DNA of 64,000 bases from Pseudomonas wayambapalatensis. GTDB lineage: Bacteria > Pseudomonadota > Gammaproteobacteria > Pseudomonadales > Pseudomonadaceae. The position numbers were made by a program, and so were the translations under genes. Of this stretch, positions 1 through 64,000 are shown in pieces. A model generated the notes under the pieces. That model searched no databases and was not told the DNA's origin. It worked only from the letters and a program-made list of their open reading frames with translations. Every line of letters begins with the position of its first letter. Position 1 is the first letter of the stretch. The stretch is from assembly GCA_014268975.2 (NCBI GenBank), contig CP077096.1:491001-555000 (forward strand), read 5' to 3'.

Positions 1-98
1 TCAACCTGGGTCATGGCATCACGCCGGAGGTGGACCCGGAACATGCCGGTGTGTTCATCAACGCCGTGCACGAGTTCTCGGCCCAATATCACCAGTAG
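1..98 (+). CDS. hemE: Uroporphyrinogen decarboxylase, 3' end only
   Basis: Only the last 31 codons are present; the gene enters from outside the window in the frame beginning at base 3 and stops with TAG at 96-98. The visible tail contains [16 protein letters not shown] and ends in SAQYHQ, which matches the conserved C-terminus of HemE. The enzyme removes four carboxyl groups from uroporphyrinogen III to give coproporphyrinogen III in cytoplasmic haem synthesis. The identification rests on this short but characteristic tail, and a strong terminator follows. Confidence 0.85.
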
Positions 99-114
99 AA
101 TCGGCGTCTTCGGC

Positions 115-144
115 AAAAAGCCCGGCCCTGTGCCGGGCTTTTTG
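115..144 (+). terminator. Rho-independent terminator of hemE
   Basis: An 8-bp GC-rich stem (AGCCCGGC / GCCGGGCT, 119-126 and 132-139) with a 5-base loop is followed by a T run. It lies 17 bp after the hemE stop. Confidence 0.85.
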
Positions 145-215
145 CTTCATTAAGCTTGAATTCAGCGATCGTCGGTAATCTGGTGCCATCAAAACGCAAA
201 CAGGACTCGATCATC

Positions 216-563
216 ATGAAAGCTCGCTATCTCGCCCTCATCCTCGCCCCTCTGTTCAGCACCGCCGCCCTGGCTTCCAGTTACACCGGCCCAGGTGCCC
301 AAGCGGTGACTACTGTCGCCGCCGCCAAGGAAGCCGCTGACGACACTCCCGTGGTGCTGCAGGGCTACGTGACCAAGAAGATCAACAACGACGACAAGTA
401 CGAGTTCAAGGACAACACCGGCACCATCACCGTCGAAATCGACAACGAAGACCTGCCGCCGACGCCGTTCAACGACAAGACCAAGGTCAAGCTGACCGGC
501 GAGGTGGAGAAACACCTGATGAGCCGTGAGGTGGATGTGGATATCGTTGAGATCGTCAACTGA
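216..563 (+). CDS. YgiW/YdeI-family periplasmic OB-fold protein
   Basis: The start is placed at the ATG at 216 (115 aa), because it has AGGA just upstream at 202-205 and opens directly into a signal peptide (MKARYLALILAPLF...AALA). An upstream in-frame ATG at 156 would put a hydrophilic stretch ahead of the signal. The mature part matches the bacterial OB-fold (BOF, TIGR00156) family: VVLQGYVTKKI, then a YEFKDNTGTITVEID strand pair and a final VDVDIVEIVN. E. coli members YgiW and YdeI are induced by peroxide, cadmium or acid stress. The biochemical role is unknown. It appears to be a single-gene unit. Confidence 0.85.
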   Translation: MKARYLALILAPLFSTAALASSYTGPGAQAVTTVAAAKEAADDTPVVLQGYVTKKINNDDKYEFKDNTGTITVEIDNEDLPPTPFNDKTKVKLTGEVEKHLMSREVDVDIVEIVN

Positions 564-611
564 CGAAGGCTGCTTCGCGGCGGTTCGGCGCCCCGAACCG
601 CCGCGAATGCC

Positions 612-1856
612 TCACACCGACTTAGGTGCCAACTTGCTCAGGCGCAACGCCACCAGCAATGCCACTGCCAGCAAACTGCCGATGAACAGGCCGATGCCAT
701 TCCACCCGGCGTAATGCCAGAACATCCCGCCCGCCGTCCCGGCGACACTCGATCCTGCGTAATAGCAGAACAGGTACAACGAAGACGCCTGCCCCTTGGC
801 CTTGAGCGCGCGTCGGCCGATCCAGCTGCTGGCCACCGAATGGGCGCCGAAGAAGCCGAAGGTGAACACCAGCATTCCGACGATCACCACTGGCAACGGG
901 GTGAACAGAGTCATCAGCATGCCACCGGCCATCACCAGGATGCTCGCCCAGAACACCCTGCGACGCCCCAGCCGATCGGCCAGCGCGCCAACCTGCGCCG
1001 AGCTGTAGATGCCCGACAGGTACACCACCGACAGCAAGCCGACCAGCGCCTGGTTCATGTGATAGGGCTCGGCCAGCAGGCGATAGCCGATGTAGTTGAA
1101 CAGAGTGACGAAGGCGCCCATCAGCAGAAAGGCTTCGAGGAACAGCCAGGGCAGGCCGGCATCCTTGAAGTGCATGAGGAAGCCGTCGAGCAGATTGCGT
1201 GGCTTCAGCGACTGGGCGCGGAAGTTGCGTGATTCCGGCAGCACCTTCCAGAACACTACCGCGGCCAGCAGCGCCAGGCTGCCGATCACCAACATCGCGG
1301 TGTGCCAGCTGACGAAGTCGATCAGCACCCCGGTGATCAGCCGTCCGCTCATCCCGCCGATGGCATTGCCACCGATGTACAGGCCCATGGCCAGGCCGAT
1401 GTGCTGCGGGTGGATTTCCTCGCTCAGGTAGGTCATTGCCACCGCCGCCAGGCCGCTCAGCGACAGGCCGACCAGTGCGCGGGTGGCAAGCACGCCTTCC
1501 CAGGTCGGCATCACTGCGCTGGCCAGTGTCGCCAGGGCAGCGCACACCAGGGCCGAGACCATCACCGGCTTGCGCCCGATGCGATCGGAAATGGGCCCGG
1601 TGACCAGCAGACCGAACGCCAGCATGGCGGTGGACACCGAGAGCACCAGGCTGCTCTGCGCAGCATTGATCGAGAACTCCTGCGACAGCAGCGGCATCAT
1701 CGGTTGCACGCAGTAGAGCAGGGCGAACGTGGCGAACCCGCCGCTGAACAGCGCCAGCACGGTTTTCATGAAGGCTGGGGTGCCTTTTTCGATCCACACG
1801 TCGTTCAGGGGAGGCACTTCGAGTTCGGCAGGAAGGAGGGCTACAGCAGTTTTCAC
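612..1856 (-). CDS. ynfM: MFS transporter, YnfM-like
   Basis: This is a 12-helix major facilitator protein of 414 aa. The start chosen is GTG at 1856, with AGAGG about 8 bases upstream; the longer open frame to 1913 adds an atypical hydrophobic leader without a ribosome site. MFS loop signatures are visible as DRIGRKPVM after helix 2 and ADRLGRRRVF after helix 8. The segments FATFALLYCVQP, MTYLSEEIHP and HSVASSWIG match E. coli YnfM almost word for word from memory. The substrate is unknown; arabinose/drug-efflux-like annotations exist for the family but nothing here decides it. It is divergent from a YnfL-like LysR regulator, the same pairing as in E. coli. Confidence 0.88.
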   Translation of the reverse strand: MKTAVALLPAELEVPPLNDVWIEKGTPAFMKTVLALFSGGFATFALLYCVQPMMPLLSQEFSINAAQSSLVLSVSTAMLAFGLLVTGPISDRIGRKPVMVSALVCAALATLASAVMPTWEGVLATRALVGLSLSGLAAVAMTYLSEEIHPQHIGLAMGLYIGGNAIGGMSGRLITGVLIDFVSWHTAMLVIGSLALLAAVVFWKVLPESRNFRAQSLKPRNLLDGFLMHFKDAGLPWLFLEAFLLMGAFVTLFNYIGYRLLAEPYHMNQALVGLLSVVYLSGIYSSAQVGALADRLGRRRVFWASILVMAGGMLMTLFTPLPVVIVGMLVFTFGFFGAHSVASSWIGRRALKAKGQASSLYLFCYYAGSSVAGTAGGMFWHYAGWNGIGLFIGSLLAVALLVALRLSKLAPKSV

Positions 1857-1963
1857 GGGTGATACCTCTGGCGCAATGAAAAAAGCATATAGCTGGCTAA
1901 TGATTAGATCCAATATATTGTTCGACCTATTTGATAGCTTTAGCGACTTATTTGGGGCCGATC
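1857..1963. promoter_or_regulatory. Divergent ynfM/ynfL control region
   Basis: This AT-rich 107-bp gap separates two divergent genes. LysR-type regulators usually bind T-N11-A sites in such gaps. AT-rich segments around 1905-1940 (AATATATTG, TATTTGATAG) could hold both promoters and the operator, but no single box can be fixed by eye. Confidence 0.45.
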
Positions 1964-2869
1964 ATGGAACTGCGTCACCTGCGTTACTTCATCGCCGTCG
2001 CCGAAGAACTGCACTTCGGCCGTGCAGCCCAACAGTTGGGCATCTCCCAGCCACCCTTGAGCCAGCAGATACAGGCGCTGGAACAGGAGCTGGGGGCGCG
2101 TCTGTTCGAGCGCACCAATCGTCGAGTCGAGCTGAGCGAGGCTGGACGACTGTTTCTCGAGGAGGCACGCCAGGTGCTGGCGCAAGTCGACAAGGCGGCC
2201 GATGTGGCGCGTCGTGCGCAGTTGGGGGAACTGGGCGAGATGAAGATTGGCTTCACCTCGTCGGCGCCCTTCACCTCGAGGATTTCCCAGGCGATCCACG
2301 CCTTCCGCCAGCGCTTCCCGGCGGTGCACCTGCACCTCACGGAGATGAGCAGCCGTGAGGTGGTCGACGCGGTGTTCGACGAATCCATCGAGGTCGGCCT
2401 GATGCGTCCGCTGCCGGTGCCGGAAGGGCTGGCGGTCACCGAGTTGTTTCGCGAGCCGCTGGTCGTGGTGCTCAATGCCTCCCATCCGCTGGCACTGGGC
2501 GGCGAGCAAGGCCTGTATATGCGGGACCTGGCTCACGAGCCGTTCGTATTCTTCCCACGCAGCTACGGCAGCGGTCTGTATGCGCAATTGATGGACCTGG
2601 CACGCCAGGCTGGCTTCAGCCCGCATTTTGCCCAGGAAGCCGGTGAGGCGCTGACCATCATCGGGTTGGTCTCGGCGGGCCTCGGGGTATCGGTGCTGCC
2701 AGCGTCGTTCCAGCGCATCCGCATCGATGGCGTGGTGTACCGCACGCTGCTCGACGAGCAGGCGAGCAGTGCGGTCTGGCTGGTGCGCCGCGAGGGCGCG
2801 GGCTCTGCGATGGCGAGGGCATTCGTCGATCTGCTGGCGGGGTTGGAAAAGCCCGAAGGTGCTGGCTAA
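1964..2869 (+). CDS. ynfL: LysR-family transcriptional regulator, YnfL-like
   Basis: The protein is 301 aa from the ATG at 1964, where the canonical MELRHLRYF opening of LysR regulators begins; a longer frame from 1931 only adds promoter sequence. The N-terminal winged helix-turn-helix reads AAQQLGISQPPLSQQIQALEQELG. The C-terminal effector domain (about residues 90-295) contains IGFTSSAPF and EALTIIGLVSAGLGVSVLPASF, both very close to E. coli YnfL. It probably controls the divergent ynfM and itself. The inducer is unknown. Confidence 0.88.
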   Translation: MELRHLRYFIAVAEELHFGRAAQQLGISQPPLSQQIQALEQELGARLFERTNRRVELSEAGRLFLEEARQVLAQVDKAADVARRAQLGELGEMKIGFTSSAPFTSRISQAIHAFRQRFPAVHLHLTEMSSREVVDAVFDESIEVGLMRPLPVPEGLAVTELFREPLVVVLNASHPLALGGEQGLYMRDLAHEPFVFFPRSYGSGLYAQLMDLARQAGFSPHFAQEAGEALTIIGLVSAGLGVSVLPASFQRIRIDGVVYRTLLDEQASSAVWLVRREGAGSAMARAFVDLLAGLEKPEGAG

Positions 2870-2921
2870 ACCGCCGCGCCGGACACATACTCGGGCATTC
2901 CCTGATACACGGAGGTCAGTC

Positions 2922-3695
2922 ATGCGGCGCGTGGTGTTCAATCAGAAAGGTGGCGTGGGCAAGTCGAGCATCGCCTGCAACCTGGCGGCGGTCAGTGCCA
3001 ACGAAGGCTACCGGACCCTGTTGATCGACCTGGATGCCCAGGCCAACTCGACCCAGTATCTGACCGGTTTGACGGGTGACGATATCCCCATGGGTATTGC
3101 CGATTTCTTCAAGCAGAGCCTGTCCAGCGGGCCGTTCAGCAAGAAGAACAAGGTCGATATCTACGAAACGCCATTCGACAACCTGCACGTGGTCACCGCC
3201 ACCGCCGAGCTGGCCGACCTGCAGCCCAAGCTCGAGGCCAAGCACAAGATCAACAAGCTGCGCAAATTGCTCGATGAGCTGGACGAAGACTACGAGCGGA
3301 TCTACATCGACACCCCGCCAGCGTTGAATTTCTATGCGGTTTCCGCGTTGATCGCCGCAGATCGTGTGCTGATTCCCTTCGATTGCGACAGCTTCTCGCG
3401 CCAGGCCCTGTACGGCCTGCTGGCCGAGATCGAGGAACTCAAGGACGACCACAACGAAGACCTCCAGGTAGAGGGCATCGTGGTCAACCAGTTCCAGTCA
3501 CGGGCCAGCCTGCCTCAGCAGATGCTCGACGAGCTGCTCGCCGAGGGCCTGCCGGTGCTGCCGGTGTACCTGGGCAGCTCGGTGAAGATGCGCGAATCCC
3601 ACCACGCCAGCCTGCCGCTGATTCACCTGGAGCCGCGGCACAAGCTGACACAGCAGTTTGTCGAGCTGCACTCGCTGCTCGAAGAAAACGCTTAG
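2922..3695 (+). CDS. ParA/Soj-family P-loop ATPase
   Basis: The gene encodes 257 aa from the ATG at 2922, with GGAGG at 2911-2915. It has the deviant Walker A motif of the ParA/MinD superfamily (KGGVGKSS, residues 9-16), the LIDLDAQANS box and YIDTPPAL. No ParB gene is adjacent and it is not next to the origin cluster, so it is an orphan ParA rather than the chromosome partition ATPase. Proteins of this type position cellular cargo or act with an unlinked partner, and the cargo is not evident here. It converges on selO across a repeat-bearing gap. Confidence 0.82.
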   Translation: MRRVVFNQKGGVGKSSIACNLAAVSANEGYRTLLIDLDAQANSTQYLTGLTGDDIPMGIADFFKQSLSSGPFSKKNKVDIYETPFDNLHVVTATAELADLQPKLEAKHKINKLRKLLDELDEDYERIYIDTPPALNFYAVSALIAADRVLIPFDCDSFSRQALYGLLAEIEELKDDHNEDLQVEGIVVNQFQSRASLPQQMLDELLAEGLPVLPVYLGSSVKMRESHHASLPLIHLEPRHKLTQQFVELHSLLEENA

Positions 3696-3779
3696 ATGCC
3701 TTGCCTGCGCACCCACTCCAGCAATGACTGCAGTGGAAACGCCCCCGCTGCGCGTTGAATGGCACCGGCTTTGCCGGTG

Positions 3780-3821
3780 TTCGCGGGCAAGTCGGGGCGC
3801 CGAACCGCCGCTCCCACAGGG
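3780..3821. repeat. REP-like palindromic element
   Basis: The sequence has the layout of Pseudomonas REP units: TTCGCGGGCAAGTCGGGGC, a spacer, then CCGCTCCCACAGG. It lies between convergent parA-like and selO genes. Confidence 0.6.
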
Positions 3822-3823
3822 AT

Positions 3824-3872
3824 GGATTGCCCCCAAGAAGTTGGACACCAATCCAACCCTTGGGGGCAGTCC
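3824..3872. repeat. Imperfect inverted repeat resembling abutted IS3-family ends
   Basis: The left arm GGATTGCCCCCAAGAAGTTGG and the reverse complement of the right arm, GGACTGCCCCCAAGGGTTGG, are near-identical 20-21-mers separated by only about 8 bases. Both resemble terminal inverted repeats of IS3-family elements (GGACTGCCCC...GTTGGA type). No transposase is present. It may be two IS ends left after internal loss, or simply a hairpin terminator for the convergent genes. Confidence 0.5.
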
Positions 3873-3886
3873 AGGTCAGTCGTAGT

Positions 3887-5362
<1,476 letters not shown>

Positions 5363-5392
5363 CTATCAGTGACATGGTGCCGCCTTGCGGCC

Positions 5393-5480
5393 CTGCGCGG
5401 GGCAAAGCCCGCACCTACAGAACTCGGTTTCCTGTGGGAGCGGGCTTGTCCCGCGATCGAGGGCAAAGCCCTCGCAGGCA
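5393..5480. repeat. Paired REP elements (BIME)
   Basis: Two REP units lie head to head: GCGCGGGGCAAAGCCCGCACC at 5395-5415 and CTGTGGGAGCGGGCTTGTCC at 5432-5451. A short GAGGGC-AAA-GCCCTC hairpin follows. The cluster lies between mscK (ending at 5511) and selO, both on the minus strand. Confidence 0.7.
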
Positions 5481-5510
5481 TTCTGGGCGCTTGCACCCAT
5501 CAGCGTCCAC

Positions 5511-8500
5511 TCAGCTCGGTGGTGTGCTGTCGGGTTTGCTCTCCAGCGGGATCATCTGCTGCTTGCCGCCCTTGGTGTCCATCAGGAACACCTCCACCTG
5601 GCGGACCGAGATCTTGATGTCGTGGGCCTTGAACTCACGGTTGATATAGCGGTTGATCTCGTCCAGCGTCGGGTTGCGGTCGCCCAGGTCGCGCACGTGC
5701 ATGCGCAACTCATGATCCAGCGAGCTTTCGCCGAACTGCAGGAAATACACGATCGGCTCAGGGTCCTTGAGCACGCGTGGGTTTTCATGGGCGCCCTTGA
5801 GCAGCAGGTCGCGCACCAGGTCCAGGTCGGAGCCGTAGTCGATGCCCAGCTTGAGCGTCACCCGTGTAACGGTGTCGGTCAGCGACCAGTTGATCAACTG
5901 GCCAGTGATGAACGTCTTGTTGGGGACGATGATGTCCTTGCGGTCGAAGTCGGTGATGGTCGTGGCGCGAATGCGGATCTTGCTCACCGTGCCGGACAGG
6001 TTGCCGATGGTGATGGTGTCGCCGATCCGCACCGGGCGCTCGAACAGGATCATGATGCCGGAGATGAAGTTGGCGAAGATCTCCTGCATGCCGAAGCCCA
6101 GGCCCAGAGACAGGGCGGCGACCAGCCATTGCAGCTTGTCCCAGCTCACCCCGAGGGTGGCCAGGGTGCTGACGATGCCCACGCCGACGATCACGTAGGA
6201 CAGCAGCGTGGTGATCGCGTAGGCACTGCCCTGGGCCAGGCTCAGGCGCGACAGTACCAGCACTTCCAGCAGGCCCGGCAGGTTGCTGGCCAGGGCAATG
6301 GTGATGCCGGCGATGACCAGTGCACCGAGCAGGTCGCCGAGGCTGATCGGCACCATGCTGGCCGTTGCGCCGGTGCCGCTGGCGTATTCGTACAGGGTGA
6401 CGTTGTTGAGGTAGGAGAATACGGTGATCAGGTCCGACCATACCCAGTACAACCCACCGATGAAGCCGCCGAGCAGGGCCAGGCGGATCAGGCGCAAGGA
6501 CTGCTGGTTGACCTGCTCGATGTCCAGGGTCGGTTCCTCGACGATGACTTCGCCGTCCAGGCCTTCCTTGGCGGCCGCGCGCTTGCTCAGCGCGCGCTGG
6601 TAGGCCAGGCGTCGCGCCGCCACCGACAGGCCGCGAACGAACGCCGCCTCGATCACCAGCCAGAACAGCAGCAGGTAGAGGGTGTAGATCAGGCGGTCGG
6701 TGAGTTTCAGTGCGGTGTAGTAGTAGCCGAAGCACACCGCGACGAACAGCGCGATCGGCAGCGCGGTGAACGCTACCCCGACCGCCTTGCGGAACAGCGA
6801 TGTGTCACGGTGTGCCGGGCTGCTCAGCAGCAGACGGCTGAGCAGCCAGGCCATCAGCGCATAGCAGGCCAGCACCACGCCGATGCCCAGCACGTCGTCG
6901 GCCAGCGCCGAAGGCTGGTGTTCGGCCACCGCGACCACACCCACCAGGGCCAGCACAACCGTGCCGAGCCTGCGTACCCAACCGCGCAGGAACTCGACCT
7001 GCGGCTTGTGCCAGCGGAAGTGCACCTCGGCCACGCCTCCGGGGGCCAGCACGCGGTAGGCGGTGTAGAACACCAGCCAGGCCTGGGCCAGTTGCCACAG
7101 CGCGGCGCCGAGATTGGCGTTCTGGCCGCGGGCGTCGATCTGCAAGGCATAGCTGCACAGTGCCAGGCCCAGGCTTACCGGCATGGCCAGGAGGATGTTG
7201 ATCAGGATCGCCTGGGGGGTGTGCCACTGGCTGTCGCGACGGAAGTGGCCGATATCCTGGTGCACCTTGCCCAGGCGCTGGTACAGGTACTTGCGCCTCC
7301 ACAGCAGTGCGCCGATCACCAGCAGCAGCGGCAGGAACAGCAGTGGGCGCTGGCTCAGGCCGTCGGCCAGTTCCTTGATGCCCGAACCCCAGGGCAGGCT
7401 GGCGACCTGGTCGGCGAAGCGCTCGGGCACATAGCGCAACCAGTCCCAGTCCAGCGGCTTGTTGCTGGGGATCCAGAACATCTGCTCATCGAGGGTGGTG
7501 CGCAGATTCTGCGCGGTGCCCAGCAGCTGCTTCTGGTTGAGCTGCAGGGTGATGGATTCGTTGAGCAGTGCCGACAGTTCGCGGTTCAGGCGCTCGAGCA
7601 GGTCGCTGCGGGTGATGGCGACTTCCAGCAGTGCCTTGCGCAGTTGCGGGGTGACGTCCTGCTCAGGCTGGGTGGACAGCAGCTTGTCGACATAGCTGAC
7701 CGGGCTGCTCATCTGCTCGCGCTGCTGGTTGACCTCGAACTGGTACAGGCGGATATCGGCGATCTGGTCGGCCAGGTCGCGATCCACCTTCAGGTGCGGC
7801 AGCGCCTGCTTCTGCTTGTAAAGGATCTTCGACAGCAGCAGGCTGCCCTTGAGTACGTTGATCTGCTCGTCCAGCGCCTGGTCGGCCTGGGTCAGTGTGT
7901 CGAGCTGCTGCTTGGTCTGCAGGTTCTGCTGGGTGAGTTCGTTGAGGCGGTCGGTGCTGCGCAGCAGGTAGTCGGAGAGCTTGAGGTTGGCGGCGCTCTC
8001 GTTGGCCAGCAGGGTGCTGCCGCCGGCCTTCTGCGCTTCGATCGACTGCTGGGTGACGGTCTGTTGCGACTGTGCCAGGCGTTTCTCGTTGATCAGTGTC
8101 TGCAGGTCCTGGATTTCTTGCTCAAGGCGTGTGGCACGCTCGATCAGCAGGTCGTGGCGGGCGTTGCCCAGATCCTGCAGCAGGCTGTTGCCGGCCAGCT
8201 CCTGGCGGCGCAGCAGGGTGAGGGCGTTGAGCGAGGCCAGTTCGGCGTTGAGCTGGTTGCGCTGGTCGACGGAAATCGCCTTGCCATTGTCCTTGCCCGA
8301 TTTCAGCGCGTTGTTGATCTGCTGGGCGCGGGTCTGGTTGTTGCTGATCTCGGCCTGGGCACGTTCGGGGCGGGTCTGGGAGTTGATGATCAGGCTGTTG
8401 GCTTCGGACAGCGCCTTTTGCAGCTCGCCCTGCTGGGTGCTGCGTTCGCTGAGCATCTGCTCGAGCTGCGGCACGCTGAGGCTGGCATAGCGCTGGGCCA

Positions 8501-8816
8501 CGGGCGTGACCTTGGTGTCCTTGAGCTTGGCCAGTTCGCGCTGGCTGTCGCGGGTTTCCTGAGGGGCGCCGGCCAATTGCTGCTTGAGGTCGGCGAGTTT
8601 CTTCTCGCTATCCTCTTTGCTGGCGATCAACGCGAGGGTCTGCTCCAGCACCTGCTGGAGCGCCTTCTGCTCGGGCTCCGGCAGCTTGCGCTCGGCAATC
8701 TTGTCGAGGCTGTTCTGGATGCCGGGAGCGGCCGGCACCTCGGCCGCCACGGCGGCGAACGACAGGGAAAGGCACAGCCCCAGCAGGGCTGCGCGGACAT
8801 ACACGCGCAGGGACAT
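5511..8816 (-). CDS. mscK: Potassium-dependent mechanosensitive channel MscK (KefA)
   Basis: The protein is 1101 aa, close to the roughly 1120 aa of E. coli MscK. It opens with a signal peptide (MSLRVYVRAALLGLCLS...AVAAE), followed by a long periplasmic coiled-coil region (about 30-480) rich in Gln and Glu. Several membrane helices come next, then the MscS core (about 880-1060). The core contains LGLGFGMQEIFANFISG, the pore-lining region, and RPVRIGDTITIGNLSGTVSKI, the start of the beta domain. MscK opens under membrane tension in hypo-osmotic shock. nhaP2 ends 34 bp upstream on the same strand, so the two may be co-transcribed. Confidence 0.9.
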   Translation of the reverse strand: MSLRVYVRAALLGLCLSLSFAAVAAEVPAAPGIQNSLDKIAERKLPEPEQKALQQVLEQTLALIASKEDSEKKLADLKQQLAGAPQETRDSQRELAKLKDTKVTPVAQRYASLSVPQLEQMLSERSTQQGELQKALSEANSLIINSQTRPERAQAEISNNQTRAQQINNALKSGKDNGKAISVDQRNQLNAELASLNALTLLRRQELAGNSLLQDLGNARHDLLIERATRLEQEIQDLQTLINEKRLAQSQQTVTQQSIEAQKAGGSTLLANESAANLKLSDYLLRSTDRLNELTQQNLQTKQQLDTLTQADQALDEQINVLKGSLLLSKILYKQKQALPHLKVDRDLADQIADIRLYQFEVNQQREQMSSPVSYVDKLLSTQPEQDVTPQLRKALLEVAITRSDLLERLNRELSALLNESITLQLNQKQLLGTAQNLRTTLDEQMFWIPSNKPLDWDWLRYVPERFADQVASLPWGSGIKELADGLSQRPLLFLPLLLVIGALLWRRKYLYQRLGKVHQDIGHFRRDSQWHTPQAILINILLAMPVSLGLALCSYALQIDARGQNANLGAALWQLAQAWLVFYTAYRVLAPGGVAEVHFRWHKPQVEFLRGWVRRLGTVVLALVGVVAVAEHQPSALADDVLGIGVVLACYALMAWLLSRLLLSSPAHRDTSLFRKAVGVAFTALPIALFVAVCFGYYYTALKLTDRLIYTLYLLLFWLVIEAAFVRGLSVAARRLAYQRALSKRAAAKEGLDGEVIVEEPTLDIEQVNQQSLRLIRLALLGGFIGGLYWVWSDLITVFSYLNNVTLYEYASGTGATASMVPISLGDLLGALVIAGITIALASNLPGLLEVLVLSRLSLAQGSAYAITTLLSYVIVGVGIVSTLATLGVSWDKLQWLVAALSLGLGFGMQEIFANFISGIMILFERPVRIGDTITIGNLSGTVSKIRIRATTITDFDRKDIIVPNKTFITGQLINWSLTDTVTRVTLKLGIDYGSDLDLVRDLLLKGAHENPRVLKDPEPIVYFLQFGESSLDHELRMHVRDLGDRNPTLDEINRYINREFKAHDIKISVRQVEVFLMDTKGGKQQMIPLESKPDSTPPS

Positions 8817-8850
8817 AGGCAGACTACTTGCGAGAGGGCACGAACGGAGT

Positions 8851-10593
8851 TTAGAGGAACAGCCCCGGGCCGGGCCGGGTTCCTTCGGGGAATCTGACGC
8901 CCACTTTCTGGATCTTGTTCCCGTCCATGGTCGCGACTGTCCAGATCGTGCTGTGCCATTCGACCTGGTCGCCTACGACTGGAGCGCCTCCGACCTTCTG
9001 TCGGATGAACTGCGCCAACGGCATTTTCGCATCCAGCCCGTCGAGCTTCAGGCCATAAAGTGCTGCCACCGCGCCGAGCTCGGCATCGCCTTCGAGGACG
9101 AAGTCACCGAAGAAGCGCAGGTCCAGGCCGCGCTGTGGCGCCTGGCTGAACAGTTTGCCCAGGGCTGGCAGGTTGTGCTCATGGCCGATCACGCAGAGCA
9201 TGTCGCCGACCTCCAGCACGGTACTGCCCGAGGGGTGCAGCAACTGCTCGCCACGGAACAGCGCGGCAATGCGCGTGCCCTCGGGCATCTTCAGCTCGCG
9301 CAGGGCTGCGCCGATGCACCATTTTTCCGCGCCCAGGCGGTAGACGAACAGCTCCCATTCGCTGGTGATGTGCACCTCCAGCGCCGAGCGCGAGATCGGC
9401 GCTGGATCTGGCGGCACCGTGACCTTCAGCAGCTTGGCCATCCACGGCAGGCTGGTGCCTTGCACCAGCAGCGACACCAGCACGATGAAGAACGCCAGGT
9501 TGAAGAACAACTGCGCATCGGGCAGGCCCGCCATCAGCGGGAACACCGCAAGGATGATCGGTACCGCGCCGCGCAGGCCAACCCAGGAAATGAAGCCCTT
9601 TTCGCGGCCGTGGAACGCCTTGAACGGCAGCAGTGCGGCCAGCACCGACAGTGGGCGGGCGAAGAGGATCATCCACAGCGCCAGGCCCAGGGCGGGCAGG
9701 GCGATGGGCAGCAGGTCGTGCGGGGTGACCAGCAGCCCCAGCACCAGGAACATGCCGATCTGCGCCAGCCAGGCCATGCCGTCGAGCATGTGCAGGATGC
9801 CGTGGCGGCTGCGGATCGGCTTGTTGCCCAGCACCAGGCCGCACAGGTAGACGGCAAGGAAGCCGCTGCCGTGCAGGGCGTTGGTCAGGGAGAACACCAC
9901 CAGGCCCCCGGCGATCACCAGGATCGGGTACAGGCCACCGGCCAGGTTGATGCGGTTGACCAGTTGCAGCATCAGCCAGCCGCCACCCAGGCCCAGCAGG
10001 CCGCCGATGCCGAACTCGCGGATCAGGTGGGTCAGCAGGCTCCAGTGCAGGCCGGTCTGGCCGCTGGCGATCATGTCGATCAGGGTGACGGTGAGGAACA
10101 CCGCCATCGGGTCGTTGCTGCCCGACTCGATCTCGAGCGTCGCCGTGACCCGTTCGTTCAGGCCTTTGCCACCGAGCAGCGAGAAAACCGCCGCGGCGTC
10201 GGTAGAGCCGACGATGGCACCGATGAGCAGGCCCTGGATCAGGCTCAGGTCGAACAGCCAGGCAGCGACCATGCCGGTCAGGCCCGTGGTGATGAGCACG
10301 CCCACCGTGGCCAGCGACAAGGCTGGCCACAGGGCTACGCGGAAACTCGCTACCCGCGTGCGCAGGCCGCCGTCGAGCAGGATCACGGCAAGCGCGAGGT
10401 TGCCCACCAGGTAGGCGGTCGGGTAGTTGTTGAAGATGATGCCGCCACCATCGACACCCGCGACCATGCCGACCGCGAGGATGATGACCAGGATAGGGAT
10501 GCCCAGACGCGACGACAGAGAGCTGACCAGGATACTTGCGCCCACCAGCAATGCGCCGATCAGAAACAGGCTGTTGATGGTGCTGGCATCCAA
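8851..10593 (-). CDS. nhaP2: K+/H+ (cation/proton) antiporter NhaP2 (CvrA)
   Basis: This CPA1-family antiporter is 580 aa if translation begins at TTG 10593, which has GGAG 9 bases upstream and gives a start at [13 protein letters not shown] matching known homologues. The open frame extends to 10650, but those 19 codons are polar and not conserved. The first ~390 residues are membrane helices with the ion-site motifs [12 protein letters not shown] and [12 protein letters not shown]. An RCK-C (TrkA-C) domain and a CorC/HlyC-type domain follow in the cytoplasm. It exports K+ for protons during osmotic adaptation. It lies upstream of mscK on the same strand. Confidence 0.88.
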
Positions 10594-10702
10594 AGGCAGG
10601 TACTCCGGGATATCGCGGAAAGATGACTTGACTCGCAAGTCGCGTGCCAATCGATTCTAACCTGATGAATTGCCAGCATGTAAAGCGTTTCTGCAGATGT
10701 AC

Positions 10703-10728
10703 AAAAGGCACCGCGGTGGGTGCCTTTT
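10703..10728 (-). terminator. Bidirectional hairpin terminator after betA
   Basis: A perfect 10-bp stem, AAAAGGCACC / GGTGCCTTTT, with a 6-base loop has A/T runs on both sides. It lies downstream of betA and upstream of nhaP2 on the minus strand, so it would end the betIBA transcript. Confidence 0.75.
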
Positions 10729-10744
10729 GTTGTGTTGCCTATGC

Positions 10745-10852
10745 GGGCCCTTTCGCGGGCAAGCCCGCTCCCACAGATTCACCACAGGCATGAAGACTTG
10801 TGCAGTACCTGTGGGGAGCTGGCTTGTCGGGGCGACGAACCGCCGCGAAGAG
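10745..10852. repeat. REP pair (BIME) downstream of betA
   Basis: There is a consensus REP unit TTCGCGGGCAAGCCCGCTCC (10752-10771) followed by CACAG. About 45 bp on, an opposed, more diverged unit begins CTGTGGGGAGCTGGCTTGTC and runs into CGGGGCGACGAACCGCCGCG. Such elements often sit between convergent or tandem genes and can affect mRNA stability. Confidence 0.7.
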
Positions 10853-10864
10853 CCCGGTGCAGGA

Positions 10865-12562
10865 TTACGCCTGCTTCACCTCACGCATCGGCTTGCCCTT
10901 CACCGGCGCACCGTTGGCCTTGTAGTACTTGGCCGTGCTGCGTGGCAGTGGCTTGCGGCCACGGATCTTGTCGGAGATTTTCTCGGCGATCATGATCGTG
11001 GTGGCGTTGAGGTTGCCGGTGATGATGATCGGCATGATCGACGCATCGACCACACGCAGGCCTTGCATGCCATGCACGCGGCCTTCGCCATCGACCACCG
11101 CCATGTCGTCGGTGCCCATCTTGCACGAGCAGGATGGGTGGAACGCGGTTTCGGCGTGCTCGCGGATGAATTTGTCCAGCTCTTCATCGGTCTGCACGTG
11201 CGCGCCCGGGCTGATCTCGCGACCGCGATACGGGTCCAGCGCAGGCTGGGCCATGATCTCGCGGGTCAGGCGGATGCCGTCGCGGAACTCTTGCCAGTCC
11301 TGTTCGGTGGCCATGTAGTTGAACAGGATGCTCGGGTGCTGGCGCGGGTCCTTGGACTTGAGTTGGATGCGGCCACGGCTTGGCGAACGCATCGAGCCCA
11401 TGTGCGCCTGGAAGCCATGTTCCTTCACGCCGTTGGAGCCGTTGTAGTTGATCGCCACCGGCAGGAAGTGGTACTGGATGTTCGGCCACTCGAACTCAGG
11501 GCGGGTGCGGATGAAACCACCGGCCTCGAACTGGTTGCTGGCGCCGATGCCGGTGCCGTTGAACAGCCACTCGGCACCGATGGCCGGCTGGTTCCACCAC
11601 AGCAGCGATGGGTACAGCGACACCGGCTGGGTGCAGGCGTACTGCAGATACAGTTCCAGGTGGTCCTGCAGGTTCTCGCCGACGCCCGGCAGGTCGTGGA
11701 CCACCGGAATGTCGAGGCTCTCCAGCAGGGCGCGCGGGCCGACACCGGAGCGCTGCAGCAACTGCGGCGAAGCGATGGCGCCGGAGCTGACGATGACTTC
11801 CTTGCGGGCACGGGCTTCGACGCGCTCTTCGCTGTCACCGACCAGATAGGTCACACCCACGGCGCGCTTGCCTTCGAAGAGTACGCGGTCGCTCAGGGCG
11901 TGAGTGACGATGGTCAGGTTCGGGCGTTTCTTGGCCTGGTCCAGGTAGCCGCGGGCGGTGCTGGAGCGACGACCGTTCTTGGTCACCGAACGGTCCATCG
12001 GTCCGAAGCCTTCCTGCTGGTAGCCGTTGAGGTCTTCGGTGCGTGGGTAACCGGCCTGTACACCGGCTTCGACCATGGCATGGAACAGCGGGTTGTTGCC
12101 GGCTTTTGGCGTGGCAACGCTGACCGGGCCGTCGCCACCGTGGTAGTCGTTCGGGCCGATGTCGCGGGTTTCGGCTTTCTTGAAGTAGGGCAGGCAGTCC
12201 AGGTAGGTCCAGTCTTCCAGGCCTGGCAGTTCGGCCCAGCCGTCGAAGTCCATGGCGTTGCCGCGGATGTAGCACATGCCGTTGATCAGCGAGGAGCCAC
12301 CCAGGCCCTTGCCGCGGCCACATTCCATGCGGCGGCCATCCATGTGCGGCTCAGGGTCGGTCTCGTAGGCCCAGTTGTAGCGGCGGCCCTGCAGCGGGAA
12401 GGCCAGGGCGGCTGGCATCTGGGTGCGGAAATCGAAGCGGTAGTCGGGGCCGCCGGCTTCCAGCAGCAGCACCGAGACGCTGGCGTCTTCGGTCAGGCGG
12501 GTGGCCAGGGTGTTACCGGCCGAACCGGCACCGACGATGATGTAATCGTATTCTTGGGACAT
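10865..12562 (-). CDS. betA: Choline dehydrogenase
   Basis: This 565-aa GMC-family flavoprotein oxidises choline to betaine aldehyde at the membrane. The FAD-binding GxGxxG is in [12 protein letters not shown] (residues 5-16), with the GMC signature [14 protein letters not shown]. The active-site His region is [12 protein letters not shown], and the C-terminal FAD contact is [16 protein letters not shown]. It is the last gene of betI-betB-betA, 76 bp after betB. Length and motifs are normal. Confidence 0.96.
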
Positions 12563-12638
12563 GCAAAGTACCCTCGTTGGCAGTGTTCAGGGGGCGGGAG
12601 CGCCCGTGCGCAAAGGCACGGGCGTGGCCAGACCGGTC

Positions 12639-14111
12639 TTAGAAGACCGAGTTGTAGCCGCCCAGCTCGACCTGCACCGACTTGATGCGAGTGTATTGAG
12701 CCAGCGAGCTGACGCCGTTCTCACGGCCGACGCCCGACTGCTTGTAGCCGCCAACCGGCATTTCGGCTGGCGATTCACCCCAGGCGTTGATCCAGCAGAT
12801 GCCGGCTTCGAGCTTGTGGATGATGCGGTGGGCGCGGGTGATGTCGTTGGTGCATACGCCCGCAGCCAGGCCGTACTCGGTGTCGTTGGCGCGGCGGATG
12901 ACTTCTTCTTCGGTTTCGTAGGTGAGGATGCTCATCACCGGCCCGAAGATTTCTTCCTTGACGATGGTCATGTCGTCGCGGCAGTCGGTGAACACGGTCG
13001 GGGCGACGAAGGCGCCCTTGGCGAACGCGCCTTCGGTCAGACGCTCACCGCCGCACAGCACGCGGGCGCCTTCTTCCTTGCCCTTGGCGATGTAGCCCAG
13101 GACGCTTTCCATGTGCTGGAAGCTGACCAGCGGGCCGAAGTTGGTGTTCTCGTCTTCCGGGTTGCCGATGCGGATGCGGGCGACGCGCTCGGCGATCTTG
13201 GCTTCGAACGCCGCTTTCATCGCGACCGGGACGAACACGCGGGTGCCGTTGGTGCAGACCTGACCGGAGCTGTAGAAGTTGGCCATCATGGCGATGTCGG
13301 CGGCCTTGTCCAGGTCGGCGTCGTCGCAGATGATCAGCGGCGACTTGCCGCCCAGTTCCATGGTCACTTCCTTGAGCGAGGAGCTCGAGGCGCTGGCCAT
13401 GACCTTCTTGCCGGTGGTGGTGCCGCCGGTGAAGGAGACTTTCTCGATGCGTGGGTGCTCGGTCAACAGGGTGCCGACTTCACGGCCGCTACCGGTCAGG
13501 ACGTTGAACACGCCATCCGGCAGGCCGGCTTCGGTGAAGATCTCGGCCAGTTTCAGGGTGGTCAGCGAGGTGACTTCCGACGGCTTGAAGATCATCGCGT
13601 TGCCAGCGGCCAGGGCAGGCGCGGACTTCCACAGGGCGATCTGGATCGGGTAGTTCCACGCGCCGATACCGGCAGTCACGCCCAGTGGCTCGCGACGGGT
13701 GTAGACGAAGGACGATTCGCGCAGCGGGATCTGCTCACCTTCGATGGCCGGGACCAGGCCTGCGTAGTACTCCAGTACATCGGCACCGGTGACGATGTCG
13801 ACGTAGCGGGTTTCGGAGTACGACTTGCCGGTGTCCAGGGTTTCCAGCATGGCCAGCTCGTCGTTGCGCTCGCGCAGGATGTCGACGGCGCGGCGCAGGA
13901 TGCGCGAACGCTGCATGGCTGTCATCGCGGCCCAGACTTTCTGGCCACGTTCGGCGCTCTCGACGGCGCGCTCGACGTCAGCCTCGGTCGCACGCTGGAC
14001 GTGGGCAAGGACTTCGCCGGTGGCCGGGTTGATGGCCTCGAAGGTGGCATCGCTGCCAGCGTCGACATAACCACCATCGATGTAGAGTTTTTGCGTTCCG
14101 AAACGGGCCAT
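12639..14111 (-). CDS. betB: Betaine aldehyde dehydrogenase
   Basis: This 490-aa NAD(P)+-dependent aldehyde dehydrogenase converts betaine aldehyde to glycine betaine. Visible motifs are the cofactor site [11 protein letters not shown], the catalytic Glu in TMELGGKSP and the nucleophile Cys in [14 protein letters not shown]. The C-terminal signature is [15 protein letters not shown]. The length equals that of characterised Pseudomonas BetB. It is the middle gene of the operon, 30 bp after betI. Confidence 0.96.
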
Positions 14112-14141
14112 AGAGTCCTCGCAAGTGCAGTGTGTGATTGG

Positions 14142-14807
14142 CTAGCCGCGTCGTGCTCCTGCCGATTGGGCAGTCGCTGCGTGCGATCGTTCAGCCGCCT
14201 GGGGGTTGGAATCCAGGTCGTGCTGCTTAGCCAGTTGTAGATCCATGTATTCGTAGGCGATCCGTATTGCCTGCTCTGTGTCGAACGCGTCGCCCGAGAG
14301 CGCACCGCGCAGCCACAGGCCGTCGATCAGGGCCGCCAGCCCGCGAGCGGCCTTGCGCGCATGGTAGAGCGGCAAGACACGGCGGAACTGGCAGCACAGG
14401 TTGGAGTAAAGGCGGTGATCGTTGATCCGCTGCAACCTGTGCAAGGACGGCTGGTGCATGCTGGCGGCCCAGAAGGCCAACCAGGTTTTCATTGCCGGGC
14501 CGCTGACCTGGCTTGCGTCGAAGTTGCCTTCGACGATCACTCTCAGGTGCGCCCGCGGGCTGTCGTCTGTGAGGGCTTGTCGGCGGGCGACGGTGCCTTC
14601 GCTCAACGCGTTCATGAGGTAGCGCATGGTCGCTGCGATCAGGCCGTTCTTGTCCTGAAAGTAGTGACTGATGATGCCGTTCGACACACCGGCCAAACGG
14701 GCAATCAGCGCAATGCTGGCATCTCCCAGACCGACCTGGTCGACAGCCTGCAATGTGGCGTCGATCAACTGCTGGCGGCGGATGGGTTGCATACCGACCT
14801 TGGGCAT
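14142..14807 (-). CDS. betI: Choline-responsive repressor BetI (TetR family)
   Basis: The product is 221 aa. The N-terminal helix-turn-helix (about 10-55) reads [22 protein letters not shown], and the ligand domain is typical of BetI ([28 protein letters not shown]). BetI represses the bet genes and is released by choline. Family members usually end near residue 197 after the DLQLAKQ motif; here about 24 extra residues, Ala/Arg/Ser-rich, follow it. A matching 20-bp palindrome lies 69 bp upstream. It is the first gene of the minus-strand operon. Confidence 0.94.
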
Positions 14808-14876
14808 CTTGCTATCTCCTCAGGCCTGCGAGCGGACGACCTGCATCCGACTCGGCAAGGGCCAGTCTATTTTGTT

Positions 14877-14896
14877 TTGATTGAACGTTCAATCAA
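14877..14896. promoter_or_regulatory. Probable BetI operator
   Basis: TTGATTGAACGTTCAATCAA is a perfect 20-bp palindrome, 69 bp upstream of betI in the betI/betT divergent gap. TetR-type repressors bind such sites, and BetI boxes in other bacteria have similar AT-rich arms around a TGAAC-GTTCA core. Confidence 0.8.
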
Positions 14897-15284
14897 TAAA
14901 GAATAAGCTCTGCGACAATTTGTGCCATTGACAGTTTTTCAGGCGGTCGAGAAAGCACGGATTGACACCCCAGGAAAACGTGTAACCCCCGGAATACAAG
15001 GCGTTGACGGGCAAGAACGATGCATGGACAGATTCTGCCGAGCGGTCGATGACCGCGCGGACGACCCTTGGAGCGGGTCAGGCGAGCTGTGACGAATGCG
15101 CGCATCCAGCAAGGATGGCAGCGTTCAGGCAGTGCCCGCCGGTCTGTTTAATTGCAGCGTTTCGATTCGGGATCACGGTTTCCAGGGTGCTTTTATAACA
15201 CCTGACGCAGTGGGGCTATTGCACCAATTGCGCGGGAACTGACTGATTAGCCTCCACAGCCTTACTGCCCGGAGCATTCGTGCA
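14897..15284. other. betI/betT intergenic remainder
   Basis: This is about 390 bp without a supported gene. A TATAAC hexamer at 15194-15199 could be the -10 of a betT promoter, but no good -35 is seen at the right spacing. GGAG at about 15270 serves betT translation. No second copy of the BetI palindrome was found. Short open frames here lack ribosome sites and coding character. Confidence 0.4.
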
Positions 15285-17288
15285 ATGAGTTCTGCCTCCC
15301 TGACAAAGCCCCCCGCCGAGAGGGTTCGGGTCAACCGCGTGGTGTTCTTCACCTCCGCGCTGCTGGTCCTCGCGTTGACTGCCTTGCTTATCGCTGTACC
15401 CGAAACCGCCGGCCAGGTGCTGGGCGTGGCCCAGAGATGGCTGACGCGCACCTTCGGCTGGTACTACATGCTGGTGATCTGTGGTTACCTCGTGTTCGTC
15501 GTCTTCCTGGCCTTCTCCGACTACGGCAAGCTCAAGCTGGGCGGCAAGGATGACCAGCCCGACTTCAGCTATGGCGCCTGGGCCGGCATGCTGTTCTCGT
15601 CCGGTATCGGTATCTCGCTGCTGTATTTCGGCGCATCCGAACCGCTGGACCACTACTTCAACCCGCCCGAAGGCACCCCCGCGAGCCTCGAAGCGGCGCG
15701 CCAGGGCCTGCAACTGACCTTCCTGCACTGGGGCCTGCATGGCTGGGCGATCTACGCCCTGGTGGGCCTGGCCGTGGGCTACTTCGCCTACCGCCACAAC
15801 CAGCCGCTGGCGCTGCGTTCGGCGCTGTACCCGCTGGTCGGTGAGCGCTGGGTCAAGGGCGCGGCGGGCAACGCCGTGGACATCTTCGGCATGTTCGTCA
15901 CCCTGCTGGGCCTGGTGACCAACCTGGGTATCGGTTCGATGCAGGTGTCTTCGGGCCTGGAATACCTGTTCGGCATGGACCACAGCAAGACCAACCTGCT
16001 GGTGGTCATTCTGGTGATGGCTGGGGTGGCCACCGTCGCCGCCGTGTCGGGGGTGGAAAACGGCATTCGCCGCCTGTCCAACCTGAACATCATGCTGTTC
16101 AGCGGCCTGCTGATCTTCGTCCTGCTTGGCGGCAACACCCTGCACCTGCTCAACGGCTTCGTGCAGAACGTCGGCGACTACCTCAACGGCATCGTGCTCA
16201 AGACCTTCGACCTCTACGTCTACGAGGGCGAGGCGGGCAAATCCGAGCGCTGGCTGGGCCTGTGGACCGTGTTCTACTGGGCCTGGTGGATCTCCTGGGG
16301 CCCGTTCGTCGGCATGTTCATCGCCCGTATCTCCAAGGGCCGTACCGTACGCCAGCTGGTCAGCGGCGTGCTGCTGATCCCGCTGGGCTTCACCCTGGCG
16401 TGGCTGTCGATCTTCGGCAACACCGCGTTGGACCTGGTAATCAACCAGGGCGCCGTGGAGCTGGGCAAGACCGCGTTGGAACAGCCGTCGATGTCGATCT
16501 ACCAGTTGCTGGAATACTTCCCGGCGGCCAAGGTGGTGATCGGTGTGGCGGTGTTCGTCGGCTTCGTGCTGTTCCTCACCCCGGCCGACTCGGGTGCGGT
16601 GATGATGGCCAACCTTTCGTGCAAAGGTGGCCAGGTCGACGAGGACGCGCCGCACTGGATGGTGGTGTTCTGGTCGGTGATCATCACCCTGGTCACCATC
16701 GGCCTGCTGTTCGCCGGCAACTTCGAAGCCATGCAGACCATGGTGGTGCTGGCCGGCCTGCCGTTCTCGGTGGTGCTGGTGCTGTTCATGTTCGGCTTGT
16801 ACAAGGCGATGATGCAGGATGTCGCGGTCGAGCAGGAACGTGCGGAGCTGGCTGCCCGTGGCCGTCGTGGCTTCAGCGAGCGCCTCACGCAACTGGAGCT
16901 CGAGCCGACCCAGGCGGTGGTGCAGCGCTTCATGGACAAGCAGGTCAGCCCGGCCCTCAAGGAGGCGGCTGAACAACTGCGCGCCCAGGGCTTCGAGGTG
17001 GAGACCCGCGTCGGTCAGTCGCGCAACATGATGGGTGTGCGGGTGATGATGGAAGAGGGCAACCCCTTCGTTTATGAAGTCAGCCTGGACGGCTATCTGG
17101 CGGCACCGAGCGAGGCATCTGCCGGGGGCGAGCCTGAAGTGCGCCAGCGCTTCTACCGCGCCGAGGTGTACCTGCACAACGGTAGTCAGGAGTACGACCT
17201 GATGGGCTTCCTGCCCGAGCAGATCGTGCGCGATGTGCTCGATCAGTTCGAAAGCCATCGCCAGTTGCTGGGGCGTGTCTACAGCTGA
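15285..17288 (+). CDS. betT: High-affinity choline transporter BetT (BCCT family)
   Basis: The product is 667 aa. Twelve membrane helices fill the first ~510 residues, with the BCCT substrate-site segment around WTVFYWAWWISWGPFVGMFIA. Other conserved parts are GIGISLLYFGASEPLDHY and FLTPADSGAVMM. A hydrophilic tail of about 150 residues follows; in BetT-type carriers this tail senses osmotic strength. The carrier is proton-coupled and brings in choline for BetA/BetB. It is divergent from betIBA across a shared control region and is followed by a strong terminator. Confidence 0.94.
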   Translation: MSSASLTKPPAERVRVNRVVFFTSALLVLALTALLIAVPETAGQVLGVAQRWLTRTFGWYYMLVICGYLVFVVFLAFSDYGKLKLGGKDDQPDFSYGAWAGMLFSSGIGISLLYFGASEPLDHYFNPPEGTPASLEAARQGLQLTFLHWGLHGWAIYALVGLAVGYFAYRHNQPLALRSALYPLVGERWVKGAAGNAVDIFGMFVTLLGLVTNLGIGSMQVSSGLEYLFGMDHSKTNLLVVILVMAGVATVAAVSGVENGIRRLSNLNIMLFSGLLIFVLLGGNTLHLLNGFVQNVGDYLNGIVLKTFDLYVYEGEAGKSERWLGLWTVFYWAWWISWGPFVGMFIARISKGRTVRQLVSGVLLIPLGFTLAWLSIFGNTALDLVINQGAVELGKTALEQPSMSIYQLLEYFPAAKVVIGVAVFVGFVLFLTPADSGAVMMANLSCKGGQVDEDAPHWMVVFWSVIITLVTIGLLFAGNFEAMQTMVVLAGLPFSVVLVLFMFGLYKAMMQDVAVEQERAELAARGRRGFSERLTQLELEPTQAVVQRFMDKQVSPALKEAAEQLRAQGFEVETRVGQSRNMMGVRVMMEEGNPFVYEVSLDGYLAAPSEASAGGEPEVRQRFYRAEVYLHNGSQEYDLMGFLPEQIVRDVLDQFESHRQLLGRVYS

Positions 17289-17311
17289 TCGCCCCTACGC
17301 GTGCTGTCATG

Positions 17312-17342
17312 AAAAGGCCCTGTCACACGACAGGGCCTTTTT
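17312..17342 (+). terminator. Terminator of betT
   Basis: A perfect 13-bp stem AAAAGGCCCTGTC / GACAGGGCCTTTT closes a 4-base loop 23 bp after the betT stop. It also faces the convergent serine-protease gene and could serve both. Confidence 0.88.
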
Positions 17343-17349
17343 GTTTGCC

Positions 17350-18822
17350 TCAGCGAGCTACAGGCGCAATCACGTCGGTGCGGACCGCAGATTGTTGGCG
17401 GATGATGTCCTCGCCTCGGGTGCAGATCTTCAGCGGCAGCTTGCTGGCCTCGAAGATGAAGTGGGTGTGACGCAGGAGGCCAAAGCCCTTGGGGTCGTCA
17501 CAGTCGATCTTCGCTGCCGGGCCTTGCTTGACCCGGTAGTGGACCACGTCCGGTGGATGGCGTGTCCAGGTGACTCGCACGCCACCATTGTCCTGATACG
17601 CATAGGTCACGTCGGGGAAGGGCACGTCCTTGGCGGGCAACAGTTCCGTCGCCAGCGTCAGGCTGTTGGCCATCAGCGCGAACGAGGGCGCCTGCTCGGG
17701 GGTATTCACGCCGATCAGGCAGAGAAAGTGCCAGCCGGGCTCTGGGCCGACGGGGGCGTCGATCGGCACTTCCCCCGCAGCGATGGTGCCGCTGTAGCCG
17801 GTCGGCTCTTCGCAGGCCAGTGGGTCGGTCGTGGTCTTGAAGCGGTAGCGGGGCGTGTCGAGGGTGAAGTGCAGGTTCCAACCGGGCGGGGTGTACTGCC
17901 CTTGCTCATCGCTGGCGATCTTTTCCAGAAAGCGAGGCCGCTTGGTCACCGTTGCCGAGAAGCCGGGCAGTAGCTGGCAGCTGTCCAGTGCCAGGTCGGC
18001 CACACCTTGCTTGAAGCAGCCGAGGACCCTGTTCAGCGGCATGGCGATGTTGCGTGGCGGGGCGTCTTGCGAGCCTTGCGCATTTACGCAAGGGCTGTTT
18101 GTAGCGCAGGGCGCGCTGGCGTCGCTGGTGACACTGTTGATCACTGCGATCACCTGCTGGTCGTCTGGCGTTATCACGGGGCTGCCTGAGGCACCGGCAC
18201 TGACCCCGGGGCAGTCGTTGACGCGTATGTTGCGCCAGACCCAGGGGTGCTCCAGGGCAAAGTCGGCGGGGTGCTCGGTACAGCTTGCCACGCGCAGGCC
18301 CTTGCCGATGCTGCCGGGTTCACCAATGACCACAACCGGTTTTTCTTTGGCCGGGTTGCTGCCCATGCGCAGCGGCATGATGCCTTGCGACATGACTTCA
18401 TCGAGCGTGGCGTCCAGCTCAAGCAGTGCCAGGTCGGTGCCCTGCATGCTGTTCCACAGGCTGCGCTTGAGAGCGAAGGTCTTGCGCTGCTCCTGGGTGT
18501 CGATGAAGTAGTTGAAGGCGATGCTGCCGTGTGTCGGCTGGTCCTGGCCGATGCGGCCATTGCGCGTGTCCACGCAGTGGCCGCTGGTCAGGATGTAGGC
18601 GGGGCCGCTGTAGGTCGTGGGCGGGTTGTCGCGGCTGTCGATCAAGGTGGCGATGCACAGTCTGCCGTTGTCCATGGTCAATCGGCCGATTCCGCTCCAG
18701 TGCGCATGTTGCGCCTGGGCATTCAACACGGGGCTTGGTGTGCTTGCAGGTTCTGCCATGAGGGCTGCAGGGGCTAATGCACCGAGCAGGGCGGCGAGGC
18801 TCCAGGGAGATAGTGAGGGCAT
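17350..18822 (-). CDS. Secreted trypsin-like serine protease
   Basis: This 490-aa protein starts at ATG 18822, with GGAG 8 bases upstream, and opens with a signal peptide (about 1-23, ending ALMAEP). The chymotrypsin-fold triad is visible: His82 in TSGHCVD, Asp130 in GTDLALLEL and Ser212 in AGASGSPV. The usual GDSGGP is changed to GASGSP. The roughly 200 residues after the protease domain are unassigned, with several Cys that could form disulfides. The target is unknown. It is divergent, by 78 bp, from an orphan toxin-like gene and not part of the neighbouring core genes, which suggests an acquired pair. Confidence 0.8.
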   Translation of the reverse strand: MPSLSPWSLAALLGALAPAALMAEPASTPSPVLNAQAQHAHWSGIGRLTMDNGRLCIATLIDSRDNPPTTYSGPAYILTSGHCVDTRNGRIGQDQPTHGSIAFNYFIDTQEQRKTFALKRSLWNSMQGTDLALLELDATLDEVMSQGIMPLRMGSNPAKEKPVVVIGEPGSIGKGLRVASCTEHPADFALEHPWVWRNIRVNDCPGVSAGASGSPVITPDDQQVIAVINSVTSDASAPCATNSPCVNAQGSQDAPPRNIAMPLNRVLGCFKQGVADLALDSCQLLPGFSATVTKRPRFLEKIASDEQGQYTPPGWNLHFTLDTPRYRFKTTTDPLACEEPTGYSGTIAAGEVPIDAPVGPEPGWHFLCLIGVNTPEQAPSFALMANSLTLATELLPAKDVPFPDVTYAYQDNGGVRVTWTRHPPDVVHYRVKQGPAAKIDCDDPKGFGLLRHTHFIFEASKLPLKICTRGEDIIRQQSAVRTDVIAPVAR

Positions 18823-18900
18823 CAGTAGGCTCCGTTGTGGGGACACGCAGCAGCCTGTTCCGACAAGAGAGGGTGTGGGCGGTAGATATCGCGTGACCTG

Positions 18901-20742
18901 ATGCAGGGGAGGCAAAACGCCAAGCTTGAGGAGCTGCGGACCAAGCTCGTCAAGGTGAAAGAAACACTCGACCAACCGCCTCCCACGGATCCGGACAACC
19001 TTTCCCGGTTCAACACGTTGACCGAACTGTACACCGCAAAACGCGATGCACTGATGCGCGAGATGAACGGCCTGCGCCGGCAGCGTATCGAACTGGTGTA
19101 TTCCATGTTCGAGCACTACGTCAACGCAGAGAACAGCATTGTCACGCTGCTGGATAACCCTAACTATACCCGCACGACCGCCCACGACAGGGACCAGCGA
19201 CAAACCCTCACGAATGTGCGTCGAGACCTGATCAGCTATGGCGTGTTCATCCTCGATGAAGCGGTGGCGGTGGGTAACTTCCATGAGTATGACCGGATTG
19301 CCAGCAGTTTGAGCGGGGCCACGCCGCAAGCCCGCGCAGCCCTCTATGTCAGGTGCCGGGAGTTGCTTGAGGGGCTGGTGCTGGACCAGCCAAGGATCAT
19401 GGAGGTCTCCAGCCAGATGGATCGTGTGCTGGCGGTCAGCGATATCGGTATGGAGATCGAATCGAGCAGGGGCCGTGTCACCGTTGCGCAAGTCATCGCC
19501 GCTCGCAAGACGTCTACGGTCATGATCCGCTTCTTCCAGGCCATGAGCCTGGTCGAACTGGCCCTTCGCTTGAAAGAAGGAGCCACCAACCAGCATTACA
19601 CGATCTTCCGTGACGCGATCGCCAGTTACCGTTTGCGTGTTGCCGCCAACTCCCACCATCTCTCGATGTTCTGCGAGCTGCCGATTGCCGAGCGCATCGA
19701 GGTGCTGCAAGGTGCCTGGGATGAGTACCTGGCAGCGATCCTCAACTGTGACCGCATCACCAAGCTGGGCAGACGCTTGGTCGATATCCAGCGCCTGGCA
19801 TCCTACAGAGAGCAGATGGTGCTGTTGAAGACAATGGCAGGCGAGTCGCTGGTCGAAGCCATGCGTGAGCAGGCAGCCGGGCAAGCCCAGGCGCCGCGTC
19901 GTGCGGTTTATCCGCTGCGTGCATTGCAAGTGGCGCGCACCCATGCAGGCCAGACAGTGCTGGGTACCGAGGTCATGGTCGATGGGAAGTCGGAATTGCA
20001 GGTCAAGGGCGCGTTCAGCGCCCAGGTCCAACACCGTTTTCACAAGACAGGCGGTGCATGGTTCGAAGAGGTCGCGAGCACAGCACCTGAGCCGCAATCG
20101 CGGGCCTCGACGCCGGAATCCGAGAGGAAAAGCCGTGAACTGGCTGAGGGCATACTGGCGCAGAACGAGAGCGTCATCGAACAGGCCAAGGCATTGGTGG
20201 CCAACGACGCGCAGGACAGCGGGTTGATCTCGATGCTCGATGCGCAGGTCGCCGAGGTGCTGGACTTGCGCGAACAGTTGGCGGACGTGGATAGCACCGA
20301 CAGCCTGCTGGGTCGTCTGGATGACGCTGTGATCCGGTTGCGCGAGCAGAAGCGCGAATGCCTGGTCGAGCTTTATACCAAGACGCGCTATCCCGGCGCC
20401 CATGGGTTGAGCTTCCTCCATCAGCAAGGCTTGATCGCGGTCGAGTACGTGGGGCCGCGCAAGCCGGTTTCGGATGGTTTCCTGGATGAGTACCGCATCA
20501 ACCTGCTCAAGTCGTCCGCTGACAGCAAGGGCCGCCCCCTGTGGGCTGCGCACTTCCACTTCGCTGACTCCCAGGCGGCGCCCACCGCGTTCGGCAAGGG
20601 CCACCTGAAGCTCTGGAGCCAGCGCAAGATGGGCTATAGGGAGCAGATGAGGGCCGCGAGCGAGGGGCAGGTGCTGAGCATCTACCGGGGCAACCTGACC
20701 TACGCCCAGGCCAAGGACATCATTCCCTTCAACAGCCTGTAG
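18901..20742 (+). CDS. Protein resembling the C-terminal part of DUF6543/dermonecrotic-toxin-like proteins
   Basis: The product is 613 aa if the first in-frame ATG (18901) is used; an in-frame stop lies at 18883-18885 and no good ribosome site precedes the ATG. There is no signal peptide or membrane segment; the sequence is mostly charged alpha-helix (LRREMNGL..QRIELVYSMFEHY, then RKSRELAEGILAQNESVIEQA). The final ~130 residues (GFLDEYRINLL, LWAAHFHF, FGKGHLKLWSQRKMG, VLSIYRGNLTYAQA) recall the C-terminus of very large Pseudomonas DUF6543 toxin-like proteins. The N-terminal toxin part is missing. Family assignment is from memory, and the function is unknown. Confidence 0.6.
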   Translation: MQGRQNAKLEELRTKLVKVKETLDQPPPTDPDNLSRFNTLTELYTAKRDALMREMNGLRRQRIELVYSMFEHYVNAENSIVTLLDNPNYTRTTAHDRDQRQTLTNVRRDLISYGVFILDEAVAVGNFHEYDRIASSLSGATPQARAALYVRCRELLEGLVLDQPRIMEVSSQMDRVLAVSDIGMEIESSRGRVTVAQVIAARKTSTVMIRFFQAMSLVELALRLKEGATNQHYTIFRDAIASYRLRVAANSHHLSMFCELPIAERIEVLQGAWDEYLAAILNCDRITKLGRRLVDIQRLASYREQMVLLKTMAGESLVEAMREQAAGQAQAPRRAVYPLRALQVARTHAGQTVLGTEVMVDGKSELQVKGAFSAQVQHRFHKTGGAWFEEVASTAPEPQSRASTPESERKSRELAEGILAQNESVIEQAKALVANDAQDSGLISMLDAQVAEVLDLREQLADVDSTDSLLGRLDDAVIRLREQKRECLVELYTKTRYPGAHGLSFLHQQGLIAVEYVGPRKPVSDGFLDEYRINLLKSSADSKGRPLWAAHFHFADSQAAPTAFGKGHLKLWSQRKMGYREQMRAASEGQVLSIYRGNLTYAQAKDIIPFNSL

Positions 20743-20763
20743 GCGCTCTGAACGGCGCGCGGA

Positions 20764-21522
20764 TCAACGGTTGCTGTATCGACCGTTGCGACCGTGCGCC
20801 GGCATGGCCTGGTTGCTGCGCTCGGCGATCATCTGGCGCAGTTCGATCAACTCGATGCCCTGGCGCTTGAGCCCCGGCATCTCTCGTTCGAGCACTTCGA
20901 GGGTTTGCGGGTAGGGGTGGCCGATCAGCACCGCCGAGCCTTGCTTGCGTGCAAGCTCGATGCCTTGGCGCAATTGAGCGGCGATGGCTTCGGGGGTGCG
21001 CACGTCATCCAGGAATACGTCCCGCGAGACATGCGCCAATCCGATCGCCTGGGCCTGGGCCGCCGCCACCGTGGCAGCGCTGGTGCGGCTGTCGACGAAG
21101 AACAGCTCGCGCTCCTGCAGGTTGCCCATCAACCAGGCCATGGCGTCGCGCTGTGCGGTCATGCGGCTGCCCATGTGGTTGTTGATGCCAGCGGCGAACG
21201 GCACCTTGAGCAGGGCTGCATCGAGCCTGCGGGCCAGTTCTTCGATGGGCAGGCCCGGGTGCCAGGCGTAGGGGCCGGTGGCCGGGTCCATGGGCATGTG
21301 CAGGATCACCGTACGCCCGGCCTTGTGGGCCTGGCGGGCGAAATCGGTGGCGTGCGGGGTGTCAGGCATGATCGCCAGGGTGACCGGCCCGGGCAGGGCG
21401 AGGGTGCGGCTGTCGCGTTCGCTGTTCTGGCCCAGGTCGTCGATGATGATGCTCATGTAGGCCGGCGCCGCATGTGCGACACCGGCCATCAGGCAGAACA
21501 GCGTGAACAGCAGAAAACGCAT
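20764..21522 (-). CDS. yibQ: Divergent polysaccharide deacetylase family protein YibQ
   Basis: The protein is 252 aa from ATG 21522, which opens a signal peptide (MRFLLFTLFCLMAGVAHA). A GTG at 21537 is in frame but sits inside the end of ctpA with no room for a ribosome site. Motifs of the divergent deacetylase family are IIIDDLGQN, VTLAIMPDTPHA, ILHMPMDP, INNHMGSRMT and FFVDSRTS. The probable metal ligands are in DD and NNHMGS. The role is not established; it is probably cell-wall or envelope polysaccharide processing. It begins 7 bp after the ctpA stop, so translation is likely coupled. It is third in envC-ctpA-yibQ. Confidence 0.86.
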   Translation of the reverse strand: MRFLLFTLFCLMAGVAHAAPAYMSIIIDDLGQNSERDSRTLALPGPVTLAIMPDTPHATDFARQAHKAGRTVILHMPMDPATGPYAWHPGLPIEELARRLDAALLKVPFAAGINNHMGSRMTAQRDAMAWLMGNLQERELFFVDSRTSAATVAAAQAQAIGLAHVSRDVFLDDVRTPEAIAAQLRQGIELARKQGSAVLIGHPYPQTLEVLEREMPGLKRQGIELIELRQMIAERSNQAMPAHGRNGRYSNR

Positions 21523-21529
21523 GCAGGTA

Positions 21530-22855
21530 TCAATCACCCTTGGTGATGTTCAAGCCCTTGAGCAGGCTGAGTGCCTGGCTGAGCTGGAAATCGTTGTCCT
21601 GCGGGCGCTCGGTACGCTTGCTGCTGCCGGTCGGGCGGTCGGCGCCGCCGTTGCCGTTGCCCAGGTGCCCTTGCAGGTCGGCTTCCTTGAAGTTGTCGGT
21701 GTCGGCTTCGGCCGTGAGCTTGGCCTGGCGTACTTCGATGTCCGGCACGATACCCTGTGCCTGGATCGATCGTCCGTTGGGGGTGAAGTACAGCGCGGTG
21801 GTGAGCTTCAGCGCACGGTCGTTGGCCAGTGGCAGCACGGTCTGTACCGAGCCCTTGCCGAAGCTGTCGGTGCCCATCAGCACGCCGCGTTTCTGATCCT
21901 GCAGGGCGCCGGCGACGATCTCCGAAGCCGAGGCGCTGCCGCCGTTGATCAGCACCACCAGCGGTACACCCTCGCTGGCGTCGGCCGGGTCGGCGGAGAA
22001 GCGCAGCTCGGAGTTGGCGATACGGCCCTTGGTGTAGACGATCAGGCCTTTGGTGAGGAAGTGGTCGGCCACTTCCACGGCCGACTGCAGGACGCCGCCG
22101 GGGTTGTTACGCAGGTCCAGGACCAGGCCGCGCAGCTTCTTGCCGTTATCCTTGCGCAGCTTGGCCAACGCCTTGCCGACCTCTTCGCCGGTCTTGACCT
22201 GGAACTGGGTGATGCGGATATAGCCGTAGTCGTTCTCGAGCAGCTGGCTCTTCACGCTCTTGACCTGGATGACCGCGCGGGCCAGCGTCACATCGAATGG
22301 TGTTCCGCCATCGCGTACCAGGGTCAGGGTGATTTTCTGGCCGATCTTGCCGCGCATCTTGTCGACCGCTTCGGTCATGGTCTGGCCGCGGGTCGGGGCG
22401 CCGTTGATCTTGACGATCAGGTCGCCTGCCTCGATGCCGGCGCGTGATGCCGGGGTGTCGTCGATGGGTGAGACCACCTTGACGAAGCCGTCCTCCATGC
22501 CAACCTCGATGCCCAGGCCGCCGAACTCGCCGCTGGTGCTTTCCTGCAGCTCCTGGAAGTCTTCAGGGCCGAGGTAGGCCGAGTGCGGGTCGAGGTTGCT
22601 GAGCATGCCCTTGATGGCGTTTTCCAGCAGGGTCTTGTCGTCCACCGGCTCGACGTAGGCCGCCTTGATGCGGTCCATGACCTCGGCGAAGGTGCGCAGT
22701 TCGTCCAGCGGCAGCGGCGCCTTGGCCGTCACCTCGGTGGCCGGCACGGCAGCCGCCTTGGCGGGCTTGACCGGCTCTGCGGCACTGGCCAGAGGCGCGC
22801 CGACGACCAGGGCGATGGTCAGGGCCAGCGGGGTGAGGCGAGACGAGTGCAGCAT
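21530..22855 (-). CDS. ctpA: S41-family C-terminal processing peptidase
   Basis: The product is 441 aa from ATG 22855 (AGGAG upstream), with a signal peptide. A PDZ domain (about 95-175) contains GLGIEVGMEDGFVKVVSPIDD. The protease domain has GLVLDLRNNPGG and the Ser-Lys dyad: Ser309 in GGSASASE and Lys334 in DSFGKGSVQ. The enzyme works in the periplasm. In P. aeruginosa the CtpA of this neighbourhood trims peptidoglycan hydrolases, which fits its place after envC. A Gly/Asn-rich segment precedes a conserved C-terminal KGLNITKGD. It ends 7 bp before the yibQ ATG. Confidence 0.92.
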   Translation of the reverse strand: MLHSSRLTPLALTIALVVGAPLASAAEPVKPAKAAAVPATEVTAKAPLPLDELRTFAEVMDRIKAAYVEPVDDKTLLENAIKGMLSNLDPHSAYLGPEDFQELQESTSGEFGGLGIEVGMEDGFVKVVSPIDDTPASRAGIEAGDLIVKINGAPTRGQTMTEAVDKMRGKIGQKITLTLVRDGGTPFDVTLARAVIQVKSVKSQLLENDYGYIRITQFQVKTGEEVGKALAKLRKDNGKKLRGLVLDLRNNPGGVLQSAVEVADHFLTKGLIVYTKGRIANSELRFSADPADASEGVPLVVLINGGSASASEIVAGALQDQKRGVLMGTDSFGKGSVQTVLPLANDRALKLTTALYFTPNGRSIQAQGIVPDIEVRQAKLTAEADTDNFKEADLQGHLGNGNGGADRPTGSSKRTERPQDNDFQLSQALSLLKGLNITKGD

Positions 22856-22941
22856 GTCGAACGAACTCCTGATCCTGTAGGCGCTCCCGGAGGAGCATCG
22901 GTGCGGCCCGCTGTCGGGCCTTACCGTAAATGTTGCGGTGC

Positions 22942-24243
22942 CTAGCCTCGGCACCATTGCGCAGGGTCGGTGGGCCGCCCCTGCTGGCGAATCGCGAAGT
23001 ACAGACCTGCGCTGTCCTGGCCACCGCTGTCGCCGACGGTGGAAATGGCTTCGCCGGCCTTGACGATGTCGCCGGCGCTCTTGAGCAGGCTCTGGTTATG
23101 GCCGTACAGGCTGAGATAACCATTACCATGGTCGAGAATGACCAGAAGTCCAGCGCCGCGCAACCAGTCGGCGAACACCACGCGCCCGCCATGTACGGCG
23201 CGCACCTGGGTGCCGGCGCTGGCGCTGATCATCACGCCGTCCCACTTGGCGCGGGCATCACCGCCTCGCGTGTCGCCGAAGCGTGCCAGCAATCGACCAT
23301 TGACTGGCCATGGAAGTTTTCCCCGGGCCGCAGAAAATGCACCGCCGTAGTTGGCGCCATCGCTGGACACCAGCGGGCCGAGCACGGTGCGGGCCTTTTT
23401 CGGTGGCGCTTGTGGCTCTTGCTGCTCGTCGCGGCGAGCGTCGGCCAGGGCCTGCTCCTTGCGCCGCTTCTCTTCTTCCTGCTTGGCCAGCAGCGCCTTC
23501 TGCCGCGCTTCCTCGGCTTCGCGGGCTTGGCGGGCGAGGGTTTCCTCGATGGTCTTGAGCACCTTGGCAAGGTCGGCCTGGTCCTGCTCGCGGGCCTGGA
23601 GCTTCTGGTCGCGATCCTTGACGTCGCTGTTGAGCTTGGCCAGTACCTGCTGGCGCTTGCTGCGCTCGGCCTCCAGTGCCTGGCGGCGGCTGTCGAGGTC
23701 GGCGCGCTGGGCCATCAGTTGTTCCTGCTGGCCGGAAATTTCCAGTTCGACATTGGCCAATTGGCGCAAGGTTTCGTTGAAGGTGCGCAGTTGCTCCAGG
23801 CGCGCCTTGCTCAGGTAGTCGTAGTACGTGAGGGTGCGGGCGAACTTCTCGGGATTCTGCTGGTTGAGCAACAGCTTGAGGTACTCCTCGCGACCGTTCT
23901 GGTAAGCGGAACGGGCCTGGATCGCGATCAGTCGTTGTTGTTCAACGCGGGCGCTCTGGAGTTTTTTTTTCTCGTGGTCAAGGCGCTCCAGCTCGCCCTC
24001 GGTCTTTTTTAGCTCTTGTTGCAGACCCTCCACCTGTTTCTCGAGATTGCCGATATCGGTCTCGGTGGACTTGAGGTCTTTCTGCACGCCGGCTTTCTCT
24101 TCCTGGAGCTTGCCCAGCATTTTCTTGAGCTCGGCGATGTCCTGGCGCGTGGCGTCCAGTTGTTGCTGGGTCTGCGCGCGCTCGTCGGCGAACGCCGGAC
24201 TGAGCAGGCATGACAGGGCTAGGAGTATGAGGGCGCGGCGCAT
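22942..24243 (-). CDS. envC: Murein hydrolase activator EnvC (degenerate LytM)
   Basis: The product is 433 aa from ATG 24243 with a signal peptide (MRRALILLALSCLLSPAFA). Residues ~20-270 form a long coiled coil (QTQQQLDATRQDIAELKK and following) that binds FtsEX in homologues. The C-terminal LytM/M23 domain (~325-430) lacks the usual zinc ligands: the HxGxD motif is replaced by KWDGVMI, and LYGHNQ stands in for HxH. It should therefore activate amidases at the septum rather than cut murein itself. A run of nine A on the coding strand (23962-23970) encodes part of HEKKKL. Confidence 0.9.
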   Translation of the reverse strand: MRRALILLALSCLLSPAFADERAQTQQQLDATRQDIAELKKMLGKLQEEKAGVQKDLKSTETDIGNLEKQVEGLQQELKKTEGELERLDHEKKKLQSARVEQQRLIAIQARSAYQNGREEYLKLLLNQQNPEKFARTLTYYDYLSKARLEQLRTFNETLRQLANVELEISGQQEQLMAQRADLDSRRQALEAERSKRQQVLAKLNSDVKDRDQKLQAREQDQADLAKVLKTIEETLARQAREAEEARQKALLAKQEEEKRRKEQALADARRDEQQEPQAPPKKARTVLGPLVSSDGANYGGAFSAARGKLPWPVNGRLLARFGDTRGGDARAKWDGVMISASAGTQVRAVHGGRVVFADWLRGAGLLVILDHGNGYLSLYGHNQSLLKSAGDIVKAGEAISTVGDSGGQDSAGLYFAIRQQGRPTDPAQWCRG

Positions 24244-24475
24244 GGAATCGGGCGTACCAGGGATGGAGACTGGCCTAGTATGCCCGCCCGGGCGCGCAAA
24301 AAAAACGCCTCCCGGCGCCTCAAGGCAAGCGTTTGTCAGGAAAGTGCGGTGATGCATCGGACTAAACCCTGAAAAAACGGGAAACATACGTATCTGGTTA
24401 CGTGAGTCTTGCTCGATACCATTGTGATTGGGCGTCCCCAAAGCCCGCCCGCCAATCGTTGTGTGAGACTTAAGC

Positions 24476-24973
24476 ATGCCTACGCCCAAACGCTCCGCCC
24501 CCCCGCGCCGCTGGCTGTTGTGCGGCACCGTCCTGATCATGGTCGCAACATCGGTGCCCGCGCTGGCGGTGCAGGAGGATAGCTGGTACCTGCAGACCAG
24601 CGTCTACACCCGGCATTTCAATCCCAATCCCGAGCACAGCGAGCGTCAGGAACTGATCGGCCTGGAACGCAATCGTGCCGATGGCCTGTTGTACGGCGCG
24701 GCGACCTTTCGCAACTCGTATCGGCAGCGTTCGGTGTACGCATACGGCGGCAAGGCCTGGCACCATGAGCACTGGCCGGTGTATGCCAAGGTCAGCGCGG
24801 GCCTGCTGCATGGCTATCGCGGGGAGTACCGGGACAAGATTCCGCTCAATCGCTTCGGTGTCGCGCCCGTGATCATTCCATCGCTGGGCACGCGCCTGGG
24901 GCCTGTCGGCCTGGAGGCGGTGCTGCTGGGGACCAATGCAATGATGGTCAACGTCGGCTACCACTTCCGGTAG
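24476..24973 (+). CDS. Small predicted outer-membrane barrel protein
   Basis: The product is 165 aa with an N-terminal signal (RRWLLCGTVLIMVATSVPALA). The mature part alternates hydrophobic and polar residues in short strands and ends in VNVGYHFR, with an aromatic near the terminus as in outer-membrane barrels. The core (LIGLERNRADGLLYGAATF, YGGKAWHH, GLLHGYRGEYRDKIPLN) matches a conserved Pseudomonas family sometimes labelled sn-glycerol-3-phosphate transporter. That label is not supported by anything visible. A PagP-like barrel is another possibility. It stands alone between envC and gpmI. Confidence 0.6.
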   Translation: MPTPKRSAPPRRWLLCGTVLIMVATSVPALAVQEDSWYLQTSVYTRHFNPNPEHSERQELIGLERNRADGLLYGAATFRNSYRQRSVYAYGGKAWHHEHWPVYAKVSAGLLHGYRGEYRDKIPLNRFGVAPVIIPSLGTRLGPVGLEAVLLGTNAMMVNVGYHFR

Positions 24974-24988
24974 AACCTTCGAAAATGA

Positions 24989-25018
24989 AAAAGCCCGATG
25001 CCATGGCATCGGGCTTTT
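24989..25018. terminator. Bidirectional terminator between 24476 gene and gpmI
   Basis: A perfect 15-bp-arm palindrome (AAAAGCCCGATGCCA and its complement) with flanking A and T tracts lies 15 bp from both convergent stop codons. Confidence 0.88.
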
Positions 25019-25033
25019 CTTTACAGCGCGGGC

Positions 25034-26569
25034 TCAGGCGTCGAGCAGAATCGACGTCCCGGTCATCTCCGCCGGCTTTTCCAGGCCCAGCAGCTTGAGC
25101 ATGGTCGGTGCCACGTCGGCCAGCACGCCGCCCTCACGGACTTTGACGCTGCGCTTGCCGACATAGATGAACGGCACCGGCTCGGTGGTGTGGGCAGTGT
25201 GCGCCTGGCCAGTGGACTCGTCTTCCATCTGCTCGACGTTGCCATGGTCGGCGGTGATCAGCGCTTCGCCCCCCACCTTGTCCAGCGCCTGGACGATGCG
25301 CCCGACACAGCCATCCAGCGCCTCGACCGCTTTGACCGCAGCACTGAACACGCCGGTGTGCCCGACCATGTCGCCGTTGGCGTAGTTGACCACGATCACG
25401 TCGTAACGCTGTTGCTCGATGGCCTCGACGATACGGTCGGTCACTTCCGGTGCGCTCATTTCGGGCTGCAGGTCGTAGGTGGCGACTTTCGGCGACGGAA
25501 TGAGGATGCGCTCTTCGCCTTCGAACGGCTCTTCGCGTCCGCCGGAGAAGAAGAAGGTCACGTGGGCGTACTTTTCGGTCTCGGCGATGCGCAGCTGGGT
25601 CTTGCCGTTCTTGGCCAGGTACTCGCCCAGCACATTGTTCAGGCTGGCTGGGGCGAAGGCGGCAGGGGCGGGGATCTTCGCCGAATACTGGGTCAGGCCG
25701 ATGTAGGCCGCCAGTTTCGGCAGGCGCGCACGGGGGAACTCGTTGAAGTCGGCCTCGACGAACACCCGCGACAGTTCGCGGGCGCGGTCGGCGCGGAAGT
25801 TCATGAAGATCACCGCGTCGCCGTCTTCGACCTTGACCGCCTCGCCGATGCGGGTGGCCTTGACGAATTCGTCGCTCTCATCGCGTGCATAGGCTGCTTC
25901 CAGCCCAGCCACGGCGCTGTCGGCGCTGTACTCGGCGGTGCTGTCGACGATCAGGTTGTAGGCAGCGCTGACGCGGTCCCAGCGGTTGTCACGGTCCATG
26001 GCGTAGTAGCGGCCGATCAGGCTGGCGATGCGGCCCTTGCCCAGCTTGGCGAAGGTCGCGTCGAGCAGTTCGATGGACGACTGGGCACTGCGCGGCGGGG
26101 TGTCGCGACCGTCGAGGAAGGCGTGCAGGTAGATTTTCTCGGCGCCACGCTGCGCGGCCAGTTCGGCCATGGCGACGATATGGTCCTGGTGGCTGTGCAC
26201 GCCGCCGTCGGAGAGCAGGCCCAGCAGGTGCACGGCCTTGCCTGCTGCAACTGCCTTGTCCACGGCGCCGGTGAGTACCGGGTTTTCGAAGAACTCGCCG
26301 TCGCGGATGGCCTTGGTGACCCGGGTGAAGTCCTGGTACACCACACGGCCGGCGCCGAGGTTCATGTGACCGACTTCGGAGTTGCCCATCTGCCCGTCCG
26401 GCAGGCCGACATCCATGCCGGAACCGGAGATCAGGCCATGCGGCTGGGTGGCGCGCAGGCGGTCATAGACCGGTGTGTTGGCGGCGTAGATGGCATTGTA
26501 TTCGGGGCTTTCGCTGTGACCGAAACCATCCAGGATGATCAGGACCAGGGGCTTGGGCGTGCTCGTCAT
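25034..26569 (-). CDS. gpmI: 2,3-bisphosphoglycerate-independent phosphoglycerate mutase
   Basis: The product is 511 aa from ATG 26569 (a TTG one codon earlier is ignored). It interconverts 3- and 2-phosphoglycerate using two Mn ions. Asp14 lies in [11 protein letters not shown], and the phospho-acceptor Ser64 in [11 protein letters not shown]. Other conserved parts are [32 protein letters not shown] and [11 protein letters not shown]. Length and motifs are normal. It is divergent from yibN-grxC-secB, the usual Pseudomonas order. Confidence 0.97.
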
Positions 26570-26775
26570 CAATCAAACTCACGGTTGTTCAAAGATGATA
26601 AAGACACGCATTTTAGGGCAAATCGGCCAGCGACGGCGAATATTCGTCGGTTCGCACGACCAGCGTCCCGACGGGTTGCAGATGAAGGCTGGTTCCGAGC
26701 CGGCCCGGCGGGCTTTGGCGGGCATGGGTGGCTGTGTATACTGGCCGGCATTTTCAATCGCCTGGAACACCCCTG

Positions 26776-27189
26776 ATGGTTGCTCACTTGATTCAATTCG
26801 CGACAGATCACTTCATCCTGGTTGCGATCTTCTTCGTCCTGCTGATCCTGCTGCTGGTCAATGAAATCCGCCGCGGCGGCCAGAGCCTGAGCAACGGCCA
26901 GCTGACCGCGCTGGTCAACGCCGAGAAGGGCGTGGTGATCGATATCCGTCCAAGCAAGGAATACTCCGCCGGCCACATCGTCGGGGCGCTGAACATTCCG
27001 CAGGAGAAAGTCGTCGGCCGCATTGCCGAGCTGGAAAAGCACAAAGAAAAGACCCTGATCATCGTCGATGCGATGGGCCAGCAGTCCGGCACCGTCTGCC
27101 GTGAGCTGCTCAAGGCTGGCTTCACCGCTGCCAAGCTCAGCGGTGGCGTGTCCAGCTGGAAAGCCGATAACCTGCCCCTGGTGAAGTGA
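26776..27189 (+). CDS. yibN: Membrane-anchored rhodanese-like protein YibN
   Basis: The product is 137 aa with one N-terminal membrane helix (FILVAIFFVLLILLLV) and a rhodanese domain (about 40-135). Fold markers are VVIDIRPSKEYSAGHIVGALNIP and GGVSSWKADNLPLV. The loop that carries the catalytic Cys in active rhodaneses reads DAMGQQSGTVC here, with no Cys at the usual first position, so sulfur transfer is doubtful. E. coli YibN, also beside gpmI, grxC and secB, has the same atypical loop. It is followed immediately by grxC (1 bp gap). Confidence 0.86.
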   Translation: MVAHLIQFATDHFILVAIFFVLLILLLVNEIRRGGQSLSNGQLTALVNAEKGVVIDIRPSKEYSAGHIVGALNIPQEKVVGRIAELEKHKEKTLIIVDAMGQQSGTVCRELLKAGFTAAKLSGGVSSWKADNLPLVK

Positions 27190-27190
27190 T

Positions 27191-27445
27191 ATGAAGCCCG
27201 TCATCGTCTACTCCAGCGACTACTGCCCCTACTGCATGCGCGCCAAGCAGCTGCTGGCAAGCAAGCAGGTGGCGTTCGAGGAAATCCGCGTCGACGGCAA
27301 GCCGCAGCTGCGCGCCGAGATGGCGCAGAAGGCCGGGCGTACCTCGGTGCCGCAGATCTGGATCGGCAGCACCCACGTTGGCGGTTGCGATGACTTGTTT
27401 GCGCTGGAGCGCTCGGGCAAGCTCGACGCCCTGCTCGAGGCCTGA
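27191..27445 (+). CDS. grxC: Glutaredoxin 3
   Basis: This 84-aa class I glutaredoxin has the dithiol active site Cys12-Pro-Tyr-Cys15 (SSDYCPYC). The cis-Pro glutathione loop is TSVPQIWIG, and GGCDDLFAL contacts glutathione. It reduces disulfides in the cytoplasm with glutathione. It sits between yibN and secB in one tight operon. Confidence 0.96.
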   Translation: MKPVIVYSSDYCPYCMRAKQLLASKQVAFEEIRVDGKPQLRAEMAQKAGRTSVPQIWIGSTHVGGCDDLFALERSGKLDALLEA

Positions 27446-27484
27446 TTCACGCCTCTTTCAACCATTTTCAGAAAAGGATCTGCC

Positions 27485-27967
27485 ATGACTGACCAACAGA
27501 ACAACGGCGCCGCCGAAGAGAACAATCCACAATTCTCCCTGCAGCGCATCTACGTGCGTGACCTGTCGTTCGAAGCCCCGAAAAGCCCGCAGATCTTCCG
27601 CCAGCAGTGGGAACCGAGCGTCGCGCTGGACCTGAATACTCGTCAGAAGGCCCTGGAAGGCGACTTCCACGAAGTCGTGCTGACCCTGTCGGTTACCGTC
27701 AAGAACGGTGAAGAAGTCGCCTTCATCGCTGAAGTTCAGCAGGCGGGCATCTTCCTGATCTCGGGCCTGGACGCGGCGTCGATGAGCCACACCCTGGGTG
27801 CGTTCTGCCCGAACATCCTGTTCCCGTATGCGCGTGAAACCCTCGACAGCCTGGTCACCCGCGGCTCGTTCCCGGCGCTGATGCTGTCGCCTGTGAACTT
27901 CGATGCCCTGTATGCCCAGGAGCTGCAGCGCATGCAGGAAGCTGGCGAAGCGCCTTCCCTGCAGTAA
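27485..27967 (+). CDS. secB: Protein-export chaperone SecB
   Basis: The product is 160 aa, the usual length. Conserved parts are [44 protein letters not shown] and the [15 protein letters not shown] stretch, ending in [15 protein letters not shown]. SecB forms a tetramer that holds preproteins unfolded and passes them to SecA. AAGGA lies 7 bases before the ATG, and a strong terminator follows. Confidence 0.97.
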
Positions 27968-27984
27968 TCGTTTTCGCGCGACAC

Positions 27985-28019
27985 AAAAAAACCCTCGGGA
28001 TCGACCCGAGGGTTTTTTT
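27985..28019. terminator. Bidirectional terminator after secB
   Basis: A perfect 15-bp stem with CCCTCGGG / CCCGAGGG at its base, 7 A before and 7 T after, and a 5-base loop lies between the convergent secB and the 28038 gene. Confidence 0.92.
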
Positions 28020-28037
28020 ATGGGCGCACGCCGAGTT

Positions 28038-28481
28038 TCAGCCGAACTGCTTCTGCTGTTGCTGCTGCTTGGCCACCGCCTCCGACGCTGCCACGTAGGC
28101 GTCCTGGAACTCGTCGCTTTCCAGCCAGGCCATGGTGGCCGCTTCATCAGCGCCATCGAGCCAGGCGCGGTAAGCGGTAAACACCAGGACGATGTAGTCG
28201 GTGGCGTGCTCTTCCTTGTGCCCCTTGAGCACCAGCGCCAGCAGCGGATCGACCAGGAACACCGAGATCATCGCCACCAGGCCGGTTTCCTGTGCTTCCT
28301 TCATCTTCTTGAACAGCGCGTCATAGCTGCCGGATTCCATGGCCTTGCTGTACACCTGCTCGACGCTGGTGCTCTCGCCCGCGCTGGCCTTGACCGCCTG
28401 GCCGCCGCGGACCATGCGGTTCTGCTTGGCCTTGGAGGCGGCGCGCTTGGCGCGTTTCTGTTGCTTGGTGTTGGAGGCCAT
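28038..28481 (-). CDS. Conserved Pseudomonas protein of unknown function
   Basis: The product is 147 aa. The N-terminus is strongly basic (residues 1-25: KQQKRAKRAASKAKQNR), the middle has a hydrophobic helix (GLVAMISVFLVDPLLALVLKG) and the end is Gln-rich (AKQQQQQKQFG). The basic head suggests nucleic-acid or ribosome contact, and the acidic central part is helical. I do not recognise a characterised family. It is a single gene, convergent with secB, and a terminator separates them. Confidence 0.7.
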   Translation of the reverse strand: MASNTKQQKRAKRAASKAKQNRMVRGGQAVKASAGESTSVEQVYSKAMESGSYDALFKKMKEAQETGLVAMISVFLVDPLLALVLKGHKEEHATDYIVLVFTAYRAWLDGADEAATMAWLESDEFQDAYVAASEAVAKQQQQQKQFG

Positions 28482-28556
28482 GGGTGAATCCTTGGGGGTG
28501 TCCGAAAAAACGCGTATTGAAGCCTAGTTGGCGCGCTTCTGGATAGAGCCCATCGG

Positions 28557-30659
28557 TCAGAAGCTGTAGGTGCCTGTCACCACCAGGCTGCGCGGATCGC
28601 CGAACTGGATCTGCGCGGCGCTGGTCGCCGAGCTGTAGTAGGTCTTGTCGGTGAGGTTGTTCAGCGCAGCGCGAACGTCCCAGTCGTGGGTGCGGAACCC
28701 GGCCAGCGCATCCCAGCGACCGTAGCCTGGCAGCACCGTGGTGTTCTGGTTGTCGGCATAGCGGTCGCCGACCAGGGTCAGGCCGGTTTCGGCGTACCAG
28801 CCCAGCTCCGGCTTCCAGGTCACGAACAGGCTGGCGTTGCGTCGCGCCACGTTGTTTACCCGGTTGCCTTCCAGGCCGCCGTTGTCCTTGGCGATGATGG
28901 CATCCTGCAGGCCGATGCCGCCGCGCACGTACCAGTTGCCGACCACATTGCCCTGGGCCGTCAGCTCGATGCCTCGCGAGCGTTGCAGGCCGGTGAGGAT
29001 GGTGATGCCTGGGTTGTCCGGATCGGTGGTGCGGCGGTTGTAGAGCTCCAGCTCGTAGACGGCAAGGGTTGTGCTCAGGCGCTCGTCGAACCAGTCGCTC
29101 TTGACCCCGATTTCCTTCTGGCGGGTGTTCTCCGGAGCGGTTTCGTTGGTGTTGCCGGCAGCGCCGGGGGTGATGCCGATCAGGCCGCCGCCGACCGGGG
29201 AATAGGTCTTGCTCCAGGAGGCGTAGAACGAATGCTCCTGCCAGGGCGAATAGACCACGCCCAGGCGCGGGCTGGTGCTGTTGTCGTCCTGCTTCTCGGA
29301 AATGCCCCGCAGCTTGTTGGTGGTTTCCACCTCGAACTGGTCGAAGCGCACGCCCGCGAGGATCTGCCATTGGTCGTTGAGGCGGATCTGGTCCTGCAGG
29401 TAGACGCCACGGCTGTCGACCACGGTATGGTTGTAGCTCGACGGCACCATCGGGCCGTTGTGCTGCAGGCGTCGGTTGGGATTGTTCAGGTTCAGCGGTG
29501 GTACTGCCTGGCCACCGGCGTTCGCCGCCAGGGCGGTGTACAGGCGCGGGTCGCGGCGCTGGTTACCGAACTCCAGACCCAGCAGCAGCTTGTGCTCCAG
29601 ACCCCAGGTGCTGACATCACCCTCGGCCTCGAGGTTGTTGAACAGGTTGCGGGTGTTCAAGTCCTGCTGCCAGCGCTGGCGGGTCACCAGGTTGGTGCTC
29701 GGGGTGTAGCCGGTGAGGTAGGTGTTGTCGAAATCGCTGTCGAGCTTGAACAGGCTCAGCGTGTGGCGCAGTTGCCAGTTGTCGCTGAGTTGGTAGTTCA
29801 GGCGCGAGCGCAGCGACTGCGACTTGTCATCGATGAAGTCGCGCTGCGTGTCGCCATAGGTGGTGCTGCGCCCGACATCTGCCGGACGGCCGCCGACACC
29901 CGGAATGCCGCGATCCGGCGTGCGGTTGTAGCGGCTGTATTCGTACTGCACCAGCCAGTTCAGGTCGGGGCTCAGTTGCCAGCTCAACGAAGGCGCGAAC
30001 AGCTGGCGGTTGCCATCGACCCCATCGCGGAAACTGTTGTTGTCCTGATTGCCCATGTTCAGGCGCACGCTGATGTCGTCGTTGAGGTCGGCACTGAGGT
30101 CGGCGTACAGGCTGCGCAGATCCTCGCTGCCGCCCTGGGCTTCGAGGGTCGAGCGACGGCCATGCTCCGGCGCCTTGCTCACCCGGTTGACGATGCCACC
30201 CTGGCTGCCGCGGCCATAGAGCACCGCTGCCGGGCCCTTGAGGACCTCGATGCGCTCGATGTTGTGCAGGTCGCGCACGTACTGGCTGTCATCGCGCACG
30301 CCGTCCAGATAGAAGTCGTTGCTGGCGTCGAAGCCGCGGATGCGCAGGCTGTCGAAGCGAGTGTCGGCACCGCTGCTGACGTTGGGGATGCCCTCCAGTG
30401 CCTTGCCCAGGCTGTTGGTGCCGTAGTCCAGGACGTTGGCGGTCTTGACCGTGTCGATGGCCTGCGGGACGTAGCGCACCGGGGTCGAGGTGCGGGTGGC
30501 GGTGCTGACGTCCTTGACCCGCGGGTTATCGCGCTCGCGTTCGCTTTCGGCAGTGACCGAGAGTTCAGGCAGGGTCGTGGTGGCAGCGCTGGCAAGGCCT
30601 GCGCTGAACATCAGCGACAGGCCCAGGGACAGGGGAGACAAGCGGCAGGGGGCAAGCAT
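28557..30659 (-). CDS. TonB-dependent siderophore receptor
   Basis: This 700-aa outer-membrane receptor has a signal peptide (1-25). There is a short region before the plug but no STN signalling domain, so no FecI/FecR-type signalling is expected. The plug contains LRIRGFDASNDFYLDGVRDD and IERIEVLKGPAAVLYG, followed by the 22-strand barrel. It ends in VVTGTYSF with the terminal Phe needed for BAM assembly. The plug is of the catecholate/hydroxamate siderophore class; the ligand cannot be read from sequence. A Fur-box-like site lies upstream. It is divergent from oprD. Confidence 0.88.
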   Translation of the reverse strand: MLAPCRLSPLSLGLSLMFSAGLASAATTTLPELSVTAESERERDNPRVKDVSTATRTSTPVRYVPQAIDTVKTANVLDYGTNSLGKALEGIPNVSSGADTRFDSLRIRGFDASNDFYLDGVRDDSQYVRDLHNIERIEVLKGPAAVLYGRGSQGGIVNRVSKAPEHGRRSTLEAQGGSEDLRSLYADLSADLNDDISVRLNMGNQDNNSFRDGVDGNRQLFAPSLSWQLSPDLNWLVQYEYSRYNRTPDRGIPGVGGRPADVGRSTTYGDTQRDFIDDKSQSLRSRLNYQLSDNWQLRHTLSLFKLDSDFDNTYLTGYTPSTNLVTRQRWQQDLNTRNLFNNLEAEGDVSTWGLEHKLLLGLEFGNQRRDPRLYTALAANAGGQAVPPLNLNNPNRRLQHNGPMVPSSYNHTVVDSRGVYLQDQIRLNDQWQILAGVRFDQFEVETTNKLRGISEKQDDNSTSPRLGVVYSPWQEHSFYASWSKTYSPVGGGLIGITPGAAGNTNETAPENTRQKEIGVKSDWFDERLSTTLAVYELELYNRRTTDPDNPGITILTGLQRSRGIELTAQGNVVGNWYVRGGIGLQDAIIAKDNGGLEGNRVNNVARRNASLFVTWKPELGWYAETGLTLVGDRYADNQNTTVLPGYGRWDALAGFRTHDWDVRAALNNLTDKTYYSSATSAAQIQFGDPRSLVVTGTYSF

Positions 30660-30695
30660 CGGCAGGCATCCAGCAGAGGTTGTTGTGAAAAGGAT

Positions 30696-30720
30696 GCGAA
30701 TGTTAATGCTTGCTATTTGC
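30696..30720 (-). promoter_or_regulatory. Possible Fur box for the TonB receptor
   Basis: On the minus strand the sequence reads GCAAATAGCAAGCATTAACA followed by TTCGC, a weak match to the Fur consensus GATAATGATAATCATTATC. It begins 37 bp upstream of the start codon, and iron control of such receptors is the rule. Confidence 0.4.
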
Positions 30721-30830
30721 TCTTGCCTGCCTATTTGTAAAGATGAAGATTTACGAATGTATCAATTTGTAACTGGTAATTATTCGCTTTTATGCGCGTG
30801 TTTTTGTCAAGTCAACCAAGAGTAGGCTGT

Positions 30831-30846
30831 CTGTACGAAAGTACAG
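30831..30846. promoter_or_regulatory. Small perfect inverted repeat, possible operator
   Basis: CTGTACGAAAGTACAG is a 6-4-6 perfect inverted repeat about 100 bp upstream of the oprD promoter. The binding protein is unknown. Confidence 0.35.
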
Positions 30847-30943
30847 AAAAGAGAGGGAATAACTGTCTGTTCTGCGATTCAGCACAGATTTGCACCAGCT
30901 CTGGCCTTTAATTTGGTTATATCAACCTTCATTTCACGTTTTT

Positions 30944-30973
30944 TTGACATTGCGAAGCACGCGCGGCTAGGAT
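30944..30973 (+). promoter_or_regulatory. Sigma-70-type promoter of oprD
   Basis: TTGACA at 30944-30949, an 18-bp spacer and TAGGAT at 30968-30973 match the vegetative promoter pattern. The implied leader is about 160 nt. Confidence 0.55.
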
Positions 30974-31143
30974 TCGGCCTCTACGCCTGCCGGCCATCAG
31001 TTGGCCGAGCGCCGGACGAAGCCCGCTACCTGCAAAAGGAGCGGGGCTTTCAGTTTGGATACAAGCGTCGAACCTACGAAGGGGCGTTGGTTCCTGGCGT
31101 TTTAGGTAGCAGAGCGTTCTGATTCGGTAATAAGGAAAACAAC
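30974..31143 (+). other. Long structured oprD leader
   Basis: The roughly 170-nt leader holds a hairpin CGGCCA-TCAGT-TGGCCG (30991-31007) and a second imperfect one around 31019-31050 (AAGCCCGCT / AGCGGGGCTT). The A-rich stretch AATAAGGAAAACAAC just before the ATG overlaps the ribosome site and resembles the AANAANAA motifs bound by Hfq/Crc in carbon catabolite repression. No open frame of interest is seen. Confidence 0.4.
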
Positions 31144-32463
31144 ATGTTGAATACAAGGATCAGCCTGGTAGCGCTGGCACTCATCGCCGCCACTCAGGCC
31201 CAGGCCAACGACCAGGCCGAAAGCAAGGGCTTCATCGAGGACAGCCACGCCAACGTCCTCCTGCGCAACGCCTTCATCAACCGTGACAAGAAGCACCACA
31301 CCAACGACCAGTCCCAGTGGGGCCAGGGCGTGATCGCCAACTTCTCCTCCGGCTTCACCCAAGGCACCGTGGGTGTCGGTGTCGACGCCTTCGGCCTGTA
31401 CGCCGTGCGTCTGGATGGTGGCAAGGGTCGTAACCAGGGTGGCGGTGTCGACTTCTTCAAACGCTCCGACCCCACCTTCGACGGTGAGAAAACCAACGCC
31501 CCTCACAACCTGGCTCGTGGTGGTGCAGCGGTGAAGTTCCGCATCTCCAACACTGTGCTTAAGTACGGTGACCAGATGCCGGCTCTGCCGGTCCTGCAGT
31601 ACGACGACGCTCGTCTGCTGCCAGAGAGCTTCACTGGCACCATGATCACCTCCAAGGAGATCAAAGGCCTGGAGCTGAATGCAGGCCGCTTCACCCAGGA
31701 AGCCCGCAAGAGTGCCGAGCGCCGTGATGGCGGTGGCCTGAAGTCGATCAACGTGCTCGGCGGCAGCTACAAGTTCACCGACAACTTCACCGCGTCGCTG
31801 TACACCGCGGACAACGAAGATGTCATGAAGAAGCACTACCTGGGTCTGAACTACGTTTTCCCGATCGCGGCCGACCAGTCCCTGACCCTGGACTTCAACG
31901 GCTACAAGTCGGACATCGACAACAAGTATGTGCGTGAAGCTGGCCTGAATGGCGACCGCAACACCATCTGGAGCCTGGCGGCTACCTACGCCTATGGCCC
32001 GCACTCCTTCACGCTGGCCCACCAGCGCAGCACCGGCAGCACCGGCTACAACTATGGCTGGTACCAGAACGAAGGCGGTGTCGGCGACGGTGGTTCGACC
32101 ATCTACCTGGCCAACTCGTACTGGTCCGACTTCAACGCCGAAGACGAGCGCTCCTGGCAGTTGGGCTACGGCCTGGATTTCGGTGCCTTCGGCATTCCTG
32201 GTCTGACCTACAAGCTGGCTTACGTGGTGGGTGACAACATCAACACCCGCAACCTCAAGAACCCGGAAGGTTTCGGCGAGGGTAAGGAGCGCGAGATCTT
32301 CAACCAGGTTCGCTACGTGGTGCAGGACGGCCCGGCGAAGGACCTCTCGATCAAGCTGCGTAGTTCGTTCTTGCGTACCAACAACGCTGTGCGCCAAAAC
32401 GGCTACAACGACGACGGCAACGAAGTTCGCGTGTTCGTCGAATACCCGATCAGCATCTTCTGA
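31144..32463 (+). CDS. OprD-family outer-membrane porin
   Basis: The product is 439 aa with a signal peptide (MLNTRISLVALALIAATQAQA). OprD-family markers are GFIEDSHANVLLRNAFINRD near the start, QWGQGVIANFSSGFTQGTVG, and GTGYNYG-like loops (here STGYNYGWYQNEGG). The barrel ends in VFVEYPISIF. These 18-strand porins take up basic amino acids, aromatic acids or related small carboxylates; the exact substrate is not clear. The 3' end of this gene is partly duplicated about 1 kb downstream. It is divergent from the TonB receptor and convergent with the Rhs operon. Confidence 0.92.
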   Translation: MLNTRISLVALALIAATQAQANDQAESKGFIEDSHANVLLRNAFINRDKKHHTNDQSQWGQGVIANFSSGFTQGTVGVGVDAFGLYAVRLDGGKGRNQGGGVDFFKRSDPTFDGEKTNAPHNLARGGAAVKFRISNTVLKYGDQMPALPVLQYDDARLLPESFTGTMITSKEIKGLELNAGRFTQEARKSAERRDGGGLKSINVLGGSYKFTDNFTASLYTADNEDVMKKHYLGLNYVFPIAADQSLTLDFNGYKSDIDNKYVREAGLNGDRNTIWSLAATYAYGPHSFTLAHQRSTGSTGYNYGWYQNEGGVGDGGSTIYLANSYWSDFNAEDERSWQLGYGLDFGAFGIPGLTYKLAYVVGDNINTRNLKNPEGFGEGKEREIFNQVRYVVQDGPAKDLSIKLRSSFLRTNNAVRQNGYNDDGNEVRVFVEYPISIF

Positions 32464-32480
32464 TACTGATCTGGCGTAAC

Positions 32481-32512
32481 GAAACAGCCCCGGCATTTGC
32501 CGGGGCTGTTTC
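32481..32512 (+). terminator. Terminator of oprD
   Basis: A perfect 14-bp stem GAAACAGCCCCGGC / GCCGGGGCTGTTTC closes a 4-base loop 17 bp after the stop. Confidence 0.88.
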
Positions 32513-32521
32513 GTTTCAAGG

Positions 32522-32676
32522 CTAGCGCGCCAGCAGTTGCGGATAGTCGCCGAACCAATATTCCATCGCGTCGGCGTCCACGCCGTTTGCCCCGGTCCAG
32601 AAATCCACCGGATAGCTCCAGTCCGACGAGCGCGAGCTGCTCGGCGCCAGACCCTGATTGGTGAAACGCTGCAAAA
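32522..32676 (-). pseudogene. Orphan C-terminal fragment of an unidentified gene
   Basis: On the minus strand, in the frame closed by TAG at 32524-32522, about 50 codons read as plausible protein: VLQRFTNQGLAPSS, then DWSYPVDFWTGANGV and MEYWFGDYPQLLAR. Codon use is GC3-rich like real genes here. A stop lies just upstream where the sequence becomes the copy of the small 106-codon gene, so the fragment has no start. It looks like the tail of a lost gene, joined at 32676/32677. I do not recognise the family. Confidence 0.45.
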
Positions 32677-32879
32677 CGCGCGGTTCCAGTTCCTATTCTG
32701 CTGTCACGTGATTGGTGATTTTCAGTGACCTCAAGTACAACACTCCAGGCGGCCTGTGAGCCATCAGGACCTTCAATCGGGGAGGTGATGACGTAGCAGG
32801 GTTGGTTGAGGGGCAACTGGGTTTTACCGCCGTCACTTACATTTCGCCAGTACATGATTACATGAACAGGCCTGTTCAA
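32677..32879 (-). pseudogene. Truncated second copy of the 106-codon Rhs-linked gene
   Basis: These 203 bp align without gaps to 33669-33871 (constant offset 992) with about 21 mismatches by eye, near 90% identity. The copy covers the first ~68 codons (NRPVHVIMYWRNVSDGGKTQ to IGTGTARF). Its start codon is TTG where the intact copy has ATG, and the last ~38 codons are replaced by the unrelated fragment at 32522-32676. The open frame runs on out of frame to 32403 and is not meaningful. The TTG overlaps the TGA of the 32876-33346 gene. Confidence 0.7.
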
Positions 32880-33346
32880 TGATGTTGCTCGGCTGAAAAG
32901 TAATGCTCGATCGGCAATCCTGCACTTTCAAATTCAAACAGGACTTTCCACGTGAATGCGGTGGCCCAGCGATCAATCATCTCTCGTGCTTCATAACGAT
33001 TTTCGGTGGTGCAGGTCAGTGAGAAAATAGACGTTTTCTTTTTACCTTTGTACACATTTATCGAAGCCTGGTACTCGATCATGCGTTCTTCATCCGGTGC
33101 TCTGCACCAGATGTCCAAAGTGGCGGAAATAGGGACGCCGCTATCGAGTGTTCGCTCACTGCTCGCCATGAATATGTTATTGGCGAAAAAATTCTGTGTG
33201 ACCAGAAAGCGCACATGCTCATCGTCGATTGTTTCCAGAATGTCAGGGCCGATATCGACGAAGTCATTTTTCGAGATCGACCAACCGGTAGGGATACGCA
33301 GAGCCATCAGTGCGTGTTGCTGCACAATCGTTTGGATGATGTTCAT
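32876..33346 (-). CDS. Small protein in the Rhs tail, candidate orphan immunity
   Basis: The product is 156 aa and soluble, with no signal or membrane segment. It is acidic and rich in aromatic residues (MALRIPTGWSISKNDFVDIG, MIDRWATAFTWKVLFEFES) and lower in GC than its neighbours. It ends overlapping the start of the truncated 106-codon-gene copy. I recognise no family. Position on the variable side of an rhs gene, size, charge and low GC suit an immunity gene left behind after its toxin was replaced; this is inference. A cognate toxin is not visible next to it. Confidence 0.6.
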   Translation of the reverse strand: MNIIQTIVQQHALMALRIPTGWSISKNDFVDIGPDILETIDDEHVRFLVTQNFFANNIFMASSERTLDSGVPISATLDIWCRAPDEERMIEYQASINVYKGKKKTSIFSLTCTTENRYEAREMIDRWATAFTWKVLFEFESAGLPIEHYFSAEQHH

Positions 33347-33409
33347 ATTTTTATTTCAGATAGCTCATGTGGTCTGCCTGCGAGATCGGATGCCCATGGA
33401 ATTCGGGCA

Positions 33410-33499
33410 AACAACGCGGTACGGCAGGACCGCTACAACGACGACGGCAACGAAGCTCCCATGTTCGTCGAGTACCCGACCGACATCTTCTGATACTGA
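33410..33499 (+). pseudogene. Duplicate of the oprD 3' end
   Basis: These 90 bp match 32380-32469, the last 28 codons of oprD plus stop, at constant offset 1030 with about 13 mismatches (~86%). The frame is intact: NNAVRQDRYNDDGNE to VEYPTDIF and TGA. Nothing of the rest of oprD is present upstream. The level of divergence says it is not a fresh duplication; more likely it is the 3' end of another allele or paralogue brought in with the neighbouring module. Confidence 0.8.
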
Positions 33500-33550
33500 G
33501 CTTGCTGATGCCCGAATTGCGCAGATAGATCTTGGCCGACTTGAGGGCGT

Positions 33551-33871
33551 TCAGGTGGGCGTCCCCCTGGCGTCAAACTCGAGGCGCGCTACGGCCCGTC
33601 GTCCCTCGTAGACTTCCAGCGTACTGCCAGGGCATAACAGGTCCCTGGGGGCATTGGGGGCAAGGAAGCGCGCGGTTCCGGTTCCTATTCTGCTGTCACG
33701 TGATTGGTGATTCTTCGTGACCTCAAGTACAACACTCCAGGCCGCCCGTGAGCCGTCAGGGCCTTCAATCGGAGCGGTGATGACGTAGTAGGGGTGGTTG
33801 AGGGGAAGCTGGGCCTTACCGCCGTCACTTACATTTCGCCAGTATATGGTTACGTGAACAGGTCTGTTCAT
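33551..33871 (-). CDS. Candidate immunity gene directly after the Rhs toxin
   Basis: The product is 106 aa from ATG 33871, 7 bp after the rhs stop and on the same strand, so it is almost surely co-transcribed. It is soluble and beta-rich: VHVTIYWRNVSDGGKAQLPL, WSVVLEV, IGTGTARF, PGSTLEVYEGRRAVARLEF. The closing PG...VYEGRRAV part faintly recalls domain III of EF-Tu, a hint rather than a homology claim. Position makes it the first candidate for the toxin's immunity protein. A truncated paralogue lies 1 kb away. It could instead be a conserved accessory gene found after several toxin types. Confidence 0.65.
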   Translation of the reverse strand: MNRPVHVTIYWRNVSDGGKAQLPLNHPYYVITAPIEGPDGSRAAWSVVLEVTKNHQSRDSRIGTGTARFLAPNAPRDLLCPGSTLEVYEGRRAVARLEFDARGTPT

Positions 33872-33878
33872 TGGTTGA

Positions 33879-36800
33879 TCACTTTCCACAAGAGATACCC
33901 CGCGTCCAACGTGGCTTGATGCGAGCACGATTCAAATCTGCAATTTCTATGTATCTGGCTTTGCCAATACTGTCCAAATTGCTGGAGGAGAACGCTGCAT
34001 TGGCAAGTTTGTCAGGAACCTTGACCTGAACGATTTTGAAGTCTCCGCCGTGGCCCATCGTCTTACCCCATGTCACAGCATCTTTGTATGACTCAGCAAA
34101 CCATTTTCCTTCCATGGTGCCATTCGATGTCCACGTGCCGGTTCGCATAAGTCCGTTATATTCTTCCATGCTCATGGAGCGGTAGAGGACAGTCTCCCAC
34201 CCTAGCGGGTCAATCCACATAAACGGATTGGGAGCATAGCGGTAAAGGTTCCACCCCCCCGCCAACCCTATCGGATCCGGCTGGGTAAAGCGTCCGATGT
34301 CGGGATCATAGAATCTGAAGGTGTTGTAATGCAGTCCTGTCTCACGGTCCAGGTACTGGCCTTGGAACCTCAGGTTCTGCTCCATGCCCTGGTCTGGGTT
34401 GCAGCGCTCGGCGGCAGTGTTGCCCCACACCCGATAGGTAGCTTCCCATTGGGTCTGTCCATCTTCGTCGGTCTGACGATATGGCAGACCGTTGAGGTGG
34501 TTGTGAAAATGCAGTACTCGTTGATGGGCGCCGTTCCCATCGACGCGTGCAAGGGGTTCGTGGCCAGATTCTGCATACAGGTACAGACTGTTTCGACCGT
34601 TGCGGCGCTCATGCAGCAGACGCAGGCCATCCCACAGGAAGTCGGTTCTTCCCAGCAGAAGGCCGCGTACATCGTATTGTTCCTTGGCAACGCGTCTGCC
34701 TAGTGGGTCGTAGTGCATCCTTACGCAGGTTTCTCGACCGGCATGCAGGGTGCGGACTTCCACCAGTCTGTGCTCAGCGTCGTAGCGAAAGCGTTGAACG
34801 CCTCGTGCGCTGCTGACCTTTTCAATCAGGCGCCCGAAGCCGTCGTAGCGATAGCGCTTGTCCTGATACTTCAGCAGTTGGTTGTACTGAACCGAAGAGT
34901 TGTTGATTCCGTCGAGCAGGTTTGCGGCGGGGTCGTAATTGAACTGTTCTTGACGACCACCAGATGAGGCATAGCTTGAGCGCACCCTGGCCGTAACGTC
35001 GTAGGCAATGGTCTCAAGCGTGTTGCCTGTGGCGTGAAACTCCTCCACCTGGATCAGATTGTCGGCGCCGTCATAGCTGTAGTGCCGACGTGCGTTAGCC
35101 AAAGTGGCGGATGTCGGATCGCTTGCGTGATTGCCACGGCTGCGAAGCCGACCCAACTGGTCGTAATCGCTGCGGTACAGCAGGCGTCCCTGGGTACGAT
35201 TGATTTCTCGATGCAGCCGATCGCGCTCGAAGTCGGCGATGACGTGCCCATCGAGGTTCAGTTGATGCAGATGACCCGAGCCATACATCAAGCGGTTGAT
35301 CGAACGACCATCGGGAAGAATGAGCCTGGTCTGATTACCCAGCTCGTCGTAGGAATAGCCAAGTGTGCCATGTGGTGTGTGCTCCTCGAGCACATGCCCC
35401 AGCTTGTCATAGACATAGCTCAGCGTCTGGGAGTTGCCGTCCAGGGCAATGGTCTGCACCGCGAGCAACTGGTCCAAGGCATCAAACCGGTACTCCGTGC
35501 GGCCATCGGAGGTGATCTTGGCCACGAGCCGACCGATGGCATCGCGTTCGAGCTGGTGGGCGACAGGAGTATCGGGGCTCTCTGGCGCTGGGTGGAACAC
35601 CAGCCGTATCAGATTGCCCAGAGCGTCATAGCTATAGGTCTTGTGACTACCCCCCAGATCGCGTTGCATTGCCAGGCGGTCACACGCGTCCCAGGAGAAT
35701 CGATAAGCTTCGCCGTTTTCGTTGACGAGCTCTACCAGTCGGCCGTAGTGATCGTACTCGAAACGCACGCTACGGCCGGCCGCGTCAACTTGGCGGCTGA
35801 GCTGTCCGCGTGCTGTGTATGAGTAGCGCGTGGTATGGCCAGTCGCGTTCACATGGGCAATCAGGGCGCCATCGACCGCACGCTGGTAAAGCTCGTGCGT
35901 ACCGTCTGGCCGAGTGATGGACTGCAACCTGCCTTGTGCGTCATGGCTGTATCGAGTCGTGCAGCCCTCTGCATCCGTCACCTGTGCTAGATGGCCGCGG
36001 TGGTCGTAGCTGTAATGAGTGACGGAGCCCGTGCAATCGACTGTCTCGATGACTTGATCCAGGTCGTTCCAGCGCTGTGATCTTGTTTTTCCCGCAGCGT
36101 CGACCATCTCGACCATCCTGCCGTGATGGTCATGGCGAAACCGCGTCAGATGTCCTTCAGGGTCTTCTTCCCGGGTGCAGTTGCCACGCGGGTCATAGCG
36201 GTATTTCCAGCGATTCCCAGCGCGGTCGACTTGCTCTCTGGGTAGCGCCCAATGTTCCAGCCAATACGTGGATTCGCTGCGCCCGAGCGGATCCACCGTC
36301 TCGGTCAGGTTGCCGGATTCATCATAGAAGTATTGCCAGCGTCCGCCTTGAGGGTCTACCGCGCCCAACAGCTGACGTTCATCGTTCCATTCGAAATGCC
36401 AGGTGTTCGCCAGGGCGTCGGTGTGTTCCACGACTTGATATTGGTTGTTCCAGCGATGCGTATGAGTGCGTTGCAGGCTGTCCGTAACATGGGTCAGCCC
36501 GGCAATCAGGTCGTAGGAAAACTGGTATTGATCACCCTCGGAAGTCCAGTGCCGACAGACGCGCCATTCATCGCCGAGGGCTTGCCACTCATAGTGACAA
36601 CGTAATCCCGACGCGTTCCGGTGTTCAATCAGCCGTCGGTGTTCACCATAGACGAAAAGCCGCTGCACTTGGCCGATGCCATCCCTGACTTCAGCGAGCT
36701 CTCCGAACGCGTCGTAGTCATAACAGACCAGCGATTCGTTGCTCCCGTCACTGTACACGCGAACAATCTGGGCGACGCGAGAGGGCCATCGGGAGCTATA

Positions 36801-38183
36801 GCGCAATTCCATTCTGGTAGCGCCGTACGTGTCATCGAGCCCGATCAGGCGACCATGCTCGTCGTACCGAACGTGCACCCGATTGTCATTGCGGTCACCC
36901 AACAGGCGCAGGCGCAGGCGTTGGGGATCTATTGGGGAGGGTTCGAATAATCGATAGAGGCCGTCCATATCCTCGATCAACAACTCGCCATCAGCCGCGC
37001 GTCTTACGCTCAAACCTTCGCCGGCACTGAATACTGCGTCGCCGGGGGGGATCGTGCCCATATCGATGATCCGCGCCTGCTCATCCGTGTACAGCAGGCG
37101 TTCTCCGTCATCCGAATCGGCGATCAGGTTCACGCAGACTTCGTAGGGAACGCTCCAACCTCTGCCGAGCAAACCGTCCTGGCGTTCGTCCAGGCTGCTA
37201 TAGAAGCGCTGCCAGACCAGTGGCATCAGCGCCGGTAGTGTGAAGTCCAGCTCCTGCTCGCCGCTCAACACTTTCGCGCCAGTGGCTGCATGCACCGGGT
37301 TGGGTGCACCGGTTATGGCACGTGTGAGTGCCCCCGTCACCTGGCTACTGACGACACTCGCGGCGCCACCGAGCAGCATGCAGCCAAACTTGCTGTAGAA
37401 CTTGCCCCCACGGCCACGCAACATCATCAGCGCGGTGATGGCCAAGCCTATGCCTGGCGTCTTGCCGCTGCGGATCTCTCGTACGACGATTTTCTCGCCA
37501 CCAATGCGCACGTTGTCCGATATCAGGCCGGAGTCGACGATCACTGCGTCGCAGGTGCTGCGATCGCCACTGCGCGCCGCTGGTTGGCCATTGATGCTGA
37601 CCTTGCCAGAGCCCTCGGCGATATATTGGGGAGGCATCGCCGGATGCTTGGTGCACAGCACCTTGTCATCGTCCGCAGGTTCGGTGTTCGGGGCTGGCGA
37701 GGCTACGGTAGGCCGCCACATTTGCGAGAAGAACGCCTTCGTCATGTCGAGGAAGGTTTGCTCTTGCTCTTCTTCCCCTTCATCAGCCTGGCCAGCGGCA
37801 GGAGGAGGCAACACCACACCTGCAGCCCGGGCTGCAGGTTTTGAGTTTATGTAGGTATTTTGCGAACCACTGGCAATGTGGGCCTGCACTGTCGGTGGAA
37901 AAAGCGCGTTACCTATACCTTCGCAGAACCGACTCAGTGCGGTGTCCGCTCCAGTGCTGGCCATTGCCACGCCGACCACCACCCCCACGACCGCGCCCAG
38001 CACAACGCAGCCCAGACCGCCAGTGGCAACAGTGATGCCAAGCGCAGCCCCGACCGCAGCCGTGGCCAAGGCCCCGATGGCGATGGTGGCGGCGACTTCG
38101 AGTACACCGCCGACGATGTCGGCCATCATCGAGGTGTGCATCAGTGCGTCGCCTTCGCGCGCAGCCCAGAGTGCGTCGGACAT
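33879..38183 (-). CDS. T6SS Rhs effector with prePAAR/PAAR, YD-repeat cage and C-terminal toxin
   Basis: The product is 1434 aa. The N-terminus has the prePAAR motif AARxxDxxxH (AAREGDALMH, residues 7-16). A hydrophobic region (about 24-76) that needs an Eag chaperone follows, then PAAR-like segments that cap VgrG (SGSQNTYINSKPAA; SGKVSINGQPAARSGD). The Rhs shell follows (about 300-1325) with many YD repeats such as YSYDALGNL, closing with QPDPIGLAGGWNLYRYAPNP and IDPLGW, where the toxin is cleaved off. The last 105 residues (1330-1434, bases 33882-34196) are the variable toxin: LYRSMSMEEYNGLM, GKWFAES, ARYIEI. That pattern suggests an ADP-ribosyltransferase-like fold (inference). Confidence 0.93.
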   Translation of the reverse strand: MSDALWAAREGDALMHTSMMADIVGGVLEVAATIAIGALATAAVGAALGITVATGGLGCVVLGAVVGVVVGVAMASTGADTALSRFCEGIGNALFPPTVQAHIASGSQNTYINSKPAARAAGVVLPPPAAGQADEGEEEQEQTFLDMTKAFFSQMWRPTVASPAPNTEPADDDKVLCTKHPAMPPQYIAEGSGKVSINGQPAARSGDRSTCDAVIVDSGLISDNVRIGGEKIVVREIRSGKTPGIGLAITALMMLRGRGGKFYSKFGCMLLGGAASVVSSQVTGALTRAITGAPNPVHAATGAKVLSGEQELDFTLPALMPLVWQRFYSSLDERQDGLLGRGWSVPYEVCVNLIADSDDGERLLYTDEQARIIDMGTIPPGDAVFSAGEGLSVRRAADGELLIEDMDGLYRLFEPSPIDPQRLRLRLLGDRNDNRVHVRYDEHGRLIGLDDTYGATRMELRYSSRWPSRVAQIVRVYSDGSNESLVCYDYDAFGELAEVRDGIGQVQRLFVYGEHRRLIEHRNASGLRCHYEWQALGDEWRVCRHWTSEGDQYQFSYDLIAGLTHVTDSLQRTHTHRWNNQYQVVEHTDALANTWHFEWNDERQLLGAVDPQGGRWQYFYDESGNLTETVDPLGRSESTYWLEHWALPREQVDRAGNRWKYRYDPRGNCTREEDPEGHLTRFRHDHHGRMVEMVDAAGKTRSQRWNDLDQVIETVDCTGSVTHYSYDHRGHLAQVTDAEGCTTRYSHDAQGRLQSITRPDGTHELYQRAVDGALIAHVNATGHTTRYSYTARGQLSRQVDAAGRSVRFEYDHYGRLVELVNENGEAYRFSWDACDRLAMQRDLGGSHKTYSYDALGNLIRLVFHPAPESPDTPVAHQLERDAIGRLVAKITSDGRTEYRFDALDQLLAVQTIALDGNSQTLSYVYDKLGHVLEEHTPHGTLGYSYDELGNQTRLILPDGRSINRLMYGSGHLHQLNLDGHVIADFERDRLHREINRTQGRLLYRSDYDQLGRLRSRGNHASDPTSATLANARRHYSYDGADNLIQVEEFHATGNTLETIAYDVTARVRSSYASSGGRQEQFNYDPAANLLDGINNSSVQYNQLLKYQDKRYRYDGFGRLIEKVSSARGVQRFRYDAEHRLVEVRTLHAGRETCVRMHYDPLGRRVAKEQYDVRGLLLGRTDFLWDGLRLLHERRNGRNSLYLYAESGHEPLARVDGNGAHQRVLHFHNHLNGLPYRQTDEDGQTQWEATYRVWGNTAAERCNPDQGMEQNLRFQGQYLDRETGLHYNTFRFYDPDIGRFTQPDPIGLAGGWNLYRYAPNPFMWIDPLGWETVLYRSMSMEEYNGLMRTGTWTSNGTMEGKWFAESYKDAVTWGKTMGHGGDFKIVQVKVPDKLANAAFSSSNLDSIGKARYIEIADLNRARIKPRWTRGISCGK

Positions 38184-38192
38184 GGTTGTCGT

Positions 38193-38645
38193 TCAGCCGA
38201 GGTTGTCGAAGTCGAGCGACTGTTTGAGAGCCGCCCAGTGCGCCGCTTCCTCCTCACCCAATGGCTGCGGCTTCACGTAGCTCAGGGCGAGCATCTTGCG
38301 CGAGCCCGGCAGCAACAGCGCCAGTTGATATTGGTAAACCTTCTCTTTGCCCTTGGTGAACTGGCTCTGCAACTCGATGCCTTCCAGTTTTCCATCTGCT
38401 CCCAGCTTCACCGGCTGGGGTGTGTGCAAGCGCAGATCCAGCACCTGCTGGCGCAATCGCTGGATCTGGTCGTCGAAGTTGCTTTGCAACGTTTCCCCTT
38501 CGTTCAACAGGCTGCGGCTGACTACCAGTGAGGTGCCCAGTGTCTCGAAACGCAGGATGTTGATGCTGGTATCTCGCACCTGATCGGTTGGGAGGTCGAA
38601 GCGAAATTCGTTGAGGCGATAGTTCATGATTCGGGTGTCCGTCAT
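38193..38645 (-). CDS. EagR chaperone (DUF1795/DcrB-like) for the Rhs effector
   Basis: The product is 150 aa with the DUF1795 pattern: YRLNEFRFDLPTDQVRDTSINIL near the start, then QRLRQQVLDLRL, YQYQLALLLPG and LALSYVKPQP. Eag proteins wrap the hydrophobic N-terminal helices of prePAAR effectors and load them onto VgrG. Placement between vgrG and rhs is diagnostic. The ATG overlaps the vgrG stop by 4 bp (ATGA), and rhs begins 9 bp later, so the three are coupled. Confidence 0.9.
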   Translation of the reverse strand: MTDTRIMNYRLNEFRFDLPTDQVRDTSINILRFETLGTSLVVSRSLLNEGETLQSNFDDQIQRLRQQVLDLRLHTPQPVKLGADGKLEGIELQSQFTKGKEKVYQYQLALLLPGSRKMLALSYVKPQPLGEEEAAHWAALKQSLDFDNLG

Positions 38646-40576
38646 TGGCGCGGGAATTTGTCGCTGACCCGACCGTCGATGCTGCCTTTGTCACCATGGC
38701 TGCCCGGTGTGGTGCCTGCTGCTCCACCGATGTTCAGGTCGAGCGTGCCGTTGGGGGTATTGATCTGTGCATGTTCGCTGGCGTTGATGTTCAGGCGTAC
38801 GCCTGTGAGATTGATGTGACCGTTGGCGTTGAGCTCCAGCACACTGTCGCCGCACACCAGACGCAACTTTTCCCCGGCCTCCATCAGGTAGGTGGTGCTG
38901 ATGCTGTCGGTCTTGCTGGCGCCAACCAGCAAGGTATCGTGATGGCGTACTGCGCGTACTCGATCCTGGCCGATGGTCACCATCTCCACCATTCCGACGC
39001 TCTTGGTCCGGCTTATGCCCACCGACAACGTTTCGTTCTGCTCCACCACCGTGTCCATGTTGCGCTCGGCATGCACATACAACTGCTCCTGCCCGCGCTT
39101 GTCCTCCATGCGGATCTCGTTGAAGTTGGCCGGGCTGCCGCCTTTGCTCGAACGGCTCTTCATGCCGCTCTGGGTGGCGTTGCCGGGCAGGTCGTAGGGC
39201 ACGGCCTGCTCGGCGTTGTACACCCGGCCAGTGATGATCGGTCGGTCGGGGTCGCCTTCGAGAAAGCTGACGATCACTTCCTGGCCGATCCGCGGGATCT
39301 GCATCGAGCCCCAGTTCTTGCCGGCCCAGGCCTGGGATACGCGGATCCAGCACGAGCTGTTCTCGTTGGACTGGTCGTGGCGGTCCCAGTGGAAGTGCAC
39401 CTTCACCCGACCGTACTGGTCGGTCCAGATCTCCTCGCCGGCCGGGCCAACCACCACGGCAGTCTGCGGGCCCTTGACCAGCGGGCGCAGGGTGCTCGAT
39501 ACCGGCCGGTAGCTCTGCTGGGCGTCGATGCAGCTCAGGTTGCTCTCGAACTGCGCCGAGCCGCTGCCGCCGCCGGTTTCCAGGCGCTCCTGTACTACGT
39601 AGTAGCGGGCGGCGACGATCAGGTACTCGCGGTTCTGGTCCTGGCGGGAGAAGCCGCTGAGGCTGAACAGATGACCACTGCCAAGACCACGGGCGTTGCC
39701 GCGCAGCTCCACGCGTTCATGCAGGCTCTGCAGCGACTCGAGACGGGTGCGCGCATAGTGCTCGCCATCCTGGGTCTGCTCATAGGCGCCGGGGTAGTCG
39801 TACAGCGGGTAGTCGCCGGCCTGGTGCGGGCGTGGCATGGCCGAGCGCACGTCGATCCGTGCGCTGGGGCGCTGGAAATCGTAGTCGTTGAGTTCCAGCG
39901 AGCCGGGCTGAACCTCCTGCGCCAGGTGCCAGTCGTTGATGTGGTCGCGCTCGCGGTGCTGGCCGTCGGGCGGATAGAACGGCACCGACTCGTAGCCCGG
40001 CGCCTTCTGGTGCGCGCCATAGGCGTCGGCCATCACCAAGACGTGGCGTTCTTGTTCATGACGGAAGAAGTAGTAGATGCCTTCTTCTTCCATCAGCCGG
40101 CTGACGAAGTCGAAGCTGGTCTCGCGGTATTGCACGCAGTACTCGCGCTCGCGATAGCTGCGGCTCAGGGCGTCCTCGAAGTCCGAGAACCCCAGGTCGC
40201 GGAACACCTGCTTGATGATCTGCGGTGCGCTAAGGTGCTGGAAGATCCGGCAGTCGCTGGTGCGTGTCAGCAGCCACAGCCAGGGCCGCAGGGTGACGCG
40301 GTAGCTGGCGAACTGCCCGCGATCGACCGATTGGCTGCAGCGCGCGACGATGCCATGAAAGTGGCGCGAGCCCCCGCCGCTCATCTGCAGCGACAGACTC
40401 ATGGGTTTGCCCAGCAGCTGGTTGAGGTCGATGGCCGCGTCGTCGCTGGTCAACTGCAGCTCGTAGTCGAACAGGCGGCCGAGCTCTTCGCTGCCGCCCA
40501 TCTCGCTGAGGATCAGCACGTTCGGCCCCAGGGGGCTGTTGATCTGCGCCAGGCGCGTCAGTTGCGTGAACAGCAT
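38642..40576 (-). CDS. vgrG: T6SS spike protein VgrG (TssI)
   Basis: The product is 644 aa from ATG 40576, which has CAGGA 6 bases upstream; GTG 40603, overlapping the clpV stop, is an alternative that adds 9 residues. The gp27-like part contains LFDYELQLTSDD and YREREYCVQYRETSFDFVSRLMEEEGIYYFF. The gp5 OB-fold reads TDQYGRVKVHFHWDR and SCWIRVSQAWAGKNWG, with IPRIGQEVIVSFLEGDPDRP. A beta-helix needle follows to the end; no extra effector domain is attached. It carries the PAAR-tipped Rhs effector. Confidence 0.95.
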   Translation of the reverse strand: MLFTQLTRLAQINSPLGPNVLILSEMGGSEELGRLFDYELQLTSDDAAIDLNQLLGKPMSLSLQMSGGGSRHFHGIVARCSQSVDRGQFASYRVTLRPWLWLLTRTSDCRIFQHLSAPQIIKQVFRDLGFSDFEDALSRSYREREYCVQYRETSFDFVSRLMEEEGIYYFFRHEQERHVLVMADAYGAHQKAPGYESVPFYPPDGQHRERDHINDWHLAQEVQPGSLELNDYDFQRPSARIDVRSAMPRPHQAGDYPLYDYPGAYEQTQDGEHYARTRLESLQSLHERVELRGNARGLGSGHLFSLSGFSRQDQNREYLIVAARYYVVQERLETGGGSGSAQFESNLSCIDAQQSYRPVSSTLRPLVKGPQTAVVVGPAGEEIWTDQYGRVKVHFHWDRHDQSNENSSCWIRVSQAWAGKNWGSMQIPRIGQEVIVSFLEGDPDRPIITGRVYNAEQAVPYDLPGNATQSGMKSRSSKGGSPANFNEIRMEDKRGQEQLYVHAERNMDTVVEQNETLSVGISRTKSVGMVEMVTIGQDRVRAVRHHDTLLVGASKTDSISTTYLMEAGEKLRLVCGDSVLELNANGHINLTGVRLNINASEHAQINTPNGTLDLNIGGAAGTTPGSHGDKGSIDGRVSDKFPRQ

Positions 40577-40599
40577 GGGTGATCCTGTTTGCGCGGCGC

Positions 40600-43275
40600 T
40601 CAACCGGCCGCGCTGAAGTCATAGTGCAGTTCGTTGTCGCGCGCGCCGATGCTGACGCTGGCCAGCGGCTTGCCTTCGAGCAGACGGGTGAGGAACTCGC
40701 GGCTCATGTCCGGCAGCAGGCCGTTGGTCAGGATCGCGTCGATCATTCGCCCGCCGCTCTCGGTCTCGGTGCAGCGCGAGACGATCAGCTCGACCACCGC
40801 GTCGTCGTAGGCGAAGCCGACCTTGTGCGTGGCCTCGACACGTTTGCGGATGCGCTCCAGTTGCAGACGGGTGATGGCCTTGAGCATGGCGTCGCTGAGC
40901 GGGTAGTAGGGGATGGTTACCAGGCGCCCGAGCAGCGCGGGCGGGAAGATCTCCAGCAGCGGCTTGCGCAGCAAGGTGGCGACCGCATCCGGTTCGGGCA
41001 GGGTCTGCGGGTCCTTGCAGATATCGGCGATCAGCTCGGTGCCGGCGTTGGTGGTGAGCAGGATCAGGGTGTTGCGAAAATCGATCTGGCGCCCTTCGCC
41101 ATCTTCCATCACGCCCTTGTCGAACACCTGGAAGAAGATCTCGTGCACGTCGGGGTGGGCCTTTTCCACCTCGTCGAGCAGCACCACGCTGTAGGGGCGG
41201 CGGCGCACGGCCTCGGTCAGCACGCCACCTTCGCCGTAGCCGACATAGCCGGGCGGTGCGCCCTTGAGGGTGGAGACGGTGTGCGCTTCCTGGAACTCGC
41301 TCATGTTGATGGTGATCAGGTTCTGCTCGCCGCCATACATGGCCTCGGCCAGCGCCAGGGCGGTCTCGGTCTTGCCCACGCCCGAGGTGCCGGCAAGCAT
41401 GAACACGCCAATGGGTTTGTTGGGGTTGTCGAGGCCGGCGCGGGAGGTCTGGATACGCTTGGCGATCATCTTCAGGGCGTGGTCCTGGCCGATGATGCGC
41501 TTGCCCAGGTGGCTGTCGAGGTTGAGCACCGTCTCGATCTCGTTGCGTGCCATGCGCCCTACCGGGATACCGGTCCAGTCGGCAACCACCGAAGCCACGG
41601 CCTGGTAGTCGACGGTCGGCAGGATCAGCGGGCTTTCGCCCTGCAGGGCGCTCAGGCGCTGCTGCAAGTCGATGAGTTGTTCGCGCAGCGCATGGCTGCC
41701 TTGGGCATCGACCTCCTGATCGACCACCCCGACCTGCTCACGCAACTGGGCGCGGGTGGCCAGCAACTGATCGACCAGGGCTTTCTCTTCGGCCCAGCGG
41801 TTTTCCAGCTCCAGCAGGCGCTGACGCTCTTCGGTCAGCAGGGTGTCGGCCTGGGCTTGGCGTTGCTCGGTGGCGACACCAATGGCCGCTTCGCGGGCGA
41901 TGATCTGCAGTTCGACTTCCAGCGCCTCGATACGCCGACGGCTGTCATCGACCTCTGCGGGCACTGCATGCAGGCTGATGGCCACGCGTGCGCAGGCGGT
42001 ATCGAGCAGGCTCACCGACTTGTCGGGCAATTGCCGGGCGGGGATGTAGCGGTGCGACAGCTTGACTGCCGCCTCCAGGGCTTCGTCGAGGATCTGCACC
42101 TGATGGTGCTTCTCCATGGTCGAGGCCACGCCGCGCATCATCAGCAGCGCCTTTGGTTCGCTCGGCTCATCGACCTGCACCACCTGGAAGCGGCGGGTCA
42201 GTGCCGGATCCTTCTCGATGTGTTTCTTGTACTCGGCCCAGGTGGTCGCTGCCACGGTGCGCAGGCTGCCACGGGCCAGTGCTGGCTTGAGCAGGTTGGC
42301 GGCATCGCCGGTCCCGGCCGCGCCACCGGCACCGACCAGGGTGTGGGCTTCGTCGATGAACAGGATGATGGGTTTGGGCGAGGCCTGGACGTCCTCGATG
42401 ACCTGGCGCAGACGCTGCTCGAACTCACCCTTCATGCTGGCGCCAGCCTGCAACAGGCCGACATCCAGGCTGCGCAGCTCGACATCCTTGAGCGCGGGCG
42501 GTACATCGCCGGCAACGATGCGCAAGGCGAAGCCCTCGACGACGGCAGTTTTGCCCACGCCCGCTTCGCCGGTGAGGATCGGGTTGTTCTGGCGGCGACG
42601 CATGAGGATGTCGACCAGTTGGCGGATCTCTTCGTCGCGGCCGACGATCGGGTCGAGCTTGCCGCTGCGTGCCTGCTCGGTCAGGTCCACGGTGAAGCGC
42701 TTGAGTGCCTCCTGCTTGCCCATCGCAGCGGGGGCCACGGCGCCGCTGGCTTCGCCCGGCGCTGCCGCGGTGAAGCCGTCGCTGGCGGCCAGCTTGTTCT
42801 CGGGGGAGTCGCCGACGTACTCGTCGAAACGCTCGCTCAGGGCCTCGACCTTGAGCTTGGCGAACTCGCTCGACAGACCCAGCAGGGCATTGCGCAGGCT
42901 CGGGGTCTTGAGGATGCCGACCAGCAGGTAGCCGGTGCGCACCTGGCTTTCGCCGAACATCAGGCTGCCGTAGACCCAACCGCGTTCCACTGCCTCTTCG
43001 ACCTGCGAGGACAGGTCGGTGATCGAAGTCGAGCCCCGTGGCAGGCGATCGAGGGCGTCGGTCAGATCGCGGGCCAGGCGTGCCGGCTCGACATTGAACT
43101 GGCGCACGATGCGATGCAGGTCGCTGTCCTGCACTTGCAGCAGTTGGTGCAGCCAGTGCACCAGCTCCACGTAGGGATTGCCGCGCAGCTTGCAGAACAC
43201 CGTGGCGGCCTCGATGGCCTTGTAGGCGACGCTGTTGAGTTTGCCGAACAGCGCGGCGCGGCTGATTTCACCCAT
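40600..43275 (-). CDS. clpV: T6SS sheath-disassembly ATPase ClpV (TssH)
   Basis: The product is 891 aa from ATG 43275 (AGGAG upstream), the usual start MGEISRAALFGKLN. The N domain (1-160) binds the sheath protein TssC. There are two AAA+ modules: Walker A1 GEAGVGKTAVVEG at about 233 and Walker A2 GTSGVGKTETALAL at about 628, with Walker B ILFIDEAHTL and VVLLDEVEKAHP. The middle coiled-coil domain is present. It recycles contracted TssB/TssC sheaths with ATP. It overlaps tssG by 8 bp. Confidence 0.97.
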   Translation of the reverse strand: MGEISRAALFGKLNSVAYKAIEAATVFCKLRGNPYVELVHWLHQLLQVQDSDLHRIVRQFNVEPARLARDLTDALDRLPRGSTSITDLSSQVEEAVERGWVYGSLMFGESQVRTGYLLVGILKTPSLRNALLGLSSEFAKLKVEALSERFDEYVGDSPENKLAASDGFTAAAPGEASGAVAPAAMGKQEALKRFTVDLTEQARSGKLDPIVGRDEEIRQLVDILMRRRQNNPILTGEAGVGKTAVVEGFALRIVAGDVPPALKDVELRSLDVGLLQAGASMKGEFEQRLRQVIEDVQASPKPIILFIDEAHTLVGAGGAAGTGDAANLLKPALARGSLRTVAATTWAEYKKHIEKDPALTRRFQVVQVDEPSEPKALLMMRGVASTMEKHHQVQILDEALEAAVKLSHRYIPARQLPDKSVSLLDTACARVAISLHAVPAEVDDSRRRIEALEVELQIIAREAAIGVATEQRQAQADTLLTEERQRLLELENRWAEEKALVDQLLATRAQLREQVGVVDQEVDAQGSHALREQLIDLQQRLSALQGESPLILPTVDYQAVASVVADWTGIPVGRMARNEIETVLNLDSHLGKRIIGQDHALKMIAKRIQTSRAGLDNPNKPIGVFMLAGTSGVGKTETALALAEAMYGGEQNLITINMSEFQEAHTVSTLKGAPPGYVGYGEGGVLTEAVRRRPYSVVLLDEVEKAHPDVHEIFFQVFDKGVMEDGEGRQIDFRNTLILLTTNAGTELIADICKDPQTLPEPDAVATLLRKPLLEIFPPALLGRLVTIPYYPLSDAMLKAITRLQLERIRKRVEATHKVGFAYDDAVVELIVSRCTETESGGRMIDAILTNGLLPDMSREFLTRLLEGKPLASVSIGARDNELHYDFSAAG

Positions 43276-44317
43276 GTTCCTGACTCCTTGTGCATGGCGG
43301 TTGGACCGGCTGCGCGGCGTAGTAGCGAGCGAGCTTGAGGTCGTTGGCATCGTGTTGTGGACGGCCGAGCCAGGTGTCGAAACCCAGGCGCCTGCCGGCA
43401 TCGAGTCCCAGCGCGGGCACGTGCTCGCGCGCGAGAATGAGGTTCAGGTCCCAGTCCAGCTCGTGGCCCAGGTACTCGGCGACCCAGGCCGCCAGTTCCA
43501 TGAAGGCCTGCCCGCCGGGCAGCAGGGCGTGGTACTGCTCCAGCGTCAGCGGGCCGAGGCACAGGCGGAACTTGTGCTGGCGATCCCAGACGTAGCGGCC
43601 CAGGCACAGGTCCACACCCAGGCGATTGGCGTCCACGCCGAGGCGACTGCGCTCGGGCAACTCAAGCCACTGGCCGACGTACTCCTCGACATGCACCGGC
43701 ACGCCGAAGTAGCCCGACAGGATGCTGCACAGGCCATCGGGGTAGCGGGTCTGCGCGGCGAGGTGGCCGGAGTAGTGCAACTTGGCGGTATGCGGCAGCG
43801 GGCCTTGAGCCTGCAGCTCGGGTTGGCCGCGACCGCTCAGGGCAGCCAGGCGTGCGGCCCAGTAGTCATCGCCGGGGCGGTCGTGGCTGACAGTCGGTCG
43901 TGCTTCGGCCCAGGCTCGGTAGAACAGGCTCAGCAGGCGGTGATGGAAGATGTCGAGAAAGCGCTTGCTGGTGTGGTCGGCGTGGTTGCGCTGGCGCTCA
44001 CGCAGGTACTCGGTCAGGTGCAGCGGCAAGGGGCCGTTGGGGCCACCGAGGCCGAAGAAGAACTGCTCCAGGCGTGCCGGGCCTTCGTCGTTTTGCGTCA
44101 CCGACGCCAGCGTGGCCGGGGCGAAGCTGCAGTCCAGGCGCTGGCCCAGGCGCACCGGTTCGTCGGCCAAACGCTGGGCGTGGCCGAAGCGCGGCAGCTC
44201 GGGGTGCTCGGCCTCCAGGCGACGCAGCGCCTGGAAGAAGTCGAACGCCCAGGGTTCGGCCTGCATGGCCTCGAGTGTGTTCACAGGGTCGGCCTGCGTC
44301 CGGGCTTGGCTTTCCAT
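43268..44317 (-). CDS. tssG: T6SS baseplate protein TssG
   Basis: The product is 349 aa of the VasB/ImpH family. Markers are WAFDFFQALRRLEAEHPELPRFG near the start, FFFGLGGPNGPLPLHLTEY, FLDIFHHRLLSLFYRAW and YFGVPVHVEEYVGQWLEL. With TssF, TssE and TssK it forms the baseplate wedge. The start at 44317 overlaps the end of tssF by 37 bp; Met 18 (44266) is a possible alternative. Confidence 0.93.
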   Translation of the reverse strand: MESQARTQADPVNTLEAMQAEPWAFDFFQALRRLEAEHPELPRFGHAQRLADEPVRLGQRLDCSFAPATLASVTQNDEGPARLEQFFFGLGGPNGPLPLHLTEYLRERQRNHADHTSKRFLDIFHHRLLSLFYRAWAEARPTVSHDRPGDDYWAARLAALSGRGQPELQAQGPLPHTAKLHYSGHLAAQTRYPDGLCSILSGYFGVPVHVEEYVGQWLELPERSRLGVDANRLGVDLCLGRYVWDRQHKFRLCLGPLTLEQYHALLPGGQAFMELAAWVAEYLGHELDWDLNLILAREHVPALGLDAGRRLGFDTWLGRPQHDANDLKLARYYAAQPVQPPCTRSQEHG

Positions 44318-46143
44318 CGCATGATCTCGCCGCGTTCGCGGGTGCGCAGAACGGTTTCGGTAAAGCTGTTGATGGACACGTAGCGGGTCAGGAAGCGTTC
44401 GAACACCGCGCCGAGCAGGAACACACCGGTGCCGCGGAACGCGTTTTCGTCGAACTCCAGGGTGATTTCCAGGCCGCGGCCGAAGACGATCGGGCCGGGC
44501 ATGGGCAGGCGCCGGGTGCAGGGCTTGCTGCTGACTTCGCGCAGGCCGTCGATTTGCAGGTGCAGCGCGCTGTCCTGGCTATCGCCGTACAGGCGCAGCA
44601 GTTCGCGCAGGGCGGCTGCGCCCTGGCCTTGCTCGGTCAGCGACAGGTAGTTCAGCGACAGTTGGCTGATCAGGCGCCACGCGCGGTTGTCATGGGCATG
44701 GCTGGCCTTGGGGCGGCTGGGGCCGGCCAGGCAACGTACGGCAGACACGGGCGCGCTGTCGGCGAGGCTGAAGTCGCTGCGCCCGTCGCCCACGCTCATG
44801 AACAGCGGCAGGTCGCGGTTGCTGCACAGCGCGCTGATACCCAGCTGGCGCAGGTCGTGGCGGTGCGGCGCCTGTTGGCCATCGACCAGGCTGATGAAGG
44901 TTTCGCTGCCCATGTAGCTCGAGCGCGTGCCGTTGCGCCGTTGTTCGCTCGACAGCACCCGTTGCTCGCGGCGCACGATGTAGTAGGCCTGGTCGCGGCC
45001 ATAGCGCGAGGGGTCGCGCACGGCGTAGAAGGGCAGGAACTCCTGGTCGGCACCGGTGCCGTGGCCGGTGACGTGCTGCAGCGAGTGGATCTCGAAATCG
45101 GTAGGGCGGGTGCGGTCGGCGATTACATGGTGTTCGTTGACCTTGTCGGTCAAGTGAATGCGGTCGACACGGCGCGGGAACAGGTTGATCGCCGGGGTGC
45201 AGAAGGGCACCAGGCGCTCGGCGCCGACGCTGCTTTCCAGTGTCGAGTCGAAGCGCTCGAACAGTACCAGCAGCTCCAGCTCCTGCCCGTTGCAGCGCTT
45301 GACCGCCCGTTCCAGGCCCGCGAAATCGACAAATAGAAAGCGCTGCGGCAGGGCAAAGTATTCCTGCAGCAGCCGGTAGCCCTGAAACGCCTGCGGCACC
45401 ACTGGCAATGCGGCTTCACTGTCATCGAAACCACAGGGGCGCAGGGCCTGCTCCAGCGGGATGCGCTCGACCCAATCAGCGCCGGGCTGGCGGGCGAACA
45501 CGGCGCAGGCGCTGCCCAGCAGTTGTTCGTAGAGACGGTAGGGCGTTTCGTCGGCGCCGTTGAGGTACAGCGGCAAGTGCGTCAGCGGCAGGCTGCACAG
45601 CGGGATCTCGGCACCGCTGCGCAGGGTCAGGCGCAGCGCGGCGCGGGCCTTGGGTTCGCTGGCGGCGAGGCGGCCGAGCACGGTGCCGGGGTTGCCGAAA
45701 TATTCGGCGCGGGCCACCTGCAGCGGCCACAGGGTCACGTCCTGGGTGCTGCGAAACTCGCAGGGAGTCTGCGAGTCGCGGCCAAGGTTGGCCCGCAGCA
45801 CGCTGCCACGTGGCAGCGGGAAGCCGGCACTGAGCGAGCCCTCGTCGGGGTCGGTCTGCAACTGCACCACGGTCATCGAGGGCGTCGGTGCCAGATAGTG
45901 CGGGTAGGCGATTTCCAGCAGGTTATGGGTGAAGGTCGGGTACTCGGCGTCGAGCTTGAGCTGCACGCGTGCAGTGAGGTACGCGAAGCCTTCGAGCAGG
46001 CGCTCGACATACGGGTCGGCGCAATCGATGCCGGACAGTGTGAGGCGTCCGGCGATCTTCGGGTACTCGCGGGAGAACTCCGCTGCACTCTCGCGGATGT
46101 GCCGCAGTTCCTGGTTGTACAGCTCGAGCAGGCGGGGGTTCAT
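44281..46143 (-). CDS. tssF: T6SS baseplate protein TssF
   Basis: The product is 620 aa of the VasA/ImpG family. It begins [34 protein letters not shown] (split here as read) with the [20 protein letters not shown] segment typical of TssF. Further markers are [14 protein letters not shown] and [18 protein letters not shown] text (here [16 protein letters not shown]). It builds the wedge with TssG. It overlaps tssE by 4 bp at its start. Confidence 0.94.
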
Positions 46144-46655
46144 GCGCGTCTCCGGCGATCGGCGGGGGCCACGTGCACTTGGCCGGACTCCAGGTCCAGG
46201 TCGGTCTGCAGCAGCAATGGCAAGGCCGCAGGCTGGGCCCAGAGATCGCCTTCGATCTCGAAGCTCAGGGCGTTGGCGTTCATTTCGCCGGGCGCGACCA
46301 GGGCCCGCACCTTGAGAGTGTGGGCGAGGATGCGTGGTTCGTAGGTGGCGATGGCCTGGTGAATGATGCGCTCCAGGGCCAGCAGGTCGATGTTCGACGC
46401 GCAGTTGCCGGCCAGGGCGGGCAGGCCGTAGTTGATCACCGAGGTGCCTGCGGGGGTATCCAGGGTGCGGGTGCTGTCGAGCAGCGATGTGGTATTGAGC
46501 AGCCAGGCCAGGTCGCGCAGCACCGAAGCCTTGAGCTGTTGTAGCGACAGCACGCGCTTGTCCGGGGCCTCCTGCGGGTTGCCGGGGTCGTCGTCGGTCA
46601 GACGATCCAGCAGCGAGGGTTGCAGGCGGTCACGGGCGGCGATGTCGGCTACCAC
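46140..46655 (-). CDS. tssE: T6SS baseplate protein TssE (gp25-like)
   Basis: The product is 171 aa, starting at GTG 46655. The gp25 lysozyme-like fold is recognised by [44 protein letters not shown] and the [14 protein letters not shown] helix. It links the sheath to the baseplate. It begins 29 bp downstream of the right arm (46748-46767) of a strong inverted repeat lying between hcp and tssE, when read on the minus strand... the repeat's other arm (46686-46705) is 31 bp from the GTG. Confidence 0.92.
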
Positions 46656-46685
46656 GGATGGATTCCTTCAAGGATTCGGGATCGT

Positions 46686-46767
46686 GTCGACTGCTTCGCG
46701 GGCAAGTCGCAGCGGCGAACCGCTGCTGCTACAAACGAGGAGCGGAATTGCCCGCGAAGCAGTCGAC
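46686..46767. repeat. Long hairpin between hcp and tssE
   Basis: A perfect 20-bp inverted repeat has arms GTCGACTGCTTCGCGGGCAA at 46686-46705 and its complement at 46748-46767. A second stem, GCAGCGG-CGAA-CCGCTGC, is nested at 46709-46726. The REP-like core GCGGGCAA is in the arm. It begins 8 bp after the hcp stop on the coding strand. Confidence 0.85.
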
Positions 46768-46774
46768 GCCGCTA

Positions 46775-47263
46775 TCAGATCTTGACGTTCTGGCGCACGT
46801 TCCAGCCGTACTTGATCGCGCCGCCATCCTTGGTGCCGTCGGCCTTCTGCGGCTGATAGTCCACGGTGACCTTGGCGAAGTTCAGGGTGACGTTCTCGGT
46901 GAGGCGGTCATCGCTGCCCGAGCCGCCGGTGCTCAGCGAGCTGATGATCACCTCTTCGAGGTTGATGATCAGGTACTCGACCTGGCTCTCGCCACCGGCC
47001 TTGCGCACGGTCAGCTTGACCTTGTCGATGTGCTTGCCGCTGGAGCAGTGGGCCATCAGGTTGGGGCTGGACTTGTCCACGTACTTGGTGATCGACAGGT
47101 CCTGGATGTTGACCTTGCCGGAGCCGCCGCCCCCGCCCATGTGCATGTTGCCGGACTGGGACATGCCCCAGCTCCAGTTCAGCACGTCGATTTCGTCCTT
47201 GTGGGCCTTGTCCGCGGACTCGCCCTTGATGTCGCCGATCTTGATGAAAATATCTACAGCCAT
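46775..47263 (-). CDS. hcp: T6SS tube protein Hcp (TssD)
   Basis: The product is 162 aa. It opens MAVDIFIKIGDIKGESADKAH, with LNWSWGMSQSGNMHMGGGGGSG, VNIQDLSITKYVDKSSP and VRKAGGESQVEYLIINLEEV, all diagnostic. Hexameric rings stack to form the inner tube and can carry small effectors. Hairpins flank it on both sides, which fits its need for more copies than its neighbours. Confidence 0.96.
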   Translation of the reverse strand: MAVDIFIKIGDIKGESADKAHKDEIDVLNWSWGMSQSGNMHMGGGGGSGKVNIQDLSITKYVDKSSPNLMAHCSSGKHIDKVKLTVRKAGGESQVEYLIINLEEVIISSLSTGGSGSDDRLTENVTLNFAKVTVDYQPQKADGTKDGGAIKYGWNVRQNVKI

Positions 47264-47301
47264 GATGTCCTCGGTATTTCGCGTCGGTTGGCGGTTCTAT
47301 C

Positions 47302-47318
47302 GGGGCTGCTGCGCAGCC
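47302..47318. repeat. Hairpin between tssC and hcp
   Basis: GGGCTGC-TGC-GCAGCCC is a perfect 7-bp stem in the 88-bp tssC-hcp gap, just upstream of hcp on the coding strand. Confidence 0.6.
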
Positions 47319-47351
47319 CATCGCGGGGCGCGCAGCGGCCCCGGTTCAGGC

Positions 47352-48845
47352 TCAGGCCCCTTTGGCCGAAGGCAGCTTCGAGACCAGGCGCAACGACACG
47401 GTCAGCCCTTCGAGCTGGTAGTGCGGGCGCAGGTAGAAGCGCGAGTTGTAGTAGCCAGGGTTGCCCTCGACTTCCTCCACCACCACTTCGGCCGCAGCCA
47501 GCGGATGTTGGGCCTTGGTGGTCTCGCTGGAGTGCGCCGGGTCACCGTCGACGTAGTTCAGGATCCAGTCCTGCAGCCAGCGCTGCATCTCGTCCTTTTC
47601 CTTGAACGAGCCGATCTTGTCGCGAACGATGCACTTCAGGTAATGGGCGAAGCGGCAGGTGGCGAACAGGTACGGCAGGCGGGCGGCCAGGTTGGCGTTG
47701 GCGGTGGCGTCCGGGTCGTCGTACTCAGCCGGTTTTTGCAGCGACTGGGCGCCGATGAACGCGGCGAAGTCGGTGTTCTTCTTGTGCAGCAATGGCATGA
47801 AGCCGTTCTTCGCCAGCTCCGCCTCGCGGCGGTCGGAAATGGCGATCTCGGTCGGGCACTTCATGTCCACGCCACCGTCATCGGTGGGGAAGGTGTGCGC
47901 CGGCAGGCCTTGCACTTCACCGCCCGACTCCACGCCGCGGATGCGCGAGCACCAGCCGAAATGCTTGAACGAGCGATTGATGTTCACCGCCATGGCATAG
48001 GCCGCGTTGGCCCAGGTGTACTTGCTGCTGTCGGCGCCGTCGGTGTCTTCCTCGAAGGCGAAGGCCTCGACCGGGTCGGTCTTGGCGCCATAGGGCAGGC
48101 GTGCCAGGAAGCGCGGCATGGTCAGGCCGATGTAGCGCGAGTCTTCCGATTCGCGCAGCGAACGCCAGCCGGCGTATTCCGGGGTGGTGAAGATCTTGGT
48201 CAGGTCACGCGGGTTGGACAGCTCCTGCCACGAACCCATGCCCATCACGGTTGGCGACGCCGCGGCGATGAAGGGGGCATGCATCGACGCACAGACCTTG
48301 GACATCTCGCCCAGCAGCTCGACATCCGGAGGCGACTGATCGAAGTAGTAGTCGCCCACCAGGCAGCCGTAGGGCTCGCCGCCGAACTGGCCGTACTCTT
48401 CTTCGTAGAGCTTCTTGAACACCGGGCTCTGGTCCCAGGCGGTGCCCTTGAACTTCTTTAGGGTCTTGTGCAGGTCGGTCTTGGAGATGTTGAGCACTCG
48501 AATCTTCAGTTGCTCGTCGCTCTCGGTGTTGTTGACCAGGTAGTGCAGGCCGCGCCACGCGCTTTCCAGCTTCTGGAAGTCATCGTGGTGGATGATCTGG
48601 TTGACCTGTGCGGTGAGCTTGGCGTCGATGGCGGCGATGATCTGCTCGATCGAGCCGATGGCGTCGTTGGAGACCAGGTTGGTCTGCGCCAGGGCTTGCT
48701 CGGCGAGGGTGCGCACGGCGCTTTCGACAGCTTCCTTGGCGCGCTCGGTCTTGGGTTTGAATTCCTGCAGCAGCAGGTTGGCGAACTCGCTGGCCTGCTC
48801 GGTGGCGGCCGGCTGGGCCTGGGTATCGCGCAATGGATCGGTCAT
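47352..48845 (-). CDS. tssC: T6SS sheath large subunit TssC (VipB)
   Basis: The product is 497 aa from ATG 48845, with GAGGAG upstream; the open frame to 48953 is not used. Markers are ESAWRGLHYLVNNTE, VGDYYFDQSPPDVELL, NPRDLTKIFTTPEYAGWRSLRESEDSRYIGL (three blocks in series) and FATCRFAHYLKCIVRDK. It polymerises with TssB into the contractile sheath; its N-terminal helix is the ClpV target. It lies 10 bp after tssB. Confidence 0.96.
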   Translation of the reverse strand: MTDPLRDTQAQPAATEQASEFANLLLQEFKPKTERAKEAVESAVRTLAEQALAQTNLVSNDAIGSIEQIIAAIDAKLTAQVNQIIHHDDFQKLESAWRGLHYLVNNTESDEQLKIRVLNISKTDLHKTLKKFKGTAWDQSPVFKKLYEEEYGQFGGEPYGCLVGDYYFDQSPPDVELLGEMSKVCASMHAPFIAAASPTVMGMGSWQELSNPRDLTKIFTTPEYAGWRSLRESEDSRYIGLTMPRFLARLPYGAKTDPVEAFAFEEDTDGADSSKYTWANAAYAMAVNINRSFKHFGWCSRIRGVESGGEVQGLPAHTFPTDDGGVDMKCPTEIAISDRREAELAKNGFMPLLHKKNTDFAAFIGAQSLQKPAEYDDPDATANANLAARLPYLFATCRFAHYLKCIVRDKIGSFKEKDEMQRWLQDWILNYVDGDPAHSSETTKAQHPLAAAEVVVEEVEGNPGYYNSRFYLRPHYQLEGLTVSLRLVSKLPSAKGA

Positions 48846-48855
48846 GGCGGGCTCC

Positions 48856-49371
48856 TCAGGCGCTCGGCTCGTTGTCGGAAGGTTTCGGGGCGCTGGCCAG
48901 GGCCTGCAGCAGGGCAGGGTCCTTGATGGCCTTGAGGATGATGTCCTCGGCACCGGTCTTGCCGTCCATGTAGGTCAGCAGGTTGGCCAGTTGGGTACGC
49001 GCCTCGAGCAGCTGGTTCAGGGCATCGACCTTGCGCGCCACGGCGGCCGGGCTGAAGTCGTCCATGCTCTCGAAGGTGATGTCCAGGCTCAGGTTGCCTT
49101 CGCCGGTCAACTCGTTGGGGACGTTGAATGCCACGCGTGGCTTCATCGCCTTGAGGCGCGAGTCGAAGTTGTCGACATCGACTTCCAGGAACTTGCGGTC
49201 GGCCACCGCGGGCAGTGGCTCGGCGGGCTTGCCGGCGAGGTCCGAGAGCACGCCCATGACGAAGGGCAACTGGACCTTCTTCTCGGCGCCATACAGTTCG
49301 ACGTCGTACTCGATCTGCACTCGCGGCGCGCGGTTGCGCGCGATGAATTTCTGGGAGCTGTCTTTGGCCAC
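48856..49371 (-). CDS. tssB: T6SS sheath small subunit TssB (VipA)
   Basis: The product is 171 aa. It opens MAKDSSQKFIARNRAPRVQI, with YGAEKKVQLPFVMGVLSDLAG, FLEVDVDNFDSRLKAMKPR and FESMDDFSPAAVARKV, the standard TssB blocks. It pairs with TssC to build the sheath. AGGAGG lies just before the ATG. Confidence 0.96.
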   Translation of the reverse strand: MAKDSSQKFIARNRAPRVQIEYDVELYGAEKKVQLPFVMGVLSDLAGKPAEPLPAVADRKFLEVDVDNFDSRLKAMKPRVAFNVPNELTGEGNLSLDITFESMDDFSPAAVARKVDALNQLLEARTQLANLLTYMDGKTGAEDIILKAIKDPALLQALASAPKPSDNEPSA

Positions 49372-49428
49372 GTGGTTCCTCCTGGTCGCCGCTGGGGGCG
49401 CTGTCGTTCGTTGCGGCTGTCGGTGGTA

Positions 49429-50466
49429 TCAGTCGTCCTGGGGCCCGCGCAGGTTCTCGAACTGCGAAAGGCCATCGGGAATCAGGTCGCGCACGATGGT
49501 CGCGAAGTCGGCGTTGACCAGGTTTTTCGCCCGGCGCAGCAGCACCGGCAGCGGGCTGGAAGGCTCGTGACGGGCGTAGTACTGGAGCAGACGCTCGAGG
49601 CTTTGCTGAACTTCGTCGCGGCTGCTGATTTCGCCGGGGCGCACGGCGGGGCGAGCGGTCGCGGCGACGGCAGCGGGTGCCGAAGGGGCATCGTCGAGGC
49701 TGTCCTGCTGCGGCTGTTCGTCTGGCGCGGCTGACGGCGAGCCCCCAGGGGCGTAATCGGCAAGTACCTGTTGCGCCAGGCGCAACGGCTGTTTGAGTGC
49801 GGACAGATCGACGCCACTGGCCGAGCCGACCTGGTCGCTGACCCGGCGCTCGATCGCTTCGCAGGCCTCGCGGGCCAGGTTCAGGGCCTGGCGAGTCTGT
49901 TCGAGTTCATCGGCGTCGGCATCGCGCAGGGCTGCGGCCAGCGCCTCGACGCTCAGTGTCTCGCTGGCGAAATGCTGCAGGCCGGCGGCGTGCAGGGCGG
50001 CACGCAAGGTGATCGGGCCAAAGGCGCGCGAGCGCGCCAGCACGGCATCGCGCAGCAGGGCGATGTTGGCTTCGCACGTCAGGCCGGTCAGTGCGTTGAT
50101 GCGCACGGTCGGGTCGTTGTCGTCGGAGGCGTCGAGCTGCGGATGCAGGTGCAGCCAGTATTCGCCGAGCAGGTCGCGGATCAGTTCCAGGCTGGCGGCG
50201 AGGCCGGCGAAGCCGTGCAGCGCGAGGTTGGCCTGCACCAGGAAGTGGGTGATGCGCAGGTCCTTGCTGCGCTGCAGCAAGCTGGCGCAGGACTGTTCGA
50301 TCGCTCGCCACTCGGGGGGCTCGGCCGCCTGTACTGCATCGCCCATGACCCGTTCCGGACGCCCTTGGGCATCGCGTTCGAGTTGCAGGAAGTCCGCGTC
50401 ATATTCGAGATCTTCACCGCAGGGGAAGTCATCGGAAACAGCGGCGAGCAGCAGCGGTGAGTTCAC
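49429..50466 (-). CDS. tssA: T6SS assembly protein TssA (ImpA family)
   Basis: The product is 345 aa, starting at GTG 50466. The ImpA-N domain (about 5-130) contains PCGEDLEYDADFLQLERDAQG and DLRITHFLVQANLALHGFAGL. A variable Ala/Pro-rich linker follows. The C-terminus (SLERLLQYYARHEPSSPLP, LLRRAKNLVNADFATIV) is that of short TssA proteins. TssA starts baseplate and sheath assembly. It is the first gene of the minus-strand operon, 395 bp from the divergent fha gene. Confidence 0.93.
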   Translation of the reverse strand: MNSPLLLAAVSDDFPCGEDLEYDADFLQLERDAQGRPERVMGDAVQAAEPPEWRAIEQSCASLLQRSKDLRITHFLVQANLALHGFAGLAASLELIRDLLGEYWLHLHPQLDASDDNDPTVRINALTGLTCEANIALLRDAVLARSRAFGPITLRAALHAAGLQHFASETLSVEALAAALRDADADELEQTRQALNLAREACEAIERRVSDQVGSASGVDLSALKQPLRLAQQVLADYAPGGSPSAAPDEQPQQDSLDDAPSAPAAVAATARPAVRPGEISSRDEVQQSLERLLQYYARHEPSSPLPVLLRRAKNLVNADFATIVRDLIPDGLSQFENLRGPQDD

Positions 50467-50861
50467 CAGGAATCGATCTCCATATCGGCCCGTGGCGGGG
50501 CTTTAGTTGCGCGAAGTTGCAAGTGTGAACTGGCGCACAAAACTTGTAGAAGAGCGGGCGGTTGATATCGCTGTGATATCAGTGGCCGGCTCCAAAGTTG
50601 CGCATTTATGGTTTATTTCCAAAATGCTGTCAAGGTAAGCTACCCGCCCTCGAGTGGAGGTGTGACCGAGTCTGCAGCTTTGAAGGCCCACCTGTCGGAT
50701 GCCATCAAAGTGCCTTGCTGTTGTGGTTAAATTCGCCGATATGCCGCGATAAAACAGTGATGCATGTTATTTAACTCATTGTTTTTTAAGGAATTATTGG
50801 CGATTTTCGCTATCCACTCATTTGAATGGAATCACGAGTCATATTATATGCAGGAGGAGTG
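50467..50861. promoter_or_regulatory. Divergent control region of the two T6SS operons
   Basis: This is a 395-bp gap without a supported gene, clearly more AT-rich than its surroundings, especially 50750-50850. It must hold promoters for tssA (minus) and fha (plus). GGA triplets occur at 50828 and at AGGAGG (50852-50857), the fha ribosome site, so RsmA/CsrA control is possible. No convincing sigma-54 -24/-12 pair was found by eye. Confidence 0.55.
50563..50581. promoter_or_regulatory. Inverted repeat, possible operator
   Basis: TGATATC-GCTGT-GATATCA is a perfect 7-5-7 inverted repeat about 100 bp upstream of tssA. It is centred in the divergent region and suits a dimeric regulator; the binder is unknown. 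Confidence 0.45.
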
Positions 50862-52193
50862 ATGGCACTTTGCCTAACTATCACTAGTTATCACAAGATA
50901 ACTCCGGGGCAATGCGCGGAGATGATTGTGGAAACTGGTGCCGTCACCATCGGGCGAAGTCCAAACAATGATTGGGTGTTGCCGGATCCAGAGCGGTTGG
51001 TGTCGTCCAATCATTGCGTCATCCAGTTTCGGGATGGCCGTTATTACCTGACCGATAACAGCACCAACGGTGTGGAGCTGGTACACGCTGGCGTGCGCAT
51101 GCGCCGAGGAAACAGCGAGCCATTGATGGATGGCGAAGTTATCCGGATTGGTGAGTACGAGATTCAGGCACGCATAGATTCAGGATTCTCGCTGGAGGAG
51201 AACCGCCAGCCTGGCGCGCAGAGCTTCGAGGCGTTGATGGCCCACCAGGCGACGCCCGCCGAGCCCCCCCTTGCACCCGCGCCGGCTGCTTTCCTGCAGG
51301 GGGCTTCGAGCCACGACACACTGCCCGACATCTTCGATTTCCTCGGCCCTGCCAGCGTGCCGACGGCGAGCCAACCTGACCATGTTCCGGCCCAGCAGCA
51401 TGACTTTCGTCCGCCCGCACCGGTCCCCGCCGCCGCGCCACCTGCCTCACCGGCCCCCGGCGTGATACCGGCGGACTGGAACCTGTTCGACGAGGCGCCG
51501 GCCTCCAGCCCCCTGTCTGCCCACGAGCCGATGACGCCTGTTGCCGCAGTGCCTCCACCGCCTGCGCCCGTTCCCGCACCGCCCACCCCCCAGGCCATGC
51601 CCGACCAGGCGTTGCTGCAGGCCTTCCTGCGCGGCGCGGGCATCGAGCACCTGCGCATCGACGCTGGCGATGCCGCAGCGCAGATGGAGGCGGTGGGCCG
51701 CAGCTACCGCCTGATGGTCGAGGGCCTGATCGATGTGCTGCGCGCACGCAGCAGCCTCAAGGGCGAGTTCCGCATGCAGCAGACCACCATCGCGCCGGTG
51801 CAGAACAACCCGCTGAAATTCGCCCCCAATGCCGACGAGGCGCTGTTGCTGCTGCTGCGCCAGGGCAACCAGGCGTTCATGTCCGCCGACCAGGCGGTAC
51901 GCGACAGTTTCGATGACCTGCGTGCCCACCAGTTGGCCGTCATGGCCGGGGTCGAGGCGGCGATCAAGCACGTGCTGACGTGTTTCGAGCCCGCCCGTCT
52001 GGAGGCTCGCCTGGCCCCGGCAACGGGCCTGGCGAAGGTGTTCGGTGGCTCGCGCCAGGCCCATTGCTGGCAGCAGTTCACCGAGCTGTACGGGCAGATA
52101 TCACGTGAAGCCCAGGACGATTTCCAGGACTTGTTCGGCCGCGAGTTCAGCCGCGCCTACGAGGCCCACAACGCCCGACTGCAACGCTCTTGA
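50862..52193 (+). CDS. tagH: T6SS FHA-domain protein Fha (TagH)
   Basis: The product is 443 aa from ATG 50862, with AGGAGG at 50852-50857. The FHA domain (about 15-105) has the phospho-threonine site VTIGRSPNNDWVLPD, SSNHCVIQF and LTDNSTNGVEL. A long Pro/Ala-rich linker (about 145-270) follows. The conserved T6SS-FHA C-terminal domain (about 275-440) contains YRLMVEGLIDVLRARSSLKGEFR and FQDLFGREFSRAYE. Its homologue Fha1 is the PpkA substrate that switches on assembly. It is the first gene of the plus-strand operon. Confidence 0.93.
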   Translation: MALCLTITSYHKITPGQCAEMIVETGAVTIGRSPNNDWVLPDPERLVSSNHCVIQFRDGRYYLTDNSTNGVELVHAGVRMRRGNSEPLMDGEVIRIGEYEIQARIDSGFSLEENRQPGAQSFEALMAHQATPAEPPLAPAPAAFLQGASSHDTLPDIFDFLGPASVPTASQPDHVPAQQHDFRPPAPVPAAAPPASPAPGVIPADWNLFDEAPASSPLSAHEPMTPVAAVPPPPAPVPAPPTPQAMPDQALLQAFLRGAGIEHLRIDAGDAAAQMEAVGRSYRLMVEGLIDVLRARSSLKGEFRMQQTTIAPVQNNPLKFAPNADEALLLLLRQGNQAFMSADQAVRDSFDDLRAHQLAVMAGVEAAIKHVLTCFEPARLEARLAPATGLAKVFGGSRQAHCWQQFTELYGQISREAQDDFQDLFGREFSRAYEAHNARLQRS

Positions 52194-52241
52194 GACTGAT
52201 GCTCAAGGCAGGAAGAACACCAATACGTCATGAGGACGAGG

Positions 52242-52739
52242 ATGAGTGCAACAAGACTGATCGCAGCCCTGGCCTTCGTGCTGCTCAGTGCCTGCAGCAA
52301 GGATGCGCCGGTCGTACCGAGTTCGGACGCTGAGCCGGCAGTGCCGGGCGTCACCCTGTACTTCAGTGCCGCCGCTGGGCTCAACCCCGGCGCCGATGGC
52401 ACACCAGCGCCTGTGCGGGTGCGCATCTACGAACTGAAGAATGCCGCCGCCTTCGAGCGCGCCGATTACTTCGCCCTGGCCGAACGGGCCCAGGACACCC
52501 TCGGCGCCGACCTGATCGACCAGGACGAAGTGCTGCTGCAGCCCGGCCGTCAACTGCACCTGGACCGCCCGCTGAACCCGGCCACGCGCCAGGTCGGCCT
52601 GGTGGTCGGCTACCGCGAGATCGACCAGGCGCAGTGGCGCAGCGTGCTCGCGGTGCCACCTCGCGACTATCAGATCAGCCTCGATGTGCGCGCCGTGCGC
52701 AGCGCCGTGGCCACCCCACAACCTGTGCCTGGCCACTAG
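52242..52739 (+). CDS. tssJ: T6SS outer-membrane lipoprotein TssJ
   Basis: The product is 165 aa from ATG 52242 (GAGG 6 bases upstream); ATG 52230 is an alternative. The lipobox is LLSAC, with the lipidated Cys about 18 residues in. The mature transthyretin-like fold has VTLYFSAAAGLNP, VRVRIYELKNAAAFERADYFAL and QPGRQLHLD. It anchors TssM to the outer membrane. It lies 48 bp after fha and 15 bp before tssK. Confidence 0.93.
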   Translation: MSATRLIAALAFVLLSACSKDAPVVPSSDAEPAVPGVTLYFSAAAGLNPGADGTPAPVRVRIYELKNAAAFERADYFALAERAQDTLGADLIDQDEVLLQPGRQLHLDRPLNPATRQVGLVVGYREIDQAQWRSVLAVPPRDYQISLDVRAVRSAVATPQPVPGH

Positions 52740-52754
52740 GCAAACGGAGAACCC

Positions 52755-54089
52755 ATGTCCTGGAACAATCGCGTGGTCTGGTCGGAAGGCATGTTCATCA
52801 CGACCCAGCACTTCCAGCAGCACGACCGCTATCTGGAAAACTTCATCGATGCCCGCAGCCGCCCGCTGTCGAGCGCGGCCTGGGGCTTTTCCGAGCTGCT
52901 GGTCGACCAGGGCCTGCTGGCCCAGGGCACGCTGGCGATCCTCAGTGCCCGTGGCCTGCTGCCGGACGGCACCCCCTTCGACATTCCCCGCGATGACCTG
53001 CCACCGGCGCCTCTGGAAATTCCCGACGACCTGCGCGACGGGGTGATTCACCTGGGCTTGCCGCTCAAGCGTGCCGGTGCCCGCGACACCGTCGACGAAG
53101 GCGAGGCGCTGGACGGCGCGCGCTATGTGGCGCGGGTCAGCGAAGTGCGCGACGACAATGCGCCGTTCGAGAACCGCGCACCACTGGCTCTGGGTGGCCG
53201 CGCGCTGCGCCTGCTGCGTGAGGAAGATGGCCTCGGCGATTTCGCCGCGCTGGGTGTGGTGCGCATTCGTGAAAAACGTGCCGACCGGGCCTTGGTGCTG
53301 GACGACAGCTACATCCCGCCGCTGCTGGATGTGGCGGCCAGTAACCCGCTGTCGAATTTTCGCAGCGAGCTGCTGGGGCTGCTGCACCAGCGTGGCGAGG
53401 CACTGGCCGGGCGGGTGGTGGCCTCGGCCAATGGCGGTGCCTCGGAAATCGCCGACTTCATGCTGTTGCAACTGGTCAACCGCGCGCAGCCGTTGATCGA
53501 GCATCTCGGGCAGCTCAGCCCGCTGCACCCCGAACGGCTGTACAGCGAGCTGGTGGCGCTGGCGGGCGAGTTCGCCACCTTCACCCGCGAGGGCCGTCGC
53601 CCCGAGAGCTTCCCGGTGTACCAGCACGATGACCTCGCGGCGACCTTCCAGCCGCTGATGGCGTCGCTGCGTGAAGCGCTGTCGATGCTGATCGACAGCA
53701 AGGCGGTGGCCATTCCTATCGTCGAGAAAGCCTACGGCGTGCACGTGGCCATGCTCGCCGACCGCAGCCTGCTGGACAGCGCCAGTTTCATCCTCGTGGT
53801 GCGCGCCGACGTGCCAGGCGAGACCCTGCGCAGCCGCTTCGGCCAGCAGAGCAAGATCGGTTCGGTGGAGCACATCCGCGACCTGGTCAATCTGCAACTG
53901 CCAGGCATTGGCCTGCTGCCGTTGCCGGTGGCGCCGCGGCAGATTCCGTTCCATGCAGGTTCCACCTATTTCGAACTCGACCGCGGCAGCGAGCACTGGA
54001 AGCAGTTGCAACACTCGGGGGGCTTCGCCTTCTACGTCGCTGGCGAGTTCCCTGGCCTGAACCTGGCCTTCTGGGCCATTCGAGGATAA
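52755..54089 (+). CDS. tssK: T6SS baseplate-membrane connector TssK
   Basis: The product is 444 aa. It begins MSWNNRVVWSEGMFITTQHFQQHDRY (read in two blocks), the TssK hallmark. Further markers are SYIPPLLDVAASNPL, YSELVALAGEFATF and the C-terminal HAGSTYFELDRGSEHWKQL. TssK trimers join the wedge complex to TssL and TssM. It lies 6 bp before tssL. Confidence 0.96.
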   Translation: MSWNNRVVWSEGMFITTQHFQQHDRYLENFIDARSRPLSSAAWGFSELLVDQGLLAQGTLAILSARGLLPDGTPFDIPRDDLPPAPLEIPDDLRDGVIHLGLPLKRAGARDTVDEGEALDGARYVARVSEVRDDNAPFENRAPLALGGRALRLLREEDGLGDFAALGVVRIREKRADRALVLDDSYIPPLLDVAASNPLSNFRSELLGLLHQRGEALAGRVVASANGGASEIADFMLLQLVNRAQPLIEHLGQLSPLHPERLYSELVALAGEFATFTREGRRPESFPVYQHDDLAATFQPLMASLREALSMLIDSKAVAIPIVEKAYGVHVAMLADRSLLDSASFILVVRADVPGETLRSRFGQQSKIGSVEHIRDLVNLQLPGIGLLPLPVAPRQIPFHAGSTYFELDRGSEHWKQLQHSGGFAFYVAGEFPGLNLAFWAIRG

Positions 54090-54095
54090 GCCGCG

Positions 54096-55403
54096 ATGCA
54101 GCACGACGATCCGCAGGCCAACGACCGCACCCAGTTCATGCCTCGCCCAGGCGGACGAGGCCCGCAGCCGACGGCGACGCCCCAGGCCGCACCAGCGCCG
54201 CTGAACGTACCGGCCGAGCCGCTGGCACCAGGCCAGGGCGAGGGCCTCAATCCGCTGGAGCAGGCGGCCGGGCCCCTGCTGGCGTTGCTCACGCGCTTGC
54301 GCAATACCATCGCCCATCCAGCCCCGGCGAGCCTGCGTGCGCAACTGCTCGCCTACCTGCGCCAGTTCGAAGAGCGCGCCGAAGCCAGCGGTGTGCCGCG
54401 CAACGAGGTGCTGCTGGCGCGCTATGCCCTGTGCACCGCGCTCGATGAGGCCGTGCTCAGCACCCCCTGGGGCAGCAGCAGCGACTGGGGCAAGCAAAGC
54501 CTCTTGATCACCGTGCACAACGAAGCCTGGGGCGGCGAGAAGGTCTTCCAGTTGCTCGAACATTGCCTGCAGAGCCCGCGCGAACGCCTGAACCTGCTGG
54601 AGTTGCTGTACCTGTGCACCAGCCTCGGTTTCGAGGGCCGCTACCGGGTGATGAACGGTGGCCGAGCACAGCTCGAGGCACTGCGCGAGCGTACCGCCGC
54701 GGCCTTGCGCAGCGCGCGCGGCGAGATCGAACGCGAATTGTCACCGCACTGGCGCGGCGTTTCGGTCAGCCGCGATCGTCTGACCCAGTTCGTGCCGCCC
54801 TGGGTAGGGCTCGCGGTGGCCCTGGCCTTGCTGCTGCTGTTGCTGTTCGGTCTGCGCCTGAAGCTGGCCTCCGATGCAGAACCCGTATTTCGCGGCATCC
54901 ATGCCCTGGGTGAAATCCCGGTACAGGCGATGGACCGCCCGGTGGTGCAGCCCAAGCCGGTCGAGCGCCCGCGCCTGGCAGGTTTCCTCGCCGATGACAT
55001 CAAGGCCGGTCGGGTCGCGGTGGAGGATGCGGTCGATCGCTCGGTGGTGACCATTCGTGGCGATGAACTGTTCGCGTCTGCCAGCGCCAGTATCAAGGGC
55101 GATTTCGAGCCGCTGATGCTGCGTATCGCCGAGGCGATTTCCAAGGTGAAGGGCAACGTGCGCGTCACCGGCCACAGCGATAACCAGCGCATCGCCACGA
55201 TCCGCTTCCCCTCCAACTGGGCGCTGTCCCAGGCTCGCGCCGAAGAGGTCAAGGCAATGCTCGCCGCGCGCACCGGGCAGCCGCAGCGCTTCAGCGCGCA
55301 AGGCCTGAGCGACACCGAGCCGCTGGCCTCCAACGACACCGCACAAGGCCGGGCGAAGAATCGCCGGGTCGAAATCACCGTTCTGGCGGAGGGCGTCGAG
55401 TGA
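54096..55403 (+). CDS. tssL: T6SS inner-membrane protein TssL with OmpA-like domain
   Basis: The product is 435 aa. The cytoplasmic DotU domain (about 45-230) has LLARYALCTALDEAVLSTPWG and LLITVHNEAWGGEKVFQLLE. A single helix (about 233-254, GLAVALALLLLLLFGL) follows. The periplasmic OmpA-like domain (about 320-432) has ITGHSDN-type text (VTGHSDNQRI), LSQARAEEVKAML and GRAKNRRVEI for peptidoglycan binding. This extended TssL class anchors the complex to the wall itself. Its stop overlaps the tssM GTG. Confidence 0.95.
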   Translation: MQHDDPQANDRTQFMPRPGGRGPQPTATPQAAPAPLNVPAEPLAPGQGEGLNPLEQAAGPLLALLTRLRNTIAHPAPASLRAQLLAYLRQFEERAEASGVPRNEVLLARYALCTALDEAVLSTPWGSSSDWGKQSLLITVHNEAWGGEKVFQLLEHCLQSPRERLNLLELLYLCTSLGFEGRYRVMNGGRAQLEALRERTAAALRSARGEIERELSPHWRGVSVSRDRLTQFVPPWVGLAVALALLLLLLFGLRLKLASDAEPVFRGIHALGEIPVQAMDRPVVQPKPVERPRLAGFLADDIKAGRVAVEDAVDRSVVTIRGDELFASASASIKGDFEPLMLRIAEAISKVKGNVRVTGHSDNQRIATIRFPSNWALSQARAEEVKAMLAARTGQPQRFSAQGLSDTEPLASNDTAQGRAKNRRVEITVLAEGVE

Positions 55404-58400
55404 AGGCGTTTTTCAGTTTTGTCATTCGCTGGGTGATCCCGGTGCTGGGGCTGATCGCCCTCAGCCTGATCATCTGGTTCATCGGGCCGCTGTTGGACGT
55501 ACTGGCGCCGCCGGCGCCGCGATGGATCCTGATCGTCCTGCTGTTCGCGGTGTGGATCGCCTACCGTACCTGGCGCATCGTCCAGGCGCGTCGCCAGGCC
55601 GCCAAAGTGATGGAGAGCCTGGCCGCCGAAACCGCGCCGGATCCTGCGAGCCTGGCCACCGCCGAAGAGCTGGCGACCCTGCGTCAACGCATGGACGAGG
55701 CCCTGGTGCTGCTGAAGAAAGCGCGCCTGGGCGGTGACGAGCGCCGCAACCTCTACGAGCTGCCGTGGTACGTGATCATCGGCCCGCCGGGCTCCGGCAA
55801 GACCACCGCGCTGGTCAACTCGGGGCTGCATTTCCCGCTGGCGGCACAGTTGGGCGAGGGCGCCATCCGTGGTGTCGGTGGCACGCGCAACTGCGACTGG
55901 TGGTTCACCGACCAGGCGGTGCTGCTCGACACCGCTGGGCGCTATACCACCCAGGACAGCCATGCGCAGGTGGACAAGGCCGCCTGGCTGGGCTTTCTCG
56001 ACCTGCTCAAGACCCAGCGCTCGCGCCGCCCCATCGACGGGGCGTTCATCGCCATCAGCCTGTCCGATCTGCTGCTGGGCAGCGACGCCGAGCGCGCCGC
56101 CCATGCAGCGGCGATCCGCACCCGGATCCAGGAGTTGTACAGCCAGCTCGGCGTGCGTTTCCCGATCTACCTGATGCTCACCAAGCTCGACCTGGTGCCG
56201 GGCTTCATGGAGTACTTCGACAACCTGAGCAAGGACGAGCGCGCCCAGGTGTGGGGCATGACCTTCGCGCTGGATGACGGGCAGCAGGGCGACGGCCCAC
56301 TGGCCGGCTTCGACCAGGAGTTCGGCCTGCTCGAACAACGCCTCAACCAGCGTCTGGTCGAGCGCCTGCAGCAGGAGCGCGACCCGGCGCGGCGCGACCT
56401 GATCTATGGCTTCGTCCAGCAGTTCGCGGCACTGCGCGGCAATCTCAAGACCTTCCTCGACGGTGTGTTCAAACCCAACGCCTTCGAGGCGCGGGCGCTG
56501 CTGCGCGGGGTGTACTTCACCAGCGGCACCCAGGAAGGCAGCCCCATCGATCGCCTGATCGGCAGCATGGCGCAGAGCATGGGCCTGGACCGCGCGCACC
56601 TGGCGCGCCAGACCGGCACCGGACGCAGCTACTTCATCGAGAAGCTGTTCAGCGCCGTGGCCTTCGCCGAGCGTGGGCTGGTGGGCAGCAACCCCAAGGT
56701 CGAGCAGCGCCGCAAGTGGATCACCCGAGGTGCCCTGGCGCTGAGCGTGGCTCTGGTGCTGGTCGTCGGCACCCTGTGGACCCTGAGCTACCGCGCCAAC
56801 CAGCAGTACATCGCCGAAGTCGACAGCCGCCTCAAGCCGCTGGGCAAGAGCGTGCAGGAGCTGAGCCCGGCGCAGCGCGAGGTGATCGAAGTGCTGCCGC
56901 TGCTCAACGCCGTGCGCCGTCTGGCGGACGATCCGCCGGCCTGGGCCGAGGGGCTCGGGTTGTACCAGGGCGACATGCTGGAGACCGAATCCACCAGCGT
57001 CTATCGCAAGCTGTTGATCGCGATCTTCGCCCCGCGGCTGGTCACCCGCATCGAGGAGCAACTGTACGCCGGCGGTCCTTCCGACTATCTGTACGAAGGC
57101 CTGAAGGCCTATCTGATGCTGGCCGACGGCGAGCATTACGACGCTGACTTCCTCAAGGCCTGGATCAGTCTCGACTGGGAGCGCCATCTGCCGCGCGATC
57201 TGGCTCCCGAGCAGCGCCAGGCACTTGAACAGCACCTGGCGGCGCTGTTCGACAAGCGCCCGCCGAATGCGCGCCTCGACCAACGCCTGATCGACGACAC
57301 CCGCCGCCAGTTGCAGCAGTTGCCGGTGGCGCAACGTGTGTATGACCGGGTCAAGCGGCAGAAGCTGCCGGCCGGCGTCAGCGATTTTCGCATCAGCGAC
57401 GCCGCCGGGCGCGATGCCGCGCTGGTATTCCAGCGCAAGAGCGGCAAGCCGCTGACCGAGCCGCTGCCGGGCATCTTCACTGTCGAGGGTTATCGCAAGG
57501 CGTTTCTCGCCGCCAGCGTCGCCCACAGCGAAACCCTCGCCGAGGAGCGCTGGGTGCTCGGTCGCGAGCTGAGCGAGGCCAGCGATGCCAAGCGCCTGGC
57601 CGACGATGTGCGCCAGCTCTACTACCAGGACTACATCCGCCACTGGGACGCGCTGTTGGCCGACCTGGACTTCGTGCCGATCACCAGTGTCGGGCAGGCC
57701 GCCGACGTGCTGCGGGTGTTGTCCGGCCCTACCTCGCCGATGAAGAAACTGTTGCAGGCGGTGGCCAAGGAAACCGACCTGCAGCAGCCCACCACCCTCG
57801 ACAAGGCCCAGGCCAAGGTCGAACAGGCCGGTGTCGATCAACTGCGCCAGCGCCTCGGCGGTCTGCTCGGCGACACGCCGATCCCAGGCACCGAGCAAGG
57901 TGCGCGTGAGGTGGACCCCGTGACCGCACACTTCGCCGAACTGGCCGAGCTGGTCGAAGGTGGCGAAGGCCAGCCAAGCTCGATCGATGGCCTGCTCGCC
58001 GATCTCAACGCCCTGTACGTACAGGTCAGTGCGATGGTCGGCGCCAGTGGCGAAGCCCTGCTGGGCGAGGCCAAGAACCAGGCTCAGGCTGCCTCGCAGA
58101 GGGTTTCGCTCGGCGCCGCGCGGCAGCCGAAAGTGGTGCAGAACCTGGTCGGCTCGGTGGTCGGCTCGACCAACGCCATCGTCATGGGCGGCGTACGCAA
58201 CCAGCTCAATGCCGCCTGGACCAGCGAGGTGGTCAACGTCTACCGCCAGTCCCTCAGCGGTCGCTACCCGCTGACGGCCGGCAGCCCGCGCGATGCGACC
58301 CTGGAAGACTTCGGCCAGTTCTTCGGTGTTGGCGGGGTGATGGACAACTACTTCCGCAAGTACCTGCAGCCATACGTCAACACCTCCACGTCGCCGTGGA

Positions 58401-58906
58401 GCTGGCAGCCAGGGGCGGCGCAGAAGCTGGGGATCAATGCCGGTGTGCTCAACACCTTCCAGCGCGCCGCGACCATCCGCGATGCCTTCTTCCGCAACAG
58501 CAGCGGCCTGACGCCAGGCGTGCGTTTCGAGCTCAAGCCGGTGGCGATGGATGCGTCGATCACCCAGTTCATGCTCGACCTCGATGGCCAGCAGGTCAGC
58601 TATGACCATGGCCCGAGCCGTCCGGTGTCTTTGCAGTGGCCGAACCCGAACAGCATCGGCGTGGTACGCCTGTCGATCTCGCCCCCTTCGGCCAGTGGCC
58701 GTTCGGGGCTGACGCTGGAAGGCCCGTGGGCGTGGTTCCGCCTGCTCGACCAGTCCGACCTGATTGCCGGCACCTCACCCGAGCGCTTCAGCCTGCGCCT
58801 GCGGGTCGAGGGTGCCAGCGTGTCCTACGAGCTGCGTGCCAGCAGCGCCTTCAACCCGTTCCGCAGCCGAGTGGTCAGCGGTTTCAGCCTGCCGGAGCGC
58901 CTGTGA
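55400..58906 (+). CDS. tssM: T6SS inner-membrane protein TssM (IcmF family)
   Basis: The product is 1168 aa, starting at GTG 55400, which overlaps the tssL stop (GTGA). Two helices lie near the N-terminus and one near 445. The cytoplasmic NTPase-like domain has an intact Walker A, GPPGSGKTTAL (residues 128-138), and DTAGRYTTQD. The large periplasmic part binds TssJ; the end contains WPNPNSIGVVRL and SAFNPFRSRVVSGFSLPERL. It spans the envelope with TssL and TssJ. TssM proteins vary in having Walker A; here it is complete. Confidence 0.96.
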   Translation: MKAFFSFVIRWVIPVLGLIALSLIIWFIGPLLDVLAPPAPRWILIVLLFAVWIAYRTWRIVQARRQAAKVMESLAAETAPDPASLATAEELATLRQRMDEALVLLKKARLGGDERRNLYELPWYVIIGPPGSGKTTALVNSGLHFPLAAQLGEGAIRGVGGTRNCDWWFTDQAVLLDTAGRYTTQDSHAQVDKAAWLGFLDLLKTQRSRRPIDGAFIAISLSDLLLGSDAERAAHAAAIRTRIQELYSQLGVRFPIYLMLTKLDLVPGFMEYFDNLSKDERAQVWGMTFALDDGQQGDGPLAGFDQEFGLLEQRLNQRLVERLQQERDPARRDLIYGFVQQFAALRGNLKTFLDGVFKPNAFEARALLRGVYFTSGTQEGSPIDRLIGSMAQSMGLDRAHLARQTGTGRSYFIEKLFSAVAFAERGLVGSNPKVEQRRKWITRGALALSVALVLVVGTLWTLSYRANQQYIAEVDSRLKPLGKSVQELSPAQREVIEVLPLLNAVRRLADDPPAWAEGLGLYQGDMLETESTSVYRKLLIAIFAPRLVTRIEEQLYAGGPSDYLYEGLKAYLMLADGEHYDADFLKAWISLDWERHLPRDLAPEQRQALEQHLAALFDKRPPNARLDQRLIDDTRRQLQQLPVAQRVYDRVKRQKLPAGVSDFRISDAAGRDAALVFQRKSGKPLTEPLPGIFTVEGYRKAFLAASVAHSETLAEERWVLGRELSEASDAKRLADDVRQLYYQDYIRHWDALLADLDFVPITSVGQAADVLRVLSGPTSPMKKLLQAVAKETDLQQPTTLDKAQAKVEQAGVDQLRQRLGGLLGDTPIPGTEQGAREVDPVTAHFAELAELVEGGEGQPSSIDGLLADLNALYVQVSAMVGASGEALLGEAKNQAQAASQRVSLGAARQPKVVQNLVGSVVGSTNAIVMGGVRNQLNAAWTSEVVNVYRQSLSGRYPLTAGSPRDATLEDFGQFFGVGGVMDNYFRKYLQPYVNTSTSPWSWQPGAAQKLGINAGVLNTFQRAATIRDAFFRNSSGLTPGVRFELKPVAMDASITQFMLDLDGQQVSYDHGPSRPVSLQWPNPNSIGVVRLSISPPSASGRSGLTLEGPWAWFRLLDQSDLIAGTSPERFSLRLRVEGASVSYELRASSAFNPFRSRVVSGFSLPERL

Positions 58907-59565
58907 GCGACGTTGGTTTCTACGGAAAGATGGCCTGCCGCGGTGACTTCGTCAGCCGCGATCTGCCACAGAGCTTCATCCAGCCCTGGGACCAGTGGCT
59001 GGCCGCAGGTATCCAGGCCAGCCAGCGGCAACTGGGTGAGCAGTGGCTGCAGGCCTACCTGGTCAGCCCGCTGTGGCGCTTTGCCCTGGCAGCGGGTGTG
59101 TGTGGGCCGCAGGCGATGATCGGGGTGGTGATGCCGAGCATCGATCGGGTCGGGCGGTATTTTCCGCTGACCGTGGCGCAGGCGCTGGAGCCGCAGGTTT
59201 CGGTGGCGGTTGCGGTGGTGGGTGCGGATGAATGGTTCGAACAGGTCGAAGCGGCCTTGCTCGGCACGCTGGAGGAAGGTGCGCAGTTCGAAGCGTTCGA
59301 GCATGCCGTGCAGCCCTATCGGGGCACCACCCCGCTGCCACAGGGGATAGCGAGTGGGCCTGCGGTGGGTGGGTTGCAACGTCTGGCCGCGACCACGCCT
59401 GAGGGGCGAGAACGCGCGTTGGCCGAGTGCGCCTGCGAGGGCATGAGCCTGTGGTGGGGCAGGGGTTCGGAGCGGATCGCACCGGGCCTGATGCGCTATC
59501 CGGGCCTGCCGCGCAGCGAGGATTTCGCCGGGTTTCTTCTGGGTAGCGAGGCCGCACGCGCATGA
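58903..59565 (+). CDS. tagF: T6SS accessory regulator TagF
   Basis: The product is 220 aa, starting at GTG 58903 inside the tssM stop (GTGA). The TagF_N domain reads VGFYGKMACRGDFVSRDLPQ, WDQWLAAGI, YLVSPLWRFAL and MIGVVMPSIDRVGRYFPLT. In P. aeruginosa H1-T6SS, TagF holds Fha in check until released. Here it lies with pppA and ppkA, the same control set. Confidence 0.93.
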   Translation: MSDVGFYGKMACRGDFVSRDLPQSFIQPWDQWLAAGIQASQRQLGEQWLQAYLVSPLWRFALAAGVCGPQAMIGVVMPSIDRVGRYFPLTVAQALEPQVSVAVAVVGADEWFEQVEAALLGTLEEGAQFEAFEHAVQPYRGTTPLPQGIASGPAVGGLQRLAATTPEGRERALAECACEGMSLWWGRGSERIAPGLMRYPGLPRSEDFAGFLLGSEAARA

Positions 59566-60281
59566 CCGACCTGCAGTACAGCGCGGCCAGCTACAGCCAT
59601 GTCGGCATGGTGCGCAAGATCAACGAGGACGCCTGCCTGGACCTGACCTGGGCGGGCCTGTGGGCGGTGGCCGACGGCATGGGTGGCCATGCGGCGGGCG
59701 ACTATGTCAGCAGCCTGGCGGTGGACAGCCTGCGCCGCCTGCCGATGCTCGACTCGCTGGCGGAGTTCGCCGACGAAGTGCGTGACGGCCTGGCGTGGGT
59801 CAACTTCACGGTCCGCGAGGAAACCGCACGCCGTGGCGTAGCGATGATGGGCAGCACCGTGGTGGTGCTGGCGGCGCGCGGCGACCAGGCCATCGGCCTG
59901 TGGGCCGGTGACAGCCGTCTGTATCGCCTGCGCGGCGGGCGCATCGAGCGCCTGTCCCACGATCACAGCTACGTCCAGGAGCTGCAGGACAGCGGGCTGC
60001 TCAGCGAGGCCGAGGCCCGGGTGCATCCGCGCGGCAACATCGTGACCCGAGCCATCGGTGTCGAAGATCACCTGGAGCTGCAGGCAGTGGCCCTGCAGGT
60101 GCGCCCTGGCGACACCTACCTGCTGTGCAGCGATGGTCTGACCAAGACCGCCGAAGACCTCGAGATCGGCGAGGTGCTCAGCCATGCCGACCCCTACCAG
60201 ATAGTGCGCAGCCTGGTCCACCTGGGCCTGACCCGAGGCGCGCCCGACAACATCACAGCCGTGGTGGTGAAGGCCAATTGA
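59562..60281 (+). CDS. pppA: T6SS PP2C-type phosphatase PppA (Stp1)
   Basis: The product is 239 aa with all PP2C metal-site motifs: MVRKINEDACL, AVADGMGGHAAGDY, LLCSDGLTK and GAPDNITAVVV. It removes phosphate from threonine on the FHA protein, reversing PpkA. It overlaps tagF by 4 bp and is followed almost directly by ppkA. Confidence 0.94.
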   Translation: MTDLQYSAASYSHVGMVRKINEDACLDLTWAGLWAVADGMGGHAAGDYVSSLAVDSLRRLPMLDSLAEFADEVRDGLAWVNFTVREETARRGVAMMGSTVVVLAARGDQAIGLWAGDSRLYRLRGGRIERLSHDHSYVQELQDSGLLSEAEARVHPRGNIVTRAIGVEDHLELQAVALQVRPGDTYLLCSDGLTKTAEDLEIGEVLSHADPYQIVRSLVHLGLTRGAPDNITAVVVKAN

Positions 60282-60289
60282 AGAACATC

Positions 60290-63279
<2,990 letters not shown>

Positions 63280-63280
<1 letters not shown>

Positions 63281-63984
63281 TGATCAGCCTGCAAGGGGTG
63301 CACAAGACGCGCGGGCGCTACCGCCTGGAGATCGGCGATCTGCGCCTGGGCGCCGGTGAGCGTGTGGCGCTGGTCGGCCCCAGCGGCTGCGGCAAGAGCA
63401 CCCTGCTCGACCTGCTGGCATTGGTGCTGGCGCCGGATGCGGCGGACGCCTTCACCCTGGAACTTGAAGGCAGCGTGCAGGATGTCGCCGGGCTGTGGCG
63501 TGGCCGTCGGCTCGACCGGCTGGCCGCCTTGCGCAGTCGGCACCTGGGTTATGTGCTGCAAGCGGGCGGGCTGCTGGGCTTTCTCGATGTGCGCGGCAAT
63601 ATCCGCCTGCCGCGTCAGTTGCTGGGGCTGGCCGACGACGGTGGCGTCGAACGCCTGGCGGCCGCGCTGGATGTGAGCGACCAGTTGGACAAGCGTCCGG
63701 CGGCGCTTTCGCTGGGCCAGCGCCAGCGGGTCAGTTGTGCCCGCGCCCTGGCCCATGCGCCAGCGCTGTTGCTGGCGGACGAACCGACCGCAGCGCTCGA
63801 TCCGGTCAATGCCGAGCGGGTGATGCAGTTGCTGTTGCGCCAGGCCGAGGCGCATCGGGTGACCTGCATCATCGCCACCCACGACGAGACCCTGGCCCGC
63901 GACGCCGGGCTGCGGGTGCTGCGCATGCACTGTCGGCGCGATGCCGACGGCGGCGTCATCGCGACCTTGGGGCAGGCTGCCTGA
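63280..63984 (+). CDS. tagT: ABC transporter ATPase, TagT-like
   Basis: The product is 234 aa from ATG 63280 (overlap with ppkA TGA as TGATG). Walker A is GPSGCGKSTLLDLL, the signature LSLGQRQRVSCARALA, Walker B LLLADEPTAALD, and the H-loop IIATHDET. It is of the LolD/MacB ATPase class. In P. aeruginosa the tagQRST genes act upstream of PpkA, with TagT the ATPase and TagS the permease. Position directly after ppkA supports that role. The symbol is by context. Confidence 0.8.
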
Positions 63985-64000
63985 TGCGCCCGCTGCTGAT
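63984..64000 (+). CDS. Start of the next gene, probably the TagS-like permease
   Basis: Only ATG and four further codons (MRPLL) are present before the window ends. The ATG overlaps the tagT stop by one base (TGATG). An ABC permease is expected after the ATPase, but that is inference from order alone. Confidence 0.4.

Follow-up and report, generated by a model that had tools for sequence, protein, structure and literature searches.

Why does the interval between the 3′ end of a T6SS Rhs locus and the porin gene oprD in Pseudomonas wayambapalatensis hold a series of gene pieces, among them a second 3′ end of oprD? We analyzed this region within a window, a stretch of 64,000 nucleotides (contig CP077096.1, positions 491,001 to 555,000), from a genome that consists of one contig of 5.25 Mb. 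On the minus strand, the genes at the end of the T6SS Rhs locus are arranged in the order clpV - vgrG - dcrB - rhs, as judged from open reading frames (ORFs) and Pfam matches; the Pfam scan took in vgrG, dcrB and rhs, and clpV was named from the sequence alone. As in T6SS Rhs effectors, PAAR and the RHS core are contained in one protein, vgrG and a DcrB-family gene adjoin it, and its variable C-terminal toxin has a small gene directly 3′. The order away from rhs is M2, oprD′, stub, Imm156, M1, X tail, inverted repeat and intact oprD, with the following coordinates in the window:

31144..32463, plus strand: oprD, intact gene for an OprD family porin (Pfam OprD, E 1.7e-132), the right-hand neighbour of the locus
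32523..32673, minus strand: X tail, the 3′ tail of an immunity-like gene (SSDWSYPVDFW...LLAR and stop), outer layer, by homology to X in loci L047 and L083
32674..32879, minus strand: M1, approximately the first 69 codons of an orphan second M copy (89% nucleotide identity to M2)
32876..33346, minus strand: Imm156, an intact 156-codon gene, predicted immunity gene of the displaced toxin (56% aa identity in L048/L051)
33351..33409, minus strand: stub, the last 18 codons and the stop of a displaced Rhs toxin gene, by match to the toxin end of L048
33410..33505, plus strand: oprD′, a decayed oprD 3′ end whose start abuts the toxin stub (84–86% identity to the strain's own oprD)
33551..33871, minus strand: M2, the 106-codon predicted immunity gene of the current toxin (61% aa identity to its counterpart behind that toxin in L046)
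33879..38183, minus strand: rhs, the PAAR-Rhs effector gene (Pfam PAAR, DUF6531, RHS repeats, RHS), with the C-terminal toxin at about 33882–34190
38193..38645, minus strand: DcrB-family gene between vgrG and rhs (Pfam DcrB, 3.9e-23)
38642..40603, minus strand: vgrG (Pfam Phage_GPD, 7e-110)

A short terminator-like inverted repeat was also noticed by eye between the X tail and the intact oprD.

A direct-repeat search of positions 31500–35000 (minimum length 20) recovered two direct repeats, whose copies follow one another in the same order, and found no inverted pair that long in the interval. The oprD 3′ end is repeated at 32380–32475 and 33410–33505 (96 nt, 84% identity, offset 1030; 85.6% over the 90 nt named in an earlier, sequence-only reading of this DNA), and the 106-codon gene at 32674–32881 and 33666–33873 (208 nt, 89%, offset 992). 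The sequence-only reading had reported these repeats and their differing offsets, and had concluded that they are not one simple duplication; both statements were borne out, and a 156-codon gene and the 3′ stub of another toxin gene, absent from that reading, lie between the repeats. Its two copies of the 106-codon gene correspond to a real repeat, but only the second copy (33551–33871) is whole, the first being limited to about 69 codons.

The minus strand of 33351–33409 encodes PEFHGHPISQADHMSYLK followed by a stop, which corresponds to the 3′ end of a different Rhs toxin. In P. guariconensis (L048, identical to L051), an intact rhs toxin ends in PEFHGHPISQADYMTYLKSQK and is directly followed by a homologue of Imm156 (56% identity). 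The stub is identical to this toxin end at 16 of 18 residues, and the L048 toxin is three codons longer. In a tblastn search, 19 residues were aligned (E 1.2e-7, 41.2 bits; 18 codons at 33354–33409), thereby revealing a displaced-effector remnant of the kind left by sequential displacement. A chance match was rejected, because 100 triplet shuffles of the window gave at most 25.4 bits. Since the stub precedes Imm156 in the same order as in L048, a toxin of the L048 type was once present at this locus with Imm156 behind it, and was then replaced. No Rhs core was found before the stub in the window; the stub begins within the toxin and abuts oprD′. Imm156 had no Pfam match, and its cluster (P0004, 97%, 16 members) is listed under the UniRef name ‘Immunity protein 8’. 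It was found in two of 298 same-genus genomes, including its own; a scan of genome contigs, a set from which records near the strain's own genome may be absent, found it in P. guariconensis only. If its predicted immunity role is correct, the retained Imm156 would still protect the strain against kin that carry the old toxin.

At the joint, toxin homology ends at 33409 and oprD homology starts at 33410, with no gap, and oprD′ points the same way as the real oprD. Over 27 codons, oprD′ differs from the strain's own oprD by 5 silent changes (of 16.2 sites) and 8 non-silent changes, as compared with 4.5–8.5 silent and 1–3.5 non-silent changes between the own oprD and those of six relatives. The excess of non-silent changes (8 versus 1–3.5) suggests that oprD′ has evolved free of the constraint that acts on oprD. 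At columns 9, 12, 15, 18 and 63, the states of the own oprD, which are carried by 0–3 of 8 relatives, are missing from oprD′, arguing that oprD′ is not a recent copy of the own gene. However, oprD′ shares a T at column 48 and the TGATACTGA end with the own oprD and few other relatives. Over about 16 silent sites, oprD′ differs by 2.5 changes from the oprD of L056, by 3 from that of L046 and by 5 from the own oprD; no other species is clearly nearer to it than the strain's own oprD is. Its source was probably within the same clade, beyond which about 16 silent sites allow nothing finer. For the 57-base spacer between oprD′ and M2, the own genome offered no clear source (best other match about 21 bases, E 0.05), nor did the relatives' loci that were compared.

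The start of M2 is 7 nt after the rhs stop. The rhs core is alike in L046, L047 and L048, whereas the last 105 residues or so are alike in L046 only, a locus of genome G170 in which the toxin shares 93% aa identity with the current toxin and M (61% aa) directly follows it. Because M follows the same toxin in this second species, immunity to the current toxin is predicted to be encoded by M2. Between the toxins of the window and G170, agreement at the third positions of identical codons is just 40–52%; a recent transfer of the toxin between the two was rejected on these grounds, and toxin and M are a long-standing pair. M is rare: a family model detected it in four of 398 same-genus genomes, a count that takes in the own genome and one partial match (G007), and a single-protein query in five of 298 (the own genome and two weak partial matches included). 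Nothing was found for M in the genome-contig scan, whose set may lack records near the own genome, and a plasmid search in near mode gave no match. No Pfam family was found for the toxin or for seven relatives, the best solved-structure chain by sequence had an E of 0.18, and the AlphaFold model of the toxin was unusable (mean pLDDT 38.6). The functions of the toxin, M2 and Imm156 are predicted ones.

The outermost pieces belong to another layer. M1 begins with TTG where M2 has ATG, overlaps the stop of Imm156, and is fused after about 69 codons into the X tail, whereas M2 keeps its own 3′ end. Over 68 codons, M1 and M2 differ by 13 silent and 9 non-silent changes (13/48.2 silent sites = 0.27). 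The X tail shares 63% identity over 52 aa with each of two X copies in L047, and 72% over 54 aa with X in L083. As M and X adjoin in L047 (G102), M1-X looks like the product of a deletion within an M/X pair; as X directly follows the rhs toxin in L083 (G257), X is a predicted immunity gene of a third toxin type. Two downstream genes therefore match a toxin-adjacent gene of another species, Imm156 (56%, L048) and the X tail (72%, L083). By these homologies, M1 is an orphan copy of M that has lost its 3′ part and continues into the tail of a third immunity-like gene. The sequence-only reading had taken the repeats as remnants of two versions of the Rhs locus end. This had to be revised, because the 106-codon gene is predicted to confer immunity to the current toxin and is not a common end, and because the first M copy sits in a layer outside the displaced toxin, which makes at least three layers. 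Silent divergence was similar for the two repeats (pS 0.31 for oprD/oprD′ versus 0.27 for M1/M2), as expected, within small numbers, if both pairs separate the same two lineages.

As a whole, this arrangement is probably the scar of a toxin swap at the T6SS Rhs locus, with a homologous end in rhs/vgrG and a non-homologous join at 33409/33410. Incoming linear DNA from a related strain would have carried rhs, the new toxin, M2 and the oprD 3′ end, in this order. One end was likely resolved by homologous recombination in rhs/vgrG or upstream, and the other likely entered the final codons of the old toxin gene, at 33409/33410, by a non-homologous join. The old toxin would thereby have been displaced, while its stub and its predicted immunity gene, Imm156, stayed. 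The pieces would then represent layers of successive toxin swaps, the oldest nearest oprD, and since an M-type immunity gene was resident once before, the current toxin type probably held the locus, left and returned. An abutment of an oprD end on a toxin end, that is, a joint between partners that share no homology, was observed at 33409/33410. Homology-facilitated illegitimate recombination involves short microhomology at the illegitimate joint; none was visible here against proxy parents. No clear switch of nearest relative was detected along clpV-rhs in 500-base steps against seven relatives, two of which cover part of it only, and neither a donor layout of M-oprD nor the pre-swap layout was found in any genome searched. 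As a separate observation, vgrG shares 92% aa identity with L048 as against 87% with L046 and L047, and clpV is nearest to L046 (96%), which is a weak hint at most. The proposal of the sequence-only reading, that a new module arrived with a piece of the donor's oprD and left the old tail in place, is partly supported and largely right: the stub and Imm156 do abut the stray oprD end, but the silent-site data (5 changes in 16.2 sites) decide for neither a donor nor an old copy of the strain's own oprD.

We compared this arrangement with the interval between rhs and oprD in relatives by reading 19 longer oprD loci (L040–L048 and L083–L092), a non-random sample in which the first nine were the best oprD, M or Imm156 matches and the last ten were picked by hand from matches of the joint search described below. 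The rhs gene lies on the oprD side in eight of the 19 (L042, L043, L046, L047, L048, L083, L088 and L090). In three of these, each from a different species (L043, L088 and L090; G003, G336 and G144), a single module consisting of another toxin and a 225-codon gene lies 72–73 bp from oprD, which is the layout that a donor would need. Strains with a single module and oprD alongside, which the sequence-only reading had named as support for its proposal, hence exist in three species, but their module differs from that of the window. The other five loci have an ankyrin gene, a glutamate-synthase-like gene or both between the rhs module and oprD. Displaced pieces were found in three of the eight (L046, L047 and L083) by a scan that recognizes the modules of the query set only and may miss pieces of others. 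In L046, the initial 30 codons of the ankyrin gene adjoin the final 26 codons of the 225-codon gene; L047 has M, X, another gene and X again; and in L083 (G257), a displaced tip retains about 200 Rhs core residues and is followed by two ankyrin genes. G170, the only other sampled carrier of toxin and M, has a 114-codon gene, remnants and a glutamate-synthase-like gene between M and oprD.

The joint itself was searched for with a 321-base query (33340–33660) against 398 same-genus genomes, one per species, with two first-look candidates scored in each. The query matched 147 of the 398, its own included. Neither the joint nor the spacer was found in any other of the 398 genomes; the listed matches cover the oprD part only, except in G276, where the oprD part matches at one site and the toxin end, together with the Imm156 start, at a second. 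With one genome per species, this search does not date the joint within the species. The existence of near-identical protein clusters for M2 (9 members), Imm156 (16) and the toxin end of rhs (22) suggests that parts of the arrangement are common to close strains. A record of Pseudomonas sp. MH2 has Imm156 at 97%, and Pseudomonas sp. GD03867 has the toxin at 94%.

Among the alternatives, a history of two events, in which a swap put M2 beside the stub and a copy of the strain's own oprD 3′ end came to lie between them afterwards, by insertion or duplication, would account for what oprD′ has in common with the own gene at column 48 (T) and at its end (TGATACTGA), and the two M copies resemble one another more than they do M from other species. 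We consider it unlikely, because the extra event must happen to restore the convergent oprD-immunity layout, the five differing columns speak against a recent copy of the own oprD, and the silent distances of oprD′ to L056 and L046 are not above that to the own gene, on about 16 sites. The circle model (Jackson 2009), in which an episomal circle with a core fragment and a tip recombines into rhs and pushes the old tip downstream, predicts what is seen in G257, where the displaced tip is still attached to Rhs core. For the window it is very improbable, since no core sequence precedes the toxin stub and the model does not explain why an oprD end should be found there. Poorer still is a simple tandem duplication of the oprD-M segment with later insertions and deletions: two repeats in the same order would follow from it, but their offsets differ by 38 nt, it cannot make the toxin stub and Imm156 that lie between them, and M1 is followed by X whereas M2 is followed by its own 3′ end. 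An assembly artefact, in favour of which nothing was found, is scarcely credible, as the copies differ by 11–16%, the genome is a single contig, and near-identical clusters exist for M2 and Imm156 as well as for the toxin end of this rhs.

Returning to a one-ended swap, we may speculate further that the same toxin type left and came back, that M1, kept from the first stay, still lay beneath the displaced module at the arrival of a second toxin-M2 module, and that this retained M1 allowed the strain to survive a killer and to take up its DNA, with oprD as the tag; this is a tentative idea that we hold to be possible but doubtful. If true, immunity came first and the weapon second, and orphan immunity genes would be re-entry doors as well as shields.

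Two models have been published for displaced Rhs or T6SS toxin ends, a circle (Jackson 2009, PMC2935791) and one-ended illegitimate joining (Kirchberger 2017, PMC5361080). In the available text of the former, circles are proposed and displaced Rhs tips keep core fragments. The present locus resembles that system in that old Rhs tips are left downstream of the intact gene, but the stub in the window has no core; G257, at the same hotspot, does fit. With a core-less stub in the window and a core-bearing tip in L083, remnants of either kind are found in related species at this one hotspot. Kirchberger 2017, as far as its available text extends, proposes homology-facilitated illegitimate recombination for the V. 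cholerae T6SS, and describes for one event a shifted 3′ end of the old effector. Here too, a T6SS cluster has a new module at its 3′ end, older immunity genes are pushed downstream and a 3′ remnant of the effector persists; unlike in that account, an oprD piece lies at the joint, the host is Pseudomonas and the locus is Rhs. Of the two models, one-ended (homology-facilitated illegitimate) recombination is the better fit to the remnants in the window. For T6SS islands of P. aeruginosa, effector swapping has been described with a main breakpoint at the vgrG 3′ end and less precise sites downstream, and these breakpoints were read as homology-facilitated illegitimate recombination (PMC11751169); the accessible part of that account has neither a remnant stack nor a carried-over neighbour such as is seen here. 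At the Serratia Rhs1 locus, as here, a gene downstream of the Rhs module is a homologue of the gene for immunity to a toxin of another strain; there, protection was tested at the bench for the orphan immunity protein 2280 (Hagan 2023, PMC10539506, in the part available), whereas in the window it is predicted only.

The kind of event is therefore known, and sequential displacement has been described already (Jackson 2009; Kirchberger 2017), but the scar is unusually legible. Because the joint carries a piece of the neighbouring oprD, one can read where the incoming DNA ended without homology, which is what this locus adds to the accounts compared here. With a joint placed to the base and a core-less stub, the model, the donor and the order of events can be checked against same-species genomes. 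The locus also suggests that a chromosomal neighbour gene can tag swap events in the rhs-oprD hotspot.

The current toxin, the C-terminal part of rhs (minus strand, window about 33882-34190), belongs to a family without a Pfam match. In an alignment of seven sequences of this family the LxR and EGKWFAE stretches were invariant, and the relatives of the toxin include one cluster with 680 members. A 120-codon ORF was observed in a second rhs locus of genome G007 (L049, 9318-9680); its end is similar to that of M, the 106-codon predicted immunity gene of the current toxin, and its start gave no match.

The stray oprD 3' end (oprD') is separated from M2 by a short spacer, for which the own genome and the loci searched yielded no clear match:

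33494-33550, spacer from oprD' to M2, 57 bases

A glutamate-synthase-like gene adjoins oprD in many relatives, and its best match in the own genome (G000:C1:4468193-4469788; loci L052 and L054; 79% at the amino acid level) is distant from the oprD locus.

Other displaced pieces were observed at the same site in relatives. In L047 (G102, 7258-9615), another gene is flanked by two copies of the immunity-like gene X, which are 75% alike, the second having a reading frame interrupted close to its 3' end. In L046 (G170, 10006-10168), the first 30 codons of an ankyrin gene abut the last 26 of a 225-codon immunity-like gene, and this is a further joint between displaced pieces. The order in L083 (G257, 2115-6393) is the X gene, a displaced rhs tip, two tandem ankyrin genes and oprD. 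This tip retains approximately 200 residues of core; the remnant in L083 bears Rhs core, whereas that in the window does not.
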